Made by a program: the position numbers and the translations under genes | Shown here: one piece after another, positions 1 through 64,000 of the stretch | Numbering within the stretch: the stretch's first letter is position 1 | Layout: every line of letters starts with the position of its first letter | From: Verrucomicrobiia bacterium | GTDB lineage: Bacteria > Verrucomicrobiota > Verrucomicrobiia > Opitutales > Cerasicoccaceae | Assembly: GCA_030432235.1 (NCBI GenBank) | Contig: JAUIHT010000006.1 | Coordinates: 124,001 to 188,000 of the forward strand | Direction: 5' to 3' | Length of the DNA stretch: 64,000 nucleotides | The notes under the pieces: generated by a model | The model's database searches: none | What the model saw: the letters and a program-made list of their open reading frames with translations, nothing else | What the model was told of the DNA's origin: nothing

Positions 1-1410
1 CGCATAGCATATAACCTCCTCCGGGTCATAACCGTAGTTGCCCGGGTTGAAGGTATCCTCGGGAGCATGGCCCTCGCGGTAGGGGTGAAAGGCAATGGCA
101 TCCACCAAGTCAGCCGCGCCTTCCTGCAGACATTCCTCAATGTAATCGATGGGCGTACGGGAAACCGCCCCCATGACAATGAAGGCGTCCGGGTCTTCTA
201 CCAAAATGCTGGTAACAGCTGCGTCGAGTAACGCGACATACTGGTCCGCGGGCCCGGAGTTCTGCTCGTTCCAAATTTCCCAATAGTGCATCTGGTCCGT
301 GCCAAGCGAACCGAAGGTCTCTGCCATCCATCCGCAATAATTGGCAAAGCCGGCAACGAAAGCCGCCCCCTGGTCCTGGTACCATCCGAAGTTGGGCAGT
401 TGCGACCGGGGAATCGTATTGTAAAGCTCGTTATCGTAGGCGAGGATGTGCAGCAACTCCATACCCGACGCCTCCAGCGCATTCATGTAGCTGTAGGCAC
501 TGGAAGGCAGCTGTAAAACACCCTGGGTTTCTTCGACTTCCTCCCACGTATAGTGAAATCTAAGCGCTGTCGCCCCTGACCCTTGCTCAAAGGGTATCCC
601 GGAAGTATAGTACTTTCCACCCCCGCCCAAGCCAATGACGGGTTCTATGATTACCGATGCCGGCATACTGAAAGTGCCCGTTGCCCCTGTATTGGGAGTT
701 ACCGAGATGGTGTCGAAAAAGCCTTCCGCTCCGGAAATGGTATCCATCCCAAGAAGGTCAGCATAGGGACACTCTGTGGTGAAGCTGATCTCGGATTCTC
801 CCTGGAAGGTCAGCAGATCCGATTCCGTCAAAGTCGATGGCAACCCAGGATAAGCTTGCTTGGCATAGATCCGAGCCAAACGAGTCCGAAAATCCGCCTC
901 GATTGCCACATGGTAGTAAACGTTTCCGGAGACGGTAAAACTATCGGCTGCGAGCTGAATGCCGTCGGCATCCCGGTAGTACAGATTTCCGTCTTCATGC
1001 AAAGCCACGGCGATTTGCCAGGCTAACCCGTCGTCATCACTGATGAGGCCTAAATCGGCCCGACCAGTTCCGCTGGGGGAAAAGTTGAGAAGCGCAAATC
1101 CTTCCACTCGGACGTTCTTATATTTGGCATCACCACTCCATGCAATGTGTCCTGTGGAGGTACCATAAAGCCGTGCCGAATAGGCCCCATTGCGGGCGTT
1201 CCAATTTGCGATCTGGGGCTGGCCTCCCGTCCATGTACTCCATTGATTGGAACCTGTGGGATACCCAACGATAGATCCACTTGTCGGGTAACCCTCAGCC
1301 GGCTCAAACCCTGCCGTAAAAGTATCCGCCGCATCGCTTGTCAGACAAGCCAGCACTATGCTTACCAAGTACCATCCACGAATATTATCAACCACGCTCA
1401 AGTTCATCAT
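1..1410 (-). CDS. Secreted clan GH-A glycoside hydrolase with lectin-like N-terminus, partial (runs off left edge)
   Basis: I translated this frame by hand from the ATG at 1410; it stays open to base 1, giving 470 codons without a stop. A signal-peptide-like start (about residues 10-27) is followed by a lectin-like module containing ARLYGTSTG, YYHVAIEADF and a closing AEGFFDTISV. A TIM-barrel part then includes WEIWNEQN, with the presumed acid/base Glu at residue 382. The nucleophile region lies outside the window. It starts 3 nt after the stop of the gene at 1414-3600 and is clearly its paralogue over the whole visible length. The upstream gene has NEPN at the same place, so a Pro has become Gln while the catalytic Glu is kept. 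GH39-like is my best guess from motif style; polysaccharide substrate unknown. Confidence 0.85.
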   Translation of the reverse strand, partial: MMNLSVVDNIRGWYLVSIVLACLTSDAADTFTAGFEPAEGYPTSGSIVGYPTGSNQWSTWTGGQPQIANWNARNGAYSARLYGTSTGHIAWSGDAKYKNVRVEGFALLNFSPSGTGRADLGLISDDDGLAWQIAVALHEDGNLYYRDADGIQLAADSFTVSGNVYYHVAIEADFRTRLARIYAKQAYPGLPSTLTESDLLTFQGESEISFTTECPYADLLGMDTISGAEGFFDTISVTPNTGATGTFSMPASVIIEPVIGLGGGGKYYTSGIPFEQGSGATALRFHYTWEEVEETQGVLQLPSSAYSYMNALEASGMELLHILAYDNELYNTIPRSQLPNFGWYQDQGAAFVAGFANYCGWMAETFGSLGTDQMHYWEIWNEQNSGPADQYVALLDAAVTSILVEDPDAFIVMGAVSRTPIDYIEECLQEGAADLVDAIAFHPYREGHAPEDTFNPGNYGYDPEEVICYA

Positions 1411-1413
1411 TGA

Positions 1414-3600
1414 TTATGGTTGAATCCAGGTCGTTTGTGTCTCGCTAGAATCGGGGCTAACACGAAGCTCCAGCATCACCGGCGAGTCCCAAACCGGCAC
1501 GCCTTCAATAATCGTTGCCCTGGGACCTGTCTTTTTAGCGCTAGCTTCAAAAGCTATATTGGAAAAGATATCCAGCCCCGCGATCTTCATCTGCTCACCT
1601 GCCAAGACATGAGGAATCGTCAAATTCACTTTTTCCCACTCATCGTATCTGACTGGTGAGTTTCCGGCCTCCCCCCCTTTCCAATAGAAGAGCAACACCG
1701 TTTTGGGATCCGGCTGAAAAGCATAAACGTGCAAATCCCTTACGCCCGGTTGACTGCTGACCTTCCAATCCAATACGCGCAGGTTCTGCCCCTGAGGAAT
1801 TACTTTGGAGAGATTACTCATGGCATGGTAGGCCGGCCGTGGCTGCTTGTTACCATAGGTTATTCCAAAGCTGCCTACCAAATCGTACCAATAGATGCGG
1901 TTTACCCCGAGAGCGAAATTCTGGAGATACGTACGCAGTAAGTACTTTGCCTGCACATCATGTGTGACTGCTAATTTACTACTATAGTAGGGCCTCGCAT
2001 CAATAGTCCAGCAACCTAACTCTGTAATCCAAAGCTCTAATGGCTCCTTATCCTTTGGTGTGTACTTTGTTACTGTATCTTGAATTATCGCAACTTCATC
2101 AGCATAGCATTCAACGGCACCTGGAGCGAAGCCGTATTTGACGGGGTTGAAGGTTTCCTCTGGAGCAAAACCCTCGCGGTAGGGATGAAAAGCGACAGCA
2201 TCGACTAACTCAGCGGCGCCTTGCTTCAAGCAGGCTTCCAAAAATCGAATATTGGATCGTGAAACCCCACCCATAACAATAAACGCTTCCGGGTCTTCGG
2301 CACGCATACGCTTAACCGACTCGCGTAATAGTTTCATGTAATCATCCGCCGAGCCGGCATTGGGCTCATTCCAAATCTCCCAAAATTTAATCTGCCCAGT
2401 GCCACGTGCACCAAACGTACGAACCATCCAGGCGCAGTAATTAGCATAGCCATTAATAAACTCCTGCCCCTGCCCCTCAAACCAGGAGAAATTTTCCATG
2501 CCCTTTCTATCTCGCGTATTATAGAGCACATTGTCGTAAGCAAGAATGTGCAACAACTCGAGCTGGGACGCCTGTAAGACACGCATATAATCAAAAGCAC
2601 TTGCGGGGAGATCGTAGACTCCCTTTTCCTTTTCGACTTCGTGCCACTGGTAATGGAAACGAATCGTTTCGGCCCCTGATCCCTTCATCAATGGTGTAAA
2701 GCTATTGTAATAACGACCACCTCCGCATAAGCCGATGACAGGCTGCACGATCTTGGGGCTCGGAACACGATAGGTTTCTTCATAGCGGGGTGTAGGCTGT
2801 ACTGCAGCAGAGGTGTTAACACCAATATCTGGATGAGGCGACCAGCCTGGTTCTCCCTTCTTGGGCTTGGGTGCCCAGTTTTTGACTACCGATGCCGGAA
2901 GTGCCTGTACGCTGATATCATCAAAAAAGCCTTCTGCACCCTCCATGGCATCTAGGCCGATGCTCCCCGAAAAGCCGCCAGTAGGCTCAAACGGAATTTC
3001 CGCCTTACCACCAAAGGTCAATAAATCGCCCTGAGAGATAGCAGATGCCTGGTTTGGTCGTGTAGGATTCACATACACGCGAGCCTGCCCAGACGCGAAG
3101 TCCACCGCCAATGCCACATGGTAGTACTGCCCCCCATTGACCACGAAGTTGTCAGCAGCCAACTGAATGCCCTGAGCATTGCGGTAATATAAATTGCCGT
3201 CCTCACTCAAAGCGATAGCAATGATCCATTGAACATCTGTCTCTCCGCTGAGAACTCCGAAGTCCAGCCGACCGACTTTATCCGGTGCGAAGTTGGCTAA
3301 CAGATAGCCTTCCAACCGTATAGCATTCGTATCACGGGGAGTTTTGAAGCTAACCATCCCGGTAGAGGTTCCATAAAGCCGGGCCGCGTAACCACCACCA
3401 ATAGCGTTCCAATGGGCGGTCTGTGGTTTGCTACCAGTCCATGTCCCCCAAGTTGAGTCAACCCCGGGATATCCGATTATGGTCCCCTCATAGGGGTAAC
3501 CTTCCATGGGTTCGAAACTAGTACGATAGAGCTCGCTCTGTGCCCAGATGCTAGTTACCGGCAATGCAAGCAAAGAGGCACACTTCAAGAGAAGTCTCAT
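1414..3600 (-). CDS. Secreted clan GH-A (GH39-like) glycoside hydrolase with N-terminal lectin-like module
   Basis: The product is 728 aa if started at the ATG at 3600, which gives a clean signal peptide (MRLLLKCASLLALPVTSIWA). The open frame reaches back to 3702, but that extension is not signal-like. Residues about 20-250 form a jelly-roll/LamG-like module (ARLYGTSTG, YYHVALAVDF, AEGFFDDISV). A Lys/Pro-rich linker follows, then a TIM barrel with WEIWNEPN (acid/base E412) and WITELG (nucleophile E527), 115 residues apart as expected for a clan GH-A enzyme. Family assignment to GH39 is inference from the NEPN motif. It lies in an operon between a PEP-CTERM protein and a paralogous hydrolase. 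Expected to act outside the cytoplasm on a polysaccharide held by the lectin module. Confidence 0.88.
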   Translation of the reverse strand: MRLLLKCASLLALPVTSIWAQSELYRTSFEPMEGYPYEGTIIGYPGVDSTWGTWTGSKPQTAHWNAIGGGYAARLYGTSTGMVSFKTPRDTNAIRLEGYLLANFAPDKVGRLDFGVLSGETDVQWIIAIALSEDGNLYYRNAQGIQLAADNFVVNGGQYYHVALAVDFASGQARVYVNPTRPNQASAISQGDLLTFGGKAEIPFEPTGGFSGSIGLDAMEGAEGFFDDISVQALPASVVKNWAPKPKKGEPGWSPHPDIGVNTSAAVQPTPRYEETYRVPSPKIVQPVIGLCGGGRYYNSFTPLMKGSGAETIRFHYQWHEVEKEKGVYDLPASAFDYMRVLQASQLELLHILAYDNVLYNTRDRKGMENFSWFEGQGQEFINGYANYCAWMVRTFGARGTGQIKFWEIWNEPNAGSADDYMKLLRESVKRMRAEDPEAFIVMGGVSRSNIRFLEACLKQGAAELVDAVAFHPYREGFAPEETFNPVKYGFAPGAVECYADEVAIIQDTVTKYTPKDKEPLELWITELGCWTIDARPYYSSKLAVTHDVQAKYLLRTYLQNFALGVNRIYWYDLVGSFGITYGNKQPRPAYHAMSNLSKVIPQGQNLRVLDWKVSSQPGVRDLHVYAFQPDPKTVLLFYWKGGEAGNSPVRYDEWEKVNLTIPHVLAGEQMKIAGLDIFSNIAFEASAKKTGPRATIIEGVPVWDSPVMLELRVSPDSSETQTTWIQP

Positions 3601-3744
3601 GGACTGGGAAGATATCAACATAACGAATAGAGGATTTCCATGGAGATTTAGGCAAATAATCAGCGCAAACGACCTGGCACAGCACAGCCCACCCCAGAGC
3701 AAAAACTATTCGGAGAGCGCGACAATGGCCGTGGGATATACCAA

Positions 3745-4542
3745 TTAAGCGCGACGCTGACGGCGCAGACAGAAAGCCAAGCCGAGGACTACCGCCCCCA
3801 AAGAAAGCGCCACAGTGGACGATTCCGGCACAGTACTAACGGAAATATTATCAAACCAGACCTCTGCGCCAGCGCCAGCTACAAGGCCCAAATATTCCGC
3901 AAAGCCCTTGTCGGTACCGAAGTTGATAATAGGGTCCCCACCAAAAGACACCAGATTGGCCTCTGTGAGAGTTGTTGGCACACCAACGGTCGTAGTTCCG
4001 AGATAAAACTTGGCCTCGCCTGTCTCATAGTTGGCCTCAATTGCCACATGATAATAGGTATCATCCACGATAGTGATACTATCAGCAGTGGTGTTGGTAC
4101 TGGCCGTGCGTGCCACAAAAGTACCATCCTCATTCATACGCAGTCCGACATCGATGGTACCAGTTGCGTTAGCCATGAGAAAGAACTGTGCACTGCCGCT
4201 CGTTCCAGAAGACGAAAAGTCAGGACGGATGTAACCATCCAGAATCACATTCGTGTACTGCGAATCGGTGTTGAATTGGATCGCCCCAGTCGAGGTGCCA
4301 TATGCACGCGCAGACTGCCCGCCACCGATTGCCCAAGCATGCGCAATAACCAACTGGCCACCAGCCCAGGTTGACGTCCATTGTGGTGGCGAGGAAGGCT
4401 GACCTGGCAGTGGAGCGTCCAAAGTAGAGGAGTAGCCTTGGCCAGGCTCAAATGAGGTATTGAAGAGAACCTGGGCCGATGCACTCACGGAAAAGGCCGA
4501 TGCGAGCAAAGCCAAAGCAATAGTCGGGATATATTTTTTCAT
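3745..4542 (-). CDS. PEP-CTERM sorting-domain protein, stand-alone lectin-like module
   Basis: This 265-aa protein has an N-terminal signal peptide (cleavage near SASA-Q) and a single beta-sandwich lectin-like module. It ends in a PEP-CTERM tail: VPES at about residue 238, a hydrophobic helix and the basic end RRQRRA. VPES replaces the more usual VPEP, a known variant. Such tails direct proteins to an exosortase-dependent surface route, but no exosortase gene is in this window. The module shares SFEPGQGY, ARAYGTSTG, YYHVAIEANY and FDNISV with the N-termini of the two downstream hydrolases, so it is a free version of their binding domain. It is first in the leftward operon, behind a promoter and a putative LacI-type operator. 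Confidence 0.9.
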   Translation of the reverse strand: MKKYIPTIALALLASAFSVSASAQVLFNTSFEPGQGYSSTLDAPLPGQPSSPPQWTSTWAGGQLVIAHAWAIGGGQSARAYGTSTGAIQFNTDSQYTNVILDGYIRPDFSSSGTSGSAQFFLMANATGTIDVGLRMNEDGTFVARTASTNTTADSITIVDDTYYHVAIEANYETGEAKFYLGTTTVGVPTTLTEANLVSFGGDPIINFGTDKGFAEYLGLVAGAGAEVWFDNISVSTVPESSTVALSLGAVVLGLAFCLRRQRRA

Positions 4543-4575
4543 GGGGTCGTGAATTGATTTATGGTTGAATGTTCA

Positions 4576-4590
4576 ATGAATCGTTAACAT
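4576..4590. promoter_or_regulatory. Putative LacI-family operator upstream of the PEP-CTERM gene
   Basis: ATGAATCGTTAACAT has a CpG-centred core, AATCGTT, which is repeated at 4848-4854 directly before the divergent LacI gene. LacI-family operators typically have a central CG flanked by AA and TT. The match to a palindrome is imperfect. Confidence 0.35.
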
Positions 4591-4618
4591 TAATTTTCAA
4601 AAAACCTCGTCCAGTCAA
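4589..4618 (-). promoter_or_regulatory. Putative sigma70-type promoter of the PEP-CTERM/GH operon
   Basis: On the minus strand, TTGACT (4618-4613) is followed after 18 nt by ATTAAT (4594-4589). Transcription would begin just upstream of the AATCGTT-containing site at 4576-4590, so a repressor bound there would block the start of transcription. Sequence match only. Confidence 0.4.
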
Positions 4619-4844
4619 GCCATTTTTTAAAATAAAAATTCCCACCAAAGGACTATATCGGGCTGCCAAAAGTAAAGCTCATTAAAAATAAAATCCGAAT
4701 CGAATGCGCCCATAATTACATTTTAACTTATTTTAAATAAAGGTTTTACATAATAAACAAGACCACCAATAAGCCTCCCCTGGGAGAATCCAAAACAAAA
4801 ATACCCAAAGTCGCCCTTGACATGCGCCCCAGAAATGAACAGCG

Positions 4845-4858
4845 TGTAATCGTTTCAA
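4845..4858. promoter_or_regulatory. Putative LacI-family operator abutting the LacI start codon
   Basis: TGTAATCGTTTCAA matches the general LacI-family pattern TGNAANCGNTTNCA with one mismatch. It ends 6 nt before the ATG at 4865. Together with the related site at 4576-4590 it suggests that this LacI protein controls itself and the divergent lectin/hydrolase operon. Confidence 0.45.
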
Positions 4859-4864
4859 TTTTAA

Positions 4865-5965
4865 ATGAGCAAAACCATAACCATTAAGCATGTCGCCGAT
4901 CGCGCTGGCGTATCGGTAGGCACTGTCAGCCGGTATCTCAACGGCATGACAAACGTCGGCGAGGCCAATGCCACCCGTGTGCGCGAAGCGGTGGACGAAC
5001 TGGGCTATCGCCCGAGCGCCTCCGCCCGCATCCTGGCCACGCGCCGAAGCGGCAATACGATGCGCACAGGAAACATCGGCGTTTACTTTAATCAAATGAG
5101 CCCTGCCTGGTCCGCCAATGAAACCACCGAGGCCTACATCAACGGCATAGAAGCCGCATGCGCCGAGCATGGCATGCATTCCCTCATCGAGTTTGGCGGC
5201 AGCAAGAGCGATACGCTCCCTCGCTTCATTCTGGATCACAAAGTTGACGGTTTTCTCATCACCGGCATCGAGCCAAGCGCCCAATGGCTCGAGCAAGTGC
5301 CCGAGGACATTCCTCTGGTTGGCATGGGCGCGCTCCATCACGACACCCCCATCCCATTGGTAACGCCCGACAATTACGCAGCGGGGCGTCAAGTTGCCCA
5401 GCATCTTTGGAAGATGGGCCATCGCCGCATCGCCTTTGTCTACAATACTGTGTCCAACCACATGTTTGTGCATCGTCGTCAGGGGGTCGAAGAATTCCTG
5501 CAGTTGAAAGGTTGCTTCGATCCAGACCTCGCGCCCCCCATTGAACTCCAAAGGGATCGACAAAATATCGAACCGGAAGCTTCTCCGCCTGATATGCTGC
5601 CCGTACTCCAAAGGCTCTTGAGTTTGCCAGAGGAGAGACGGCCAACCGCTCTTGTCGCACCAAATGACTGGAATGCCCTGGGCGTCTACAGCGCGCTCAA
5701 TGTCCTAGGTCTGACACCGGGGGAAGATATCAGTGTCATGGGCTTCGACAATTTCCCGAGCATGTGCTGCTCAGTCACCCCTGCATTGACCAGCTATGAC
5801 ATCCCTATCAAGAAGTCGGCCTATGTGGCTGCGAAACTACTCTATCAGCACATTACCACAGACATGAGTAGCTTTCCCCGATCCGTACAGCTAATCTCCG
5901 GGCACCTCGTCGAACGCCAATCCGTCAAGCCCCACGACATGTCTAAGGCGATGGCGGAAGCTTAA
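4865..5965 (+). CDS. LacI-family transcriptional regulator
   Basis: The 366-aa product has the N-terminal HTH of the family (VADRAGVSVGTVSRYL, residues about 10-25) and the hinge-region sequence YRPSASARILATRRS. A periplasmic-binding-protein-like effector domain follows, containing YINGIEAA, DGFLITG, LWKMGHRRIAFV, PNDWNALGVYSALN and EDISVMGFDNFPSM. The length is normal for the family. It is divergent from the PEP-CTERM/GH operon and lies 37 nt upstream of a pseudopilin that leads the GH65 operon, so it could control both sides. The effector cannot be told from sequence; a sugar released by the neighbouring enzymes is likely. Confidence 0.93.
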   Translation: MSKTITIKHVADRAGVSVGTVSRYLNGMTNVGEANATRVREAVDELGYRPSASARILATRRSGNTMRTGNIGVYFNQMSPAWSANETTEAYINGIEAACAEHGMHSLIEFGGSKSDTLPRFILDHKVDGFLITGIEPSAQWLEQVPEDIPLVGMGALHHDTPIPLVTPDNYAAGRQVAQHLWKMGHRRIAFVYNTVSNHMFVHRRQGVEEFLQLKGCFDPDLAPPIELQRDRQNIEPEASPPDMLPVLQRLLSLPEERRPTALVAPNDWNALGVYSALNVLGLTPGEDISVMGFDNFPSMCCSVTPALTSYDIPIKKSAYVAAKLLYQHITTDMSSFPRSVQLISGHLVERQSVKPHDMSKAMAEA

Positions 5966-6002
5966 AACAGGACCTCCACGGCAACCTGCAACTACCCCGA
6001 TA

Positions 6003-6737
6003 ATGAATAGCAGACAGCACTCCCCCTTTATTTCCTGCCATCGCAAATCCAACCTCCAGGCTGGCTTTACTTTGGTGGAACTCCTGACCGTCATCGCCGT
6101 TATTGCGATACTGGCCGCTATATTGTTTCCAGTCATACGTAGCGTCCGGCAAAAGTCCAACACGATGGAGTGCGCTTCCAACCTGCGGCAAATACACGTC
6201 GCCCTCAATCTGTTCGCCAACGATAACAACGGCGAGTTACCCTTCCTCAACGATCCCGGACAGGAACTTTGGGGCAGCAAGTGGCAACAACGCATTGAGC
6301 CCTATTGCAGCCCGGAGAGCCGTACCACGAGTTCTGCCACCCAGCGTGCAGTAACCGAAAGCGTTTATTGGTGCCCATCGCAGGAACCCCACAACCCCGC
6401 TCAAGGCTGGCCCGGAGACTACGCGATTAACGTACTGCTATTTCGTGCCAACATCTTTGTAGATGATCCGAATGGACAGCAGTTACCACTCCGTGTGCAG
6501 GACATCCCCGACCCGTCCAACTTTATCTTCTTTGTGGATGGCGGCGGACAATGGGCAAATCCGGCACTGTACGAAGCACACGCCGATCGCATCTGGGCAC
6601 GCCACTCGAATCCCGGTGACCTTAAAGATGGCACGACGAACGCCATGTTTGCTGACGGGCATGTGGAAAGCGCAGATCGAGCTGAGTTCCTTCAGGATCG
6701 GTACTGGCTCTTTCATGAAAGTGACAGCCTGCCTTAA
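6003..6737 (+). CDS. Type II secretion/type IV pilin-like pseudopilin with H-X9-DG-type C-terminus
   Basis: The 244-aa protein carries a class III (prepilin) signal: AGFTLVELLTVIAVIAILAA, with processing expected between G21 and F22 and the conserved Glu five residues after the cut. The globular part ends with RHSNPGDLKDGTTNAMFADG, matching the C-terminal pattern called the prepilin-type processing-associated H-X9-DG domain. Such proteins are abundant in Planctomycetes and Verrucomicrobia and their exact roles are unknown. It sits 37 nt after the LacI gene and 20 nt before the glycosidase-like gene, so it is probably co-transcribed with a sugar operon rather than a secretion operon. Confidence 0.88.
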   Translation: MNSRQHSPFISCHRKSNLQAGFTLVELLTVIAVIAILAAILFPVIRSVRQKSNTMECASNLRQIHVALNLFANDNNGELPFLNDPGQELWGSKWQQRIEPYCSPESRTTSSATQRAVTESVYWCPSQEPHNPAQGWPGDYAINVLLFRANIFVDDPNGQQLPLRVQDIPDPSNFIFFVDGGGQWANPALYEAHADRIWARHSNPGDLKDGTTNAMFADGHVESADRAEFLQDRYWLFHESDSLP

Positions 6738-6757
6738 GCCAGCAAAACGGTATAGCC

Positions 6758-8050
6758 ATGGCGAACGACAATCCAGGCAATGGCGATTTCATCCACCTGC
6801 CGGTTCACGGTGGGGTGCGATTAAAGGCCGATGATCCGCGCTTGTCACAGTTGGCCGGGCATCCGGCTGCGAACTTTTTGGTCATTGAGCGCGGAAATCA
6901 TTTTGAGACGGTAATATCATCCAACCCGCTAGACATTGCTACTGCAACCACACTGCCCGAAGACCGGGAATCATTGGGCATCTTTCCTACGTTGCTCGCA
7001 GCGGTTGCGGCCTACCGGCAGTGGACAGGCATGGAGGCGAAAGAACCACTACCTGCCGTACGTCAATTGAAGAGAGCCGTTACATTGGACATGTGGCTGC
7101 CCGATGGAAGAATCGCACACCGGTATGCCGATGCCGAAGCCCTGCTGAACACCTTGGCCAAGCACCATCTGGCACACGGCACCCTACTCTACCTGCCCGG
7201 CTGGCACGGCCCCTACGACACACGCTACCCCGCATACGCCCCTGCCCCCGAGCTAGGCGGGGATACGGGATTTCGCTCCCTGCTGGAGACCGCCAAAAAT
7301 CTCGATGCCAGTGTCATGCTCCATCTCAACTACTGGGGCTACGATACGCAATCCCGCCTGCTGCCAGACTACCAGCGCATCCAGCTACACGATGCCCAGG
7401 GAAATCCCATGGGCTGGCCGGGACTCCAACGCACTGGCGCCACTCAACCCTTGGCCTATATGCGTGTGGATGCACAAGCCTGGCAGGATTTGTTTTTCCG
7501 CTACGTTGAGCCCCTACTGACTGACTTCCGGATCGACGCCCTTTTTTTGGACCAACTCGGCTCTCACACCGGACACGATAGTGGTCTGGACAATGGTGCG
7601 AACGCCATGCTTAAACGTCTGCGACAAATCTGCCCCGGGATCATCCTCGGAGGAGAAATCGTGACCGAGGCACTCATTCCCAAACTCGACCTCTTCCAAG
7701 AATGGGGCATGCCCTGGTGCGGCCTTGAGTTGGATTTGACCGATGCCTTCTCGCCTATTGTACGCTACCTGGTAGCGAACTGTACCAAGTTAATCGGTCA
7801 CCTCGGCCTTCCTGCCGCCACGCCATGTCGCTACTGTTGGACGAACTACCCGTTTATCGCGGAGCATGGCCCGAGCGAGGCGTTTACCATCGCTCAAAAG
7901 CACCTGCATTCCCTTGGCTGCCTGCCACATGTGCGCCTGGACTACGCCCGGCATAGAATCGACGCTCTCAGTCTCGATGTACTTCGCGCGATGGCGCAAC
8001 CGATGGCCAGACCTGAGCCAACAACCATTACCCAAGCCCTCCAACTATGA
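6758..8050 (+). CDS. Putative TIM-barrel glycosidase-like protein, family unassigned
   Basis: The 430-aa protein has no signal peptide and is predicted to be cytoplasmic. Strand-like segments run in TIM-barrel order: DMWLPDGR, TLLYLPGWHGPYDTRYP, DASVMLHLNYWGYD, IDALFLDQLG and GIILGGEIVTE. D265 (in FLDQLG) and E300 (in GGEIVTE) sit at barrel strand ends and are candidate catalytic carboxylates. The arrangement resembles uncharacterised glycoside-hydrolase-like families (the DUF6259 type comes to mind), but I cannot place it with certainty. Its stop overlaps the start of the GH65 gene by 4 nt (ATGA), so the two are translationally coupled and probably act on the same oligosaccharide. Confidence 0.7.
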   Translation: MANDNPGNGDFIHLPVHGGVRLKADDPRLSQLAGHPAANFLVIERGNHFETVISSNPLDIATATTLPEDRESLGIFPTLLAAVAAYRQWTGMEAKEPLPAVRQLKRAVTLDMWLPDGRIAHRYADAEALLNTLAKHHLAHGTLLYLPGWHGPYDTRYPAYAPAPELGGDTGFRSLLETAKNLDASVMLHLNYWGYDTQSRLLPDYQRIQLHDAQGNPMGWPGLQRTGATQPLAYMRVDAQAWQDLFFRYVEPLLTDFRIDALFLDQLGSHTGHDSGLDNGANAMLKRLRQICPGIILGGEIVTEALIPKLDLFQEWGMPWCGLELDLTDAFSPIVRYLVANCTKLIGHLGLPAATPCRYCWTNYPFIAEHGPSEAFTIAQKHLHSLGCLPHVRLDYARHRIDALSLDVLRAMAQPMARPEPTTITQALQL

Positions 8051-10038
8051 GTAACCCCTGGATTTTTCACCGCGAAGGCACGGATATCCATGCCTCCGAT
8101 TACGCCTATCTGGCCAATGGCTACATCGGCCTGCGCGTCCCGCCGTGGGGCAATAGCGCAGGTACGGACGAAGCCCGTGGCCTCATCGCCGGCCTGCACA
8201 GCATCAAGGATACCGTCATGAGCAATCAGGAAAAGGGTATCCCGCCACCCTCCCCGATTCGCTTGCCCATCTTTGACAGGCTGGACCTGACCGATGCTCA
8301 GGGACGGTCACTCATCCTTCCCCGGGAAGACGCCAACGTGAGCCAAACTCTGGACATCCGTCACGGTGAACTGCATACGCGTATCGAGCATGAAGATGCC
8401 ATCATCGAGCAGCTCTGTTTTTGCAATCAGCAGCATCGACATCTAGTCCAGCAACACTTGGTGCTCCGAGCCCGGAAAAACCTGCAACTGACCATCGACG
8501 GAGAAATTGACACCCGTACAAGCAAAGGCTTTGTCCAGGCGCCCGAACCGGTAGAAACCACGCAAGATGGTATCATCCTGCGAGGCCGGACCGAGCTGCA
8601 TGGCGTAGAAGTGGCCATACGCGTTGAACTGATCGTATGCGGCGGCGAAGAGACGATTACCAGTGCCTCAAGAAAACTGGTTCGCGAGGTCAAGGTGACC
8701 GAGGGTGAGTCCATTGAGATCTGGAAATGCGCCATCCTCGCCGACGACCGCCACGCTCACGATAGTGTCGCACAGGTACGGATGCTTTTCGATCCGAAGC
8801 AGCTGGATGCCTACACACAGGCTCATCGAGACGCATGGGAAGAGCGTTGGAACAACCGGGTGGAAGTGGATAACCCCCAGTGGAACAGGCTCATCAGTAT
8901 GGCGCAGTACAATCTGAAAGCCTCCCACGATCCCCGCAACCCATGGGGGCTGCCTGCCATGGGCCTTTCCTCATATGCCTGGGACAGCTACGTTTTTCCC
9001 TGGGACGCCGCCCTGTGGATGTTCCCGTATTTCCTCATGACAGAGCCGGAAGCCGCCCGGCAAATGCTGGAGTTCGATATCAACGGCATGATGGGGGAAC
9101 GCACACGACTCGAATACTACGCTGCCGGTGACACGATTAAGATGTACGATCCAGGCTGCGTCGCCTGGGCTGCCTGGCAATACTACCTCGTTACCCGAAA
9201 CCGTGCATGGCTGGCGGAACGGGGAAGCCTGATCTTCGAGGCCGCATGTAAGGGTTATCATCGCCGCTCAGTGTTCAATGACGACCTGGGGAAATTCGAA
9301 ATCCGTGGCGTCTGGCCAGCCGACGAGTTTGCCACGCAGGACTCCGACAACAACGTCTTCACCAACGCCATTGCCGAACGCGTTCTGGGCATCTACCAGC
9401 GTGTTTGCGAGCTACTTGGGCACGACTTCCCCGATGCCTACAAACCCATGTTGGAACACGGCTTTTGGCTACCCTTCGACCACGAGAACCAGCGACACAT
9501 CGAGCATGCCCGATGGCGCGACGGCAAGATGGCTGATGCCTATGATGGAGCAGAGATCAAGCAAGCGGATGTCAACCTCATCCGTTTTCCCCTAGAATGG
9601 CCTCTACCCGAAGAGGTTGTGCGTAACGATCTGGAATACTACATTGAACGCATGACCTACGATGGACCAGAGATGACCTGGGGAGTCTTTTCCGTAATCG
9701 CCGCCGAACTGAAAGATGACCCGCTCATGATGCGCTGCCTGGAGCACATCCTGGCCTTCTTCCGCACTTCTTTTGAAATCTTCCGCGAAACCCCGGAGAA
9801 CACGAACACGGTATTCATGACCGGCAGCGCTGACCTGCTGCAGGCTTTTATGTTCGGCTGCTGTGGTATCCGGCTGCGGGAGGACGAAATTTTCACACAA
9901 CCCTTTGTCCCTGCTTCGTTGGGCGAATGCCGATTCTACGGCGTTCACATGGCGGGAAAATGCTATGACATGATCGTCGAGGGGGACCGCCTTCTCAAAA
10001 TGGAGGCGCATCCAAGTGCGGAAAACATCAAGTCATGA
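8047..10038 (+). CDS. Glycoside hydrolase family 65 enzyme (disaccharide phosphorylase or hydrolase)
   Basis: The 663-aa product lacks a signal peptide. An N-terminal beta-sandwich begins with YLANGYIGLRVPP, and an (alpha/alpha)6 barrel follows with WDSYVFPWDAALWMFPYFL. GVWPADEF holds E427, the position of the family's general acid (usually in GPDEY), followed by DSDNNVFTN. IKQADVNLI corresponds to the KQADV segment near the phosphate site in phosphorylases. GH65 contains maltose, kojibiose, nigerose and trehalose phosphorylases as well as hydrolases; which applies here is open. The length is shorter than the roughly 750 aa of typical maltose phosphorylases. The gene overlaps both neighbours by 4 nt, so the three proteins form one translational unit. 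Confidence 0.85.
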   Translation: MSNPWIFHREGTDIHASDYAYLANGYIGLRVPPWGNSAGTDEARGLIAGLHSIKDTVMSNQEKGIPPPSPIRLPIFDRLDLTDAQGRSLILPREDANVSQTLDIRHGELHTRIEHEDAIIEQLCFCNQQHRHLVQQHLVLRARKNLQLTIDGEIDTRTSKGFVQAPEPVETTQDGIILRGRTELHGVEVAIRVELIVCGGEETITSASRKLVREVKVTEGESIEIWKCAILADDRHAHDSVAQVRMLFDPKQLDAYTQAHRDAWEERWNNRVEVDNPQWNRLISMAQYNLKASHDPRNPWGLPAMGLSSYAWDSYVFPWDAALWMFPYFLMTEPEAARQMLEFDINGMMGERTRLEYYAAGDTIKMYDPGCVAWAAWQYYLVTRNRAWLAERGSLIFEAACKGYHRRSVFNDDLGKFEIRGVWPADEFATQDSDNNVFTNAIAERVLGIYQRVCELLGHDFPDAYKPMLEHGFWLPFDHENQRHIEHARWRDGKMADAYDGAEIKQADVNLIRFPLEWPLPEEVVRNDLEYYIERMTYDGPEMTWGVFSVIAAELKDDPLMMRCLEHILAFFRTSFEIFRETPENTNTVFMTGSADLLQAFMFGCCGIRLREDEIFTQPFVPASLGECRFYGVHMAGKCYDMIVEGDRLLKMEAHPSAENIKS

Positions 10039-11468
10039 GCGCTACTCACTCACTTACCTCCTCTACAATGACGGATAAATGCGAATATCCAAATAGGAAT
10101 GCCATCCCTGAGGAGGTATTCACCTTGGAAACACTAAAAAAGGCCAACGCGCAGTTGATGTCTTGGAGGCAAGCTGCGGGTGCATTCGGCCAACTGCTAC
10201 TACACCCTTGCTGGGAAGAGGCTTCCTCCCTCGACAGACGGTACCATGGCCAGACCATTTACCGCAATGCGGAGGTTCTTCAAGGCGCCCTTCGCCTCTA
10301 CAAAGCAAATGGGGACATATCGTGGAGACTTCTCGCGGATGATGTGGCCGCTAACATCCTGTATCTGCAAACACCGGGAGGCGGCTTCTACCATGCTGCC
10401 TACGAGTTCGAGCCTTCCTACACCTGCGAGCACAGCTGCCCTATCCATCAGAGCGCACCCATCCTGGCGCTTCTCGACTACGTCGAGTTTCCTGAGGCAA
10501 ATGCCAACCGCGTGGCACTCATCAAGCCAGCCATTGATACCTGGTGGAAGTGGATGGAACGCTTTTGGTGGCTGCGCGGTAACCAATGGAAACAGCCTCT
10601 GGAAGTGCCCGGTTTCTGCGGAGTCACTAATCAGGACTTGGTGGTAGTAGCCGCTCTGGCACGCTACGCCAGAGTTTATCAGGACGACTCACTCTATGTG
10701 CGCTTCGGGAAGCCGGTGCTCGATACCTACCTCGGGCCAGCCTATTATCATTCCCAGATCGGCCTCTTCGAGCGTGGAGACAAGCCTAACTTTGTCGAAA
10801 GGACTTCCTATTACGAGGTAATCATTTCCATGCTGGAAATCATCCACCGCGAGACCGGAGATCCACGGCTCCCGGAGATCGTAGACAATGTTGCCCGTCA
10901 TTTGTTCGATGCGCTTCATATTGGACCCGACGGCCTCACTCACCTGTCCTGGGGCGCGGAAACCGAACCCGGCAATCGCGCGGAGATTAAGGGTTGGCGA
11001 GCCTCGCCGTATAGCTTCAAAGCTTATCCTGCCTTGATCGAGATCATGCATGCCTACCTGCAACGTCATCCGAACCCCCAACTACAAGCCGGGTATGACA
11101 ACCTGGAGAAAACCCTCGCAGCCTACGTCTATGCGGATGCCACGATTCCGGTATCCCTGGGAACGGAACCGGTCTTTGCACTGGCAGGCTATGTGAACAC
11201 CTTGTGGACTTATTTGGTCAATCGCCTCGGCCCCCAAGCACAGTTATCGGCCACACCGGGGCCAGTGCCCTCTGTCCATCGCAGTTGCGGTGACTTCGTC
11301 TGGAAGTCAAATGCGCATGCCTGGCAACTAAGCCGGGATAACAATACTCTTTACGCCGGTATAAAGTGCAATCCGGGAGCGATTGCTATAGGCCCGGAAG
11401 AGCCAGTCTCCGGCTATGACTTCACACAGCTTTTGCAGGTGGATTCCCATGAAGTCGTTCAATCATGA
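10035..11468 (+). CDS. Uncharacterised (alpha/alpha)-toroid protein, putative glycan-active enzyme
   Basis: The 477-aa protein has no signal peptide. Repeated helical pairs rich in Trp, Tyr and Gly (LLADDVAANILYLQTPGGGF, VDNVARHLFDALHIGPDGLT) suggest an alpha/alpha toroid of the kind seen in many glycosidases and epimerases. I do not recognise a named family and assign no catalytic residues. The start is supported by the ATGA overlap with the stop of the GH65 gene. Being the last gene of the LacI-pseudopilin-GH-GH65 operon, it probably handles the same sugar. Confidence 0.65.
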   Translation: MSATHSLTSSTMTDKCEYPNRNAIPEEVFTLETLKKANAQLMSWRQAAGAFGQLLLHPCWEEASSLDRRYHGQTIYRNAEVLQGALRLYKANGDISWRLLADDVAANILYLQTPGGGFYHAAYEFEPSYTCEHSCPIHQSAPILALLDYVEFPEANANRVALIKPAIDTWWKWMERFWWLRGNQWKQPLEVPGFCGVTNQDLVVVAALARYARVYQDDSLYVRFGKPVLDTYLGPAYYHSQIGLFERGDKPNFVERTSYYEVIISMLEIIHRETGDPRLPEIVDNVARHLFDALHIGPDGLTHLSWGAETEPGNRAEIKGWRASPYSFKAYPALIEIMHAYLQRHPNPQLQAGYDNLEKTLAAYVYADATIPVSLGTEPVFALAGYVNTLWTYLVNRLGPQAQLSATPGPVPSVHRSCGDFVWKSNAHAWQLSRDNNTLYAGIKCNPGAIAIGPEEPVSGYDFTQLLQVDSHEVVQS

Positions 11469-11477
11469 TGCCATCAG

Positions 11478-11507
11478 CCCCGTGGGAGAGAGTATCTAGG
11501 CGCGGGG
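11478..11507 (+). terminator. Weak possible terminator hairpin after the GH65 operon
   Basis: CCCCG (11478-11482) can pair with CGGGG (11503-11507), followed by the T-rich run TCATTTTATT. The loop is 20 nt and the stem only 5 bp, so this is a weak candidate. It lies 9 nt after the stop of the last rightward gene and before the leftward hydrolase gene. Confidence 0.25.
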
Positions 11508-11558
11508 TCATTTTATTGGGCATGGCTCCATCGAAAAGCGGACCCACGCTGCGAAGGC

Positions 11559-12476
11559 TCAGTTACGCAAATGCTGGTCGTAGAAATCCACAATGCCATA
11601 GACATCGAATATCATGGTAGGCCAGCCGTGCTTCTTCCCTGGGCGCGGTACGATGTCTACTTCGAGGCCTAACGCTTCCGCCTTGTCATCAAAGCGGGTG
11701 GATTGGTCGAAGGGCACAAGATTATCAGCAGTTCCATGATAGATAAGGATGGGCGGCAGGTCTGGCGTAATGTGGTCGATAGGCGACATTGCATGGCCGA
11801 CGGGCAGCCACGGCTCTACCGCGCGCGAGGTCATGCCAAAGGCCTTAACGTAGCTCTTGGGCGGGCCGCCATCGTGGAGGTTCTCGCGGGAGTCCCCCAG
11901 GTTGATGAGGTCAGTCACCGGATAAAACACAGCCGCAGCCTGCACGGCACTACTCTCGCGATCAATGGGATCCTCGGCATTCGGGTCACCTACCCCGCCG
12001 GTGGTCGCCAGCATTAGGCTGAGGTGCCCGCCGGAACTTCCTCCACTGACGCCGAGTCGGTCCGGCTCAATGTCGTAGTCCGCCGCGTGATAGCGAATGA
12101 AGCGTACGGCACGTTTCACATCCTCGACGGTCTCCATCACCGTGGCCTCGGGCTGCGAAATGTGCCGTACGAGGAACAGAGTGTAACCTTCGCGCAATAA
12201 CGGCGCCGCAGGCCACGGATCAATATCCTCGTGAGTAGAGCGCCAGCTTCCACTGATCATAAACAAAATGCCTGCGCCATTGGGGTCACCAGGCACGAAG
12301 ATATCCATAGTCAGGTCATGGCCTTTACGCTGCCCGTAAACAACGTCGGACATCTCCTCATAGGACGGGTGATAATAGAGCCACAAACCGCCAGCAAGGA
12401 GTAGCACCATAACGAGGCCTATGATAAACGCCCGCAGGGTTATGGACAGGATACGACGGATAGAAGTTCTTTTCAT
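11559..12476 (-). CDS. Membrane-anchored alpha/beta hydrolase (carbohydrate esterase-like)
   Basis: The 305-aa protein begins with a basic stretch and one hydrophobic helix (about residues 14-34), so it is probably anchored with the catalytic domain outside the cytoplasm. The alpha/beta hydrolase fold shows the nucleophile motif GVSGGSSGGH, an acid in YHGTADNLVPF and the His in GKKHGWP. This resembles BD-FAE/acetyl-xylan-esterase-like members of the prolyl-oligopeptidase superfamily. It lies 138 nt downstream of the sugar isomerase gene with its own candidate promoter. De-esterification of acetylated or feruloylated glycans is a reasonable inference, not shown. Confidence 0.85.
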   Translation of the reverse strand: MKRTSIRRILSITLRAFIIGLVMVLLLAGGLWLYYHPSYEEMSDVVYGQRKGHDLTMDIFVPGDPNGAGILFMISGSWRSTHEDIDPWPAAPLLREGYTLFLVRHISQPEATVMETVEDVKRAVRFIRYHAADYDIEPDRLGVSGGSSGGHLSLMLATTGGVGDPNAEDPIDRESSAVQAAAVFYPVTDLINLGDSRENLHDGGPPKSYVKAFGMTSRAVEPWLPVGHAMSPIDHITPDLPPILIYHGTADNLVPFDQSTRFDDKAEALGLEVDIVPRPGKKHGWPTMIFDVYGIVDFYDQHLRN

Positions 12477-12515
12477 GGACTACTGAAAACGGATGTCACA
12501 AGTTCACGATCCAGC

Positions 12516-12545
12516 AGTATACTACCTATCCGCGCAAATGTACAT
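12516..12545 (-). promoter_or_regulatory. Putative promoter of the alpha/beta hydrolase gene
   Basis: On the minus strand, TGTACA (12545-12540) is followed after 18 nt by TATACT (12521-12516), about 40 nt upstream of the ATG at 12476. The -10 match is good and the -35 match moderate. Confidence 0.35.
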
Positions 12546-12614
12546 ACTAATGTCCGAAGGCGACCGCACTTCTGTGCCATTCGTAATCTGAAAACTTATC
12601 TTTAGCCCACTACC

Positions 12615-13448
12615 TCAGGAGGGTGACAAATGGCCCGCCAATGCAGTCAAAGCGTCTTCCAACGGCGGCATATACGAGTGCCACAGACGTTCCCACTCCA
12701 GGCTGACCGGTCCGGTGAATCCATCCTCCTTGAGGCAATCCAGGAGTGGCAGCAGGGGAAACTCTCCTTCACCCGGTAGGACATAGGTATAATCATGCCG
12801 TTCACTGGGTTTCGAAATACTGTCTTTGAAGTGAATGTGCGTCGTCCAGGGCTTGACTTCCGGCCAGAGCGTGACCGGATCCAGTCCCGAGTGCTTCCAC
12901 GTATGGTGAGAGTCCCAGAGCAAATCGACGTGCTCATGGCCACGGGAAAATAACCGGGCAATGTCATCCGTGTGGAGGAGAGAGCTGTGCGTCTCAATGG
13001 AAAGGTTGAACGACCAACCTTGCTTCTCCCGCAAAGCCTCCCAGGCGTCCAGCCACTGCCAGACTTTGTCCTGTTCTTTCGCCGGATCCATGGAGCCATC
13101 AAATACCCGCAGCCCCGTAACGCCGAAATGCTCCATCAGCGGCGCGAAGGAGTTTATTTCCTGAGCCGCTTCCTCGAAGGGCTGTGACAGCTTCGCGGAG
13201 GAATTCAAACCGGCAATGCGAACACCTTCGCTCCCCAAAAGGTTCACCGGGCTTTTCTCCAGCCAACGCTGTTCCTCGGCATAGGCCGGGATGTCAATCT
13301 GGTTACCAACGGCCCGCAACTCAACCAGCCCAACCCCGTGCCTGCTCGCCAAAGCAGCTATCTCCGCCAAGGTCAACTCCTGGCAGCCCATGCTGGAAAA
13401 GCACCAGGAGAGCGGGGAAATTTTTCGTAGGCTATAGTTAGTTGTCAC
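12615..13448 (-). CDS. Sugar phosphate isomerase/epimerase family protein (xylose isomerase-like TIM barrel)
   Basis: The 277-aa cytoplasmic protein shows the AP-endonuclease-2/xylose-isomerase-like barrel: LAEIAALASRHGVGLVELR, TGLRVFDGSMD, LSIETHSSLL (metal-ligand Glu), LLWDSHHTW (Asp/His ligands), THIHFKDS (His) and GPVSLEWERLW (last Glu). Such proteins interconvert aldose/ketose or epimeric sugars, or sugar phosphates. The exact substrate is unknown. Its start lies inside the 3' end of the pseudopilin gene (11-nt overlap), indicating one mRNA with mannose-6-phosphate isomerase, the esterase-like protein and the pseudopilin. Confidence 0.87.
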   Translation of the reverse strand: MTTNYSLRKISPLSWCFSSMGCQELTLAEIAALASRHGVGLVELRAVGNQIDIPAYAEEQRWLEKSPVNLLGSEGVRIAGLNSSAKLSQPFEEAAQEINSFAPLMEHFGVTGLRVFDGSMDPAKEQDKVWQWLDAWEALREKQGWSFNLSIETHSSLLHTDDIARLFSRGHEHVDLLWDSHHTWKHSGLDPVTLWPEVKPWTTHIHFKDSISKPSERHDYTYVLPGEGEFPLLPLLDCLKEDGFTGPVSLEWERLWHSYMPPLEDALTALAGHLSPS

Positions 13449-14196
13449 GTCCAGTCCAGTCTCGCTCCTTTAGGGCCTTGACGTCAGCCAATGTAAGGGT
13501 ACCGGTATGGCCATCTACATAAAGTACATTCATGGTCTGCCCCGGCTGACGGAAATCCATGTAACTTGTCTCTTCTGGCGTACCCACTGCCGTATCTTTT
13601 CGTACATGGCTCTCAACCAAGGTAGAGGGGCAATACGGCAAGCCTGCATATTGCTTGGCATCGACGACCAGAAGCGTTTTGTTGGGCATGAAAATTGTAT
13701 TAATATTTCGGGAATGATAGTCTTCGGTTCTTCTACCGTCACTACCGTAATGCCAAAAGGCACCAGTCCCCGAATAAGTTAGAGAGAGTTTATCTATGTC
13801 AATGAGATTTCCACCGGAATCTGTGTAATCGACATTTCGGCAAATAAATGCCTCATTCGCGGGAGCCGTCAGGTGACCAGCCTTCTGAGGCAAGTAATCT
13901 CGGACCAATTTTTGCCAAGGCTGATCGGATGAAACTTTGTTATCTGGATACCATTCATTCCAGTCTTTATCGTCAATTTTAGGAGGAGGCATATCTCCAT
14001 TATGCTCAGAAACGTATAAATGTACTGCTGATGCAATATTCCGCAGATTACTGATCCCGTGCGCTTGTCGTGCATTATAGAGCATCTTTCCCACCACTGG
14101 GATGAGAATGGCGGCCAAAATGGCAACGATGGCTATGACCGTCAGCAACTCGATCAAGGTGAAGCCGAGGGAAAGTTTTGGGGTATGTCGTTTCAT
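13438..14196 (-). CDS. Type II secretion/type IV pilin-like pseudopilin
   Basis: The 252-aa protein has the prepilin signal GFTLIELLTVIAIVAILAAI with processing expected between G11 and F12. The C-terminal half contains NVLYVDGHTGTLTLADVKAL, close to the DG-H ending of the H-X9-DG class. It is embedded in a catabolic operon: 4 nt after the esterase-like gene and overlapping the isomerase gene by 11 nt. Together with the pseudopilin at 6003-6737 it is one of two in the window placed inside sugar operons. A role in surface display or in a secretion pseudopilus is possible but unproven. Confidence 0.88.
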   Translation of the reverse strand: MKRHTPKLSLGFTLIELLTVIAIVAILAAILIPVVGKMLYNARQAHGISNLRNIASAVHLYVSEHNGDMPPPKIDDKDWNEWYPDNKVSSDQPWQKLVRDYLPQKAGHLTAPANEAFICRNVDYTDSGGNLIDIDKLSLTYSGTGAFWHYGSDGRRTEDYHSRNINTIFMPNKTLLVVDAKQYAGLPYCPSTLVESHVRKDTAVGTPEETSYMDFRQPGQTMNVLYVDGHTGTLTLADVKALKERDWTGRDN

Positions 14197-14200
14197 GACT

Positions 14201-15667
14201 TTACTGGGAGATGGTTTCCTGAAATGGGGTGGCGGGCAGGCCCGCTTCGTTGTAAAGGTCTACCTTGGGAAAGCCCGTCCAGGCATAGCGAACGGCTGTT
14301 GGATGAGAAACGTCCGGGCTAGATACAATCACAGCGTCTCCGGATAGCCGGGCTGCGGCCGGATGGAAAGCACCTTTGGAATCCGCCACCTCAAAGCCGG
14401 GCAGATCGCCTTTGTCCTTATCGACCAAGTCACCGCAACCCGTATCGAAGACCACAGTCACCTTGGAGCCCTCGGCCTGGACGCTGCGGGGAGTGGGACC
14501 AGCGTAGGGTTCGTCCATCCCGTAGACCGATACCAAGGCGACCTTGGCCAGGCGCTCACCCACCGGCTTTTTGTCGCGTGGATGAATATCGTCGGCCTCC
14601 CCGACATCAATGGCTACCGCCAAGCCACTGTTGGGCTCCATGGACACGCGTCGCTGAATCTCGCGAATTTCGGGATAGTTTTCATTCACCCCGTCCTTAC
14701 CCTCGAAGCCAGCAAGCTGAACGATAAGGAAGGGCATATCCGGCTCGCCCCAACCGTGACGCCAGTCCGCGATCATATCCCGGAGAAAGCGGTCGTAATT
14801 TTCGTACTGCCAAGAGTCGGACTCGCCCTGATACCAGATGACGCCAGTAACGGGGAAGTTGAACAACGGCGCTATCATGCCGTTGTAGTAGCCTGTCGGC
14901 TGACGCTTGGCAGGCTCACGCGGCTTTTCGGCCTTGGGATTGGTTTTCACCTCTTTCTCGTAGGCTTTGAGCTCAGCGGGATAAGCCGCCAGCTCTCGTT
15001 CGTAGCGCTCGAAGTACGAGGCCGAAGCGGGATTACGCTCCAACACCTCACGGCTGGTCCAATTGTTGGCCAGGGTCCCCCCTACCGTCGACATGATGAG
15101 GCCAATGGGGATACCCGTGTCGCGCTGAACCGACTCCCCGAAGAAATAACCAACCGCCGAAAAGCCCCCCACGGTGTAGGGATTGCAGGGTAGCCAGGAG
15201 CCCTGGACGCTTGACTGAGGCTCATCCGCTGCTGCCCGCTGTACGGTAAAGAGCCGCAGGTTTGGGTTGCTCGCGTTTTTGACCACTTCGGCCTGGCCCT
15301 TCGTTCTGTTGACCGGCCAATACATATTAGACTGGCCCGTGCAGACCCATACGTCGCCCATCAGGATATTCGCCACCAGCAACACGCTGTCATCTGAAGT
15401 CACCTTAAGCTCGTAAGGCCCACCTTCCTTCATGGAGGGGAATTCTACCTCCCAAGCACCGTTCGCGTCTACCTTGGTGGAGAGTTGCTTTCCACCAAAG
15501 GTGGCGGTGACATCCGCCCCGGGATCGCCTTCGCCCCAAATCCGGACGGGCACACCGCGCTGAAAAACCGCATTGTTGCCGATCAGAGGATTCAGAACCA
15601 ACTTGGCCTGTAGTGTCCCACTCAACAGCAGGCAAACGATAACAGATAAATATCGAAGATACGTCAT
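14201..15667 (-). CDS. Secreted sialate O-acetylesterase-like (SASA-type) SGNH esterase
   Basis: The product is 488 aa from the ATG at 15667. This start gives a signal peptide (MTYLRYLSVIVCLLLSGTLQA) and overlaps the stop of manA as ATGA, so it is preferred over the longer frame to 15712. After a short beta-sandwich it shows the SASA signatures VCTGQSNMYW (nucleophile Ser), GVIWYQGESDS and a late DIHPRDK Asp/His pair. The family removes O-acetyl groups from sialic acid or, more often in environmental bacteria, from acetylated plant or algal polysaccharides. The context with mannose-6-phosphate isomerase and a sugar isomerase supports a polysaccharide role. Confidence 0.9.
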   Translation of the reverse strand: MTYLRYLSVIVCLLLSGTLQAKLVLNPLIGNNAVFQRGVPVRIWGEGDPGADVTATFGGKQLSTKVDANGAWEVEFPSMKEGGPYELKVTSDDSVLLVANILMGDVWVCTGQSNMYWPVNRTKGQAEVVKNASNPNLRLFTVQRAAADEPQSSVQGSWLPCNPYTVGGFSAVGYFFGESVQRDTGIPIGLIMSTVGGTLANNWTSREVLERNPASASYFERYERELAAYPAELKAYEKEVKTNPKAEKPREPAKRQPTGYYNGMIAPLFNFPVTGVIWYQGESDSWQYENYDRFLRDMIADWRHGWGEPDMPFLIVQLAGFEGKDGVNENYPEIREIQRRVSMEPNSGLAVAIDVGEADDIHPRDKKPVGERLAKVALVSVYGMDEPYAGPTPRSVQAEGSKVTVVFDTGCGDLVDKDKGDLPGFEVADSKGAFHPAAARLSGDAVIVSSPDVSHPTAVRYAWTGFPKVDLYNEAGLPATPFQETISQ

Positions 15668-16791
15668 AGGGTAAAGGTTTCGTCCTCCGGCTTTGAGGCA
15701 GGAGGATAGCACTCAAGGAGTTCACAGTCGCCGGAAGCTTCCATGGTCAAATCACCTAATCCATGCGGGATGATCGCCCGGTCATACTGCGACAGCTCCG
15801 CGGTCCAACCGTCCGGCCCACCCAGGCGACAAGAGCCGGATACTACCAGCGCGACGCAGTAGGACTGAACCGTCCTTTTGGCGCTGCCGGACCAGGTTGT
15901 CTTCCAAACCTGGAAGCAGTCGGTTTGTTCCGGACCAATCAGGCGCTCCCGGCGGCCATTGGCTATCGACGCCATGATTTCCGGGCTGCACAGGTAGTTA
16001 TCCCGCACAAAAGACAGGCTCTTCTCACGCAAATCGAAGAAATCCAGGGCAAAGTCGATGTCCCGCCCCATAAAGCGGTCCTTTTCCGGCAGCATGTAGT
16101 TGCCACGTTTGAATTCAAAACGCGCCACCCAGTCCGATGGTTCAAGAATCTCGACCAGGAGCACCCCCGCGCCCAGGGCATGCGAAACACCACCAGGCAC
16201 CATGACCACATCGCCCGGCTTTACCGTAACGGCATCGAAGCACGCCTCGATTGCAGCGATGTCCTGGCTTTCAATCATCGCTTTCAAGGCATCACGCTCG
16301 GGTGGACGCTGAAAACCTACGTAGACCTTGCCCTCCCCTGCCTCCGGACGGACGGCGAGGACATAATAAGCCTCGAACTTACCATAGGGAGAGTTCAGCT
16401 TTTCACGTGAGAACTCCTTACTGGGATGACATTGGAAATGCAGACGCTCAGCCGAATCGATGTATTTAACCAGAAACTCCGGTTGAGCGCCGAAGCGAGC
16501 CATGTGCTCAGAGCCAAAGAAATATTTCGCGTGCTCGTTGAAAAGGCCGTCAATACGGACCTCCCCATCCTGGCCCTCAACTGTGGCAACACCTTCACCG
16601 GGACGCGCATGCTCTGCCGGATTAATGGCCTCAACCGCAGATCCAATCCAGTCCTCTGGATAATGCGTATCCTCGGGCTCGGGCTTACCCTCGATGGTGT
16701 CCAGCAGTCGCCCGCCTTGATACGAACGCCAAACGCGGTTCGGACTCAAGCGCAACGGGGTTTTGGACAAAGAAACAAGCGAAGGGGACAT
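15664..16791 (-). CDS. manA: Mannose-6-phosphate isomerase, class I type
   Basis: The 375-aa cytoplasmic cupin enzyme interconverts mannose 6-phosphate and fructose 6-phosphate. Visible motifs are YPEDWIGSAVEAINP, LHFQCHPSKEF (Gln and His of the zinc site), YGKFEAYYVL (Glu ligand) and VPGGVSHALG (last His ligand). It is the first gene of the leftward operon, separated by only 42 nt from the divergent symporter, with the 14-bp palindrome in that gap. It overlaps the esterase gene by 4 nt. A substitute function on another sugar phosphate cannot be excluded, because this subfamily is divergent from E. coli ManA. Confidence 0.85.
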   Translation of the reverse strand: MSPSLVSLSKTPLRLSPNRVWRSYQGGRLLDTIEGKPEPEDTHYPEDWIGSAVEAINPAEHARPGEGVATVEGQDGEVRIDGLFNEHAKYFFGSEHMARFGAQPEFLVKYIDSAERLHFQCHPSKEFSREKLNSPYGKFEAYYVLAVRPEAGEGKVYVGFQRPPERDALKAMIESQDIAAIEACFDAVTVKPGDVVMVPGGVSHALGAGVLLVEILEPSDWVARFEFKRGNYMLPEKDRFMGRDIDFALDFFDLREKSLSFVRDNYLCSPEIMASIANGRRERLIGPEQTDCFQVWKTTWSGSAKRTVQSYCVALVVSGSCRLGGPDGWTAELSQYDRAIIPHGLGDLTMEASGDCELLECYPPASKPEDETFTL

Positions 16792-16819
16792 TCAAAATAA
16801 TTGTCTTGTGCTGCCCTTT

Positions 16820-16833
16820 CTAATATTTATTAA
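16820..16833. promoter_or_regulatory. Regulon palindrome site 1 (manA / SSS symporter)
   Basis: CTAATA-TT-TATTAA matches the 14-bp palindrome TTAATA-NN-TATTAA at 13 positions, counting the two centre bases as free. It lies in the 42-nt gap between divergent manA and symporter genes and ends at the base before the symporter ATG, so a bound regulator could act on both. Confidence 0.6.
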
Positions 16834-18669
16834 ATGACACTGTCAAGCGGTAAAAATCTCGTGACTGATACCTTTTCTACTTACGACCTCATCGTCCTGG
16901 GCGCTTATTTTGCCTTCATGCTTCTGATCGGCTGGGTATTCCGCCGGGCGGTATCCAATACCAGCGACTACTTCCGTGGGGGTGGCAGCATGCTGTGGTG
17001 GATGGCGGGCAGTTCCGCCTTCATGACGCAGTTCAGCGCCTGGACCTTTACGGGGGCCGCAGCCAAGGCCTATCAGGATGGGGCCATCATCCTCGCGCTG
17101 TATTTCGCCAACGGCCTCGGATTTTTGCTCAACTATCTGGTTACCGCGGCGCGGTTCCGGCAGACGCGCGTCATCACTGCGGTCGAGGCTGTGCGTCGGC
17201 GCTTTGGCAAGGCGAACGAGCAGGTCTTCACCTGGCTGCAGATACCGCTCGGCACTATATACGCCGGCATCTGGCTGAACGCACTTGGACTCTTTTTCGC
17301 CGCCGTCTTTAATTTCGACGTCAATGCCACCATCATCTTTACCGGGGCTGCGGTGCTGGTAATCAGCCTCTTTGGTGGTGCCTGGGCAGTGTCTGCCAGC
17401 GATTTCATCCAGGTCATCGTGCTGATGCTCATTACCATCGTCGCGGCCGTGTTTACGTTGGCCCATGTCGGCGGTCTCGAGGGCTTTTTCGAAAGCGTGC
17501 CACTGTCCGGCAAAAACGGCACCCTCGAAATTCGATCAGAAATCATCATCATCTGGATTTTCGCCATCACGCTCAAGCAGGTCGTCAATATCAACAATCT
17601 ACTGGACTCGTCACGGTACCTGACCGCACGCAACTCGAAGGAAGCGCGCAAAGCAGCACTGTTGGCTACGGTGCTGTTTTTCATCGGGCCCGTTATCTGG
17701 TTTATTCCGCCGATGGCGGCGTCCACGATTATCCCGGATATGGCTGCGGTCTTCCCCAATCTCTCCAAGCCCAACGAGGTGGCTTACGTTGCCATCTGTC
17801 TGGAGGTTCTGCCACTGGGGATGATGGGGATGCTGGCCTCCGGCATGTTCGCAGCCACCATGTCCTCCATGGACAGCGGGCTCAACCGCAATGCCGGCAT
17901 CTTCGTCCGCAACTTCTATTTTACGGTCTGCCGTCCCAAAGCTGACGAAAAGGAGCTTATGCTCGCGGGTAAGATAACCACACTGGTGCTCGGCAGTCTG
18001 ATTATTACCATTGCCCTGGGCCTGAACCAGCTCGAAGGCATGTCACTCTTCAACATCATGCTGCAGTTTGGTACCCTGGTGGCCATGCCTCTGATCGTTC
18101 CCGCCATGCTGGCAGTCTTTGTGCGTCGCTCACCCGACTGGGCTGCCTGGTCCTCCATTATCCTCGGTCTGATCAATTCCTTCGCCGTCAAAATGCTGGC
18201 AACCAGCCCGCGCCTGGAAGCCCTGTTCGGCACGAGCTTCTCCAGCCGTGAGGTCAACGACATCGTACTCATTGTAGGCGTCATCAGTAATTTCATCGTC
18301 GGCGTGGGCTGGTTCTTCATCGCAACCGCGCTGGATAAACGCCTGTCCGAAAAGCGCGTCGCCGAAGTCACCGCCTTCTTCGAGGATGTCGACAAGCCCG
18401 TCCTGGCCGGAGACCGCGATGCGGGTCAGGACGACCCCGGCATCCAAGTAAGGCTCATCAGCCGGGTCGCTATCGCCTACGGCGTCTTCATGCTGTTGAT
18501 GGCCCTGATTCCAAACCCTTGGTCAGGCCGAGTCGCGTTCATTTTCTGCGGTGGCTCGCTGTTGGTGATCGCGCACTTGCTCCGACGTAGCGCACGCGCC
18601 CACAAAACCGACGCCGCAAAAACCGTATCGGCTACGGCTTCAGCCAAGCAGGACCAGACGACTGCCTGA
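16834..18669 (+). CDS. Sodium:solute symporter (SSS family)
   Basis: The 611-aa integral membrane protein has about 13-14 hydrophobic segments and SSS family features: an early YFRGGGSMLWWMAGSSAFMT loop, the AWTFTGAA segment and GGAWAVSASDFIQ. It probably imports a sugar or uronate with Na+. The ATG at 16834 directly follows the regulatory palindrome, so either the mRNA is nearly leaderless or the in-frame GTG at 16861 is used. Its 3' end overlaps the convergent PL6 lyase gene by 38 nt. Divergence from the manA operon suggests that the imported sugar feeds the same route. Confidence 0.9.
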   Translation: MTLSSGKNLVTDTFSTYDLIVLGAYFAFMLLIGWVFRRAVSNTSDYFRGGGSMLWWMAGSSAFMTQFSAWTFTGAAAKAYQDGAIILALYFANGLGFLLNYLVTAARFRQTRVITAVEAVRRRFGKANEQVFTWLQIPLGTIYAGIWLNALGLFFAAVFNFDVNATIIFTGAAVLVISLFGGAWAVSASDFIQVIVLMLITIVAAVFTLAHVGGLEGFFESVPLSGKNGTLEIRSEIIIIWIFAITLKQVVNINNLLDSSRYLTARNSKEARKAALLATVLFFIGPVIWFIPPMAASTIIPDMAAVFPNLSKPNEVAYVAICLEVLPLGMMGMLASGMFAATMSSMDSGLNRNAGIFVRNFYFTVCRPKADEKELMLAGKITTLVLGSLIITIALGLNQLEGMSLFNIMLQFGTLVAMPLIVPAMLAVFVRRSPDWAAWSSIILGLINSFAVKMLATSPRLEALFGTSFSSREVNDIVLIVGVISNFIVGVGWFFIATALDKRLSEKRVAEVTAFFEDVDKPVLAGDRDAGQDDPGIQVRLISRVAIAYGVFMLLMALIPNPWSGRVAFIFCGGSLLVIAHLLRRSARAHKTDAAKTVSATASAKQDQTTA

Positions 18670-20029
18670 TGAACTCTGCATGCCGGTGGATATCTGCCAG
18701 TTCGCCATCAGCAGACTGCATGGGCTCCACGGTAAAACCGGTATTGAACTCACTGTTCCAGGGAATGCTGACCTCACCCACATTCGTGTAGGCCAAGTTG
18801 TCCACCAGCTCGATACCAGGCTCATCCTGGCTCAGCATTTGAAAGATCGGCGACTTCCCGATAACGATGTTTTCCTCAATCCGTACATCCGACGGAGGCA
18901 CATCCACCTGCTTGTTGCCCTTCGCCTTGCGACCATGCATGGAACCGACCACAAATGGAACCTCACAATGGACAATGCGGTTGGCGCGAATCAACGCGTT
19001 GGTTACAGGTGCGTACTCATTAATAAGACCGTCCCGAACCCCCTCGGAGAGCACAATCGCGCCCCGCGTATCCTTGCCATCCAACATGGCAAAGGTGTTA
19101 CCGATGACCTGATGGTCAGGCCCAATGATGCGTACGCCGCTTTCCTCGTAGTTGTTGTCCGGGCTGCCGATAAACACATTTCCGGTAACCAAGCACCCGA
19201 AGCCGTGACGCAACGTCAACTGCCCCGAGCATTCGACGAAGGCGTTGCCCAGATAGACGTTGTTTCCGGACTTATTCGAAATGATTTCGATCTCGCCATT
19301 GCACCGCTTGAAATAATTGTACTCCACCCGACAAAGCGCCTGCTGAAGAGAAGTCTTGCTGTCTCCGATGCGGATAATTTCCCAGCCGTTGGTAGAACCC
19401 CCAGCCAGCGCTCCGCGAGTACGGTCTGCAAAGTAGTTGTGGTCAATTCGATGCCAGGCAGGCTTTTGTGCTGGTGACTCGTCCAGGTAGACCGTCATGA
19501 GATTGTCATGCGAGCGCTTCCCCGTAAAGTGGCAGTGATCCACACGATTAAATTGACCGAAGAGGACAACCCATTTAGAGTTCTTCAATACAGGTGGGCC
19601 AGCCTCGGCCTCCTCGATAACGATGTTCGTCAGCCTTGTATGGCTGGCCTCCTTTTCGGCGACGGAGCGGAATGAAATTACTTTCCAGGGGGCGGTCTCG
19701 TCACATATCGCCAGGAATTTGAAACCGGACACCACCGCGTAGCTCGCGCCGATGTGCATGGTGCTCGCCCCGGTGAAGGTTACGCCGCCCGGAGTCTCCG
19801 CCCGCAGTGTGATCGGCTTGCCTGGCTCGCCATCCACACCGGTAAAGTCTATAGAAACCGCATCGTATTCGCCATCGGCCCAGACGATTTCGTCTCCCGG
19901 CGCCACCACACCGGCCACCATCAACTCTTTCATCTCTGCTGCTGACTGTATGCCATGCGTGGCGGCAAAGAGTTTTACCGAGAAAAGGAGTGAAGCTTGA
20001 AAACAGAGAAGACTTTTTACCGGAGCCAT
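18632..20029 (-). CDS. Secreted polysaccharide lyase family 6 (chondroitinase B/alginate lyase-like)
   Basis: The product is 465 aa from the ATG at 20029, which begins a plausible signal peptide; the frame extends to 20074. It is a right-handed parallel beta-helix with PL6 hallmarks: RSHDNLMTVYL, NGWEIIRIGDS, GEIEIISNKSGNN (acidic Ca2+ ligands plus catalytic K253) and LTLRHG (R274). The 21-residue spacing of Lys and Arg equals that of chondroitinase B (K250/R271). PL6 enzymes cleave alginate or dermatan sulfate by beta-elimination; alginate is the commoner target in the family. It lies in one operon with a PEP-CTERM protein and a lectin-like protein. Confidence 0.9.
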   Translation of the reverse strand: MAPVKSLLCFQASLLFSVKLFAATHGIQSAAEMKELMVAGVVAPGDEIVWADGEYDAVSIDFTGVDGEPGKPITLRAETPGGVTFTGASTMHIGASYAVVSGFKFLAICDETAPWKVISFRSVAEKEASHTRLTNIVIEEAEAGPPVLKNSKWVVLFGQFNRVDHCHFTGKRSHDNLMTVYLDESPAQKPAWHRIDHNYFADRTRGALAGGSTNGWEIIRIGDSKTSLQQALCRVEYNYFKRCNGEIEIISNKSGNNVYLGNAFVECSGQLTLRHGFGCLVTGNVFIGSPDNNYEESGVRIIGPDHQVIGNTFAMLDGKDTRGAIVLSEGVRDGLINEYAPVTNALIRANRIVHCEVPFVVGSMHGRKAKGNKQVDVPPSDVRIEENIVIGKSPIFQMLSQDEPGIELVDNLAYTNVGEVSIPWNSEFNTGFTVEPMQSADGELADIHRHAEFIRQSSGPAWLKP

Positions 20030-20053
20030 GTCGATGTGTAGATGCAATGAAGC

Positions 20054-20084
20054 CCGGCTGATGAGAACCCTCACCCTCAGCCGG
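20054..20084 (-). other. Intercistronic stem-loop between PEP-CTERM and PL6 genes
   Basis: A perfect 8-bp inverted repeat, CCGGCTGA (20054-20061) and TCAGCCGG (20077-20084), encloses a 15-nt loop. No U-run follows on the minus strand, so a partial terminator, an mRNA-stability element or a processing site is more likely than full termination. Confidence 0.5.
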
Positions 20085-20118
20085 ACTACATTATATTAAG
20101 CGTGTTCCCTAAGAGGTT

Positions 20119-20961
20119 TTAACTGCGGCGACGGCGATAGGCCACGAAGCCCAACACCAGGACACCGGTCATGACGGCATAGGTGCTTGGCTCGGGCACG
20201 GCAATCGTCGACACCTCAAAATTGTCGAAGGTGTAATCAATGCCTACGCTGGAGGTGAAGGAATCGATGCCGAACCGACCGAGATTATTATCTCCGACCA
20301 ATGCGCCATTTTCCAAACCGTCTTCACGGAACAGGACACCATCCAAATAGGCCGCAAACGTATTGGCCGCCAGGGATGCGGTTCCGCCACCCGGAACATC
20401 GTAATTGATGCTTTGTGAATCGTAATCGTTAATAAAGATATCCAAGCTATATGCCGTATTCACTGTCAGGCCTTCCGTGCTATTACCTCCCGATCCGCCA
20501 ATCAGAAAAGTACCATCGCCACCAAAACGGATTTCCAAATAAATGTTGGCACTGGTATTCAATGTTGCCGCCGTGGACGGGTCATAAAACGAAACGCCGC
20601 CACGCGCATAATCGCCAGAACCTAAATCCTGCTCCCAGGCGAAATCGTAAGACAGTAGAATAGCGGACACTTGACTGCCGGCATCCGGAACAAAATTATT
20701 CTCAAAAACAAAGGCGCCTCCGCTGCCGGATTCATTGTCAAATAGCTCAACGCCGTTACCGGAACCACCACCAGCGCCATTGGCGGCGCCAGTTACGACT
20801 TCCGTAAAGACAGTTGCCGTATTCGTGCTTGGCCGTACCGCAGTAGCAGCCGGCTTGTCACCAGGCGTTTGGCTTTCGAAATCTTCAGAAAACAGTACGG
20901 TGCCGAAAGCGGTACCACTGATGCAGAGGCTAGTTAGGGATATGAGTAGTGTCTTATTCAT
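20119..20961 (-). CDS. PEP-CTERM sorting-domain protein
   Basis: The 280-aa protein has a signal peptide (cleavage near GTAFG), a Gly/Asn-rich beta-sandwich of the lectin/LamG type with FSEDFESQTPGD near its start and YTFDNFEVS at its end, and a textbook PEP-CTERM tail: AVPEPSTYA, a hydrophobic helix and RRRRS. It is predicted to be surface-sorted by an exosortase system encoded elsewhere. It is distinct in sequence from the PEP-CTERM protein at 3745-4542. Its place between a lectin-like protein and the PL6 lyase suggests that it helps hold the polysaccharide substrate at the cell surface. Confidence 0.9.
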   Translation of the reverse strand: MNKTLLISLTSLCISGTAFGTVLFSEDFESQTPGDKPAATAVRPSTNTATVFTEVVTGAANGAGGGSGNGVELFDNESGSGGAFVFENNFVPDAGSQVSAILLSYDFAWEQDLGSGDYARGGVSFYDPSTAATLNTSANIYLEIRFGGDGTFLIGGSGGNSTEGLTVNTAYSLDIFINDYDSQSINYDVPGGGTASLAANTFAAYLDGVLFREDGLENGALVGDNNLGRFGIDSFTSSVGIDYTFDNFEVSTIAVPEPSTYAVMTGVLVLGFVAYRRRRS

Positions 20962-21011
20962 GGGTATGTTTGAGGGTTATTTGGGTTAGGGATCTCACGT
21001 AAAAATTGATT

Positions 21012-21680
21012 TCAGCCGCGAAGCAGCTTGAGGTCACCCACGTAGAACTCGGAGCCTGCCGTCTGAGTGTCCGTCGTAATCATGACAGTATCTATCGGAT
21101 GACCATCAGGGGAGAGCATGCTGTGAATCAAGTGACGGCCTGTGGCATCGTTGACATAAACATCTATTTTTTCACCGGCATCGGTGGCGTCGAACTCAAT
21201 GTCGAAGCTGAGGTATTCAGCTCCGGAAGCGATCACCGGCAACTTTTGGCGATCACCGTTCGAGCCTACATAAATGTTACCGCTGTCTTCCAGGCATTTG
21301 AACTCGATGATGTTGTTCTGGGTTTTATCAAGACTACTGTTCCGCAGATAAATACCCACCGTAGCGCTGGACGATGGAAAATACAGCCGGAACGAAAGCG
21401 TGCCCTTAGTCACCTGGGGCACATCGGTATAAAGGTATACTTTTTCCTGCCCGTCATAGTCCTTCACCAAAACCCAATTGCCCGAGGCATCATCTTTGGG
21501 CCGCGCGACCTCAATAGTCGTTTGTTCGCCACGTGCACGCGTACGCCACGGCTCTCCGATCCCTGTACCTGCAGCAAGGCCTTCAAAGGACGCCGACTGC
21601 AGCAGATTTTCGCTTTCTGCGAGACAGGACAGAACCGAGAAAAACAAGATAATTGAGGTAATGGGGAGAATCTTTTTCAT
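21012..21680 (-). CDS. Secreted lectin-like (jelly-roll) protein
   Basis: The product is 222 aa from the ATG at 21680; an in-frame TTG lies two codons upstream. The signal peptide ends in SVLSCLAES, so either signal peptidase I cleavage after LA or a weak lipobox at Cys is possible. The mature part is a beta-sandwich with LLQSASFEGLAAGTG, GTLSFRLYFPSS, YLSFDIEFDATD and a closing FYVGDLKLLRG, resembling concanavalin-A-like modules. There is no catalytic motif and no PEP-CTERM tail. It heads the operon with the PEP-CTERM and PL6 genes and shares a divergent promoter region, including regulon site 2, with the dehydrogenase gene. Confidence 0.8.
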   Translation of the reverse strand: MKKILPITSIILFFSVLSCLAESENLLQSASFEGLAAGTGIGEPWRTRARGEQTTIEVARPKDDASGNWVLVKDYDGQEKVYLYTDVPQVTKGTLSFRLYFPSSSATVGIYLRNSSLDKTQNNIIEFKCLEDSGNIYVGSNGDRQKLPVIASGAEYLSFDIEFDATDAGEKIDVYVNDATGRHLIHSMLSPDGHPIDTVMITTDTQTAGSEFYVGDLKLLRG

Positions 21681-21694
21681 TGACAACAGGGGGA

Positions 21695-21708
21695 TTAATA
21701 AAAATTAA
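21695..21708. promoter_or_regulatory. Regulon palindrome site 2 (lectin/PL6 operon and dehydrogenase operon)
   Basis: TTAATA-AA-AATTAA differs from the palindrome TTAATA-NN-TATTAA at one arm position. It lies in the 35-nt gap between divergent starts at 21680 and 21716 and ends 7 nt before the dehydrogenase ATG. Confidence 0.5.
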
Positions 21709-21715
21709 AAGAAGC

Positions 21716-22729
21716 ATGTCAACCGAAATTTTGCTCGTGGTTTTGAACGAGTGGGAGAAGTCGGATTTCCTTCCCCAACCCCTGTGGGAACGCTTGGAAA
21801 AACTGACCCCACAACTCATCCACCTCACGCCAGATGAAGTGGCTGAAAGAGGTTGGGCTCGCGTGTTCAGTGACCTCAAGCCCAATATTTTAGTAACCGG
21901 ATGGCGTACGCCACCCCTGCCTACAGAGGTTGGTTTAGCCAAGGAATCCGGGCTGATCTACCTTTGCCACTTACCAGGATCAGTGCGCAGTCTCGTGCCA
22001 CGACTCTGGATCGAAAACGGATTAATAGTTAGCAATTGGGGTCGCGCCATCAGCCATGTCGTGGCCGAATGTGGACTGATGATGATCATCGCGGGACTGC
22101 GTCGTGCGGGCTACTGGAACAACGCGATGCACCAGAACGGCGCCTGGAAAGATCAAGCGCTCGATACACAGTCGCTCTTCGGACGCCGCGTGGGCATTCA
22201 TGGCTTTGGCGCCATCAGCCGTTGCTTGGTCAAGTTAATGGAGCCTTTCGGTGTGGAAATCTCGACCTATTCCCCGAGTGTTTCCGATCAGGGCTTGGCT
22301 GAGTACGGGGTCCGGCGCTGCAGCTGTCTCGAAGAGTTGTTTGCGGAAAACCATGTCATCGTGGAGCTCGCATCGCTGACACCGGAAACCGAAGGCATCG
22401 TTAACGAGCGACTGCTTCGCATGATTCCGGAAGGCGGGCTTTTCGTCAATATCGGGCGTGGCGCCGTCGTCAATGAAGAGGCCTTGGTGCGTGTCTGTAC
22501 GGACAGGAAAATCCACGCAGCACTGGACGTCTATTGCACCGAACCCCTACCCGCCGACTCTCCCCTGCGTCGGATGGAAAATGTGTTTCTGCTCCCCCAT
22601 CTAGGCGGCCCAACCGTGGATCAACGCCAGACTGCCGGGGCATACGGCTTGGCCAATATCGAACGCTTCCTACGCGGCGAACCCCCGGAATCCGTGGTAA
22701 CCTTGGATGTCTATGATCGCGCCACCTGA
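21716..22729 (+). CDS. D-isomer-specific 2-hydroxyacid dehydrogenase family protein
   Basis: The 337-aa cytoplasmic NAD(P)-dependent enzyme has a Rossmann glycine motif (GIHGFGAIS), catalytic Arg in NIGRGAVVNEEAL, Glu in DVYCTEPLP and His in LLPHLGGP, so the active-site set is complete. An upstream TTG start at 21680 is rejected in favour of the ATG at 21716. The family interconverts 2-hydroxy and 2-keto acids, so reduction of a keto acid from uronate breakdown would fit the lyases around it. The substrate is not shown. It overlaps the DUF2264 gene by 17 nt. Confidence 0.88.
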   Translation: MSTEILLVVLNEWEKSDFLPQPLWERLEKLTPQLIHLTPDEVAERGWARVFSDLKPNILVTGWRTPPLPTEVGLAKESGLIYLCHLPGSVRSLVPRLWIENGLIVSNWGRAISHVVAECGLMMIIAGLRRAGYWNNAMHQNGAWKDQALDTQSLFGRRVGIHGFGAISRCLVKLMEPFGVEISTYSPSVSDQGLAEYGVRRCSCLEELFAENHVIVELASLTPETEGIVNERLLRMIPEGGLFVNIGRGAVVNEEALVRVCTDRKIHAALDVYCTEPLPADSPLRRMENVFLLPHLGGPTVDQRQTAGAYGLANIERFLRGEPPESVVTLDVYDRAT

Positions 22730-24572
22730 GCGAAAGGCCGCCACGTCGAACTGGCTCATTCAACGTGCTATCCAACTCCTGCGCCCGCTCATGGGCGAAA
22801 TCAATCCTGAGCAGGCGAAGCTGAATCTGGAAGGCCGAGCATCCGATCATGACGCGCGCGCGGACCGGTTGGAGAGTTTTGCCCGCCCCTTCCACCTTTA
22901 CGCCCTGACCTTGAGTCACCTGGGCGACAGCATGCCGAAAGACAACCGGCAATGGCAGACGCTCCTGGAACAATGCCTGCACAACGGCTCAGATCCGGAG
23001 CACGGCGCCTATTGGGGCCCATGCACAAACTTCCACCAGCACATCGTGGAAATGGGCCTGCTGGTTCTCAGTCTGGAAATCAGCCGTGAGCACTTTTGGA
23101 ATCAACTCGCTCCGGCTACCCAGAACCTCTTTCTCGATTGGCTGGAAACCGCCCGGTGCGTCGCCACGCACTGGAACAACCACATGTTTTTCGGCATCTA
23201 CACGCTTGAGTTCCTGAAAAAGGAGGGGCGCGAGCGTCCAACCGACCAGGCGCTGATCGATGGCTGGTTCCGGGAGCTCGAGTCCATGTACCGTGGCGAG
23301 GGTTGGTTCCGCGACGGACTCAATGACTCGGTCGACTATTACAATGCCTACGCCTTCCACTACTACGGGCTGAACTGGTGCCTCTATTTCGCCGATGATC
23401 AGGATGCACGCCGCCAGTTCTGGACGGATGCCGCGAACCGCTTCCTGGCAAGCATCCCCTACGTTTTTGCCAAGGATGGCGGCATCCCCAATTTCGGACG
23501 CTCGCAAACGTACCGCTTTGCCACCCTGGCTCCGTTGGGGCCGGCCATCCAACTCGGTTGCTGCCCGCTGCCAGATTCTGAAGTCCGGCGCCTGGCCGAG
23601 GACCACCTCGACTTTTTCCTGACCAAACCAATCTACACCCAGGAGGGCTGGCTGAACATCGGCTGGACGGATGAAAACCCAGCCATTGCCGAAAGTTATT
23701 CCTGTATCTCCAGCACCTATTGGGCGGCGAAAGGCCTGTCCCTACTGTTACTGCCCCGTGAGCATTCATTTTGGCAAGCCGCGCCCAGCGACCCCGATGA
23801 CGTCTATGTCGACGGCCATCGCCACGCAAACAGTGTCGGGCTGACCCTTCGGCGTTTTGACGGAGATACGGAAATCATCAACAGCGGTTCCGCTATTTCG
23901 TTGATGAATCTGCGCTACTTTGCGTCCAAGTGGTCCAAGCTCGTTTACCGTTCTTCAGCCGGCACTGTACTACCGGACAAGGCAACCCCCTTCCCGCTCG
24001 ACCTCAGCCTGGTCGCCGATTTCGAGGACGTACGCCTGGGGCGTCATGTGACCCACCCCGCCGAATTCGGTGATCAGCACATCCTATGCTGTTACACGCT
24101 GGGCGAAAAGACCTTCGAGCAAATGGTCGCAGTCCAAACCCATATTGCCTGGAACGGCCCCTGGCTTTTCCTAGAGCACACCCTGCAGGCAAGCGAGGCC
24201 TTTGTCATGCGCCAAGGCGGTTTCTCGCTCGGTCACACTGAAGAATGCATCCCCGATGCCAATCTCTCAGAGGAGCTGGGCATCCGACTTTCCAACCGCA
24301 AGTTCACCTCGCTGCTGCAACCGCTGTTTGGCTTTGCCACCACCGAGGTTGAACGCGACGATCCTACCCAAGGCCGCCGCCACACTTTATACCCCCATCA
24401 CGCCATACCCGTGGCGGTAGCGCCGATTCCCTCTGGAGAAAGCCGCATCGCATGCTTGATCTATTTCGGCCCTCCGGGCCAGCAGGCATCCCCCTGGACA
24501 GCGGAAGCGAACGGGGATATACTTCGCCTAAACCACCCGTATTATCAGCACTGGAAGCCCCGTAATGATTGA
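22713..24572 (+). CDS. DUF2264 family protein, predicted (alpha/alpha)-barrel glycan-active enzyme
   Basis: The product is 619 aa from the ATG at 22713 (an ATG at 22707 would add two residues). Features typical of DUF2264 include FARPFHLYALTLSHLGD, HGAYWGPCTNFHQHIVEMG, THWNNHMFFGIYTLEFLKK, GEGWFRDGLNDSVDYYNAYA and FAKDGGIPNFGRSQTYRFA. A beta-rich C-terminal domain follows the helical barrel. There is no signal peptide, so it is probably cytoplasmic. Its fold and position between a hydroxyacid dehydrogenase and a heparinase-like lyase suggest action on unsaturated or uronic-acid oligosaccharides. It overlaps the next gene by 8 nt. Confidence 0.82.
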   Translation: MIAPPERKAATSNWLIQRAIQLLRPLMGEINPEQAKLNLEGRASDHDARADRLESFARPFHLYALTLSHLGDSMPKDNRQWQTLLEQCLHNGSDPEHGAYWGPCTNFHQHIVEMGLLVLSLEISREHFWNQLAPATQNLFLDWLETARCVATHWNNHMFFGIYTLEFLKKEGRERPTDQALIDGWFRELESMYRGEGWFRDGLNDSVDYYNAYAFHYYGLNWCLYFADDQDARRQFWTDAANRFLASIPYVFAKDGGIPNFGRSQTYRFATLAPLGPAIQLGCCPLPDSEVRRLAEDHLDFFLTKPIYTQEGWLNIGWTDENPAIAESYSCISSTYWAAKGLSLLLLPREHSFWQAAPSDPDDVYVDGHRHANSVGLTLRRFDGDTEIINSGSAISLMNLRYFASKWSKLVYRSSAGTVLPDKATPFPLDLSLVADFEDVRLGRHVTHPAEFGDQHILCCYTLGEKTFEQMVAVQTHIAWNGPWLFLEHTLQASEAFVMRQGGFSLGHTEECIPDANLSEELGIRLSNRKFTSLLQPLFGFATTEVERDDPTQGRRHTLYPHHAIPVAVAPIPSGESRIACLIYFGPPGQQASPWTAEANGDILRLNHPYYQHWKPRND

Positions 24573-26649
24573 CCTGAAAACAATCGGCCTTGCCGTCATC
24601 GCCACGGCCCTAAGCCTGTCCGCCACTGGCCAGGAACTGTGGACACGCCCGGAGTCACTTCCCGCAATCCCTGTGGAGCCCCCACGCACTTGGGTCCTCA
24701 AATCACAGCGCGAGGCATTCCGAGACTATTGCACCACCGGGGAGGGAGCCGCCTTCTTCAATCGCATCAAAAGCGGCTTCGACAAAAAGTACCTCAACGC
24801 GCCCTTCCCGCCGGAGCCCGGCTCCTTCGGCGATTCCTCTCCCGAAGCACGCACCTCGGCTAAAATTGACGCCTGGCGTGAAGCGCAGGATACCTGCAAC
24901 CTTGTAGCCGGCACCGCATCCACCGCGACCATTCTCTGGCTTGTCACCGGCGAAGAGCGGTATCTCGATAAAGCCCGCAACTTCCTCGTAAAGGTCAGCA
25001 CCTGGGATCCGGAAGGCACCACAGGCATCGAATACAATGACGAGACGAACTTCCGCCTGCTGCGCCTACTGCCTGAAGTCTACGACCAAATCAGGGGGCA
25101 ACTGAGCCCCGAGGAAAAGGAAGCCGTGCTGGCCATGTTCCAGCGCCGGGGCGCGACCAGCTTCGAACACATCTTGCGCAAGCAGACTGGCTTGATTCAG
25201 CGCAACTCGCTGGCAGTGGAGCCCTCCAGCCACCCGGTGCGCTTCATGCCGATGCTGGGCCTGATGGGCCTGGCCCTGTGGGACGATCTGCCCGAGGCCC
25301 GTGACTGGTTTGCTTTCACCTACGGCTTTTACGAAAATCAATTCACTCCCTGGGGCGGCGATGACGGCGGCTGGGCCGAAGGCATGGCCTATTGGCGCGG
25401 CGTCATCGAGCACGCTTCCTTCCAGGACGGGCTTCTGCTGGTGGGCGCCCCCGAGGCTTACCAGCAGCCTTTCTGGAAAAACACGTTCTATTTCCCGGTC
25501 TACTTCCTGACACCCTGGCGTTCGACCGCCTTTGGTGACACGCCGGTGGCCGGAAAAATCGGCATGGAGCCCGGTATCCGCGATTTCGTCATCCACGGGG
25601 CCAAGGTCTATCAGGACGGCTATTTGCGCGCCTATGCGGATCTTTACGAAGACCCAAATGAGCTTCCGGAAGAAGAGATGGAGTTCAAGCTATGGCGCAA
25701 ATACCCGACTCCCATCGAGTACCTGCTGCGTGACTTCCTCGTCGCCGACCGCCCCCTACCCGAACCTCAACCCCTGAACGAATTACCGCAAAGCCGTTAT
25801 CTGAAAAGCATCGGCTGGGTGGCCATTCACACCGACCTCGGCAACCCCGAGGAGGACATCTTCCTGCAGTTCAAATCCAGCCCTTACGGCTCCTATAGTC
25901 ATAGCCATGCCGACCAAAACGCCTTCATTCTGAATGCCCACGGAGAATCCCTCGCCGTCAATTCCGGTTATCGGGAATACCACCGCAGTCCCCATCACAA
26001 CGGACACACTCGTCAGACCCTTTCCAAAAACGCCCTGCTCATCGGCGGACAAGGCCAGCCCGCACAGGACGCATCAGCGACAGGTATAATCACTCAATTC
26101 ATGCAATCCGATAGCGCCACCTGGGTACGCGGCGACGCTACGGAAGCCTACCGCGCCAACCCAAGGCTCAAAGACGTCGAACTGGTCCAGCGCGATTTGC
26201 TGATGCTCAACTCAGGCATCGTACTCATCCGTGACGAAGTGCGGACAACCAAGCCCGAGGCGGTTCAGTGGCTGATTCACAGCGTGGAAGCGCCCGAGGA
26301 GAACGAGGACGGCACGCTTACACTTCGTAACCACGACACGACCCTCACGGTAGAACTGGCAGCCGTGAATAACCAGCTTCAAGGCCGGGTAGACGAAAAC
26401 TTCGCCGTACCGGTAGACCCAAAGTACCGCTCCAAGGGCTACGATCCGCAGTTTCACTATTCCGCATCGACTCAGGAACCCGCCACACACACGGTGATTT
26501 ACTCACTGCTCAGGCCCGCCAAGGCCGGTGATACCACACAGGCGCGCATTGGTTCGTGCGATGAGGAGACCGTCGAAGTCAGCCTGCCGAAAAGGGGAAA
26601 CATCCGGGTGGACTTTTCTCAAGGCGAACCTGAGATATCGCAGACGTAG
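24565..26649 (+). CDS. Secreted heparinase II/III-like (DUF4962-type) polysaccharide lyase
   Basis: The 694-aa protein has a signal peptide (cleavage near LSATGQ), an N-terminal (alpha/alpha) toroid (residues about 50-400) and a C-terminal beta-sandwich. YGSYSHSHADQNAFILNAHG places H446 and H448 at the position of the catalytic His in heparinase II/III-type lyases, and REYHRSPHHNGHTRQTLSKN follows. This is the pattern of DUF4962 plus heparinase-like proteins, which include alginate and glycosaminoglycan exolyases. It would finish chains opened by the PL6 enzyme across the promoter region. It is followed after 46 nt by a LacI gene. Confidence 0.88.
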   Translation: MIDLKTIGLAVIATALSLSATGQELWTRPESLPAIPVEPPRTWVLKSQREAFRDYCTTGEGAAFFNRIKSGFDKKYLNAPFPPEPGSFGDSSPEARTSAKIDAWREAQDTCNLVAGTASTATILWLVTGEERYLDKARNFLVKVSTWDPEGTTGIEYNDETNFRLLRLLPEVYDQIRGQLSPEEKEAVLAMFQRRGATSFEHILRKQTGLIQRNSLAVEPSSHPVRFMPMLGLMGLALWDDLPEARDWFAFTYGFYENQFTPWGGDDGGWAEGMAYWRGVIEHASFQDGLLLVGAPEAYQQPFWKNTFYFPVYFLTPWRSTAFGDTPVAGKIGMEPGIRDFVIHGAKVYQDGYLRAYADLYEDPNELPEEEMEFKLWRKYPTPIEYLLRDFLVADRPLPEPQPLNELPQSRYLKSIGWVAIHTDLGNPEEDIFLQFKSSPYGSYSHSHADQNAFILNAHGESLAVNSGYREYHRSPHHNGHTRQTLSKNALLIGGQGQPAQDASATGIITQFMQSDSATWVRGDATEAYRANPRLKDVELVQRDLLMLNSGIVLIRDEVRTTKPEAVQWLIHSVEAPEENEDGTLTLRNHDTTLTVELAAVNNQLQGRVDENFAVPVDPKYRSKGYDPQFHYSASTQEPATHTVIYSLLRPAKAGDTTQARIGSCDEETVEVSLPKRGNIRVDFSQGEPEISQT

Positions 26650-26676
26650 AGGCTTGCACCCGCTATTAAATTCGCG

Positions 26677-26690
26677 TTAATATTTATTGA
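26677..26690. promoter_or_regulatory. Regulon palindrome site 3 (upstream of the LacI gene)
   Basis: TTAATA-TT-TATTGA matches the palindrome except for one base and ends 5 nt before the LacI ATG at 26696. This is a typical autoregulatory position. Confidence 0.6.
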
Positions 26691-26695
26691 AAGCG

Positions 26696-27793
26696 ATGAA
26701 AATAGCGTCGGGAAAAAGCCAAAGCCGTCTCTCACAAAAGCAAATAGCCGCCGATCTGGGAGTATCCCAGACCTTGGTCTCCATGGTCCTAAACGGGCGC
26801 GCCGACGGCATCGCCAAGACGTCCTACGACCGCATCTGGGAGTACGCTCTGGCCAACGGTTACTCTCCGCGTGGTATGAAAATCGACGCGGTCATGTCCA
26901 ACAGCCTGCAGATGGGCATCGCCACCGTGGGTTACATCCTGCGAGCGCCCCTGCGTCTGGCCAACAAGAGCAACTTCTTCAGCCACGTCCATCAGGGGCT
27001 TCACGATCATCTGACAGAGAATGGCGCCAAGACGGTCTTCCTCGGCTCGGAGGATCTGATCACCGAGAAGGATCTGGAGCAGTTCGTCAAGACTCGCATG
27101 CAGATGCGCGGCCTCGTCATCATGGGTGAGATTGACCCCGCCCTGGTGCGCAAACTCGCCAAGATTTTCCATCGGGTAGTCTACACCTCGGCCCGGCTGC
27201 CCGGCGTATGCCATTCGGTGGTGGCCAATGACGAGGACGCCTCCGAGAAGCTGGTGGAGCATCTTTATTCGCTGGGCCATCGCCGCTTTTCCTGGATGGG
27301 CGGCTCCCCCGGCACCATGCGCCATCACTACCGCCTGGAAAAACTCAAGACCGCACTGCAGCGCCGCGGCATCGAGCTGGAGCACTGCCAGGAGGATTTG
27401 TCTGGCGGTGCGGACCGGCGCGAGGGGTACGACTGCGCTATGGCCCTGCTGGAGCACAGCCGCAATAATCCATCCACCGCCTGGATATGCTTTAATAGCC
27501 TGATGGCGCGCGGGGCCATTACCTGCCTACTCAAGAACGGCTACGATGTGGGCGGAAGCATCAGCGTCGCCGCGCTGGACTTCACCCGTGTGCGGGACAT
27601 GGAATGGCCCACCCTCACTTCCTCCGGTGCCGTACCGGAAGAGTTGGGCCGTATCGCCGCCGAGCTGATCATCCAGGATCACGATTCGTCTTACTTCCAG
27701 GACATCGTTATCCCGGCAGAAATTTATATAGGTGAAAGCACCGGCCCTGCCCCGCAATCCAAGGCGAAGCCCACCAAGGCAAAGCGCTCCTGA
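26696..27793 (+). CDS. LacI-family transcriptional regulator, candidate controller of the 16-31 kb regulon
   Basis: The product is 365 aa from the ATG at 26696. An open frame from a TTG at 26687 exists but would start inside the palindrome. The HTH reads QIAADLGVSQTLVSMVLNG; the effector domain includes GLVIMGEIDPALVRKLAK, HSVVANDEDASEKLVEHL, LGHRRFSWMGGSP and SISVAALDFTRVRDMEWP. It lacks the common hinge motif of classic LacI, which may fit an AT-rich rather than CG-centred operator. It follows the heparinase-like gene and carries regulon site 3 at its start. Confidence 0.9.
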   Translation: MKIASGKSQSRLSQKQIAADLGVSQTLVSMVLNGRADGIAKTSYDRIWEYALANGYSPRGMKIDAVMSNSLQMGIATVGYILRAPLRLANKSNFFSHVHQGLHDHLTENGAKTVFLGSEDLITEKDLEQFVKTRMQMRGLVIMGEIDPALVRKLAKIFHRVVYTSARLPGVCHSVVANDEDASEKLVEHLYSLGHRRFSWMGGSPGTMRHHYRLEKLKTALQRRGIELEHCQEDLSGGADRREGYDCAMALLEHSRNNPSTAWICFNSLMARGAITCLLKNGYDVGGSISVAALDFTRVRDMEWPTLTSSGAVPEELGRIAAELIIQDHDSSYFQDIVIPAEIYIGESTGPAPQSKAKPTKAKRS

Positions 27794-27850
27794 ATCCCAC
27801 AGCCTTTGGCCGCAACCATTGCCCTGCACAACTGAGCTGCCTGGCCCCTG

Positions 27851-27864
27851 TTAATATTTATTAA
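27851..27864. promoter_or_regulatory. Regulon palindrome site 4 (upstream of the 1177-aa esterase)
   Basis: TTAATA-TT-TATTAA has perfect 6-bp arms around a TT centre and lies 37 nt before the ATG at 27902. It is the best copy of the motif in the window. Confidence 0.65.
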
Positions 27865-27901
27865 TTGACCCATGGCAGCCTTTTCAATTGCATGAACACC
27901 G

Positions 27902-30900
27902 ATGACTACCCTCATCGTACGCCTCGGTGTTATCCCGGTCATACTTCAGTCAATTATTACACTTATGGCTGGAGAAATAATCTGGAACGATTCGCTTTCC
28001 GGCGACATCGCTGGCAGCGTGCCCACCGCCAGCGCCTACCGGCCTCTGACCCCAAGCGGCGAAACGGATTCGTTGCCCATCGCCAGCGGTGAGTCCGCCC
28101 CTCTCGGCTGCGTGATTGCCCCAGTAGACGACGGTCCCGAACTCCCCTCTCCCGTCCCCGGGGAACCTTACCTGCGTCTCTACGATTACAACACGTCACT
28201 CGCCAGCGGTGTGGAATGGAACATCAGCACAAGCGAGGAAGCCAGCTACGACGCACTTGTCCTTTCCTTTCAGCTTCGTCCGCAGGCGGTCATTGCCGAT
28301 GGCGGCGACCTGCGTCTGTCCGTCGGTCGTTACAGCGATAGTGATTCTCTCACTCTGAACAGCGGTGCAAACCGGCCCTTTCTGGTCAGCTTCACCAACA
28401 ACGGCGACGTGACCATGTGGCATTCCGACTTCGAGCAGCAAATTAAATCCACCTTCGACCCAGTTCAAACCCAAGACGTCACTCTATTCATCAATGATAA
28501 CGACCTGCTGGCGCTCCCGATTACAACACCCGATGGAGGCAACGAAAGCCTGTCACCAAACACCCTCGTGCTTTTCATGGGCGATGCCTGCATCGGCCAA
28601 ACGAGCTTTGATGATGTGACTCCCGAGCGCGAGTACGCCACGAAACCCAACAACCTGGGCCGCATTAGTTTTCATACCTCGTCAACCGCCGCCGGGGTGG
28701 ACTTTGGCATCACCAGCATCACGCTGCGGTCGTTACATCCCTATTTCCCTGGGCTCTACCCTCAGGACGAATACCGGCACGTCGTCCTTGCGGAGGAAGC
28801 CTTCGACGTCCTCACCGCCGATGTGTCGACTCTCCCCTCCTGGCAACAAACCTCCGGCAGCGGCACCTTCATCGTCGATGAGAACGGCCTGCTGTTTGAT
28901 TACACTGGCGACGCCGGAGATGTTTCCGCACAGCACTTCTTCCGCGACGAATTGCTCGTCGAGCGCGAACCGACGACCGGAGAATACGGCCCCTACTTTT
29001 ACCTTAGATTTGAACTCACCCTAGATGTCCTGCCCGAAAGCGGCGGCGAGGATTTCTTTTTCGGTTACAACAACCCATCGACCATCGAGAACATGCGCGG
29101 CTTCATTTGGCTGAAGCGCAGCGAGACAGGAGACACGGCAGAAATAGGCGTTTCGGCACCAACCACAAATCCCGTCTACTCACCACATCTTCTCGAAACT
29201 GGCACGATCTACACCATCCTTGTACGCTACGATCTGTCACGCAACGACTCCTGGATTTGGGTCGATCCAGATGCGGAAACCGAGCCCGATGCCTTCTCTG
29301 CGGACCCGGACGACTACAGTTATTCGCGGGTCGAAGCCGTCACTGCAAACTTCGATAGCGCCGACGCGCTGGGGCGCTTTCACGTGGATAACCTCCGCGT
29401 CGCCACTTCCTTTCGTAGTGCGCTGGCAAAAGGTCCCTACGACACCTTTAGCGGCCCGGAAATCGTGCGCGGCAGCACCGCCTTCACCGCCACCGGCGAC
29501 AGCTACCTTGCTACCATGGACTTCTACGGAAACCTGACCGGCTTATCCCAGAGCGGCGTCAGCCTCCTGGCACAAGGCCTGTGGAACAAGGAAGACCTTG
29601 GCGAAATTGGCGACCGCCGTAATATCGACCGCAGCTACGTCAAGGCGCAGACGGAGCTACTCATGGCTCATCTCGACGCCAGCCCAGACGCCCTCAAGCT
29701 CTTCCTGCAAAACAACGACGACAGCCAGGATGGAGCGTACGAACTGGTTCTGGAAAACACGTCCCTTACCGCTGTAACACTCGACGACGGGTCCACCTTT
29801 GCCGCCCCGTTTTCGAGCAGTGCATCGCTGACCACGACAAGCGCCATCCTCGATTTCGGCGCTGAGCAAGTCTGGCTGTGCGGCATCGACGCGATAAATC
29901 TCAAGTCGCCGGACCATGTCGACGCCAGCGTCGCCACGGTCGACATGCCCTCCAAGAGTCTGCGACAAATCGACTTCTTTTTCGGCCACTTCAACCTGCT
30001 GGATCCCAGCGAATATCGGGTGTTTCAACGCACGAGTTTGGGCCATGGCCCCGTACTGGTCAAAGGCCGGGCACCAGCCGGAAGCGATCTGGTCGAGGTA
30101 CGCTTTAGCGGCGAATCAACCTTCGGGACATCCCTCCCGGAAGGTTGGCAGACCGTCGCCTGGGCCAACGAATCCACCGGCTTGTTCGAGCAAAGCTTCA
30201 CCTTACCCGCGGGAGGATGGTACTCCGCCGAGGTACGGGCCTCCGGTGATGGAACCGCCCTTGCCACGAAAACAGTGGAGCGTTTCGGTGTCGGCGAGGT
30301 CTTTGTGGGCTCGGGGCAATCGAACTCCACCAACGCAGGGACCGAGGCCGTCGATCAGGCCAGTGGTATGGTCGCGGCCTTTACCGGTGGCCATTGGCAA
30401 CTGGGCAACGATCCTTTCCCCGGGCCACATGACAGCACCCAGCGCGGCAGTTACTATTCCACGTTGGGCGACCTGCTTTACGAGCGCCTGGGCGTACCCA
30501 TCGCCTTCGCCTCCTCTGGCCACGGTGGCACGTCCATTGCCCTTTGGCAGTCTGACGTGGACTACCGGTACAACAGCTTTACCTACGCCCGTTACAACGG
30601 CATTTATGACTGGACGCTGCATCGCATTCGCCAGCTTGGAGCCGACGGCATTCGGGGCGTTCTTTGGCATCAGGGGGAAAGCGACTCCAGCCATACGCCC
30701 GGAGTGACCCGCACCACGGAAAACGACTACTACGACCGGCTCCGCAACCTAATCGAAAATATCCGCGCCGATGCCGGCTGGAACGTGCCCTGGTATGTCG
30801 CGCAGGTATCGGTCTGGCCGCTGCCTTCGGAAAACCCCGAAGGCGATGAAAACATACAGGCCGCACAAGCGCGTATCTGGAGTGATGGCGTTGCTTATCA

Positions 30901-31435
30901 GGGGGCCAACAGCGACTCCATTGGGGTGGAGTACCACCAGCTCGACGGCAGCCGCGTTCACTTCCGTCCGCCCGGGCTCATGCGCCACGGCACGCTTTGG
31001 AGCATACACGTAGGCGATCAAATTGATCGGCAAACGGGCGGTATTTACGCCCTCGATACGGACAAGGACTCCCTCCCTGACTACTGGGAGCGCCTCTGGG
31101 ATTTTCCGGTCGAAGTTCCGGCCACGAACACGCACTCCGACGCGGATGGGTACTCGGACTACGATGAGTTCATTGCAGGAAGCAACCCGCTCGACCCCAA
31201 TGATTTCCCGGCAATGAAGTCGCAGTTGGCAGGCGGGCAGTGGCAGCTGGCTTTCACCGCACAGCCCTATCGCAAGTATCGCCTGTGGGAGTCCTCTGAC
31301 CTGATCCAATGGTCCGTAGTGGAGGAGCAGGTGGCGGTCGAGCCCACACCCGTCACACACGAATCCACCGTACCTTCCGGCCCCCTCTTTTACAAACTGG
31401 AATGGTCCAACGACCTCGAGCCCGCCACCGAGTGA
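27902..31435 (+). CDS. Large secreted multidomain SASA-type esterase with lectin-like domains and C-terminal Ca-binding repeat
   Basis: The 1177-aa protein begins with a hydrophobic signal-like segment. Residues about 25-260 and 290-520 look like two LamG/concanavalin-A-like modules; a beta-rich linker follows. The catalytic SASA domain (about 790-1050) carries VGSGQSNSTN (nucleophile S807), GHGGTSIALW, GVLWHQGESDSS and DGSRVHFRPPG (Asp/His). The C-terminus has a thrombospondin-type-3-like repeat (DTDKDSLPDYWE, DADGYSDYDEFIAGSNPLD) and a small beta domain. It probably deacetylates a polysaccharide at the cell surface. The gene follows the LacI regulator and has regulon site 4 in front of it. 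Confidence 0.85.
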   Translation: MTTLIVRLGVIPVILQSIITLMAGEIIWNDSLSGDIAGSVPTASAYRPLTPSGETDSLPIASGESAPLGCVIAPVDDGPELPSPVPGEPYLRLYDYNTSLASGVEWNISTSEEASYDALVLSFQLRPQAVIADGGDLRLSVGRYSDSDSLTLNSGANRPFLVSFTNNGDVTMWHSDFEQQIKSTFDPVQTQDVTLFINDNDLLALPITTPDGGNESLSPNTLVLFMGDACIGQTSFDDVTPEREYATKPNNLGRISFHTSSTAAGVDFGITSITLRSLHPYFPGLYPQDEYRHVVLAEEAFDVLTADVSTLPSWQQTSGSGTFIVDENGLLFDYTGDAGDVSAQHFFRDELLVEREPTTGEYGPYFYLRFELTLDVLPESGGEDFFFGYNNPSTIENMRGFIWLKRSETGDTAEIGVSAPTTNPVYSPHLLETGTIYTILVRYDLSRNDSWIWVDPDAETEPDAFSADPDDYSYSRVEAVTANFDSADALGRFHVDNLRVATSFRSALAKGPYDTFSGPEIVRGSTAFTATGDSYLATMDFYGNLTGLSQSGVSLLAQGLWNKEDLGEIGDRRNIDRSYVKAQTELLMAHLDASPDALKLFLQNNDDSQDGAYELVLENTSLTAVTLDDGSTFAAPFSSSASLTTTSAILDFGAEQVWLCGIDAINLKSPDHVDASVATVDMPSKSLRQIDFFFGHFNLLDPSEYRVFQRTSLGHGPVLVKGRAPAGSDLVEVRFSGESTFGTSLPEGWQTVAWANESTGLFEQSFTLPAGGWYSAEVRASGDGTALATKTVERFGVGEVFVGSGQSNSTNAGTEAVDQASGMVAAFTGGHWQLGNDPFPGPHDSTQRGSYYSTLGDLLYERLGVPIAFASSGHGGTSIALWQSDVDYRYNSFTYARYNGIYDWTLHRIRQLGADGIRGVLWHQGESDSSHTPGVTRTTENDYYDRLRNLIENIRADAGWNVPWYVAQVSVWPLPSENPEGDENIQAAQARIWSDGVAYQGANSDSIGVEYHQLDGSRVHFRPPGLMRHGTLWSIHVGDQIDRQTGGIYALDTDKDSLPDYWERLWDFPVEVPATNTHSDADGYSDYDEFIAGSNPLDPNDFPAMKSQLAGGQWQLAFTAQPYRKYRLWESSDLIQWSVVEEQVAVEPTPVTHESTVPSGPLFYKLEWSNDLEPATE

Positions 31436-31444
31436 GGCAAAGTC

Positions 31445-31488
31445 CAGGAATCGCAGCCGCCCCTACGAGAGCAAGAGCTTGATTCCTG
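31445..31488 (+). other. Inverted repeat after the 1177-aa esterase gene
   Basis: CAGGAATC (31445-31452) and GATTCCTG (31481-31488) are perfect 8-bp arms with a 28-nt loop, 9 nt after the stop codon. There is no T-run, so factor-independent termination is doubtful. The rest of the 226-nt gap to 31661 shows nothing I can name. Confidence 0.35.
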
Positions 31489-31661
31489 TTGTCCAAGAAA
31501 CTGACAATCAGGCATTTCTTAGCTTAGGCCAATCACAGGCTAGAGCGAGCATGGGGCAAGGGCAGACAAGCAACCGCAAACATTAGCAGTGCTTCTATGG
31601 ACAATTAGCGAACTTGACCACAATGGCCCCGCTGGTATTCTCCCTAAAGAGTTTGCTCCTA

Positions 31662-32792
31662 ATGAAAACTTCTATTGTCACTCTCACTGCGACATTCTTT
31701 GTGATTGTAGCCCATACTGCGCTTGCACAAACGCCACCGGGAGATATCGCAAACATGTCCCTGCAAGAGCTCCTTGCAGTCAAAATCGTCCGCCAGCAAC
31801 AAGACCAGCGGACCACGACCGAAGCGACCGAATCGAATGTTCCCGTCACGTCTCCACTGGATAGAAAATTCCACTTCAACTTCGACTACATCTACGTCAA
31901 GTTCGACGGATACCTCAATGGTAGCCAGGAGTTGACCCCGCAACAGGTATTATGGGCCGGCCCACCGAATCCACGACCCAACGACCAGTATCCTGTGGTC
32001 CCAACGACCATCGAACAGCAGGTTCTGAGCTTTGAGTTGAGTTACGACATCAGCGACGATGTCAGCGTCAGCCTCTACATCCCCTACATTCACCAGTCCA
32101 CCGAGCATATCAGTATCGTGCCGGGCTTCTCCGATTTTAATATCACCAGCCAGGGCCTTGGTGATATCTCGACCGGCGTGTCCTGGCAGGCTATCACCAG
32201 TGACTCCGGTACCCTCCTGGTCGCCGGGGATCTCAGTTATCCCACCGGGAGCATTAACGAGCAGGGCCGCACCCCGCGCAGCGCAACGATGGACACGCAG
32301 TTGCCGTATACCATGCAGTTGGGTTCCGGCACGGTGGACTTCACCCCGGCCATCGCTTACGTCGGCTGGAATGACTCGTGGCTCTGGGGAGTGGGCGCGG
32401 ATGCCACCATACGTTTCGGTGAGAACTACCGAGGTTATCGGCTGGGCAATATTTACGAAGTCGAGGGATGGGTGCGCTATGTTGAATCAAGCTGGGTGCA
32501 ACCGTCTTTCCGGCTCACCACCATTTTCTGGGATCAGATTCATGGTCAGGATAGCGAGCTACTGGCCCCCGCCCTACCGACGAATCCTTATCCGGCCCCG
32601 GTGACCAACCCGAACGCCTTTGGCGGCACGAAAATCCTGGCCCTGCCAGGCATTCGCCTGAGTTATCCCAAAGGCTGGTTTCGCGGGCAATACATAGAGG
32701 TTGAGGGCGGTGTACCCGTGTACCAATACCTGAACGGCCCTCAGCCCAAGGAAGATTGGCGTATCAATGTCAGCCTAACGCTCAATTTTTAG
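31662..32792 (+). CDS. Outer-membrane beta-barrel protein with TonB-receptor-like N-terminal box
   Basis: The product is 376 aa from the ATG at 31662, giving a signal peptide (MKTSIVTLTATFFVIVAHTA) that ends at ALAQ. The mature start has DIANMSLQELLAVKIV, which resembles the short N-terminal LSLEELL box of some TonB-dependent receptors. Alternating amphipathic strands follow (FHFNFDYIYVKFDGY, LSFELSYDISDDVSVSLYIP, TGVSWQAI) and the chain ends in a terminal Phe (NVSLTLNF), typical of barrel proteins. The barrel is far too short for a true TonB receptor. It is followed after 12 nt by a YfiR-like gene and then a hybrid kinase, so it may form the outer part of a sensing system. Confidence 0.75.
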   Translation: MKTSIVTLTATFFVIVAHTALAQTPPGDIANMSLQELLAVKIVRQQQDQRTTTEATESNVPVTSPLDRKFHFNFDYIYVKFDGYLNGSQELTPQQVLWAGPPNPRPNDQYPVVPTTIEQQVLSFELSYDISDDVSVSLYIPYIHQSTEHISIVPGFSDFNITSQGLGDISTGVSWQAITSDSGTLLVAGDLSYPTGSINEQGRTPRSATMDTQLPYTMQLGSGTVDFTPAIAYVGWNDSWLWGVGADATIRFGENYRGYRLGNIYEVEGWVRYVESSWVQPSFRLTTIFWDQIHGQDSELLAPALPTNPYPAPVTNPNAFGGTKILALPGIRLSYPKGWFRGQYIEVEGGVPVYQYLNGPQPKEDWRINVSLTLNF

Positions 32793-32804
32793 TAAACAAA
32801 TGCC

Positions 32805-33410
32805 ATGCCGGTGCCAAATAAAGCACGTGGAGTCTGGCGCATATTAATAATGTGCGCGTGGTTGCTGTTTGCCTGCTTGTTTCATGCGCATACCGCCCAA
32901 GCCGCTAACAGCAACCCGAACCAATTGGAGGAATATCAGGCCAAGGCATTGCTGATTTACAACATCGCCAAGTTCGTCATCTGGCCCGAAGAAGCCTTCA
33001 CCACACACCCAAACCGGTTCGTCATCAATATAGCCGGACAGAATCCCTTCGGAAATGCATTTTACTTCCTGGACAATAAAACGATCCAGGGCCGTGACGT
33101 GGCAGTAGAGAGCTGGACCGGACTGAATCTAGCTTACGATTACCAGGTCCTGTATATCGATTCCATGGGCCTCCAGGAGTTCTCCCATGCGCTGCAGAGC
33201 CTGCAGGAGCACCACGTCCTCGTTATCACCAGCAACGTGGACCTATTTGACGCCGGTGCCATGGTCTATCTCGGGGTCGAGAGTGAAAATCTGATCTTCC
33301 GTGTAAACCTAGCATCCGCACACAAGGCCGGTCTGGAAATTAGCGGCAACCTGCTTCGCCATGCCGATCAGGTTTACTTCGACTCCTCCAACGAAAGTGG
33401 CGGCCAATGA
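32805..33410 (+). CDS. YfiR/DUF4154 family periplasmic protein
   Basis: The 201-aa protein has a signal peptide (cleavage near AQAA). YfiR/DUF4154 features are [19 protein letters not shown] near the start, [20 protein letters not shown] in the middle and [20 protein letters not shown] near the end. In Pseudomonas, YfiR is a periplasmic inhibitor of the CHASE8-bearing diguanylate cyclase YfiN. Here its stop overlaps the start of a CHASE8-like hybrid kinase by 4 nt (ATGA), so it is expected to bind that kinase's periplasmic domain. Confidence 0.87.
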
Positions 33411-35518
33411 AGGCGATACGCAACATGCCGCTACGCAGCAAGCTCACCGTCATCGTGAGCATCACCTCGCTCCTGGCGGTCAGCCTATCGATAGTGACGA
33501 TCGCCATCTTTCAGGTGGTGATCACTACCGAGCGACTCGAACACGAAATCACCACCACGTCCCAAGTGCTGTCAGCCAACATTGCCGCCTCCGTCTACTT
33601 CGCCTCGCCCAGCGAGGCTGAGGCAACCCTCAACACGCTACGGTATAAGGAAATCGTAACCAACGCAGCACTCTTTGACCGCAATGGCGAACTTATCGCC
33701 TCTTACCATAAGAAGGGTTCCGATCAGTTTAAAGATATCGACTCCTGGCCTGAAGTCGGAACCTGCAACTTTATCATGAACTGCCTCGTCGATGACAACG
33801 CTGTCATTTACGATGGCGAAGAGATTGGCCGTGTGGTTGTCATCAGCAACCTCGATCCGGTTCGGGACACCCTGCTGCGCACGGCCGTCTCCGGGGTGGT
33901 GGTCGTTATTCTGTGCACCTTTGTCGCTGTAAGGCTCTCTCGCGGATCGTTGCGCCGGGTGGCCGCGCCCATCGAAGAACTGGTAAAAACTTCGGACAAA
34001 ATATCAAAGACCAAGGACTATACCATCCGCGCCCAGAAGACCACCGAAGATGAACTCGGGCTTCTCACCGATTCCATCAACGATATGCTGGACCATATTT
34101 ACCGCTCGGACACCGAGCTGCGCTCTACCAGTGAAAGACTGCAACAAAACACCGAACGACTAAAACAGAACATCCAGCACCTCAACGAAGAGCAAATCGA
34201 GCGCGCGAAGGCACAAGAGCGCGAGCAAGCGCTGCAGGAAAAACTGGTCGAAGCCCAACGTCAGGAGGCCGAACACCTGCGTGAGGCAAAAAACATCGCC
34301 GAGTCGGCCAATCGTGCAAAGTCGGAGTTCCTTGCATCCATGAGCCACGAAATCCGTACTCCGATGAACGGAGTTATCGGCTTCACCTCTCTGCTCAGGG
34401 AAACGGAGTTAAACGATGAGCAGCGCGACATGCTGGAAATCATCCATACCAGCGGCAAAACGCTCCTGAGGCTGCTCAACGACATCCTCGATTTTTCCAA
34501 GATCGAGGCTGGCAAACTGGAGATCCAGCCACGTCTGTTTGTCCTGGAAGACATCATGCAGGAAGTCGCGTTGATCTTCCAGAACCAGGCGGGAAACAAG
34601 GGCCTGGTCTTCAGCGTAAAAATAAACCCCGGCACGCCTCGCATGGTCGAGACAGACCCCTCTCGACTACGCCAAATACTCTTCAACATCGTCGGCAACG
34701 CCATCAAGTTCACCGAGCAGGGAAGTATCAACGTCGTTGCCTCAGCCATAGACAAGCAAGCGCCCGAAGCAGGGTCACGTCTGGGCAAATGCACGCTCGA
34801 ATTCCGCATTGAAGATACCGGTATCGGCATTGCCGATGAAGACCTCGACAAGCTTTTCCATCATTTCAGTCAAGTAGACTCCTCTCCGACACGCCGCTTT
34901 GAAGGCGCGGGCCTGGGGCTGTCCATTTCCAAAAGATTGTGTGAAATGCTGGGCGGTGAAATTGTGGTTCACAGCGAATCCGGCAAGGGCTCAACCTTCT
35001 CATTCACGATTGCCGCCAACTATCCTAACGAAGAACTGGCCGAGGAGGATTCAATGCTGTTTACCGAGGATATTGAGAGCCAACAAGAACCCGTCGAGCT
35101 TTATCCACTAAAAATCCTGGTGGCGGAGGATCGGGAGGTCAGCGCGCACTTGCTCAGTGCCGTGCTCCAGCGCATTGGTTATCAGGCCACACTCGTCAGC
35201 GACGGTTTCCAATGCCTGGAGGAAGTCAAGAAAGGCGAGTACAATGTAGTCTTGCTCGATCTGAATATGCCGGGATTCGACGGCATCGAACTCACACAAC
35301 GCATCCGGGAAATGGAATCCAATGGAGGCTTGGGCCCCAACGGCGCCGCACTCTATCTGGTCGCTGTCACGGCCTCGGCCATGAGTGAAAGTCGCAAAAA
35401 ATGCTTCGAGGCAGGCATGAACGACTTCATCGCCAAGCCCGTTACCATCGACAGCATCCGCAAGGCCGTAAGATACGCCGCCGAATATGCGGAGGTAGCC
35501 TCCGGCACGCATCGCTAA
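33407..35518 (+). CDS. Hybrid sensor histidine kinase (CHASE8-like, HAMP, HisKA, HATPase, receiver)
   Basis: The 703-aa inner-membrane protein is arranged as follows: a first TM helix (about 12-32), a periplasmic CHASE8-like domain ([33 protein letters not shown]), a second TM helix (about 156-176), HAMP, a charged coiled coil (230-300), HisKA with H314 in [13 protein letters not shown], HATPase with [17 protein letters not shown] and [10 protein letters not shown], and a receiver with D618 in [18 protein letters not shown]8 plus HAMP is the sensor unit of YfiN, here joined to a phosphorelay instead of a GGDEF domain. No DNA-binding output or Hpt protein is encoded nearby. Confidence 0.92.
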
Positions 35519-35520
35519 CG

Positions 35521-35539
35521 CTTCGCGTTCCCAGCGAAG
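35521..35539 (+). terminator. Short hairpin directly after the hybrid kinase gene
   Basis: CTTCGC (35521-35526) pairs with GCGAAG (35534-35539) around a 7-nt loop, 2 nt after the stop codon. There is no T-run, so termination is only a possibility. Confidence 0.25.
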
Positions 35540-35593
35540 TGAGCAATGGCTGAATTAGCACACCTCAAAAAAGGTGTTGCAGCGCATTCTTAA

Positions 35594-35626
35594 TTTTATA
35601 TATAAAACTTATTTTATATATGAAAT
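35594..35626. promoter_or_regulatory. Tandem AT palindromes before the IclR gene, putative operators
   Basis: TTTTATATATAAAA (35594-35607) is a perfect 14-bp palindrome. ATTTTATATATGAAAT (35611-35626) is a second palindrome with one mismatched pair, starting 17 nt after the first. The second covers an ATG at 35620, so translation more likely starts at the ATG at 35629. Confidence 0.5.
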
Positions 35627-35628
35627 CA

Positions 35629-36372
35629 ATGGCACCGCTATTTCTTCGCGAAAAAACAGGAGCTCCCGCACTCAGCCGGGGCCTGGCGGTGCTCATCTCC
35701 CTTGACCCACTGAGCCCACCCACACTCGACCAAATCAGCAGCGGACTCGACCTACCCAAGGCCTCCACCCTGAGGCTGCTCGAAACACTGGAGCGCACCG
35801 GGATGATACGCAGGAATCCCGACAAGCGTTACGAACCTCTCTGGAAGCTGGAACCACTGGAGGATCCGCGTGTGCAGTTCCGGCAGAACCTAAAAGCCAA
35901 GATGGAAACGCTTTGTCACGAAACCGGCTGCACCGTCGAATGGTACGAAGCCGCAGACGACGGCTTGCGGCTCATCCTGCAAACCAACCCGGATGTCGAA
36001 CTCTGCGTCAAGGCCAAGCCCGGTTTTCTGCGGGACTGGCAACGCGAATTCGAAGCCGTCACGCGTGTTGGACACGCCTTCGCCAAGAACGCCCCCTCCA
36101 TCCAATCGACAACCGTATACGTTGAAAACGGGCGGCTGCGTAAAATTTCCCAACGGCAAATACGCCGTCTAACGGACGAGGCTCGCGTGGAATGCGCTGC
36201 CTACGACGAAGCGTTCAATACCAACGGCGTCCGGCGCTATGCCGTGGCCGCATTTACGGAGCAAGACAAGCAGTTTCTCGGCGTACTCGCCCTCGCCGAA
36301 GTTTATCATTTCAACCGGAGCAGCAATCCCCGGCTGATTCTCAAACAAATCCAAAAAATCCTGAGCCAGTAA
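35629..36372 (+). CDS. IclR-family transcriptional regulator
   Basis: The product is 247 aa from the ATG at 35629. The N-terminal winged HTH reads LSRGLAVLISLD, TLDQISSGLDLPKASTLRLL and LERTGMIRRNPDKRYEPLWKL. The C-terminal effector domain includes LCHETGCTVEWYEAAD and VRRYAVAAFTEQDKQFLGVL, shorter and more divergent than typical IclR effector domains. It is 6 nt upstream of a sulfatase gene with which it forms an operon. The in-frame ATG at 35620 overlaps the operator-like palindrome. The effector could be a sugar or sulfated sugar processed by the sulfatase. Confidence 0.87.
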   Translation: MAPLFLREKTGAPALSRGLAVLISLDPLSPPTLDQISSGLDLPKASTLRLLETLERTGMIRRNPDKRYEPLWKLEPLEDPRVQFRQNLKAKMETLCHETGCTVEWYEAADDGLRLILQTNPDVELCVKAKPGFLRDWQREFEAVTRVGHAFAKNAPSIQSTTVYVENGRLRKISQRQIRRLTDEARVECAAYDEAFNTNGVRRYAVAAFTEQDKQFLGVLALAEVYHFNRSSNPRLILKQIQKILSQ

Positions 36373-36378
36373 AATCCC

Positions 36379-37905
36379 ATGCGCATACTCTATATCGATA
36401 TCGACAGCCAACGCCCCGATCACCTCGGCTGCTACGGCTATCATCGCAACACCAGTCCGACCATCGACCAAATAGCGTCCGAGGGCGTGCTTTTTGAGCG
36501 CTGCTACACACCGGATGCCCCCTGCCTCCCCTCACGTACCGCGTTCTACTCAGGGCGCTTTGGCATCCATACCGGTGTCGTCGGACACGGTGGCACAGCG
36601 GCGCAACCGAAAATCCAGGGATCGGAGCGTAACTTCCGCGACTATTTTGACGAGCAGGGGCTGGCCCGCCAGCTTCAGATACTCGGTTATCATACCGCCA
36701 TGATCAGTCCCTTCGGCCAGCGTCACGCCGCCTGGCATTTCTACGCCGGTTTTAACGAGATTCACAACACCGGCGAAGGCGGCATGGAATCCGCCGAGAC
36801 CGTCCAGCCTGTTGTCGACAAGTGGATGGCCGACAATGCCTCAAAAGACGACTGGTACCTGCACATTAACTACTGGGACCCGCACACCCCTTACCGCGTC
36901 CCCGAGGACATCGAAAATGTCTTTGAGAACGAGCCCCTGCCGGCATGGCTTGACGACGACGAAGTCATCGCGCGCCACAACAAGATGGTCGGACCTCACA
37001 CGTCGCTGGAAATCGGCATGTACAACGACAACGAGATGGAGAAGTACCCGCGCCACCCCGGCAAAATAACCGACAAAGCCTCCATGCGCCGCATGATCGA
37101 CGGCTATGACATGGGTGTGCGTTACGTTGACGACCAAATCGCCAAAATTATAGCCGATCTCAAGGCCGCGGGCGTCTACGACGACACCTGCATCATCATC
37201 TCCGCGGACCACGGCGAAAACCAGGGAGAGCTCGGCATCTATGGCGAGCACGGCACGGCCGATGACACGACCTGCCGCGTCCCTCTGATCATCAAGTATC
37301 CAAACGGGGCCAAAGGTGCGCGCAACACCAAGTTCCATTACAACCTAGATCTAGCCCCGACCCTGATGGACCTTTTGGGAGGCAAAAAGAAACCCCTCTG
37401 GGACGGCGAATCCTACGCCGATGCCATCACCGAGGGCACCGATATCGGCCGGGACGAAGTCGTCATCAGCCAGTGCTGCCACGTGTGTCAGCGTTCCGTG
37501 CGCTGGGACAAGTGGCTCTACATGCGCACCTACCACGACGGCTTTCACCTCTTCCCGCAAGAAATGCTGTACGACCTCGAAGCGGACCCGCACGAGCAGA
37601 ACAACCTCGCCGAGGCCCATCCAGACATTTGCCGCGAGGGCCAGTGGCGGCTCTCACGCTGGCACGATGCCCAGATGCAGAAAATGGCAATTGAAAGCAA
37701 TGACGTTACCGACCCGCTCTGGACCGTGGTTCGCGAAGGCGGTCCCTTCCATGCACGCCTCAACAGTCTCGCCGGGGCTGGGCAACCCAACGTCAATAAA
37801 TTCCATACCTACCTGGAGCACCTGGAAAAAACCGGCCGCAAAGAAGGCGCCGAAGAGCTGCGAAGCAAGTACGCCCGCCAGATAGCGAAAGCAACTCCCG
37901 TGTAG
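36379..37905 (+). CDS. Type I sulfatase without signal peptide
   Basis: The 508-aa enzyme shows an early metal-binding stretch (YIDIDSQRPDHLGCYGY) and the formylglycine signature PDAPCLPSRTAFYSGR with C49 as the residue to be oxidised. NYWDPHTPYRVP and a second metal site, ISADHGENQGELG, follow. No signal peptide or anchor is visible at the N-terminus, so desulfation would occur in the cytoplasm after uptake. That is unusual, as most polysaccharide sulfatases are exported. No formylglycine-generating enzyme gene is in the window. The IclR gene lies 6 nt upstream; the convergent GlcF gene ends 5 nt downstream. Confidence 0.88.
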   Translation: MRILYIDIDSQRPDHLGCYGYHRNTSPTIDQIASEGVLFERCYTPDAPCLPSRTAFYSGRFGIHTGVVGHGGTAAQPKIQGSERNFRDYFDEQGLARQLQILGYHTAMISPFGQRHAAWHFYAGFNEIHNTGEGGMESAETVQPVVDKWMADNASKDDWYLHINYWDPHTPYRVPEDIENVFENEPLPAWLDDDEVIARHNKMVGPHTSLEIGMYNDNEMEKYPRHPGKITDKASMRRMIDGYDMGVRYVDDQIAKIIADLKAAGVYDDTCIIISADHGENQGELGIYGEHGTADDTTCRVPLIIKYPNGAKGARNTKFHYNLDLAPTLMDLLGGKKKPLWDGESYADAITEGTDIGRDEVVISQCCHVCQRSVRWDKWLYMRTYHDGFHLFPQEMLYDLEADPHEQNNLAEAHPDICREGQWRLSRWHDAQMQKMAIESNDVTDPLWTVVREGGPFHARLNSLAGAGQPNVNKFHTYLEHLEKTGRKEGAEELRSKYARQIAKATPV

Positions 37906-37910
37906 GCTCT

Positions 37911-39239
37911 TTATCCAGACCGACGATAGGCCTCGGCCAAAAGGCTGATCGGGTGGCGCACCTCGACCGTCAAGCCCTGCTCGCGCAGGCCGTTGACGAG
38001 CTGCAGATGGCAACCTGGGTTGGCCGTGGCCACGCAAACCGCACCTGTCTTTGAGATGTGCTCTACCTTGCGGTGCTGCAGCTTGCCCGCCTGCTCCGGC
38101 TGGGTGATGTTGTAGATACCGGCACTGCCACAACACCAATCGCTTTCCGGCAATTCGACAAACTCGAGCCCCGGGATCGCGCGAAGCAGCTCCCGCGGTT
38201 GCGCCTTGACCTTCTGTCCGTGGCAGAGGTGGCAACTTTCGTGGTACGTCACAGCCTGTTCGGCAAGTCCGCCCTTCGGCGGAGAGATGCCAATCTCCAC
38301 CAGCCATTCGTGAATGTCCTTGCACTTTTTATCCCATGCATGAGCACGGTCGCGATACTTCACATCGCCATCGAGCAGCTTGGCATAGTGCTTCAAATGG
38401 CTACCGCAGCCACCCGCGTTCGTGATGACGGCGTCCAGCGAGTCCAAGTCGAACAGATCGAGGTTTCGCCGCGCCAGCTCACGGGCCAGCTCAAGCTCGC
38501 CGTTATGCGCGTGCAGCGAACCACAGCAAGACTGCACTGGAGGCGTCACCACGGCACAGCCATTGGCCAGGAGGACGTCGGCGGTGTCGCGGTTGATATC
38601 GCTGAAGGCTAAATCCTGCACACAACCAGTGAGGAGCCCAACGCGATAGCGGCTTTCTCCCGTGGGTTTTTCCTCAGGCTCAATGAGCTGGTGGGAGAAC
38701 TTCGCGCACACACGCGGCGTTTGCGGCTCAAGCTCACGCAAACGCGCCGGCGCCAGGCGCATGAGGCCTATTTTTCGGAAAAACACATCTGTATTAGTCC
38801 ACTGATACAGGCGCAAAACCCTCCCGACAAAGCGCAGCAACCTCGGACGCATGAAGAGCGTCTTGACCGCAAGCCAGCGCCAGAAGTCGCGCTGTCCATG
38901 CCCCGCCGCTTCTGCCTGCTCGATATCCGCGCGCGCGGCCTCGAAGAGTGTGGGGTAATCCACGCCTGCAGGACATGCAGTGGTGCATGCAAGACAACCC
39001 AGACAATAGTACATCTCGTCCGCGAAAGCTTTGTCCACTGACATCTCACCGTCGGCAATGGCACGCATCCAGGCAATGCGGCCGCGCGGGCTGTTGCGCT
39101 CCAGACGGGTGGTGTCGTAAGTCGGGCAAGTGGGCAGACACATTCCGCAGTGCATGCATTGCTGGAGCACGGAGTAGTCCATGCCTTTTAACGACAAAGG
39201 GCTGGAGGCCTGGTTAGCGATACCGGTTGTTTCTGACAT
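37911..39239 (-). CDS. glcF: Glycolate oxidase-type iron-sulfur subunit
   Basis: The 442-aa protein holds two 4Fe-4S motifs, CMHCGMCLPTCP (C28, C31, C34, C38) and CLGCLACTTACP (C79, C82, C85, C89). Two CCG domains follow, with QSCCGSLHAHNG and SDWCCGSAGIYN. It would pass electrons from the flavin subunit, encoded 9 nt upstream, to the quinone pool. The pair could oxidise glycolate, D-lactate or another 2-hydroxy acid. No GlcE gene is present. Confidence 0.9.
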   Translation of the reverse strand: MSETTGIANQASSPLSLKGMDYSVLQQCMHCGMCLPTCPTYDTTRLERNSPRGRIAWMRAIADGEMSVDKAFADEMYYCLGCLACTTACPAGVDYPTLFEAARADIEQAEAAGHGQRDFWRWLAVKTLFMRPRLLRFVGRVLRLYQWTNTDVFFRKIGLMRLAPARLRELEPQTPRVCAKFSHQLIEPEEKPTGESRYRVGLLTGCVQDLAFSDINRDTADVLLANGCAVVTPPVQSCCGSLHAHNGELELARELARRNLDLFDLDSLDAVITNAGGCGSHLKHYAKLLDGDVKYRDRAHAWDKKCKDIHEWLVEIGISPPKGGLAEQAVTYHESCHLCHGQKVKAQPRELLRAIPGLEFVELPESDWCCGSAGIYNITQPEQAGKLQHRKVEHISKTGAVCVATANPGCHLQLVNGLREQGLTVEVRHPISLLAEAYRRSG

Positions 39240-39248
39240 GGCGCCTCC

Positions 39249-40625
39249 TCAGCCCTGAACGGGGAAAATTTTGCCGGGATTGAGCAGCCCCTTCGGATCG
39301 AGCGACGCCTTCACCTTACTCAGCAAAGCGTAGCTGCCGGGGTCAAACTGGCGGGGCAGGAAGTCGCGTTTGGCCAAGCCAACTCCGTGCTCCCCGGTGA
39401 TGGTGCCCCCGAGGGAAATCGCGAAATCGAAAATCTCGGACATGGCCTGCTCGACACGGTGCATCTCTTCCGTGTCCTTTTCGTTGGTCAGAAACGTCGG
39501 ATGCAGGTTGCCGTCACCCATGTGGCCGAAGGAGGCAAGTTGCAGGCCGTGCTTTTTTCCCGTCTCCTCGCAGAAGCGCACCATCCGGGCGAGCTCGCTA
39601 CGCGGCACGGTGGCGTCCTCGAGAATGGTCGTCGGCTTGATGCGGGCGAGAGCGGCAAAGGCACTGCGGCGGGCCGTGGCCAGCTGCAGAGCCTGGGCCT
39701 CGTCGGCGGCAAGCGTCACCTCCTTGGCACCGTATTTGCGGGCAATCTCAGCCATGGCGGCGGCCTCCTCCTCGACCACGGCGGGGTGGCCGTCCGTCTC
39801 CATGAAAAGCAACGCCTCGCAGTCGGTCGGCAGGCCGACATGGGCAAAGTCCTCGACGCAGCGTATGGTCATGCGGTCGAGGAACTCCATCGTACAGGGG
39901 ATGATCTTCGCCTCAATGACGGCCGAAACGGTCTCGGCAGCCCGCTCGATATCGGAGTAGGTGGCCAGCAAAGTCCGCTTGGCCTTGGGACGCGGCACGA
40001 GCTTGAGCAGGATACGGGTGATGACGCCCAACGTGCCTTCGCTGCCGATGAAAAGGTCGCGCAGGTTGTAGCCGGCCACATCCTTGACGCATTTGCTGCC
40101 CAACCAAACGATTTCGCCGTCAGGTATAACGGCCTCCAGGCCCATCACGTAGTCGCGGGTCACGCCATACTTGAGGCCGCGCAGACCGCCAGAGTTGTTG
40201 GCCACGTTGCCACCGATGGTGGACACTTTCATGGAACTCGGATCAGGCGGGTAAAACAGCCCGTGCTTGGCCGCTTCTTCGTCGATTACTTTGGTCAGGA
40301 CACCGGGCTCGACCATCATGGCCAGATTTCGCGTATCTACCTCCAGCACCTTATCCATCCGCAAGGTACAGAGGACGATGCCGTTTTTCACCGGCACGCT
40401 GCCACCAGAAAGCCCGGTACCGCTGCCTCGCGTCACCACGGGCGCATTTTGCTCATCGGCGAAACGCAGCACCGCTGCGACATCCTCGGCATTGCGGGGG
40501 AATACCACGGCCGCAGGCATCTGCTTGAGTGCCGCGGTACCGTCAAAGGCATAAGGAAGGAGGTCTTCCCGAGCGGTCAGGACGGAGCCTTCGGGCAGAC
40601 GGGAGGTCAGTTCGGTCAAGTTCAT
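39249..40625 (-). CDS. glcD: Glycolate oxidase-type FAD-linked subunit
   Basis: The product is 458 aa from the ATG at 40625, which begins MNLTELTSRLPEGSVLT; the open frame runs to 40682 through a Cys-rich stretch I regard as non-coding. The FAD-binding PCMH domain shows PVVTRGSGTGLSGGSVPV, GNVANNSGGLRGLKYG and FIGSEGTLGVITRI. The FAD-oxidase C domain ends with SFGHMGDGNLHPTFL and GTITGEHGVGLAKRDF. It is a complete GlcD-type dehydrogenase, paired with GlcF in one operon. The assignment to glycolate rather than D-lactate is by family resemblance. Confidence 0.9.
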   Translation of the reverse strand: MNLTELTSRLPEGSVLTAREDLLPYAFDGTAALKQMPAAVVFPRNAEDVAAVLRFADEQNAPVVTRGSGTGLSGGSVPVKNGIVLCTLRMDKVLEVDTRNLAMMVEPGVLTKVIDEEAAKHGLFYPPDPSSMKVSTIGGNVANNSGGLRGLKYGVTRDYVMGLEAVIPDGEIVWLGSKCVKDVAGYNLRDLFIGSEGTLGVITRILLKLVPRPKAKRTLLATYSDIERAAETVSAVIEAKIIPCTMEFLDRMTIRCVEDFAHVGLPTDCEALLFMETDGHPAVVEEEAAAMAEIARKYGAKEVTLAADEAQALQLATARRSAFAALARIKPTTILEDATVPRSELARMVRFCEETGKKHGLQLASFGHMGDGNLHPTFLTNEKDTEEMHRVEQAMSEIFDFAISLGGTITGEHGVGLAKRDFLPRQFDPGSYALLSKVKASLDPKGLLNPGKIFPVQG

Positions 40626-40752
40626 AGCGCAAGAACCCATCGGGGTGACACAGAGGCAACACCGGTCAAAACAACCGGTCAAGCCTATCGCAGCCTGAAC
40701 CCTAACCAGAGCGGACTGTGGAGATACAATTTATTCCGGCTAATGGAACCGT

Positions 40753-41904
40753 CTAGATAATCTCCAGGTAATTGCGGTCGGGCAATTCCGGGAAGGGCGC
40801 CGTCGGCAAGGTCTGATACCAATAGGAGACGGAGGCAATGTCATCCTGCAAAGGCAAATAGCGCCCCTCGGAACGCCAGCCGAGGGCCTGGATCGTCACC
40901 GCCAGGTCCTTATCAAAACGGATTGGATCAGTGATGTGCCAGCGATACATGCTGAAGCGCATTTGTGATTGGTAGACACCGTCGGGCCTGACGATGTGGG
41001 GCACACCGGCATAGGGTGTGGTGTACTCCTGGTACTGTTTCGTGGCCTTGTTTTCGAAATTATAAGAGCCGCAGAAGTAATCCTCCGTACCGGTACCGCA
41101 GATGGTGGGGAAACTGTCGCCTCCATGCTCGGCAACCGCCTCGTCAACGGATTTGCCCTCGGGAATATCCACGTCGAGGTAGAATTTGATTTCGCCTTCG
41201 CCCCACCAGCCCGTGTTATTCAGGCCCCAGGCCATGTAAGTACCGGCATAGTGGCCCTTTCCCTTCACGCCGTCGAGGAGCGTGTAGACCTTGCCGTAGG
41301 GCAGCGGATTCACGCGGCGGAACTGCGCGTGGAAGTAGGCGGCCTTTTCCGGCACTTCGTTGAGCGCATAGTTTATTTGGAAAAAGATACGCATCTCCTT
41401 GAAGCCGATGTTCTCCAGGGTGATGCGGCAACGCTTGCGGAAAGGCATCGGCCAGTAACAATTAAAGGCGTTTCCGGGGTTGACGCAGACCGCCAGCGAG
41501 GAAATCTGCGCGAAGGTGTTGAAATTGGTGAAAGCCGAGGCGAAAAAATCGCCCACCGGACACTCCACACTGGGCTGCTCCTGATCGTCCCAGTAGATAC
41601 GCAGGATGGTGTGACGGTAGTTGCCCGTGGGAGTCATCCAAATCTGCTGGATGCAGCCCGGGCCCTCAATGTCCGCCATGACGAAGGTTTCACCGGGCTT
41701 GATGGGATCGCAGGGGTGCACCTTCCAGCCACGGCCCAACTCACGGCAGCAAGACTTGGCTTCTTCGCCGGGCTTCGGGTTATCGGGTGATTCCAGCGCG
41801 CCGCCTGATTTCGCCCCACTTCGGTTTTCGCTGCAAATGGAGCGAGTCTGCGCGTTGGAAAGGAGGGATAGGTTACCCAGGTCGCAATGAAGTCCGTCAA
41901 ACAT
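40753..41904 (-). CDS. GH172 (DUF2961) family glycoside hydrolase
   Basis: The product is 383 aa from the ATG at 41904, starting MFDGLHCDLGNLSLL; an upstream in-frame start at 41925 would add seven residues. DUF2961 features are MADIEGPGCIQQIWMTP, LRIYWDDQEQPSVECPVGDF, NCYWPMPFRKRCRITLEN and TICGTGTEDYFCGSYNF with the conserved E274. GH172 covers difructose-dianhydride and D-arabinofuranose-active enzymes forming hexamers of jelly rolls. There is no signal peptide, so it is probably cytoplasmic. It stands alone 127 nt upstream of the glcD start; the target linkage is unknown. Confidence 0.87.
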   Translation of the reverse strand: MFDGLHCDLGNLSLLSNAQTRSICSENRSGAKSGGALESPDNPKPGEEAKSCCRELGRGWKVHPCDPIKPGETFVMADIEGPGCIQQIWMTPTGNYRHTILRIYWDDQEQPSVECPVGDFFASAFTNFNTFAQISSLAVCVNPGNAFNCYWPMPFRKRCRITLENIGFKEMRIFFQINYALNEVPEKAAYFHAQFRRVNPLPYGKVYTLLDGVKGKGHYAGTYMAWGLNNTGWWGEGEIKFYLDVDIPEGKSVDEAVAEHGGDSFPTICGTGTEDYFCGSYNFENKATKQYQEYTTPYAGVPHIVRPDGVYQSQMRFSMYRWHITDPIRFDKDLAVTIQALGWRSEGRYLPLQDDIASVSYWYQTLPTAPFPELPDRNYLEII

Positions 41905-42083
41905 AACGTTATAGTAAAGGCCCAATTGATAAGGAGATCGTTTGCACTTTCAACGATGATTTTCGCCACGACTCCAAATACTACGGGGAACACCGATCCT
42001 TCGAATATCCATTATCAGCCCGCAGTGGCACTGTAGAATTGCCCTTTCTGGCCATTTTTGCATGCTGTCCACTTATCACTGCC

Positions 42084-45000
42084 ATGAAACTACCTAAAGC
42101 CTACCCACTCGCTTTGGGCCTGCTGCTACTGGCACATGCCCTGTTTGGACAGCCTTCCATAGACGACCTAACGCCCGCCCGCGTCGCCATCGGGGAAAGC
42201 TTCACGCTCCACGGTTCCGGCTTCGACGCCCAGAAAACCTACACCGTTACGGTTGGAGATGAGTCACTTACAGTGACGGATGTCTCCGAGACCGAACTCA
42301 GTGTGACAGCCGGAACTCAGTCCGGCCTGGTGTCGGTGGCCGAGGACGGCCAACAATTTTCCCGCGAGTATTACCTGTCCATTGTCATGTCGGTGGCGGG
42401 TACCTTCGCTCCCCCAGCCGGCATCAATCCCTCAGGTTACTATGTGATGAATGGCAGCGAGTCGGTCGCCGTTAACCCCGACGGCATATTCACGATTACG
42501 GTGTCCGCCAGTCGCGCCGGCGTGTTGTGGGCCTATCGCAATGAAGACGACCCGATGTTCTTCGGCATGCATGTGCCGGGGGACGGCTCCCTCGTCATTG
42601 ATGCGGACAGCACCGCCACCGCCTCGCTCTTTTTATCCCCAATCATTACCACCCGCGATATGGATTTGGCGGAGTACCGCCGGGATATCATTCAGGAGCG
42701 TGGTCCGGTGGCGACCTTGGCACATTTTATTCAGGCATCCGCCAGCGACGGCTATGACTACATGAACGACGGCCGGTTTGACACCCTTTACACAGACGCA
42801 CTGGAAGACGTTTCGCTGGCTATCAGTCAATCACCACCACCGAATGCGGCGCCCCTGCTCGCGTCCCTCTCGCGCGAAAACGAGCCCACGCTACCTGTGG
42901 TCATTAAGAGCCTCAACCGCGACGAAATTCCAGGCAGCCCGGCCTCCGACGGCGCCGTGGGCTGGATGAAAGTCAAGGTCGAGAGGCGCGGCGACATCGG
43001 CGACGGCAGCGACTACTTCGTAGTCACACTGGAAAACAAGCAGAACCGTTTTCTGCGAACGGACAATCCCCTCTCCTGGCTGTTCTCGGTTTACGAAATT
43101 GACCCGAGCCAGTTCAACAACCGCGAGGAGGTCGAAAACTTCGACAACTCCGAGGCGACCTTTGACTTTGTCCAGCCCGGTTATGTGGACCTGCCCGCCA
43201 TCGGCCCATACTACCTCGGTTCTATCGACGCGGACCTTGGCGGGGCCGATGTGGACATCGGTGAGGTGGTTATCAACAAAGTATTCGCCGCCTTTGAGGA
43301 AGCCGCGGCCAACGATTACAACCTCCTGACCGGCAACAAACCCACCTTCACCCCGGCCAAGAATCAATTCCTGGTCCCCGGCGACAGGGAAGGCATCTAT
43401 GTGATTCAGGCCTTCAGCGGCAACCTCGCCTTCGGCTACGAGCATTGGGACGACCTCGGTAGCGTCACCCAAATCCCCGTGCTCAATTCCCAGGACAAGC
43501 TGTCGCAGTGGCAGAGCGCACTCGTCCTCAATGTGGTCATCCTCTCTTTTGACCTGCTGTCGGTGGCCGATTTGCCACAGCAGCTTGGCGACGTAGTCCA
43601 GGAGGTATTCATCGATGTCTCACAGTTGCTTTCGGCCGAGTTCGCACAGCAACGTGAGCTAAACCGCGCCTTGGTCTACGCCGTAGTTCGCCAGTCCGCC
43701 GTCTCGGCCCTGGAAGCGATCGTCAAAAAGAAATCCGGCTCCGTGGTTACCTCGACGTTGAACGGCATCAAGTTTTTCGGCAAAGCGATCACTAAATTCT
43801 TCGACCTGTCCAGCAACGTCAGTGCGTTCGTGGAGTTCGGGCAGCGCACCAACGGCCTTCTGCTCAAGCAGTGCTTCGCCACGGAACGCTTCCTCGTCGT
43901 GCTGGGCAATCCCTTCAAGGCGAAGATCGACGACTTCCGACCGCGCCAGGGGCGGGGCGGCGACGTCATCACCATCACCGGATATAACTTCCCCGAGGAG
44001 CCATTGGTCAGCTTCTGCCGGGAGCCGCGTACACGCACGGACGACGAAGACCCCGAGTACGACTCCAAGGCCGAGGCCACCGTCGTGCGCTCGGACGAAA
44101 ACAGCATCAGCGTCCAAGTGCCTGAAAACTGGGAAACGGCCCTCGGGGCTGATCGGCTTACGGCCTACATTTGCATTGAAGAGGCCGGCGAAAGCCACAT
44201 CGCCACCACCGAAGGGCGCACGGATATCCCGGAAACCTTCACCTATATCCCCAAGCCCGCTATCGTCAGCCTGTCTCCGGAAACCATCTACCCCGGCACG
44301 ACGGTTATCGCCACGGTCGAACGCTCCGCCGGCGATCGTGCGGAAATGCACCGCATTTTCCTCGATGACAACCAACAGTGCGATATCGTGTCGGTCAGCG
44401 GCGACACCATTGCTTTCAGGGTGCCCGACAACTTCTCACCGGGCTTCAACAGCGTGACCGTGCAGCTGCTGCCCTACACCAGCTATGTTTCCGATCCGTA
44501 CGGATTCTTGATCAGTGCCCGTCCTGAGGACACGGCCACGAAGGGGCTCGGCGCCATCGTTTCGACCACCGCCGATAGCGACGTCATGGACGGCTCCCTT
44601 TCCTTACGCGAAGCACTCCTGATCCTAAGCGGCCAACGCGGATTCACCCAACGTCCCGACGGCGTGGACAGCGGCGCCTACGAGGACGACTGGCTGTTTG
44701 AAACCGACGGCGCGCTCATCGTCGAGGTAGACGATACCGTGGCCGGCCAGACCATCACGGCCGGCAGTGCCATGCCTGGCATTCCCAGCGGTTGCAAGGT
44801 GGACCTGGACGGCGTCACACTGGACATGACCAGCGGCGGTACCGCCTTTTTGAACTTCGACAATCGCCTGAGCACAAAGCTGGAAGATGTCACCATAACC
44901 AACTTCACCGGCAACGGCATTTCCATAAAATACGCCAACCTGGTCCAGCTCAACGCCGTTTCCCTGCTCGGCTGTAGCGGCGTCGGAGTCACCATCGAGG

Positions 45001-48000
45001 AATCGCAAAGTATCTGGCTAAAAGAGGTAGTAATTGAAAACCCAGGCTCGCATGGCATGCACATCACCGGCCCGACTACCCGCGGGGTTGTAATCGAGCC
45101 AGGGCTCAATCCACCCAACTTCGGACACATCACCAATGCCACCGGCTACGGCGTGCTGGTCGACGATGGCGTCCAACAAAGCCGGATCGACCCAGGTGAC
45201 GTACGCAACTGCACACTGGGCGGCATTCGCATCAACGGTGCCAGCTGCGATAACAACGTCATCGGCTTTGACTCCCATGTCCGGCCAACCCTGCCAGCCA
45301 TCGTGGATAACGGCGGGCACGGCGTCCATGTCACGGGCGGCCCTGACAACCTGAGTATTCGCTGGCTGCTGACTGCGGGCAATGCAGGAGACGGCGTACG
45401 CGTCGACGGCCCCGCCTCCGGCTATCGTATCGACAGCATCTTCAGTGGCCTGGACCTTTACGATACTTCTCCGGGCGCCGATACTTACGCTTTCCCCAGA
45501 CCCAAGGTCTACAATCCCAAGCAAAACACCGGACACGGGCTTGCTTTGTACGAGGTGGACGACTCCGCCGTGGGGGGGGTGTTCCCTGCCCAGTCTATCC
45601 GGGGCTATGGCGAGCGCTTCGGCCTAGCCAACAACGCCAAGAGCGGCATCTACATGGAAAATTGCAACAACGTCACGGTGGCCAGCGGACACCTCGGTGA
45701 CATCTTCTCCCTGGACTTCGAGTTTGAGTTAATCGGAGCACACATCATCCCCAACGGCGAAAACGGCATCCATATCAAGGGCGGCAGCGGTAACAGCCTC
45801 GGTGGCATGCACAGCTATTACGACCTGCACATCAGTGGCGCGCCCAACGGGGCAGGCATCCTCATCGAGGACTCCGACGCCAACATCGTCTTCGGCAATC
45901 AAATTGGCACGGACCACGGCTTCGTCTCTTCCGAGTCCCAGGAACGCTTAAAGTACGGCGTCCACATCAAAGGCCAGTCGCGTGACAATAAGATCGGCCT
46001 GTTGGGCGGCTTTTTCGAAATACCATTCACCGGCGGCGAGGAACCGCCCTACCATGGGCCCTATCGACCTTTTAACATCATCGTTAACTGCCTGGAGGCC
46101 GGCGTCTTTATCGACAACGCCGGCGGCACGCCCGACTTCGGCAACCCCGCTCTGCCCGACCGGCCCAACATAGTCCAGAATAACTTCATCGGTCAGGACG
46201 AGTATACCTTCCTGGAGCACGGCAATGCCGTGGGTATTCTCCTTGAGGGCACCGCTTATGTGAATATCATCGGCGGACCTACGGAAGACCACGGCAACAT
46301 CATTCGCTTCAACGACGACGCCGGCATCCGCCTCCGCAATATGACCGTCAGCGACCCGGATGACCGCATGCCCTTCCGCGTGCGCATCGGGGGTAACTTT
46401 ATTTACGATCAAGGCAAGAACCACCCCGGGCCGGTGCAGCCGCTCCTGGACGGCTTTCCCGGCGGCGTGGGCATCCACCTGGACCACTGTACGGGATGCG
46501 TGCTGACACACCGGCCACTCGCGGACAACACCATCGATGACAACCATGTGGGCGTCATGGTCGAAGGCGGCGGCAGTAACCAGATCAGCACACTCAACCT
46601 GAACGACAATCTGGAAGCCGGCATGGTCTTGCGTGACACCTCTGACAATCTCGTGTCTCCACAAAAGCCGGGGCAACCCATCTTGATAAAGGACAATGGA
46701 GACGGTACCGTCAGTGTGAGTGGAGGCCTTATCCTGGCGGATAGCGATAACAACACTTTGCGCGGCCTCATCGTAGAAGGCAACACAGGCGACGGCATCC
46801 TGATCCACGACTCCTCCAACAACATCTTTGACGGCTTCATAAACCCCGGATTGAGCGTTCGCTCCAACACCCGGGACGGGATTCGCATTGAAGGCAGCCA
46901 GTCCACCAGCAACCAACTCTTGAACTTCGACATCGGCTTCGGGGTTGCAGCCGCCGCGCCCAACGGCGCGAACGGCATCCACCTGCGCGACGGTGCCTCG
47001 GGAAATCAAATCGGCGACGGCTTCAATACCAACCGTATCGCGAATCATGCCTTCGGCGCTGGCGTGCTGATCAGCGGTGGAAGCACGGTCGGCAACAGCA
47101 TCCGCAACAATCTGATCTACGACAATAACGGCGGCGGCATCATCCATCAGGGAGGAGGTAACAACGACCAACCCGGTCCCATTATCTCGAACCTGGATAT
47201 TGCCGGCAGGCAGCTCGAAGGCACGGTGACCAACACCGTTGAAATCCCCGCCGGTAGCCGCATCGAGGCCTACAGCGATTACACTACGCCCCCGCAAGGT
47301 CGCGCCTACCTGGGCCACACCTTCGTCAACAGCGGCGGCACCTGGAGCATGTACCTGCCCGCCAAAGCTGCTATCTACAGCAAAATCACCACCACGGCCA
47401 CCAATGCCAACACAGGCGACACCTCGGAATTCACTTTCGAGCTTGGTCTGGAAAGGAGCCTCAACATCGCTCGCTCCTCCGAGGACGACCCAACCACCGT
47501 GACGTTCTCCAGCAACCGCGAAGGCCTCACCCTCGATCACTACACGGTCAGTACCACCAACGCCGTGGTCATCGTCGATTCCATCACTTGCCAGTTGAGC
47601 GGTACCATAGACGACGCCTCAGTCTTTGCCCGGCTGGAAATCTGGCAAGACGCCGATGAAAACGGACGCATCGGCGATAGTGATGTTCAGCTGGGCGAGT
47701 TCACCGGGCTAACTGACAACGGAGCAATTGAGGTCCCCGTGGGAGCAACCTTGAATGAAAACGAGAGCCAGCGATGGCTGCTGCGGGCCACCCTCGCGAC
47801 TCCTCCAGGCAATGGGCAAACCGTCTCGGTCAGCGTCCTGAGCGAGGACGATGTGTCCTTCAGCGCGCCGAGTTATCCGGCCGGTATTGTCGTGAACGGA
47901 GACTTTCCCATCGTCAGTGATGCGCACCAGGCGACCACCTCCGACGCCTACGCACTCTTCCAGGCGAATTACTTCGGACCGGATGCTTCCAACCCCGCTA

Positions 48001-48347
48001 TTGCCGGTCGCTTCCAGGACCCCGATGGCGACGGCATCATCAACTGGATCGAGTTCCTGCTCGGCCTCGACCCCACCACGCCCGGCTCGCATCGCACGCT
48101 AGACGGCGAAGTGGTCGACGGCAAATACCGCTTTACCTACCGGCGCTTACAGGGGCAGGCCAACGATGCGGAACTACTGCCTGAGTTTTCGGCGGACCTG
48201 GAATACTGGTTCAGCGATGCCTCGCGCATCGTCGATGTGACCACCTTGGACAACGGGGACGGCACCGATACCGTCACGGTGGAAACGACCTACTCGACGG
48301 ACAACCATCGCGCGCTCTTCGGCCGCCTCCTGGTAGTCGAGCCCTAA
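42084..48347 (+). CDS. Giant secreted IPT/CSLREA/parallel beta-helix protein
   Basis: The product is 2087 aa from the ATG at 42084, which starts a clear signal peptide (MKLPKAYPLALGLLLLAHAL). An IPT/TIG-like domain lies at about 15-95 and two more at about 614-815 (RGGDVITITGYNFPEEPLV; YPGTTVIATVER). A CSLREA-type segment (TTADSDVMDGSLSLREALLI) is at about 825-860. A long right-handed beta-helix of Asn/Gly-rich NosD-like turns (GNGISIKYANL, GDGILIHDSSNNIFDG) covers about 885-1690. The C-terminus has DPDGDGIINWIEFLLGLDP, a Ca-binding repeat common at the ends of Verrucomicrobia exoproteins. No lyase residues can be assigned, so adhesion or carbohydrate binding is as likely as catalysis. Confidence 0.88.
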   Translation: MKLPKAYPLALGLLLLAHALFGQPSIDDLTPARVAIGESFTLHGSGFDAQKTYTVTVGDESLTVTDVSETELSVTAGTQSGLVSVAEDGQQFSREYYLSIVMSVAGTFAPPAGINPSGYYVMNGSESVAVNPDGIFTITVSASRAGVLWAYRNEDDPMFFGMHVPGDGSLVIDADSTATASLFLSPIITTRDMDLAEYRRDIIQERGPVATLAHFIQASASDGYDYMNDGRFDTLYTDALEDVSLAISQSPPPNAAPLLASLSRENEPTLPVVIKSLNRDEIPGSPASDGAVGWMKVKVERRGDIGDGSDYFVVTLENKQNRFLRTDNPLSWLFSVYEIDPSQFNNREEVENFDNSEATFDFVQPGYVDLPAIGPYYLGSIDADLGGADVDIGEVVINKVFAAFEEAAANDYNLLTGNKPTFTPAKNQFLVPGDREGIYVIQAFSGNLAFGYEHWDDLGSVTQIPVLNSQDKLSQWQSALVLNVVILSFDLLSVADLPQQLGDVVQEVFIDVSQLLSAEFAQQRELNRALVYAVVRQSAVSALEAIVKKKSGSVVTSTLNGIKFFGKAITKFFDLSSNVSAFVEFGQRTNGLLLKQCFATERFLVVLGNPFKAKIDDFRPRQGRGGDVITITGYNFPEEPLVSFCREPRTRTDDEDPEYDSKAEATVVRSDENSISVQVPENWETALGADRLTAYICIEEAGESHIATTEGRTDIPETFTYIPKPAIVSLSPETIYPGTTVIATVERSAGDRAEMHRIFLDDNQQCDIVSVSGDTIAFRVPDNFSPGFNSVTVQLLPYTSYVSDPYGFLISARPEDTATKGLGAIVSTTADSDVMDGSLSLREALLILSGQRGFTQRPDGVDSGAYEDDWLFETDGALIVEVDDTVAGQTITAGSAMPGIPSGCKVDLDGVTLDMTSGGTAFLNFDNRLSTKLEDVTITNFTGNGISIKYANLVQLNAVSLLGCSGVGVTIEESQSIWLKEVVIENPGSHGMHITGPTTRGVVIEPGLNPPNFGHITNATGYGVLVDDGVQQSRIDPGDVRNCTLGGIRINGASCDNNVIGFDSHVRPTLPAIVDNGGHGVHVTGGPDNLSIRWLLTAGNAGDGVRVDGPASGYRIDSIFSGLDLYDTSPGADTYAFPRPKVYNPKQNTGHGLALYEVDDSAVGGVFPAQSIRGYGERFGLANNAKSGIYMENCNNVTVASGHLGDIFSLDFEFELIGAHIIPNGENGIHIKGGSGNSLGGMHSYYDLHISGAPNGAGILIEDSDANIVFGNQIGTDHGFVSSESQERLKYGVHIKGQSRDNKIGLLGGFFEIPFTGGEEPPYHGPYRPFNIIVNCLEAGVFIDNAGGTPDFGNPALPDRPNIVQNNFIGQDEYTFLEHGNAVGILLEGTAYVNIIGGPTEDHGNIIRFNDDAGIRLRNMTVSDPDDRMPFRVRIGGNFIYDQGKNHPGPVQPLLDGFPGGVGIHLDHCTGCVLTHRPLADNTIDDNHVGVMVEGGGSNQISTLNLNDNLEAGMVLRDTSDNLVSPQKPGQPILIKDNGDGTVSVSGGLILADSDNNTLRGLIVEGNTGDGILIHDSSNNIFDGFINPGLSVRSNTRDGIRIEGSQSTSNQLLNFDIGFGVAAAAPNGANGIHLRDGASGNQIGDGFNTNRIANHAFGAGVLISGGSTVGNSIRNNLIYDNNGGGIIHQGGGNNDQPGPIISNLDIAGRQLEGTVTNTVEIPAGSRIEAYSDYTTPPQGRAYLGHTFVNSGGTWSMYLPAKAAIYSKITTTATNANTGDTSEFTFELGLERSLNIARSSEDDPTTVTFSSNREGLTLDHYTVSTTNAVVIVDSITCQLSGTIDDASVFARLEIWQDADENGRIGDSDVQLGEFTGLTDNGAIEVPVGATLNENESQRWLLRATLATPPGNGQTVSVSVLSEDDVSFSAPSYPAGIVVNGDFPIVSDAHQATTSDAYALFQANYFGPDASNPAIAGRFQDPDGDGIINWIEFLLGLDPTTPGSHRTLDGEVVDGKYRFTYRRLQGQANDAELLPEFSADLEYWFSDASRIVDVTTLDNGDGTDTVTVETTYSTDNHRALFGRLLVVEP

Positions 48348-48366
48348 TCGGTCAGCAAAACCAGGG

Positions 48367-49386
48367 TCACGCACCACCCTGAATCGCTTTAATGCGCTCA
48401 GCCACGTAGTGGGCGATCTCAATCATGCCTGCTGGCGACGGATGCACCAGATCCGTCGTCAGCCCCAGGGCAGGCTCCATTGCCTCGCGCCCATCGATAA
48501 AATGTAGGTTTGGGGCGTCTGCGGTACGAACTACCTCCTGCACCCACTCGCGAATTTCCTGAGCCCGGCCGGCGTAATCACTCAAGATATCCTCACGACA
48601 GGGAAACACCCCCAGGCAATAGACCGGTTTACTCGGATGGGCTACACTGAACCGTGTGATAAGCCCAGCAATGCGCTCTTTGACAAGAGCCAGGTCCAGC
48701 CCCAGCATGTTGATACCGGTTTCCAGAATGGCCCAGTCGAAGTCATTGCGCTGACAAAGATACTCCGTCATTTCGGGCTCACAATGACAGCCACCCCCAA
48801 AGCCCAGGTTCATCAAGTCCGCACCAAGCAGATGAGCACACCGACCCGCCCAGGACTCCCGGCAGCTCAATGCTCCGGAGCCATGAGTGATCGAAGAACC
48901 GTAGTTTAACACACGAAGCGCTGGCATGTCACTGGCCTCCGGCGGCGCAATATCGCCTTCGATGGATACCTCACAAATACTGGCATGGGTGGGTAAGAGC
49001 AATCTAACCAGACGCGGGTGAAATTGACGCTCCTGGCTAGGCACCGTCTCCAGTTGCTCATAATCCGGGGCCACCAGCTCATAGGTTAGCAAATCTTCCG
49101 TAACCGGAATGTAGGTGGCGCTAAAATCGCCGAAGAGAAGCTGGGCAAGACCTCCCCCATGATGTTTCGCCAGAACGGAGCAAGCGCGAATACGAATCGT
49201 CGCCGTTGGACTATTCAAGCGAAACCGCAACTCACAGCCCGCACTGCATAATGCTCTTTCTTGCGCGTTCTCGTTTAATTTTACACGCAACGACTCGGGT
49301 ATGCGGCTGATTACCTTCTCACCTGCTTGAGGGTGGTTGACCCATTCGCAGATATTATGTTGATAGACTTGCTTCGGCAGTTTCAT
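48367..49386 (-). CDS. SGNH/GDSL hydrolase (carbohydrate esterase-like)
   Basis: The 339-aa protein has an N-terminal beta-sandwich (about 1-150) like that of CE2-type esterases. The SGNH domain shows block I LNYGSSITHGSG (nucleophile Ser), block II Gly in NLGFGGGCHCEPEM, block III ETGINMLG and block V TDLVHPSP (Asp/His). No signal peptide is seen, suggesting cytoplasmic deacetylation. It ends 20 nt from the convergent giant gene and is downstream of the LacI gene at 49476-50567 on the same strand, with an 89-nt gap; the two may be co-transcribed. Confidence 0.87.
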   Translation of the reverse strand: MKLPKQVYQHNICEWVNHPQAGEKVISRIPESLRVKLNENAQERALCSAGCELRFRLNSPTATIRIRACSVLAKHHGGGLAQLLFGDFSATYIPVTEDLLTYELVAPDYEQLETVPSQERQFHPRLVRLLLPTHASICEVSIEGDIAPPEASDMPALRVLNYGSSITHGSGALSCRESWAGRCAHLLGADLMNLGFGGGCHCEPEMTEYLCQRNDFDWAILETGINMLGLDLALVKERIAGLITRFSVAHPSKPVYCLGVFPCREDILSDYAGRAQEIREWVQEVVRTADAPNLHFIDGREAMEPALGLTTDLVHPSPAGMIEIAHYVAERIKAIQGGA

Positions 49387-49475
49387 GAAGAGTTCAATTT
49401 AGCGCGTGTGCGTAGACTGGTGAAGCCTACATTATAGTTTTGGCATCTTTCAAATAGCCTGCATGTTCCTGGCCG

Positions 49476-50567
49476 CTACTGATCTGACGTCGGGGCGGCG
49501 CAGGAATCCCGGCACACGAGCGAAACCGGCAAGGTGATGGTTTGCTCATGCTGTCCCCCACCCAACGTAATCCGCTTATCCAGTTCTTCTATTGCTCGTG
49601 CTCCCATCTCAGCCAAAGGAAAGTGTATCGTGGTGAGTGCGGGATGATGGGTTTCTGCCGTCATGGTATCATTGCAGCCCATGATGGAAATATCCCGGGG
49701 AATGCGATACCCCCGGGATTGCAGATGTGCCGAAATCACTGCTGCAGCCGGATCGTGAAAGCAGAGGATGGCGGTAGGTTTCGGGTTAAGGCTCATCAAG
49801 TGATCCGCCGCGGCAGCTAGATTTTCTTTGGAAAATTCGCCCACCCGGGACTCGCAGTGGTAGATGTACTGCGGATGCATAGGCAGTCCACACTCCCTGA
49901 TGCCTTCGGAAAAACCGTAGCTCATCTCCGTCATGTTGTAGAGACGCTCCCCAAAGGGCCCTGTCAGATAGGCAATGCGCATATGCCCCAAGCCCGCCAA
50001 GTAGTGGACCGCCTGCTTGGTCGCATCCACGTAGTCGGGCACAATGCAGCACAGGCCCGGGATGTCTAACTTATGGCCCAGATACACAAAGGGCAGTCCC
50101 GCTTGCACGGCACAACTCACCAGACTCGGATTGGGGGAGCTGGCAGCGATAAAGCGCGTCGCCGATCCGTTACGCATGGCCTGAGGTAGCTTCGCATCCG
50201 GCAAGGTATAGTCGGTGTCTGGATCGAAAAGGGAATAAGCCACCGATTCGGTTGGGTCTGCCAAAGACTCCAGAACACCACTGAGCATCGGTCCGAAATA
50301 CTCGTTCTGGACTCCGCTGGGCACCGCCGAATTAAGCAGGAAGCAGACGTTGCCCAGCTTCGGATAGAGCAATCTCATGGCCGACTCGCTTTTCGGCATG
50401 TAGTTCCGCTTGCGACAAGCATCCAGGACACGGCGCTGCGTTTCGGCACTGAGACGGATACCGTAGGAGCGGCTGTTCAAGAATGAAGATATGGCACTGG
50501 CAGACACACCAGCCTCACTGGCGATCTGCGCTATGGTAACGGGTTTCTCCAAGGAATTTACCGACAT
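49476..50567 (-). CDS. LacI-family transcriptional regulator
   Basis: The 363-aa protein has an HTH (IAQIASEAGVSASAISSFLN, residues about 12-31) with the recognition helix SASAISSFLN. A LacI-type effector domain contains GVLESLADPTESVAYSLF, FVYLGHKLDIPGLC, HYLAGLGHMRIAYLTGP, AILCFHDPAAAVISAHL and RDISIMGCNDTMTAETHHP. It faces a divergent secreted protein across 190 nt of AT-rich DNA that holds two exact copies of ATATTTATCATA, one 6 nt upstream of its own ATG. It probably represses itself and the divergent gene. Confidence 0.92.
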   Translation of the reverse strand: MSVNSLEKPVTIAQIASEAGVSASAISSFLNSRSYGIRLSAETQRRVLDACRKRNYMPKSESAMRLLYPKLGNVCFLLNSAVPSGVQNEYFGPMLSGVLESLADPTESVAYSLFDPDTDYTLPDAKLPQAMRNGSATRFIAASSPNPSLVSCAVQAGLPFVYLGHKLDIPGLCCIVPDYVDATKQAVHYLAGLGHMRIAYLTGPFGERLYNMTEMSYGFSEGIRECGLPMHPQYIYHCESRVGEFSKENLAAAADHLMSLNPKPTAILCFHDPAAAVISAHLQSRGYRIPRDISIMGCNDTMTAETHHPALTTIHFPLAEMGARAIEELDKRITLGGGQHEQTITLPVSLVCRDSCAAPTSDQ

Positions 50568-50573
50568 GATTAT

Positions 50574-50585
50574 ATATTTATCATA
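50574..50585. promoter_or_regulatory. Direct repeat copy 1, putative LacI-type operator
   Basis: ATATTTATCATA, repeated exactly at 50656-50667, begins 6 nt upstream of the LacI ATG at 50567 on the opposite strand. Confidence 0.45.
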
Positions 50586-50635
50586 TTCATGCTAAACAAA
50601 CTGCAACGGGCAAAGAGCCATACCCCTATTTCTCC

Positions 50636-50673
50636 TTATCTTATATTCAATATCCATATTTATCATAAGATAA
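50636..50673. promoter_or_regulatory. Perfect 9-bp inverted repeat with direct repeat copy 2, putative operator
   Basis: TTATCTTAT (50636-50644) and ATAAGATAA (50665-50673) are perfect inverted arms 20 nt apart. The right arm overlaps the second copy of ATATTTATCATA (50656-50667). A TTGACA at 50690-50695 follows, pointing to the secreted-protein gene, so this could be a binding site upstream of its promoter. Confidence 0.5.
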
Positions 50674-50757
50674 ACTATTTATTTCAAAATTGACATAACT
50701 CCCATAAAATGCAATCTCAATTTTTACATTCGAATGACTCCCATTCAGCCCCGTTTT

Positions 50758-52734
50758 ATGAAAAAACTGCTTCTGGCATCCCTGATCATCACCTACGCAT
50801 CGTCACTGATTGCCGGGGAGGAGCCAGATGCAGACTTAGTCGAACGCAGCACAGTCGTCTCACAGGACGGACGTCCCGCCTACAACTGGCTCTATTACAT
50901 GCATGGCGTCAGCGATCAGGAGGCCCATCCTCTCGATCTGCCTACCCTCTTTTCCCAAGCTATTCTGCAAGGTCTTCTCATCGTGGGGAGAACCATTATC
51001 GAAACACCGGACGGAGCCTGGGAGGGGCCGGCATTGGCGCTGGAGGGCGAAGGCAAGATCATATCCAGTTCGCCGCTGGGCTTGCCACTGAAAGCGGTCC
51101 GAGGCAAGAAGGTCCGCGTCTTCGTCTGGGCGAGCGGCCAGGACACCGGCCGGGTCAACTCACCCAACAGCTATGGAGACGCGCCAAATATCGGCATACA
51201 AGTCCTGGGGCCGGGCGAAGTACAACTGTCCATGACGGCCTCCATTGTCATCGGCACGACTGGGACCTTTCCCTGGCAGACTTACCATATCGAAGTTTTT
51301 ATTCCGGAAGAAGCGCAAGCCGTACACCTGGTTCTCTCGAATAACTACGGTCAGGCCTACTTCGCCAAGGCATCCTGGGAAGTCATCCGCAAAAAGAACC
51401 ACTATTCCTCTTGGGACCGGCAGGATCCCATCACCGGGAGCACCGCCACCAACGTCTACTATGACGAAATGAACCGGCAGTTCGCACGTGGCTGGCCCAG
51501 TCGCTACACCTGGAATTACTTCAAAGGGCCTAACGCCGGACTCGTTGGTCAGGCTTACGACATCACCACCATCGAGGGCCTGACCCGGTACTTCAACGAA
51601 AAGGTCAAGACCGACAACGACCACATGAACCACAGCCTGATGTACTTTGCCAGCCGCTACAAGATTGGCAAAGAGAAGGGCGTCCTACCCGAAGGCATGG
51701 ACGATGCCTGGTTTGAGGCTCTGACCGAACTGGTTCTGGCCGACCAGGATCCCGAGACCGGCTACTGGGGCACCAACGACACGCCTCGCAGCATGGGCAT
51801 CACCTTCCACTTCCTCGACGGTCTGTTCAACTACTACGGCCCCATCCGCAGCGATGCACCGGAGCGCTTTAACGAGCAGCGCACCTTGGCCGTCAGGGAA
51901 ATCCCACGCCCGGAGGCCATCGCCCGAACCACCCTGGACATGCAGGCGACGACCTCCGATGGCAAGGCTCTCGCGGCTTGGCCCCGCGTTGCCTATAATT
52001 ATACCAGCGATCCCAATCAGGGCGAGGAGCGTGCATCATTGGTGGTAACAAATAATGCCCTGGCCATCCTGCGCGCCTGCGAACGCTTCGTGCCACAGGA
52101 GACCCAACAGGAAATCCAGGACTCCATGCGTGCGGCCACGCGCTACTTGCTGGAACAGTGCATCCGTGACAACGGCCTGTGGCTGCAAAGTGACCAGGAT
52201 GCCGAGCCCACGACCAATTTTTACATGAATCGCATCCTCGATCGGACTCATTACCTCGAGCGTAAAATCGACCCGTCACTGGAAGCACCCGAGGTCCGTG
52301 TAGTTTGGAAGGATAAAACCCGTGCCTCTCTGGAATGGCCCACTCCGCAGGAGGGACAAACATCACTGCGTATTTATGCGGCACCGTGCGAGAAACTGGT
52401 CAAGGCTTTCGCAGACGAAGACCTCGTTGCGATCCTTCAAAAAGACGGAACACACATCGTTGCCCGCGACCCCTACGTCGCAACCCGTGACATGCGTGTG
52501 GCCATGCAGGATCGCTGGGGCAAGGACTGGTCCTCCAAGACCTACCTCGGAGAAAAGAGCCGCATCGCCGACAAAGTGACAGTACTGGATCATGCAGAGG
52601 CCTGGGAATGGGCCCCACGCGACGGCTACTGTTACTACGCTTCCGCAGTCAGTTGGTATGGAGACGAAAGCGTTCCGCGGAAAATTGAGTTAGACCTACC
52701 TGCCACGGGAGACTCGCAAAACGCACAGCCTTGA
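50758..52734 (+). CDS. Secreted protein of unknown family, beta-sandwich plus helical toroid
   Basis: The product is 658 aa from the ATG at 50758, giving the signal peptide MKKLLLASLIITYASSLIAG; the frame extends to 50734. Residues about 40-225 look like a carbohydrate-binding-type beta-sandwich (GKKVRVFVWASGQDTGRV, EAQAVHLVLSNNYGQAYFA). A Trp/Tyr/Gly-rich helical region follows (DPETGYWGTNDTPRSMGITF, LVVTNNALAILRACERFV), suggesting an alpha-toroid. The last 140 residues resemble a fibronectin-III-like end. I recognise no named family and no catalytic set. The divergent LacI gene and AT-rich operator-like repeats imply substrate-induced expression. Confidence 0.8.
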   Translation: MKKLLLASLIITYASSLIAGEEPDADLVERSTVVSQDGRPAYNWLYYMHGVSDQEAHPLDLPTLFSQAILQGLLIVGRTIIETPDGAWEGPALALEGEGKIISSSPLGLPLKAVRGKKVRVFVWASGQDTGRVNSPNSYGDAPNIGIQVLGPGEVQLSMTASIVIGTTGTFPWQTYHIEVFIPEEAQAVHLVLSNNYGQAYFAKASWEVIRKKNHYSSWDRQDPITGSTATNVYYDEMNRQFARGWPSRYTWNYFKGPNAGLVGQAYDITTIEGLTRYFNEKVKTDNDHMNHSLMYFASRYKIGKEKGVLPEGMDDAWFEALTELVLADQDPETGYWGTNDTPRSMGITFHFLDGLFNYYGPIRSDAPERFNEQRTLAVREIPRPEAIARTTLDMQATTSDGKALAAWPRVAYNYTSDPNQGEERASLVVTNNALAILRACERFVPQETQQEIQDSMRAATRYLLEQCIRDNGLWLQSDQDAEPTTNFYMNRILDRTHYLERKIDPSLEAPEVRVVWKDKTRASLEWPTPQEGQTSLRIYAAPCEKLVKAFADEDLVAILQKDGTHIVARDPYVATRDMRVAMQDRWGKDWSSKTYLGEKSRIADKVTVLDHAEAWEWAPRDGYCYYASAVSWYGDESVPRKIELDLPATGDSQNAQP

Positions 52735-52786
52735 GGGCAAAACGCCACTTCAGACCATACGATTCGGCAACTTCGCTGGCCTGGTA

Positions 52787-52927
52787 TTGATATGGAGTAT
52801 ACTCTTGGTCAACTGCACCCGCCGGGTACTACTTCCGAAATCTGTGACCGGGCTCAAGGACATCGAGGAGCAGCGCGGCAAATGGCAGAAGGAAATCCGC
52901 GCAATGGAGCTTCAAGGAATACGCTAG
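52787..52927 (+). pseudogene. Possible small membrane protein or gene remnant
   Basis: Read from a TTG at 52787, the frame gives 46 codons: a hydrophobic start (IWSILLVNC) and a charged, helix-prone tail (LKDIEEQRGKWQKEIRAMEL). The frame is open back through the end of the preceding gene, and no ATG or clear ribosome site is seen. The hydrophobic-then-charged layout looks protein-like, so it may be a remnant of a longer gene or a real small protein. The overlapping frame at 52792-53016 looks non-coding. Confidence 0.2.
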
Positions 52928-53057
52928 ACCCAAAGCCAATGGCAGGCCTCCGAATCATTCAAACTTACGATTCGGTCAGGATTCATCGAACTTACCTCGA
53001 TAAATTCCGCGCATAGCTCGAGTTGAGATAAACCTGTAATTTTGCCTCAATTCGATA

Positions 53058-53089
53058 TTGACGAATACGTTCAAAATTAATCATATTCG
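53058..53089 (+). promoter_or_regulatory. Putative promoter and DeoR-type operator of the mannose/lyxose operon
   Basis: TTGACG (53058-53063) is followed after 18 nt by CATATT (53082-53087). Overlapping it, CGAATA (53062-53067) and TATTCG (53084-53089) form an inverted repeat; a third ATTCG lies at 53050-53054. DeoR-family proteins often bind repeated TTCG-containing sites. It ends 15 nt before the DeoR ATG. Confidence 0.4.
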
Positions 53090-53104
53090 CTCATCCCCCA
53101 TGCT

Positions 53105-53869
53105 ATGACCTCTTTTGACCGCCGTCAGAAAATCCTCGAGCTTGTTCGCGCAGACGAAAGCGTAGCCGTTCAGGACCTGCTCGATGCGCTTGGAACGTCG
53201 CCCGCTACGCTTAGACGCGACTTGGTCGCGTTGGAAAACGAAGGCAAGGTAGTACGCACACACGGCGGAGTGCTGCATCCTCGTCGCCTCTCCGCCGAGC
53301 CTAGCTTTTCCGTCAAGCAACAGCAGTCGCCAACAGAGAAGCTGGTCATTGGGCGGACTGCCGCCCAGGCTATCCCGAAAGGCGCCACGGTTTTCATTGA
53401 TGCTGGCACGACATGCCTGGAAACGGGCCTCGCCTTGTTGGAGCGGAATGAGAATCAACTGTTCACGAACTCTCTACCTCTTCTTTATCACGGTTGTTCT
53501 CAGCCCGGACGCGTCATCGCTCTGGGGGGCGAGGTACGCTCAATCAGCCGGGCACTGGTCGGAGGCATGGCACTGGAGTGGCTACGTCGCCTGCGTTTCG
53601 ATTACGCCGTAATCGGGGCTTCAGCTCTCGACCCGGACATGGGGGCCTTCACTTCGGAAGTCAGCGAGGCTAATCTCAAAAGCCAGGCCCTCCAACACGC
53701 CAGCACTACCCTACTCTTAGCCGACAGCGGCAAGTTTTCACTGGGAGCACCGGTTAATTTCGCCCAGTGGCAGGATTTCAGCCACTGGTTTACGGACGCA
53801 AACATCCCCCCATCTCACGTGCAAAAGCTTAGAAAGCAAGTACCGGTAACCATCGCCCGCTTCTCTTGA
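53105..53869 (+). CDS. DeoR-family transcriptional regulator
   Basis: The 254-aa protein has the DeoR winged HTH (RRQKILELVRADESVAVQDL, LGTSPATLRRDLVALENEGK, VVRTHGGVLHP) and the sugar-phosphate-sensing domain with IGRTAAQAIPKGATVFIDAG, RVIALGGEVRSISRALVGG and VIGASALDPDMGAFTSEVSE. It heads the rightward operon of aldolase-fold protein, D-lyxose isomerase, mutarotase, kinase, alpha-mannosidase and GH78-like enzyme. Such regulators usually respond to a phosphorylated intermediate, which the PfkB kinase of this operon could make. The next ATG is 2 nt after its stop. Confidence 0.92.
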   Translation: MTSFDRRQKILELVRADESVAVQDLLDALGTSPATLRRDLVALENEGKVVRTHGGVLHPRRLSAEPSFSVKQQQSPTEKLVIGRTAAQAIPKGATVFIDAGTTCLETGLALLERNENQLFTNSLPLLYHGCSQPGRVIALGGEVRSISRALVGGMALEWLRRLRFDYAVIGASALDPDMGAFTSEVSEANLKSQALQHASTTLLLADSGKFSLGAPVNFAQWQDFSHWFTDANIPPSHVQKLRKQVPVTIARFS

Positions 53870-53871
53870 AC

Positions 53872-54915
53872 ATGCTCAAAAGTCTCGACCAAAAACTTGC
53901 GCGCATCCTTGCGGGCAAAGCCACCCGCAAAGACTTCATTATTGCGGATGCCAAGGATGCCGACATGGCATTCGGCATCACCGCACCCGGCCCCAACCGT
54001 GCCGGGATCTGCCCACACGGCTACAATGAATCCGAGGGCTGCTGGAAAACCCTGGCCGACTACCAGGCTCAGATCCGCGAAGTAATCAAGCAGGCATTGG
54101 TAGACATTGTGCTGCTCTCCGCATCCAACCTTGAGCGCTTGGCCATTGAAGAAAAGCTCTTCCGCAACTCCCCGATCACTCCTGCCGCCAGAGCAAACGA
54201 TACGACCGATGTATGGGCCGTACGCGGTGGCAAATACGCCAGTTTTCCGTCGCGCCACTTCCGTACCGCAACCCTCGATCATATCAAGTACGGCAAGCTG
54301 GAAACCTACCACAACAAGCCTTTCAGCGGCGCGGACCTGGGCCTGTACTCCATTACATTTACCAACGATCTGGAGTGGGACTACCGGGCTCTGGAGGAAT
54401 TCCATGACTTCCGTCTGGAAGCGGAGAAAAAGCAATTCCGCTATTTCCTTGAAGCTTTCAATCCCAACGTCGATCCCGGCATTGAACCCGAGAAAATCGG
54501 CGGTTTCCTCAACGATTGCATCATCCGCTGCCTGGCTGGCGTAACGCGCGCAGGGCGCCCTATTTTCCTTAAAATCCCCTACAACGGCCCCGGCCCGATG
54601 GAGGAGCTCGCCTCCTACGACCCGTCATTGGTCGTCGGCATACTCGGCGGTAGCTCTGGCACGACACTCGATGCCTTTCAACTTATCCACGACGCGCAAA
54701 AGTATGGGGCCCGGGTGGCACTCTTCGGCCGCAAAATAAACCTCTCCGAGCACCCTCTCGCGTTCATCGAGTTCCTGCGCCGCATCACCGACGGTGAAAT
54801 CACCCCTGCCGAGGCTGTTCGCGCCTACCACGGAGTATTGCAAAAGCTTCGAATTCAGCCTGTGCGCTCGCTCGAAGACGATCTCGTGCTATCCGAAACT
54901 AAAAAGAGTTATTAG
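53872..54915 (+). CDS. Aldolase-fold (beta/alpha-barrel) protein of unknown specificity
   Basis: The product is 347 aa from the ATG at 53872; a TTG overlapping the DeoR stop would add two residues. Barrel-like strands are DIVLLSASN, GRPIFLKIPYNGPGPMEEL (a Lys at a strand end that could form a Schiff base), LVVGILGGSSGTTLDAFQLI and GARVALFGRKINLSEHPLAF. The last part resembles class I aldolases of the DeoC/LacD/FbaB type, but I cannot assign the reaction. Its place before an isomerase and a PfkB kinase makes cleavage of a ketose phosphate plausible. Confidence 0.6.
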   Translation: MLKSLDQKLARILAGKATRKDFIIADAKDADMAFGITAPGPNRAGICPHGYNESEGCWKTLADYQAQIREVIKQALVDIVLLSASNLERLAIEEKLFRNSPITPAARANDTTDVWAVRGGKYASFPSRHFRTATLDHIKYGKLETYHNKPFSGADLGLYSITFTNDLEWDYRALEEFHDFRLEAEKKQFRYFLEAFNPNVDPGIEPEKIGGFLNDCIIRCLAGVTRAGRPIFLKIPYNGPGPMEELASYDPSLVVGILGGSSGTTLDAFQLIHDAQKYGARVALFGRKINLSEHPLAFIEFLRRITDGEITPAEAVRAYHGVLQKLRIQPVRSLEDDLVLSETKKSY

Positions 54916-54919
54916 CCCC

Positions 54920-55492
54920 ATGAAGCGTTCTGAAATCAATGCCATTTACGATGAAGCCAAAGCATGCTTCGAGAATCATGGATGGGCCCTACCGCCTGAA
55001 CCACGCTGGGATATTACCGACTTCGGACTCGGTGATTTCGAGCATTACGGACTCGTCCTTATAAACCTCGCCGACGAACGCGAGTACTGCGAGAAGCTGA
55101 TGTATGCACGCCCGGGACAGCGTACACCCGCACATAGCCATGCCCAAAAAAAGGAGGATATTATTTGCCGGCATGGCCGCCTCGCTCTCCAGCTTTGGAA
55201 GGCACACCCCGATAAGTCTGACGCAGACAAAACCTTCGAGCTCCAGATCAACGGCTCTCCACGAAAACATACCTCCGGCGAAGTATTGGTCCTGAACGCT
55301 GGAGAACGTATTACGCTGACGCCGGGCATCTACCACGAGTTCTGGCCGCAAACAGAAGGCTGCATCATTGGCGAAGTCTCAACAGCCAATGACGATGCCA
55401 ACGACAACTTTTTCGTCGACCCCACCGTAGGCCGCTTCCCCGGCATCAAGGAAGATGAACCCGCTACGGTAAGGCTAATCAGTGATCCTTAA
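54920..55492 (+). CDS. D-lyxose isomerase family protein (D-lyxose/D-mannose ketol-isomerase)
   Basis: The 190-aa cupin starts with MKRSEINAIYDEAKACFENH, typical of the E. coli-type D-lyxose isomerase family, followed by YARPGQRTPAHSHAQKKEDI (two His and a Glu of the metal site) and LTPGIYHEFWPQ (further His). The open frame reaches upstream into the preceding gene, but the ATG at 54920 is the natural start, 4 nt after that gene's stop. The family converts D-lyxose to D-xylulose and often D-mannose to D-fructose. Beside a GH38 alpha-mannosidase and a sugar kinase, mannose is the likelier substrate. Confidence 0.88.
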   Translation: MKRSEINAIYDEAKACFENHGWALPPEPRWDITDFGLGDFEHYGLVLINLADEREYCEKLMYARPGQRTPAHSHAQKKEDIICRHGRLALQLWKAHPDKSDADKTFELQINGSPRKHTSGEVLVLNAGERITLTPGIYHEFWPQTEGCIIGEVSTANDDANDNFFVDPTVGRFPGIKEDEPATVRLISDP

Positions 55493-55498
55493 TTGTAG

Positions 55499-56620
55499 AT
55501 GAACTCCACTCCCGTACCCCTGCACGGCGAACCGTCCGTCAAAATTCAATCAGACCTGACAACCGCCTGGCTTACCTTACGGGGCGGACACATTGCCCCG
55601 GTGGATTTTCGACTCGATGACGGGATGCTAGCTCAACCGTATTCGCTAGCCCCGTGGGAACCGTCAGACTACCCGGAGCAGCCACCTATCCTGCAAATTC
55701 TTCGGGGCGATTTTTTCTGCCTGCCCTTCGGCGCCGATCCAGGCCAAACCTGCCCTCACGGCGACCCGGCGAATGCTCGCTGGCAGATAACCAAACAGGA
55801 TGAGAGCTCTCTTGCGCTTGCCCAAAAGGACATCAGCAACCAAGGCTGCATCAAGAAGCGCGTTCACTTGAGCAAAGGACAACGTGTACTCTATCAGGAA
55901 CATCTTTTGGACGGATTCGACGGCCCCTTTTGCTATGGCCATCATCCCATCCTGCACATCCCGAAAGGCGTTAGTTGTCCGCTACGAACAAGCGCATTCA
56001 AGTTTGCCCAAACTTGTCCGAGTCGCTTCGCCAATCCGGAGCTCGGAGAGCACGGCTGCCTGGCCCAAGGTGCGCGCTTCGACTCCCTGAGCGCGGTCCC
56101 ACTGGCCAATGGAGGCACGCTCGACCTGCGCCAATATCCACATCAAAGCGATTGCGAGGATTTGCTGATGCTCACTCCGGCGGAGACTGGACTGGCCTGG
56201 ACGGCGCTTACTTTTCCCGGCTATGTTTGGCTGTCTCTGCGCAGCACGGTACAATTTCCGTCCACCGTACTGTGGCTAAGCAACGGCGGACGTCCTCAGC
56301 CCCCCTGGGACGGACGACATACGCGCCGCATCGGCGTCGAGGATGTCTGCGCCTACTTTGCCGAAGGACCTGCCGCCAGCACACGCCAACCACTCTCCAA
56401 CGAAGGAATCAAAACGGCCCATCACTTCACTTCCGGCAAAACCGTTCTGCTGCGCCACGCTCAGGGCGTACATCCGGTGAAAGGGCAACCTGGTCTGGCC
56501 GAGCTTCAGCCAGTCGAAGGAGAACAGACGGCAAAACTCATCTTCGAAGACGGTCAGGCCGCATACATGCCCATGGACTGGCACTGGCTTCTTGAACCCG
56601 ACCAAGGACTTTCACAATGA
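55499..56620 (+). CDS. Aldose 1-epimerase/mutarotase-like beta-sandwich protein
   Basis: The 373-aa protein has a galactose-mutarotase-like look: TTAWLTLRGGHIAPVDFRLD near the start, LRGDFFCLPFGAD, YQEHLLDGFDGPFCYGHHPI with a His pair, and TALTFPGYVWLSLRSTVQFP with WLSNGGRPQPPWDGRH. The presence of His residues at strand ends fits anomer conversion, but the exact catalytic set cannot be fixed by eye. Its stop overlaps the kinase start as ATGA. It may supply the anomer used by the isomerase next door. Confidence 0.75.
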   Translation: MNSTPVPLHGEPSVKIQSDLTTAWLTLRGGHIAPVDFRLDDGMLAQPYSLAPWEPSDYPEQPPILQILRGDFFCLPFGADPGQTCPHGDPANARWQITKQDESSLALAQKDISNQGCIKKRVHLSKGQRVLYQEHLLDGFDGPFCYGHHPILHIPKGVSCPLRTSAFKFAQTCPSRFANPELGEHGCLAQGARFDSLSAVPLANGGTLDLRQYPHQSDCEDLLMLTPAETGLAWTALTFPGYVWLSLRSTVQFPSTVLWLSNGGRPQPPWDGRHTRRIGVEDVCAYFAEGPAASTRQPLSNEGIKTAHHFTSGKTVLLRHAQGVHPVKGQPGLAELQPVEGEQTAKLIFEDGQAAYMPMDWHWLLEPDQGLSQ

Positions 56621-57630
56621 CACGCAAAGGCATACTTGCCGCAGGAAACTGGATCATCGACCATGTGAAGCTGCTTGATGGCTGGCCCCACCAGGACGGG
56701 CTCGCCACCATCACGGCACAATCCGACGGCAACGGTGGTTGTCCCTACAACGTGGCTAAAGATCTCGCCAGGCTTCAGCCCGGCATGCCTCTGTTTGCCG
56801 CGGGCCTGCTCGGAGACGATGTCGATGGCCGCGCCATCCTTACCGACTGTCAGGCGCATGGCATTGACACGAGCCGTATGACCATAACCGCCGCTGCGCC
56901 CACATCTTATACGGACGTCATGACCGAAGCATCGACCGGGCGCAGGACCTTTTTTCACCAACGAGGAGCCAACGCCCTGCTCAATCCCGAACACATTCTT
57001 TTGGACGACTGTCCCGCGCGCCTCTTCGTTATGGGCTACTTTGGCTTACTCGATGCGATGGACTCCCTCTTACCGGACGGACACAATGGATATTCCAAGG
57101 CCTTTTCACGCGCTTCGGAGCTAGGTATGTTCACTTGTGCCGATCTGGTTAGTACACCGTGCGACTTTCCCGCCATCGTAAACCCCAGCCTGCCCCATCT
57201 GGATATTCTGGTGCTGAACGAATGGGAAGCAGCTCAACTTACCGGCAAAGCCAACAGCGACAATGACCGAGTGGACCTGCAAGCCCTGGAAGCCCAGGCC
57301 CACGACCTGCTCGCACGAGGAGTACGCCAAGCGGTGGCTATTCATTTCAGTGCGGGTGCCGTGATTGTGACCGCCTCTGGCGAGTGCCATCTCCAAGGTT
57401 CTGTAAAAATACCTGCAGAGCGTATTCGCGGTGCAGCGGGAGCCGGTGACGCCTTTTTTGCGGGGCTTCTATTTGGCTTTCATGAAGGATGGTCCTGGCC
57501 TGAGTGTGCGCGGTTAGCCGTCTGCACAGCTGCAGCTTCGTTGGAGGCCCCCACCTGCTCCGAGGCGGTTCAATCTTGGCGTGATTGCCTGGCTCTAGGT
57601 GACACACTGGGCTTTAGGGCCATAAAGTAG
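56617..57630 (+). CDS. PfkB-family carbohydrate kinase
   Basis: The 337-aa protein shows the PfkB N-terminal glycine motif (QSDGNGGCPYNVAKDLARL), a lid-like FAAGLLGDDVDGRA, VLNEWEAAQLTG and the C-terminal signature RGAAGAGDAFFAGLLFG with the catalytic Asp. It is coupled to the mutarotase gene by a 4-nt overlap. In this operon it would phosphorylate the ketose formed by the isomerase (fructose or xylulose). Its product could be the DeoR effector and the aldolase substrate; this is inference. Confidence 0.9.
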   Translation: MTRKGILAAGNWIIDHVKLLDGWPHQDGLATITAQSDGNGGCPYNVAKDLARLQPGMPLFAAGLLGDDVDGRAILTDCQAHGIDTSRMTITAAAPTSYTDVMTEASTGRRTFFHQRGANALLNPEHILLDDCPARLFVMGYFGLLDAMDSLLPDGHNGYSKAFSRASELGMFTCADLVSTPCDFPAIVNPSLPHLDILVLNEWEAAQLTGKANSDNDRVDLQALEAQAHDLLARGVRQAVAIHFSAGAVIVTASGECHLQGSVKIPAERIRGAAGAGDAFFAGLLFGFHEGWSWPECARLAVCTAAASLEAPTCSEAVQSWRDCLALGDTLGFRAIK

Positions 57631-57643
57631 TTTCGTTAACCCC

Positions 57644-60406
57644 ATGAAGACAAAAGCCTCCAAAAAACCTTCAGCAAAACTGCGCAAGGTCCACTACGTG
57701 CTCAGCACTCACTGGGATCGTGAGTGGTACCAGACCTTTCAGGACTATCGCCGTCGGCTCGTGAACCTACTCGATCGGCAGTTGGACGACATCGAACGCG
57801 GCGCAGTCAAAGGTCCTTTCACCACCGACGGACAGGCTATCATCCTGGCCGACTATCTGGAAATCAGACCCGAGCGTCGGGCCCAGATTGAGCAGTATGC
57901 CACTTCGGGAAAACTAAACATCGGCCCCTGGTATGTTCTACCGGACGAGTGGCTGGTTTCAGGCGAGTCGATTATACGCAACCTGCGCCTGGGTCGGGAA
58001 ATCGCGCGAGCTTACGGTGGTAAGCCTTCCTCCGCCGGCTTTGTCTGTGACCTTTTTGGCCACATCAGCCAGCTTCCGCAAATTGCCAAAGGCTTTGGCA
58101 TCGGGGCCGGGCTCATCTGGCGCGGGCTGGAGCCACGCAAAACCGCGCACATCCTCTGGCGCGGCGCGGACGGCACAGAGCTTCCCTGCTACCGCTTCGG
58201 GCGTGCCGGCTACTGCGACTATTCATGGGATGTGCGCCGCAATACGGAGTACCGGGTCACTTTTGACAAGAAGCAGGCACTGGCGGATATCAAAGCATTT
58301 CTCGCCAAGGAAGCTGCCCGTACCGCAATTCCCCCGATGATCGTTTTTGATGGTGGCGACCATCTGGAGCATGACCTCGACCACTATCGCCTCCTCTTCT
58401 CGCAAAAGCCGAGTGAGGACTTTCCGTATGAAATCATCCATAGCACACTCGACGCCTACCTGGATGACGTTATCGCCCATGCGGGAAAAATCACTGAAGT
58501 GGTCGAAGGTGAATTACGCGAACCCGGCGGTCTACCGGGAGATCAGGATCAGCAGTGGCTCATCCCGGGCGTGCTATCCAGTCGTGTGTGGATCAAGCAA
58601 GCCAACGCCGAATGCCAAACGCTGCTTTGCCAGTGGGCCGAGCCGCTTTCCGTCCTCGACTCGCTTTTAACCGGTGCTCCTGCACCCCATGGCTATCTGG
58701 ATGTCGCCTGGCGCTGGTTACTGCAAAACCATCCCCACGATTCTATTTGCGGCTGCAGCATCGACGAAGTTCACGAGGACATGAAGTACCGCTTCGCCCA
58801 GGCTCGTCAAATTGCCTCAGCCCAAGTGGATGAATCACTGCTCTCCCTCGCGGCCTCCGTTCCCGGCGATATTCACACCGGTGAGCTCCGTGTGCTGGTA
58901 GCCAACTCTCTACCGCGAGCCGTTGATGAGGTCGTCACTCTTGTCCTGAGCATCCCCGCAGAATGGGGGACCTATCAAGAGTTCTTCGGCTTCGAGCCCA
59001 AGCCGGCATTCCACATTTACGACACCGCTGGCAAGGAGCTCCCCTATCAACTGCTGGCGAAGGACATGGGGCGAACCAAGCGTCGCATTAATCCCATCAA
59101 ATACCCGGAAGCTTACAAGACCAACGATATCACCGTAGCGGTTCGACTCAAACTACCCGCTCTCGGCTACACTACGCTAACGGTGAAGGAAGGCGCCAAG
59201 TCGGAACAATCCGGCCCGATTGTTCCTGCAACTCTGCCAACCCGCCATAGGTTAGCCCCTGGCTTGGCTACCAGCGAACGCTCCATGGCCAACGACCACC
59301 TTTCAATCGTCATTGAGAACAACGGCACCCTCACCCTTACCGACAAGCGTACCAGCCACACCTATGAGCGCCTCATGACTTTCGAAGACTCAGCAGACAT
59401 TGGCGATGGCTGGTTTCACGGGCAGGCGGTCAATGATCAGCGCTTCGTCACGAGTGCTACCAATGCAGACATAGCCCTCGTCCAGGACGGACCTCTACTC
59501 AGCTGCTTCCGTATCCGCATCCAGATGAACCTTCCTGAAGAGTTCGTGCAGGATAAATGGATTCGCTCCGAGAAGTTAACACCCGTGGTCATTGATAACT
59601 TGGTGACCCTCCGTGCCGGCAGTAAGCGTATCGAAATAACGACCTCCGTGGATAACCAAGTCAGAGACCACCGGCTACGAGTACTCTTTCCTTCCAGTGC
59701 AACTAAAGCACAAAGCTATCTCGCAGATGGCGCCTTCGATGTAGTGGAACGAAAGATCGGCCTCCCCGAGAACCATTACTTAGACCGGGAACTTCCGGTG
59801 GAAGGCACTCCACAGCAAACCTGGACCGCAGTCACCGACGGTAATCAAGGTCTGGCCGTGGTCTCGAATGGCCTGATGGAATCCGCCGTCAGGGATTTGG
59901 ATGACAGACCCATTGCCTTGACTCTATTTCGCTCCACACGCCGCACCGTCCTGACCGATGGGCAACCTGAAGGTCAGATACAAGGACGCATGAGTTTCAA
60001 GTACTGGATTATGCCGCAGGAAGGGCACCCCAACCGGCGTGCTCTCTGCGAAGCAGGCCAACAACTGGCTACCGATTTACGAACCGTGCAGCTTACCACC
60101 CCGGACCTGCCCATTTACAGAAAATCAAAGGTGCAGGTTAAACCAACCGATAGCCTTATTAATTTGAAGGGAGCAGCGATTCTCAGCAGCCTGCGGTCCG
60201 TAGGCGAAGCGATAGAAATTCGACTGTTTAACCCGAATACGCGAAAAGCCTCAACGACTCTCGAATTAGCAGAACGCCTTTGGAAAAACCGTAAGGTGAC
60301 CCAAGTGAATCTTGAAAGTGCCCCGCAGGGACCGTCGAAAAAGGCCACCTCGCAACTCAAGCTTAGCCTGAAGCCCAAAGAGATTGTGACCCTGAGATTC
60401 AATTAG
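57644..60406 (+). CDS. Alpha-mannosidase, glycoside hydrolase family 38
   Basis: The 920-aa enzyme has the GH38 zinc motif LSTHWDREWY (H23, D25) and the nucleophile segment FVCDLFGHISQLPQI with D136. A further zinc/active-site segment is NHPHDSICGCSIDEVHEDMK. A middle helical domain and long C-terminal beta domains complete the usual layout. There is no signal peptide, so it acts on imported manno-oligosaccharides or glycan fragments in the cytoplasm. It is 13 nt after the kinase gene in the same operon. The released mannose would go to the D-lyxose/mannose isomerase. Confidence 0.93.
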   Translation: MKTKASKKPSAKLRKVHYVLSTHWDREWYQTFQDYRRRLVNLLDRQLDDIERGAVKGPFTTDGQAIILADYLEIRPERRAQIEQYATSGKLNIGPWYVLPDEWLVSGESIIRNLRLGREIARAYGGKPSSAGFVCDLFGHISQLPQIAKGFGIGAGLIWRGLEPRKTAHILWRGADGTELPCYRFGRAGYCDYSWDVRRNTEYRVTFDKKQALADIKAFLAKEAARTAIPPMIVFDGGDHLEHDLDHYRLLFSQKPSEDFPYEIIHSTLDAYLDDVIAHAGKITEVVEGELREPGGLPGDQDQQWLIPGVLSSRVWIKQANAECQTLLCQWAEPLSVLDSLLTGAPAPHGYLDVAWRWLLQNHPHDSICGCSIDEVHEDMKYRFAQARQIASAQVDESLLSLAASVPGDIHTGELRVLVANSLPRAVDEVVTLVLSIPAEWGTYQEFFGFEPKPAFHIYDTAGKELPYQLLAKDMGRTKRRINPIKYPEAYKTNDITVAVRLKLPALGYTTLTVKEGAKSEQSGPIVPATLPTRHRLAPGLATSERSMANDHLSIVIENNGTLTLTDKRTSHTYERLMTFEDSADIGDGWFHGQAVNDQRFVTSATNADIALVQDGPLLSCFRIRIQMNLPEEFVQDKWIRSEKLTPVVIDNLVTLRAGSKRIEITTSVDNQVRDHRLRVLFPSSATKAQSYLADGAFDVVERKIGLPENHYLDRELPVEGTPQQTWTAVTDGNQGLAVVSNGLMESAVRDLDDRPIALTLFRSTRRTVLTDGQPEGQIQGRMSFKYWIMPQEGHPNRRALCEAGQQLATDLRTVQLTTPDLPIYRKSKVQVKPTDSLINLKGAAILSSLRSVGEAIEIRLFNPNTRKASTTLELAERLWKNRKVTQVNLESAPQGPSKKATSQLKLSLKPKEIVTLRFN

Positions 60407-60536
60407 GGCTCGCATTGCTGCTGAGGTTTGATTTTCCCAATGGACGTTGAGTGCAATGTTTCCCATTGGCTGACGCCTTGGTTATCTCCAAAGGCCGTTA
60501 CGAGAACACACATGACTCCTTTTCGTGAATACACCC

Positions 60537-62957
60537 ATGCATAACCCCAGGCTTTTCTCACCGTCCGCACAATGGCTATGGGACTCGAGTAACCGAAAAG
60601 GCTACAACTACTATCTTCAGGCTCGAAGAAGCTTTCAACATACGGAAGAAACCTCTTCGGCTCAGCTTTTGATAACTGCGGATGCGTACTACCAAGCCTG
60701 GCTAAACGGAAAACCGATCGGTCATGGCCCTGCCAAGAGTGCCCAGGGGACTCGATCCGTTGATTGCTACGAAATCGTTCATCTCCTTAAAAACGGCACA
60801 AACCAACTGGAGATTCTTGTTCTAAGCGTTGGTGTGGGCACGATGAACTACTGCCTGGGGGAAGCCGGCTTTATTTTTGAACTTCGCATTGGCACGCAGT
60901 GTATTGTCAGCGACGAGTCCACCCAGGTACGCAAGGATATGTATCGCACCCACCCTACCGTCCGACGCTGGGTGATGCCTTGTCTCGAGTATATCGAAGC
61001 GAATACAAGCCCAGCCGATTGGACATCGGCCAAAGTTGTCCCCGGGACGAAGAAGCTCTATCCACGTCGCGTGCCACTGCCACTGCGCGATGCCGTAGTC
61101 ACACAGAGGCTCGTCCATCAGGATCGCGTAAGCCTTCCCAATTTCTCGGTGAGCTTTCGCGTAAAACCCGCCTTGGTGGATGGCCCCCAGGCCTTACAAT
61201 CTGAACGATTTGCGACTCCCGCCACGCTAAGATTAACCTTGATATCCGAGTGCGAGCAAACCTTGCGCCTTACGCCAACGTTAGGAGCAGTTACGTGGAA
61301 GCATGAAGAAAAAACCGTCTTTGATGGATCCGGGTGGGAACTATGGAAAACCGAGGAAAGCGAGCCATGCGTCCAACTGAAAAAGGGACGAAACGTCCTC
61401 GTAGGCCGGCATAAGCAGAACTTCTTCGAAGACATTTCCCTCTGCGGCTTTTCAGCCTATACGGTTGCTGCAGAGGAGTTGATCATTGAACGAGACGATG
61501 GCAAGGCATGCACCGTGCAACCATGGCATAACGCAAACCCCTATGACCTGGCACTCGCTGCGGAAGCGACTGAACAAGGTGGCATTGCTCGCAATATCTG
61601 GGATCTGGGTGCGGTACATACCGGCTGGATAGCATTTGAGGCGGAAGGCCCTGCAGACTCATCACTGCTCCTCGCCTTTGTTGAAGCAATAGAGCCAGGA
61701 AACCCATCGCGTATTCAATGGCCCAGCGGCTGCAACAACGCACTGCTCTATCGACTGGGGCCGGGGCCCAACACCTTCGAGAGCTTCCTGCCATATGGTG
61801 TTCGCTATATCATCGTTCACGAAATCGAAGCTCCTGTTGAACTCAAGAATCTGCGCCTGCTCAAAGCGAGTTGTGCCAGTATAACGGAGCGTTGTTTTGA
61901 ATCGGATGATGCTCTCCTGAACGACATCTACAAGATTGCTGCCCAGACGGTTGAGTCCGGTACCGATGACACCTTTACGGACTGTCCGACCTTCGAACAG
62001 GTAAACTGGAACTTCGACAATCGTCTGGCTTCCGCGGCCGCGATGTGGTTTGGAGATAACCGCGATATCATCCGTAACAGCATATGGCTGTTTGCCGAAG
62101 ACCCTTTCAGAACCGGACTGGTCAACTCTCAAACACCTAGCGAGTGGCGACGGGATCCAATCCCGAACTGGGCCTTTCACTGGGTCCAATGGTGCTGGGA
62201 TTACTACTGGCAAACTGCCGACCAGGCTTTCGTGAAGCAAATATTCCCAGCCGTACGTGAAAGTATGGACGATGCGCTCGGCCGAATCGATTGCCAAGGA
62301 CTATTTTCCTGGCCCGATGTTTGGCATTTTCTTGAATGGGGCCACGGACGAGACGACGATCATGCAGTCAATACGTCCGAGCAGGCCGGCCTTTACCTGG
62401 CCCTACAAAAAGCAATAGGCCTGGCCAAAATCGCTGAAGAGCCGTTCGACAACTATGAGACGGCAGCAGCGCAACTGAAGGCAGCGGTCAACCAACACCT
62501 CTGGGATCCCAATCGCTTGGCCTACGCGGACAGCCTGCATGCAGATGGCACTCTCTCAGCGGTTACCTCGCAAGCCACAAACGCCTACGTCGCCGTCAGC
62601 GGCATCGCGCCCGATGAATGGTCGCGCGCCCTGGCGCACGATCTGGCTCAGGGCACTTGTCCGTTGCTACGATTTGGAAGTCCCTACGGCCTCTTCTACA
62701 TCATGGAACTATGGGACCAATACCGCCATGTGGATGCCATCTTCGCCCAAATACGAGAGCGGTGGGGAGACATGGTCCATGCCGGAGACGGCACCACCTG
62801 GGAGCACTTCAAAGAGTTCGGCCATGGCGACTGGCCGACCCGCAGCCGATGTCACCCGTTCTCAACCTACATAGTCAAGTACTATGCAAAATACCTCCTA
62901 GGCATTGAAGCAACCAAACCCGGCCTAGTCGGTTTACGCGTGCGTGGAGCCAGCTGA
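60537..62957 (+). CDS. Divergent alpha-L-rhamnosidase-like (GH78-type) enzyme
   Basis: The product is 806 aa from the ATG at 60537; a GTG four codons upstream is also possible. N-terminal beta domains (YLQARRSFQ, AYYQAWLNGKPIGHGPA) match the opening of GH78/GH106-like rhamnosidases. The (alpha/alpha)6 barrel has GTDDTFTDCPTFEQVNWNFD, corresponding to the DCPxR segment but lacking its Arg pair, and AGDGTTWEHFKEFGHGDWP, corresponding to the second acidic site. There is no signal peptide. The altered first motif suggests a changed specificity, perhaps another alpha-linked sugar on mannose-rich glycans. It lies 130 nt after the GH38 gene. Confidence 0.78.
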   Translation: MHNPRLFSPSAQWLWDSSNRKGYNYYLQARRSFQHTEETSSAQLLITADAYYQAWLNGKPIGHGPAKSAQGTRSVDCYEIVHLLKNGTNQLEILVLSVGVGTMNYCLGEAGFIFELRIGTQCIVSDESTQVRKDMYRTHPTVRRWVMPCLEYIEANTSPADWTSAKVVPGTKKLYPRRVPLPLRDAVVTQRLVHQDRVSLPNFSVSFRVKPALVDGPQALQSERFATPATLRLTLISECEQTLRLTPTLGAVTWKHEEKTVFDGSGWELWKTEESEPCVQLKKGRNVLVGRHKQNFFEDISLCGFSAYTVAAEELIIERDDGKACTVQPWHNANPYDLALAAEATEQGGIARNIWDLGAVHTGWIAFEAEGPADSSLLLAFVEAIEPGNPSRIQWPSGCNNALLYRLGPGPNTFESFLPYGVRYIIVHEIEAPVELKNLRLLKASCASITERCFESDDALLNDIYKIAAQTVESGTDDTFTDCPTFEQVNWNFDNRLASAAAMWFGDNRDIIRNSIWLFAEDPFRTGLVNSQTPSEWRRDPIPNWAFHWVQWCWDYYWQTADQAFVKQIFPAVRESMDDALGRIDCQGLFSWPDVWHFLEWGHGRDDDHAVNTSEQAGLYLALQKAIGLAKIAEEPFDNYETAAAQLKAAVNQHLWDPNRLAYADSLHADGTLSAVTSQATNAYVAVSGIAPDEWSRALAHDLAQGTCPLLRFGSPYGLFYIMELWDQYRHVDAIFAQIRERWGDMVHAGDGTTWEHFKEFGHGDWPTRSRCHPFSTYIVKYYAKYLLGIEATKPGLVGLRVRGAS

Positions 62958-63090
62958 TATAAAGCCACTAAAAGCCTCCTCGACTCACTCAAAATACTGT
63001 CAACGAGCGCCTTAATCAAAGTTTGAGCCTACCACAGGTTGGCATAGAAAGAGCTTAGTTAGCGCCCCCACGGAGAAATGAAATTAAAGT

Positions 63091-63119
63091 TTGACGCGCC
63101 CGTTGAGTATACGTATACA
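63091..63119 (+). promoter_or_regulatory. Good sigma70-type promoter with overlapping palindrome
   Basis: TTGACG (63091-63096), a 17-nt spacer and TATACA (63114-63119) form a near-consensus promoter. The perfect 12-bp palindrome GTATACGTATAC (63107-63118) covers the -10 region and could be a repressor site. The start of the downstream gene is at 63160. Confidence 0.55.
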
Positions 63120-63159
63120 TATTATGTTTGAATCCGCGGGCTATTCAACAGATCGATAC

Positions 63160-64000
63160 ATGACCAGAACGCCCAATCCAACAACCAGGGTCCCACGAAT
63201 ACACGACGGGAACAAGATTAAGTCGACCACGCCATGCCGTGGATTCGCCCTGATCGTTTCCATCGCCCTGATGGCTTTCGTCTTTCTACTACTAATTTCC
63301 CTCAACGCACTCGTCGTCGTACAAACACAGTTGTCGACAACGCAGACATCCAATCTGGAAGCACGTCAAAACGCCTTGCAGGGGCTCAATATCGCTTTGG
63401 GAGAGTTGCAACGTCTGGTCGGGCCCGACCAGCGAGTGACCGCCCGCGCCGACATTCTGGAAAGCTATGACAAGGCAACCAACGCATCCGGTGGCCAGCC
63501 GGTGGCCAACCCTTATTACACCGCGGTCTGGGACGTAAGGCCCACGACGGCCACTGCCTGGCCCCACCAGCCGGGAGCCACAAACGGCCCGGACATGAAG
63601 CAGTCGCCCGCATTCCTCGTCAGCGGCAACGAAGGCTTTGCCTGGGGCGATGACGCAACGTTTGACGAATCTTCAACGACATTTGAAGACCCATATACCT
63701 TTGAAACCGTCGGCGTAACCGTCGAGAAGCAAGCCCTCTCTGACCCATCCGGCTTGGAAAACAACAGCTACGCCTGGTGGATCGGCGACGAAGGCGTCAA
63801 AGCCAGGCTTAATCGCGAAGACTGGCAGGCCACTACCGGCACCAGCATACCGGAGTGGACCCGCCCCACCGGAGCCACTCCACAGCTGCTCAGCAGCGAG
63901 CTGCGCGACATGGATAGGGACCTGTACGCTTCCACTGCCGAAAAGGCGAAACAACTGGAAGACCTCGAACTCGTCGACGGAGCATTCGAGGATTTACTCA
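63160..64000 (+). CDS. N-methylated pilin-like surface protein, partial (runs off right edge)
   Basis: I translated this frame by hand from the ATG at 63160; it stays open to the end of the window (280 codons). A basic stretch precedes the prepilin-like segment CRGFALIVSIALMAFVFLLL, then a helix with TSNLEARQNALQGLNIALGE and a globular part containing GPDQRVTARADIL, PYYTAVWDV, FLVSGNEGFAWGDDA and YAWWIGDEGVKARLN. Proteins of this layout are common in Verrucomicrobia and recall Verru_Chthon cassette protein A, though I cannot confirm membership. It probably forms part of a pseudopilus-like or surface secretion structure. It lies behind a clear promoter, separate from the mannosidase operon. 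Confidence 0.75.
   Translation, partial: MTRTPNPTTRVPRIHDGNKIKSTTPCRGFALIVSIALMAFVFLLLISLNALVVVQTQLSTTQTSNLEARQNALQGLNIALGELQRLVGPDQRVTARADILESYDKATNASGGQPVANPYYTAVWDVRPTTATAWPHQPGATNGPDMKQSPAFLVSGNEGFAWGDDATFDESSTTFEDPYTFETVGVTVEKQALSDPSGLENNSYAWWIGDEGVKARLNREDWQATTGTSIPEWTRPTGATPQLLSSELRDMDRDLYASTAEKAKQLEDLELVDGAFEDLL

Follow-up and report, generated by a model that had tools for sequence, protein, structure and literature searches.

A family of secreted-looking proteins with a predicted helical toroid, found beside sugar-type regulators and pilin-like genes in Verrucomicrobiota

The question raised by this locus is what a secreted-looking protein of 658 aa, encoded divergently from a LacI-family repressor, does for its host. 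The gene lies on the plus strand at positions 50758-52734 of the window, by which we mean the whole 64,000-nt stretch of Verrucomicrobiia DNA analyzed here. The initial annotation had described an unrecognized secreted protein, built from a carbohydrate-binding-like sandwich, a helical toroid, and an Fn3-like end, that was the sole target of a dedicated LacI regulator and might be a new type of polysaccharide lyase or hydrolase.

The reading frame runs uninterrupted over 658 codons and a stop, and it is not a chance frame, since homologues align with it at 22-40% identity, most of them across nearly the full length. An ATG upstream of this start, at 50734, would give an alternative product of 666 aa; the start at 50758 yields an opening stretch that, by eye, resembles a signal peptide (residues 1-19; 50758-50814, plus strand). 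The description as unrecognized and secreted-looking agrees with the searches, in which the protein matches 0 Pfam and 0 NCBIfam families and 0 PDB sequences at E ≤ 1, and 0 PHROGs at E ≤ 0.01. It thus falls outside every Pfam and NCBIfam enzyme family at E ≤ 1, and a known enzyme family finds no sequence support in these four libraries. When 20 family members were scanned singly, the matches were scattered and weak (best E 0.012 in Pfam and 0.048 in NCBIfam), among them a Glyco_hydro_48 match in Pfam in 1 of the 20 (E 0.027). A 31-residue stretch of one relative, L003, matches a PHROG of unknown function (E 9e-4). The 20-member profile found a single PDB chain (a taste receptor, E 2.2), which we regard as a chance match. 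Among paper titles and the opening lines of abstracts, none is tied to this family.

A pattern scan of genome_contigs, which was also the single scan covering phyla beyond Verrucomicrobiota, recovered relatives in a Victivallis metagenome-assembled genome (L002, 40% identity) and a Lentisphaerae one (L003, 29%). Further searches widened this set. Across the phylum, 24 of 387 genomes match, including that of the window; the match in genome G389 is weak (66 residues with an internal stop, E 9e-4) and is not counted as a member. All other matches of this search belong to the class of L002, which we take to be Lentisphaeria and where a profile finds matches in 43 of 197 genomes, two of them with short, weak hits (G098 and G426); the one in G098, 79 positions at E 1.3e-4, is likewise not counted. 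Within that class, 27 of the 29 genomes of family f57 match (G426 over 67 positions only). No genome carries two full copies, in f57 or elsewhere; three genomes (G209, G431, and G434) have two partial matches each, on different contigs. Two scans of viral_contigs gave no viral relatives. Altogether, this is a real protein family, without a name in the searched libraries and known mainly from Lentisphaeria; the searched genomes contain about 40 members, counting partial ones.

The host of the window stands apart in this distribution. Within its order, the family occurs in 1 of 372 genomes, its own, the 371 others searched having no match, and among its near relatives in 1 of 54, again its own. 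A tree of 37 family members divides into clade a, with seven rows including the window (support 100/99); clade b, with 21 rows, all from f57 (100/100); and group c, nine rows that lie between the two and do not form one side of a branch. The window protein and L002 are sisters, with support (94/91) that falls short of the tool's starred level; the exact place of the window protein is unsure because it is one of the long branches. Given the tree and the contrast between 1 of 372 genomes in the order and 43 of 197 in the other class, the host probably obtained the gene by horizontal transfer. Base composition gives no sign of such a transfer, the gene having 57.7% GC and the window 56.2%.

Structure prediction offers a first view of what the protein might do. 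The full-length AF2 model, built from three sequences, reaches a pLDDT of 52.2 and a pTM of 0.38. In it, ten-residue blocks over residues 51-210 range from 38 to 84 in pLDDT and form a predicted beta-sandwich (residues ~49-216; 50902-51405, plus strand). This domain matches CBM4-2 (2y64) in Foldseek at E 1.1e-5 and CBM16 in VIA at Z 10.8 (rmsd 3.0, 131 residues aligned), so the carbohydrate-binding-like sandwich of the initial annotation is supported by a model of moderate confidence. The predicted fold is that of the CBM4, CBM16, and CBM22 modules; unlike them, the protein has no CBM family match by sequence in Pfam. The fold is a common one: insecticidal Cry toxin domains score as high against it as CBMs do, and so do the ends of phage tailspikes.

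Residues 215-513 (51400-52296, plus strand) were folded alone, the full-length model having been rejected for this purpose on its pTM and pLDDT. The separate AF2 model (again from three sequences; pLDDT 62.8, pTM 0.69, first 38 residues under 50) is a helical toroid, which lends support to the second element of the annotated architecture. Foldseek finds nothing for it at E ≤ 0.001. In VIA, the top row is a PL10 pectate lyase (Z 11.2, rmsd 3.8, 209 residues aligned), followed by prenyltransferases (Z 10.9-10.5), a cellobiose 2-epimerase (10.2), and complement C4b (10.1), with complement C3b at 9.5. Rows within 1 Z are counted as tied, and helical folds may reach a Z near 11 simply by sharing a common arrangement; therefore, the ranking supports the toroid class and not PL10 in particular. 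The PL10 enzyme of Cellvibrio (PDB 1gxn) resembles the predicted toroid in shape at 11% identity over the VIA alignment, but it shares its rank with prenyltransferases and epimerases, and the protein lacks a Pfam or PDB sequence match. Similarly, the toroids of protein prenyltransferases and terpene cyclases are like the predicted fold, and their QW motifs resemble the L..Q..GxW-like repeats seen here, yet the present protein looks secreted and matches no family by sequence. The last domain (residues ~512-632; 52291-52653, plus strand) is predicted to be a beta domain that carries a helical insert; by eye, its strand order in a low-confidence model looks Fn3-like.

Conservation across the 37 sequences runs through all three domains. 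An MHGxxD motif lies at residues 48-53 (50899-50916, plus strand), with M48 and H49 in 36 of 37 sequences and G50 and D53 in 34. Eleven residues are invariant (R120, G169, W173, G198, F202, G257, G335, W337, W408, R538, and D571), and Y596 (34/37) and K600 (33/37) stand out in the C-terminal domain. Within the toroid, conservation is strongest mainly at Gly and Trp positions; QW-like motifs occur there (Q330..G335-W337, Q396..W408, and G473-W475), and no toroid Cys of the window protein falls in a conserved column. Acidic positions are also kept: D236 in all 37 sequences (36 D, 1 E), E501 in 36 (35 E, 1 D), D223 in 34, and D366 in 33, the remaining four having Gly at D366. D223 and D236 lie within the first 38 residues of the toroid model, where pLDDT is below 50. 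Clade a, with few sequences (seven), adds H351, R364, D366, R439, and E501 in 7/7 and N291 and H292 in 6/7; beyond this clade, position 351 is His in 2 of 30 sequences and Ala in 14. Judged from the alignment, the conserved toroid acids would leave room for an active site, though D236, E501, D223, and D366 do not by themselves show one.

The regulator next to the gene points toward sugars. A LacI-family repressor (49476-50567, minus strand; PF00356 at E 3.3e-7 and PF13377 at E 6.7e-31) is indeed divergent from the 658-aa protein gene, as first proposed. The 190-bp intergenic region shared by the two genes (30.5% GC) holds a 12-base direct repeat, ATATTTATCATA, at 50574-50585 and 50656-50667, and the repeat search also finds an inverted repeat at 50636-50673 with 18-nt arms, 83% complementary and 2 nt apart. 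Both patterns are rare in dinucleotide shuffles: a direct repeat as long arose in 6 of 1,000, and arms that pair equally well (15 of 18 positions) in 2 of 1,000. In the 5.72-Mb genome, the two intergenic copies of ATATTTATCATA are the only exact ones. Hence the repeats noted at the outset are real, and we take the two copies to be candidate LacI operators.

The claim of a sole target is not supported. Directly behind the repressor gene, 89 nt away and on the same strand, lies a GDSL/SGNH esterase gene (48367-49386, minus strand; PF13472 at E 1.9e-16), which may also be under the control of LacI. Moreover, ATATTTATCATA has 23 further sites in the genome with one mismatch, and the total of 25 sites compares with 10 for a reversed-pattern control; given this excess, further LacI targets are possible.

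Other genes around the locus are of varied kinds. A 46-codon frame behind the gene (52787-52927) reads like a small lipoprotein (LVNC). Directly downstream, the run at 53105-62957 encodes a DeoR regulator, a 349-aa unnamed protein, a D-lyxose isomerase, a 373-aa unnamed protein, a PfkB kinase, a GH38 mannosidase, and an alpha-L-rhamnosidase-like protein, and is a sugar catabolic run. On the other side, at 42039-48347, a 2,102-aa protein has three TIG stretches and right-handed beta-helix repeats.

We then compared the neighborhoods of the relatives along the tree. All six clade a members other than the window have a pilin-like gene as their immediate upstream neighbor in the same orientation, in five cases 15, 16, 23, 27, and 27 nt away and in one overlapping by 4 nt. 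A regulator is part of the same gene run in five of these six; L002 is the exception, its contig breaking off right ahead of the pilin. The regulator is LacI in L036, a GntR protein with a LacI-type sensor in L035, LacI-like but below the HTH cut-off in L038, and AraC in L003 and L104. A sugar-type regulator, as annotated for the window gene, thus recurs among its relatives. A GH39 gene stands ahead of the pilin in L003 and L104, and L003 also has a GH130 gene (the L003 genes were tested as L046, from the same genome). The window gene has no pilin-like gene beside it.

Clade b presents a different neighborhood. Of 25 loci examined, 22 could be assessed (two end at the gene and one has the gene uncalled), and in 16 of the 22, covering six of nine genera, a GspH-like gene follows directly downstream; where the contigs extend far enough, I-, J-, and K-like genes mostly accompany it. 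The GspH match was confirmed by Pfam at one locus, L034, and the other loci were grouped with it by BLAST. Six loci of three genera lack a GspH-like gene in that position; in G132, G393, and G292, which belong to these genera, a GspK-like gene is 769 kb away or on another contig, and in their partners (G427, G424, and G399) a GspK-like gene was not found. The GspK-like proteins of the f57 pseudopilin operons (L034:13595-16459 and relatives) are themselves about 900-1,300 aa long, where the usual GspK is far smaller, and the single one tested has no Pfam match.

Group c differs again: in all eight assessable loci of nine, the gene directly upstream is of the Aconitase or Aconitase_C type (three confirmed by Pfam), presumably leuC/leuD, and no pilin is among the genes listed. 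Since group c lies between clades a and b, pilin neighbors may have arisen on two occasions or have disappeared in c. With a custom LacI profile, a LacI-like gene beside the target appears at clade a loci only (the window, L035, L036, and L038), and the fetched neighborhoods of clade b and group c have none.

The pilins of clade a are in part a matched set. Behind the common N-terminus, those adjoining L003, L104, L035, and L036 share their bodies at 30-53% identity (E 1e-18 to 1e-70); those adjoining L002, the sister of the window, and L038 match these cognate bodies poorly. Searched with a profile built from these four bodies, genomes G067, G374, and G473 each give one pilin and G403 gives three, of which the adjacent one is far ahead; the four adjacent pilins match by construction, and almost no other pilins of those four genomes do. 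The profile gives one weak match in G054 and none in G406, and no pilin of this cognate type was found in the genome of the window. General pilin matches are abundant by comparison, with 63 to at least 150 per genome in the six other genomes of clade a and 77 in that of the window, and a T2SSF-type gene is present in all nine genomes tested, including the latter.

We also counted genes in 16 stretches around N_methyl matches, taken without regard to neighbors or to the 658-aa family, from G000 (whose matches were listed in full) and from G054, G374, and G403 (among the matches listed, a part of the total), with gene calling and the LacI test done by custom scripts. The immediate upstream neighbor on the same strand is LacI-like for 7 of 24 pilins vs 2 of the 86 genes that are not pilins (Fisher p 2.9e-4), a count in which the pilin pattern had been widened after gene inspection, shifting L127_01 to the pilins; with the first, narrower pattern, the numbers are 6 of 22 vs 3 of 88 (p 1.9e-3). 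Drawn from 16 loci of four genomes, these counts suggest that LacI genes and pilins go together. The genes behind the seven LacI-linked pilins encode GH5 proteins in three cases, CBM9 proteins in two, and proteins of no family in two. Proteins of 639 and 972 aa with 0 Pfam families occupy this cargo slot at L130:3-2649 and L127:1257-4996, and there may be further unknown families in the cargo slots of such modules. At the window locus, LacI is adjacent and divergent, so the sugar-type regulator of the module is present; the pilin part is absent.

Related arrangements occur elsewhere. At 4865-8050 of the window, LacI, pilin-like, and DUF6259 genes follow in a row on one strand, with GH65 next (the run extends to 10038), and at 13438-15712, on the minus strand, a second pilin-like gene lies directly behind a SASA-type carbohydrate esterase gene. 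In L036, a GH5 gene is followed 17 nt on by a pilin-like gene, with a LacI gene adjoining (5781-9334); pilins may also be placed behind their cargo, as here. In Verruconatronum alginivorum, a pulG-like pseudopilin lies in an alginate cluster, a pseudopilin is over-expressed on alginate, and the genome has 67 homologues, according to the passages considered here (PMC13274419). The likeness to the present loci is a pseudopilin within a polysaccharide gene cluster; the difference is that those passages concern alginate lyases and make no mention of the 658-aa family. Cargo-specific pseudopilins are not proposed for this setting in the titles and abstract openings that our literature search returned.

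Taken together, we favor the reading, at roughly even odds (probability about 0.5), that the 658-aa protein is a sugar-induced, secreted protein acting on polysaccharide, as enzyme or binder, from a new family linked to pseudopilins. The family itself, its clades, the regulator, the repeat, and the operon neighbors are the observed basis of this reading, and the sandwich and toroid folds are supported by the models; on these we infer induction, glycan binding, an export route, and any catalysis, in addition to the transfer. Specifically, a sugar derived from polysaccharide would bind LacI, which would leave the two candidate operator copies and allow the gene to be expressed. The protein would be exported by Sec, its N-terminal sandwich would bind polysaccharide, and the toroid would be the site that cleaves or grips the chain. 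In the clade, the product of the pilin-like gene may serve to fit this cargo to the type II secretion machine. The CBM-like sandwich, the sugar-type regulators, the GH39 and GH130 genes in clade a runs, and the GH5 and CBM9 cargos of similar modules indicate that the family is probably linked to carbohydrate. Several points count against the reading. The window copy has no pilin beside it, its genome gave no pilin of the cognate type, and the pilins adjoining L002 and L038 fit that type poorly; the fetched clade b and group c loci have no LacI-like gene; the one-mismatch copies of ATATTTATCATA make other LacI targets possible; and the models, of low to moderate confidence, show folds that other proteins share.

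Several accounts overlap with this one or compete with it. The protein could be a new polysaccharide lyase or glycoside hydrolase with the sandwich as its binding module and the active site in or at the toroid, a reading that is plausible but tentative, at somewhat less than even odds. Among solved structures, PL10 comes closest to the predicted toroid, although it shares that place with others; D236 and E501 are almost always acidic; clade a keeps H351, D366, and E501 in every member and N291 and H292 in all but one; and GH5 proteins take the same module position at three of the seven other loci. On the other hand, Pfam and NCBIfam give no convincing enzyme family match, the gene is single-copy and sits in non-sugar contexts in clade b and group c, and D366 is replaced by Gly in four sequences. 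Alternatively, the protein could act as a core accessory within the pseudopilus or the type II secretion machine, for instance as a large tip or substrate-handling protein, with sugar control in clade a being secondary. Its presence in 27 of 29 f57 genomes and never in two full copies, the GspH-like neighbor in 16 of 22 loci and six of nine genera, and the pilin directly upstream in all other members of clade a would agree with such a role. We nevertheless consider it unlikely: group c has an aconitase-type gene upstream in 8/8 assessable loci and no pilin listed, the pseudopilin genes are not adjacent in three f57 genera, and the genome of the window has 77 pilin matches and T2SSF-type genes, yet a search of its 371 order mates gave no match. 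The polysaccharide-acting, enzyme, and accessory readings are overlapping ones.

A surface adhesin, whose toroid would bind or cross-link without catalysis in the manner of complement thioester domains, is far less probable than any of these. C4b and C3b do appear among the VIA rows, and the conserved toroid residues are mostly Gly and Trp; against this, the fold similarity is generic, and a thioester needs a conserved Cys, of which the toroid has none.

Returning to the polysaccharide-acting protein that we favor, its setting allows a bolder, rather doubtful extension, namely that Lentisphaeria and some other Verrucomicrobiota fit a type II pseudopilus to each polysaccharide. Many sugar regulons would have a pseudopilin of their own, inherited together with one secreted protein, and induction would equip the pseudopilus with a subunit specific to that cargo; the window copy would then be a cargo whose partner was lost once the gene had been transferred. 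If this were true, the 658-aa family would supply one of these cargos, and its toroid would bring a new chemistry or a new mode of binding. The family could in any case hold a new carbohydrate activity. More broadly, the operons suggest that pilus parts do not account for all of the numerous pilin-like genes in these bacteria, as some are placed between the gene of a sugar repressor and that of a single secreted protein. Were pilin and cargo functionally paired, this would offer a direct route to how one secretion machine handles many cargos.
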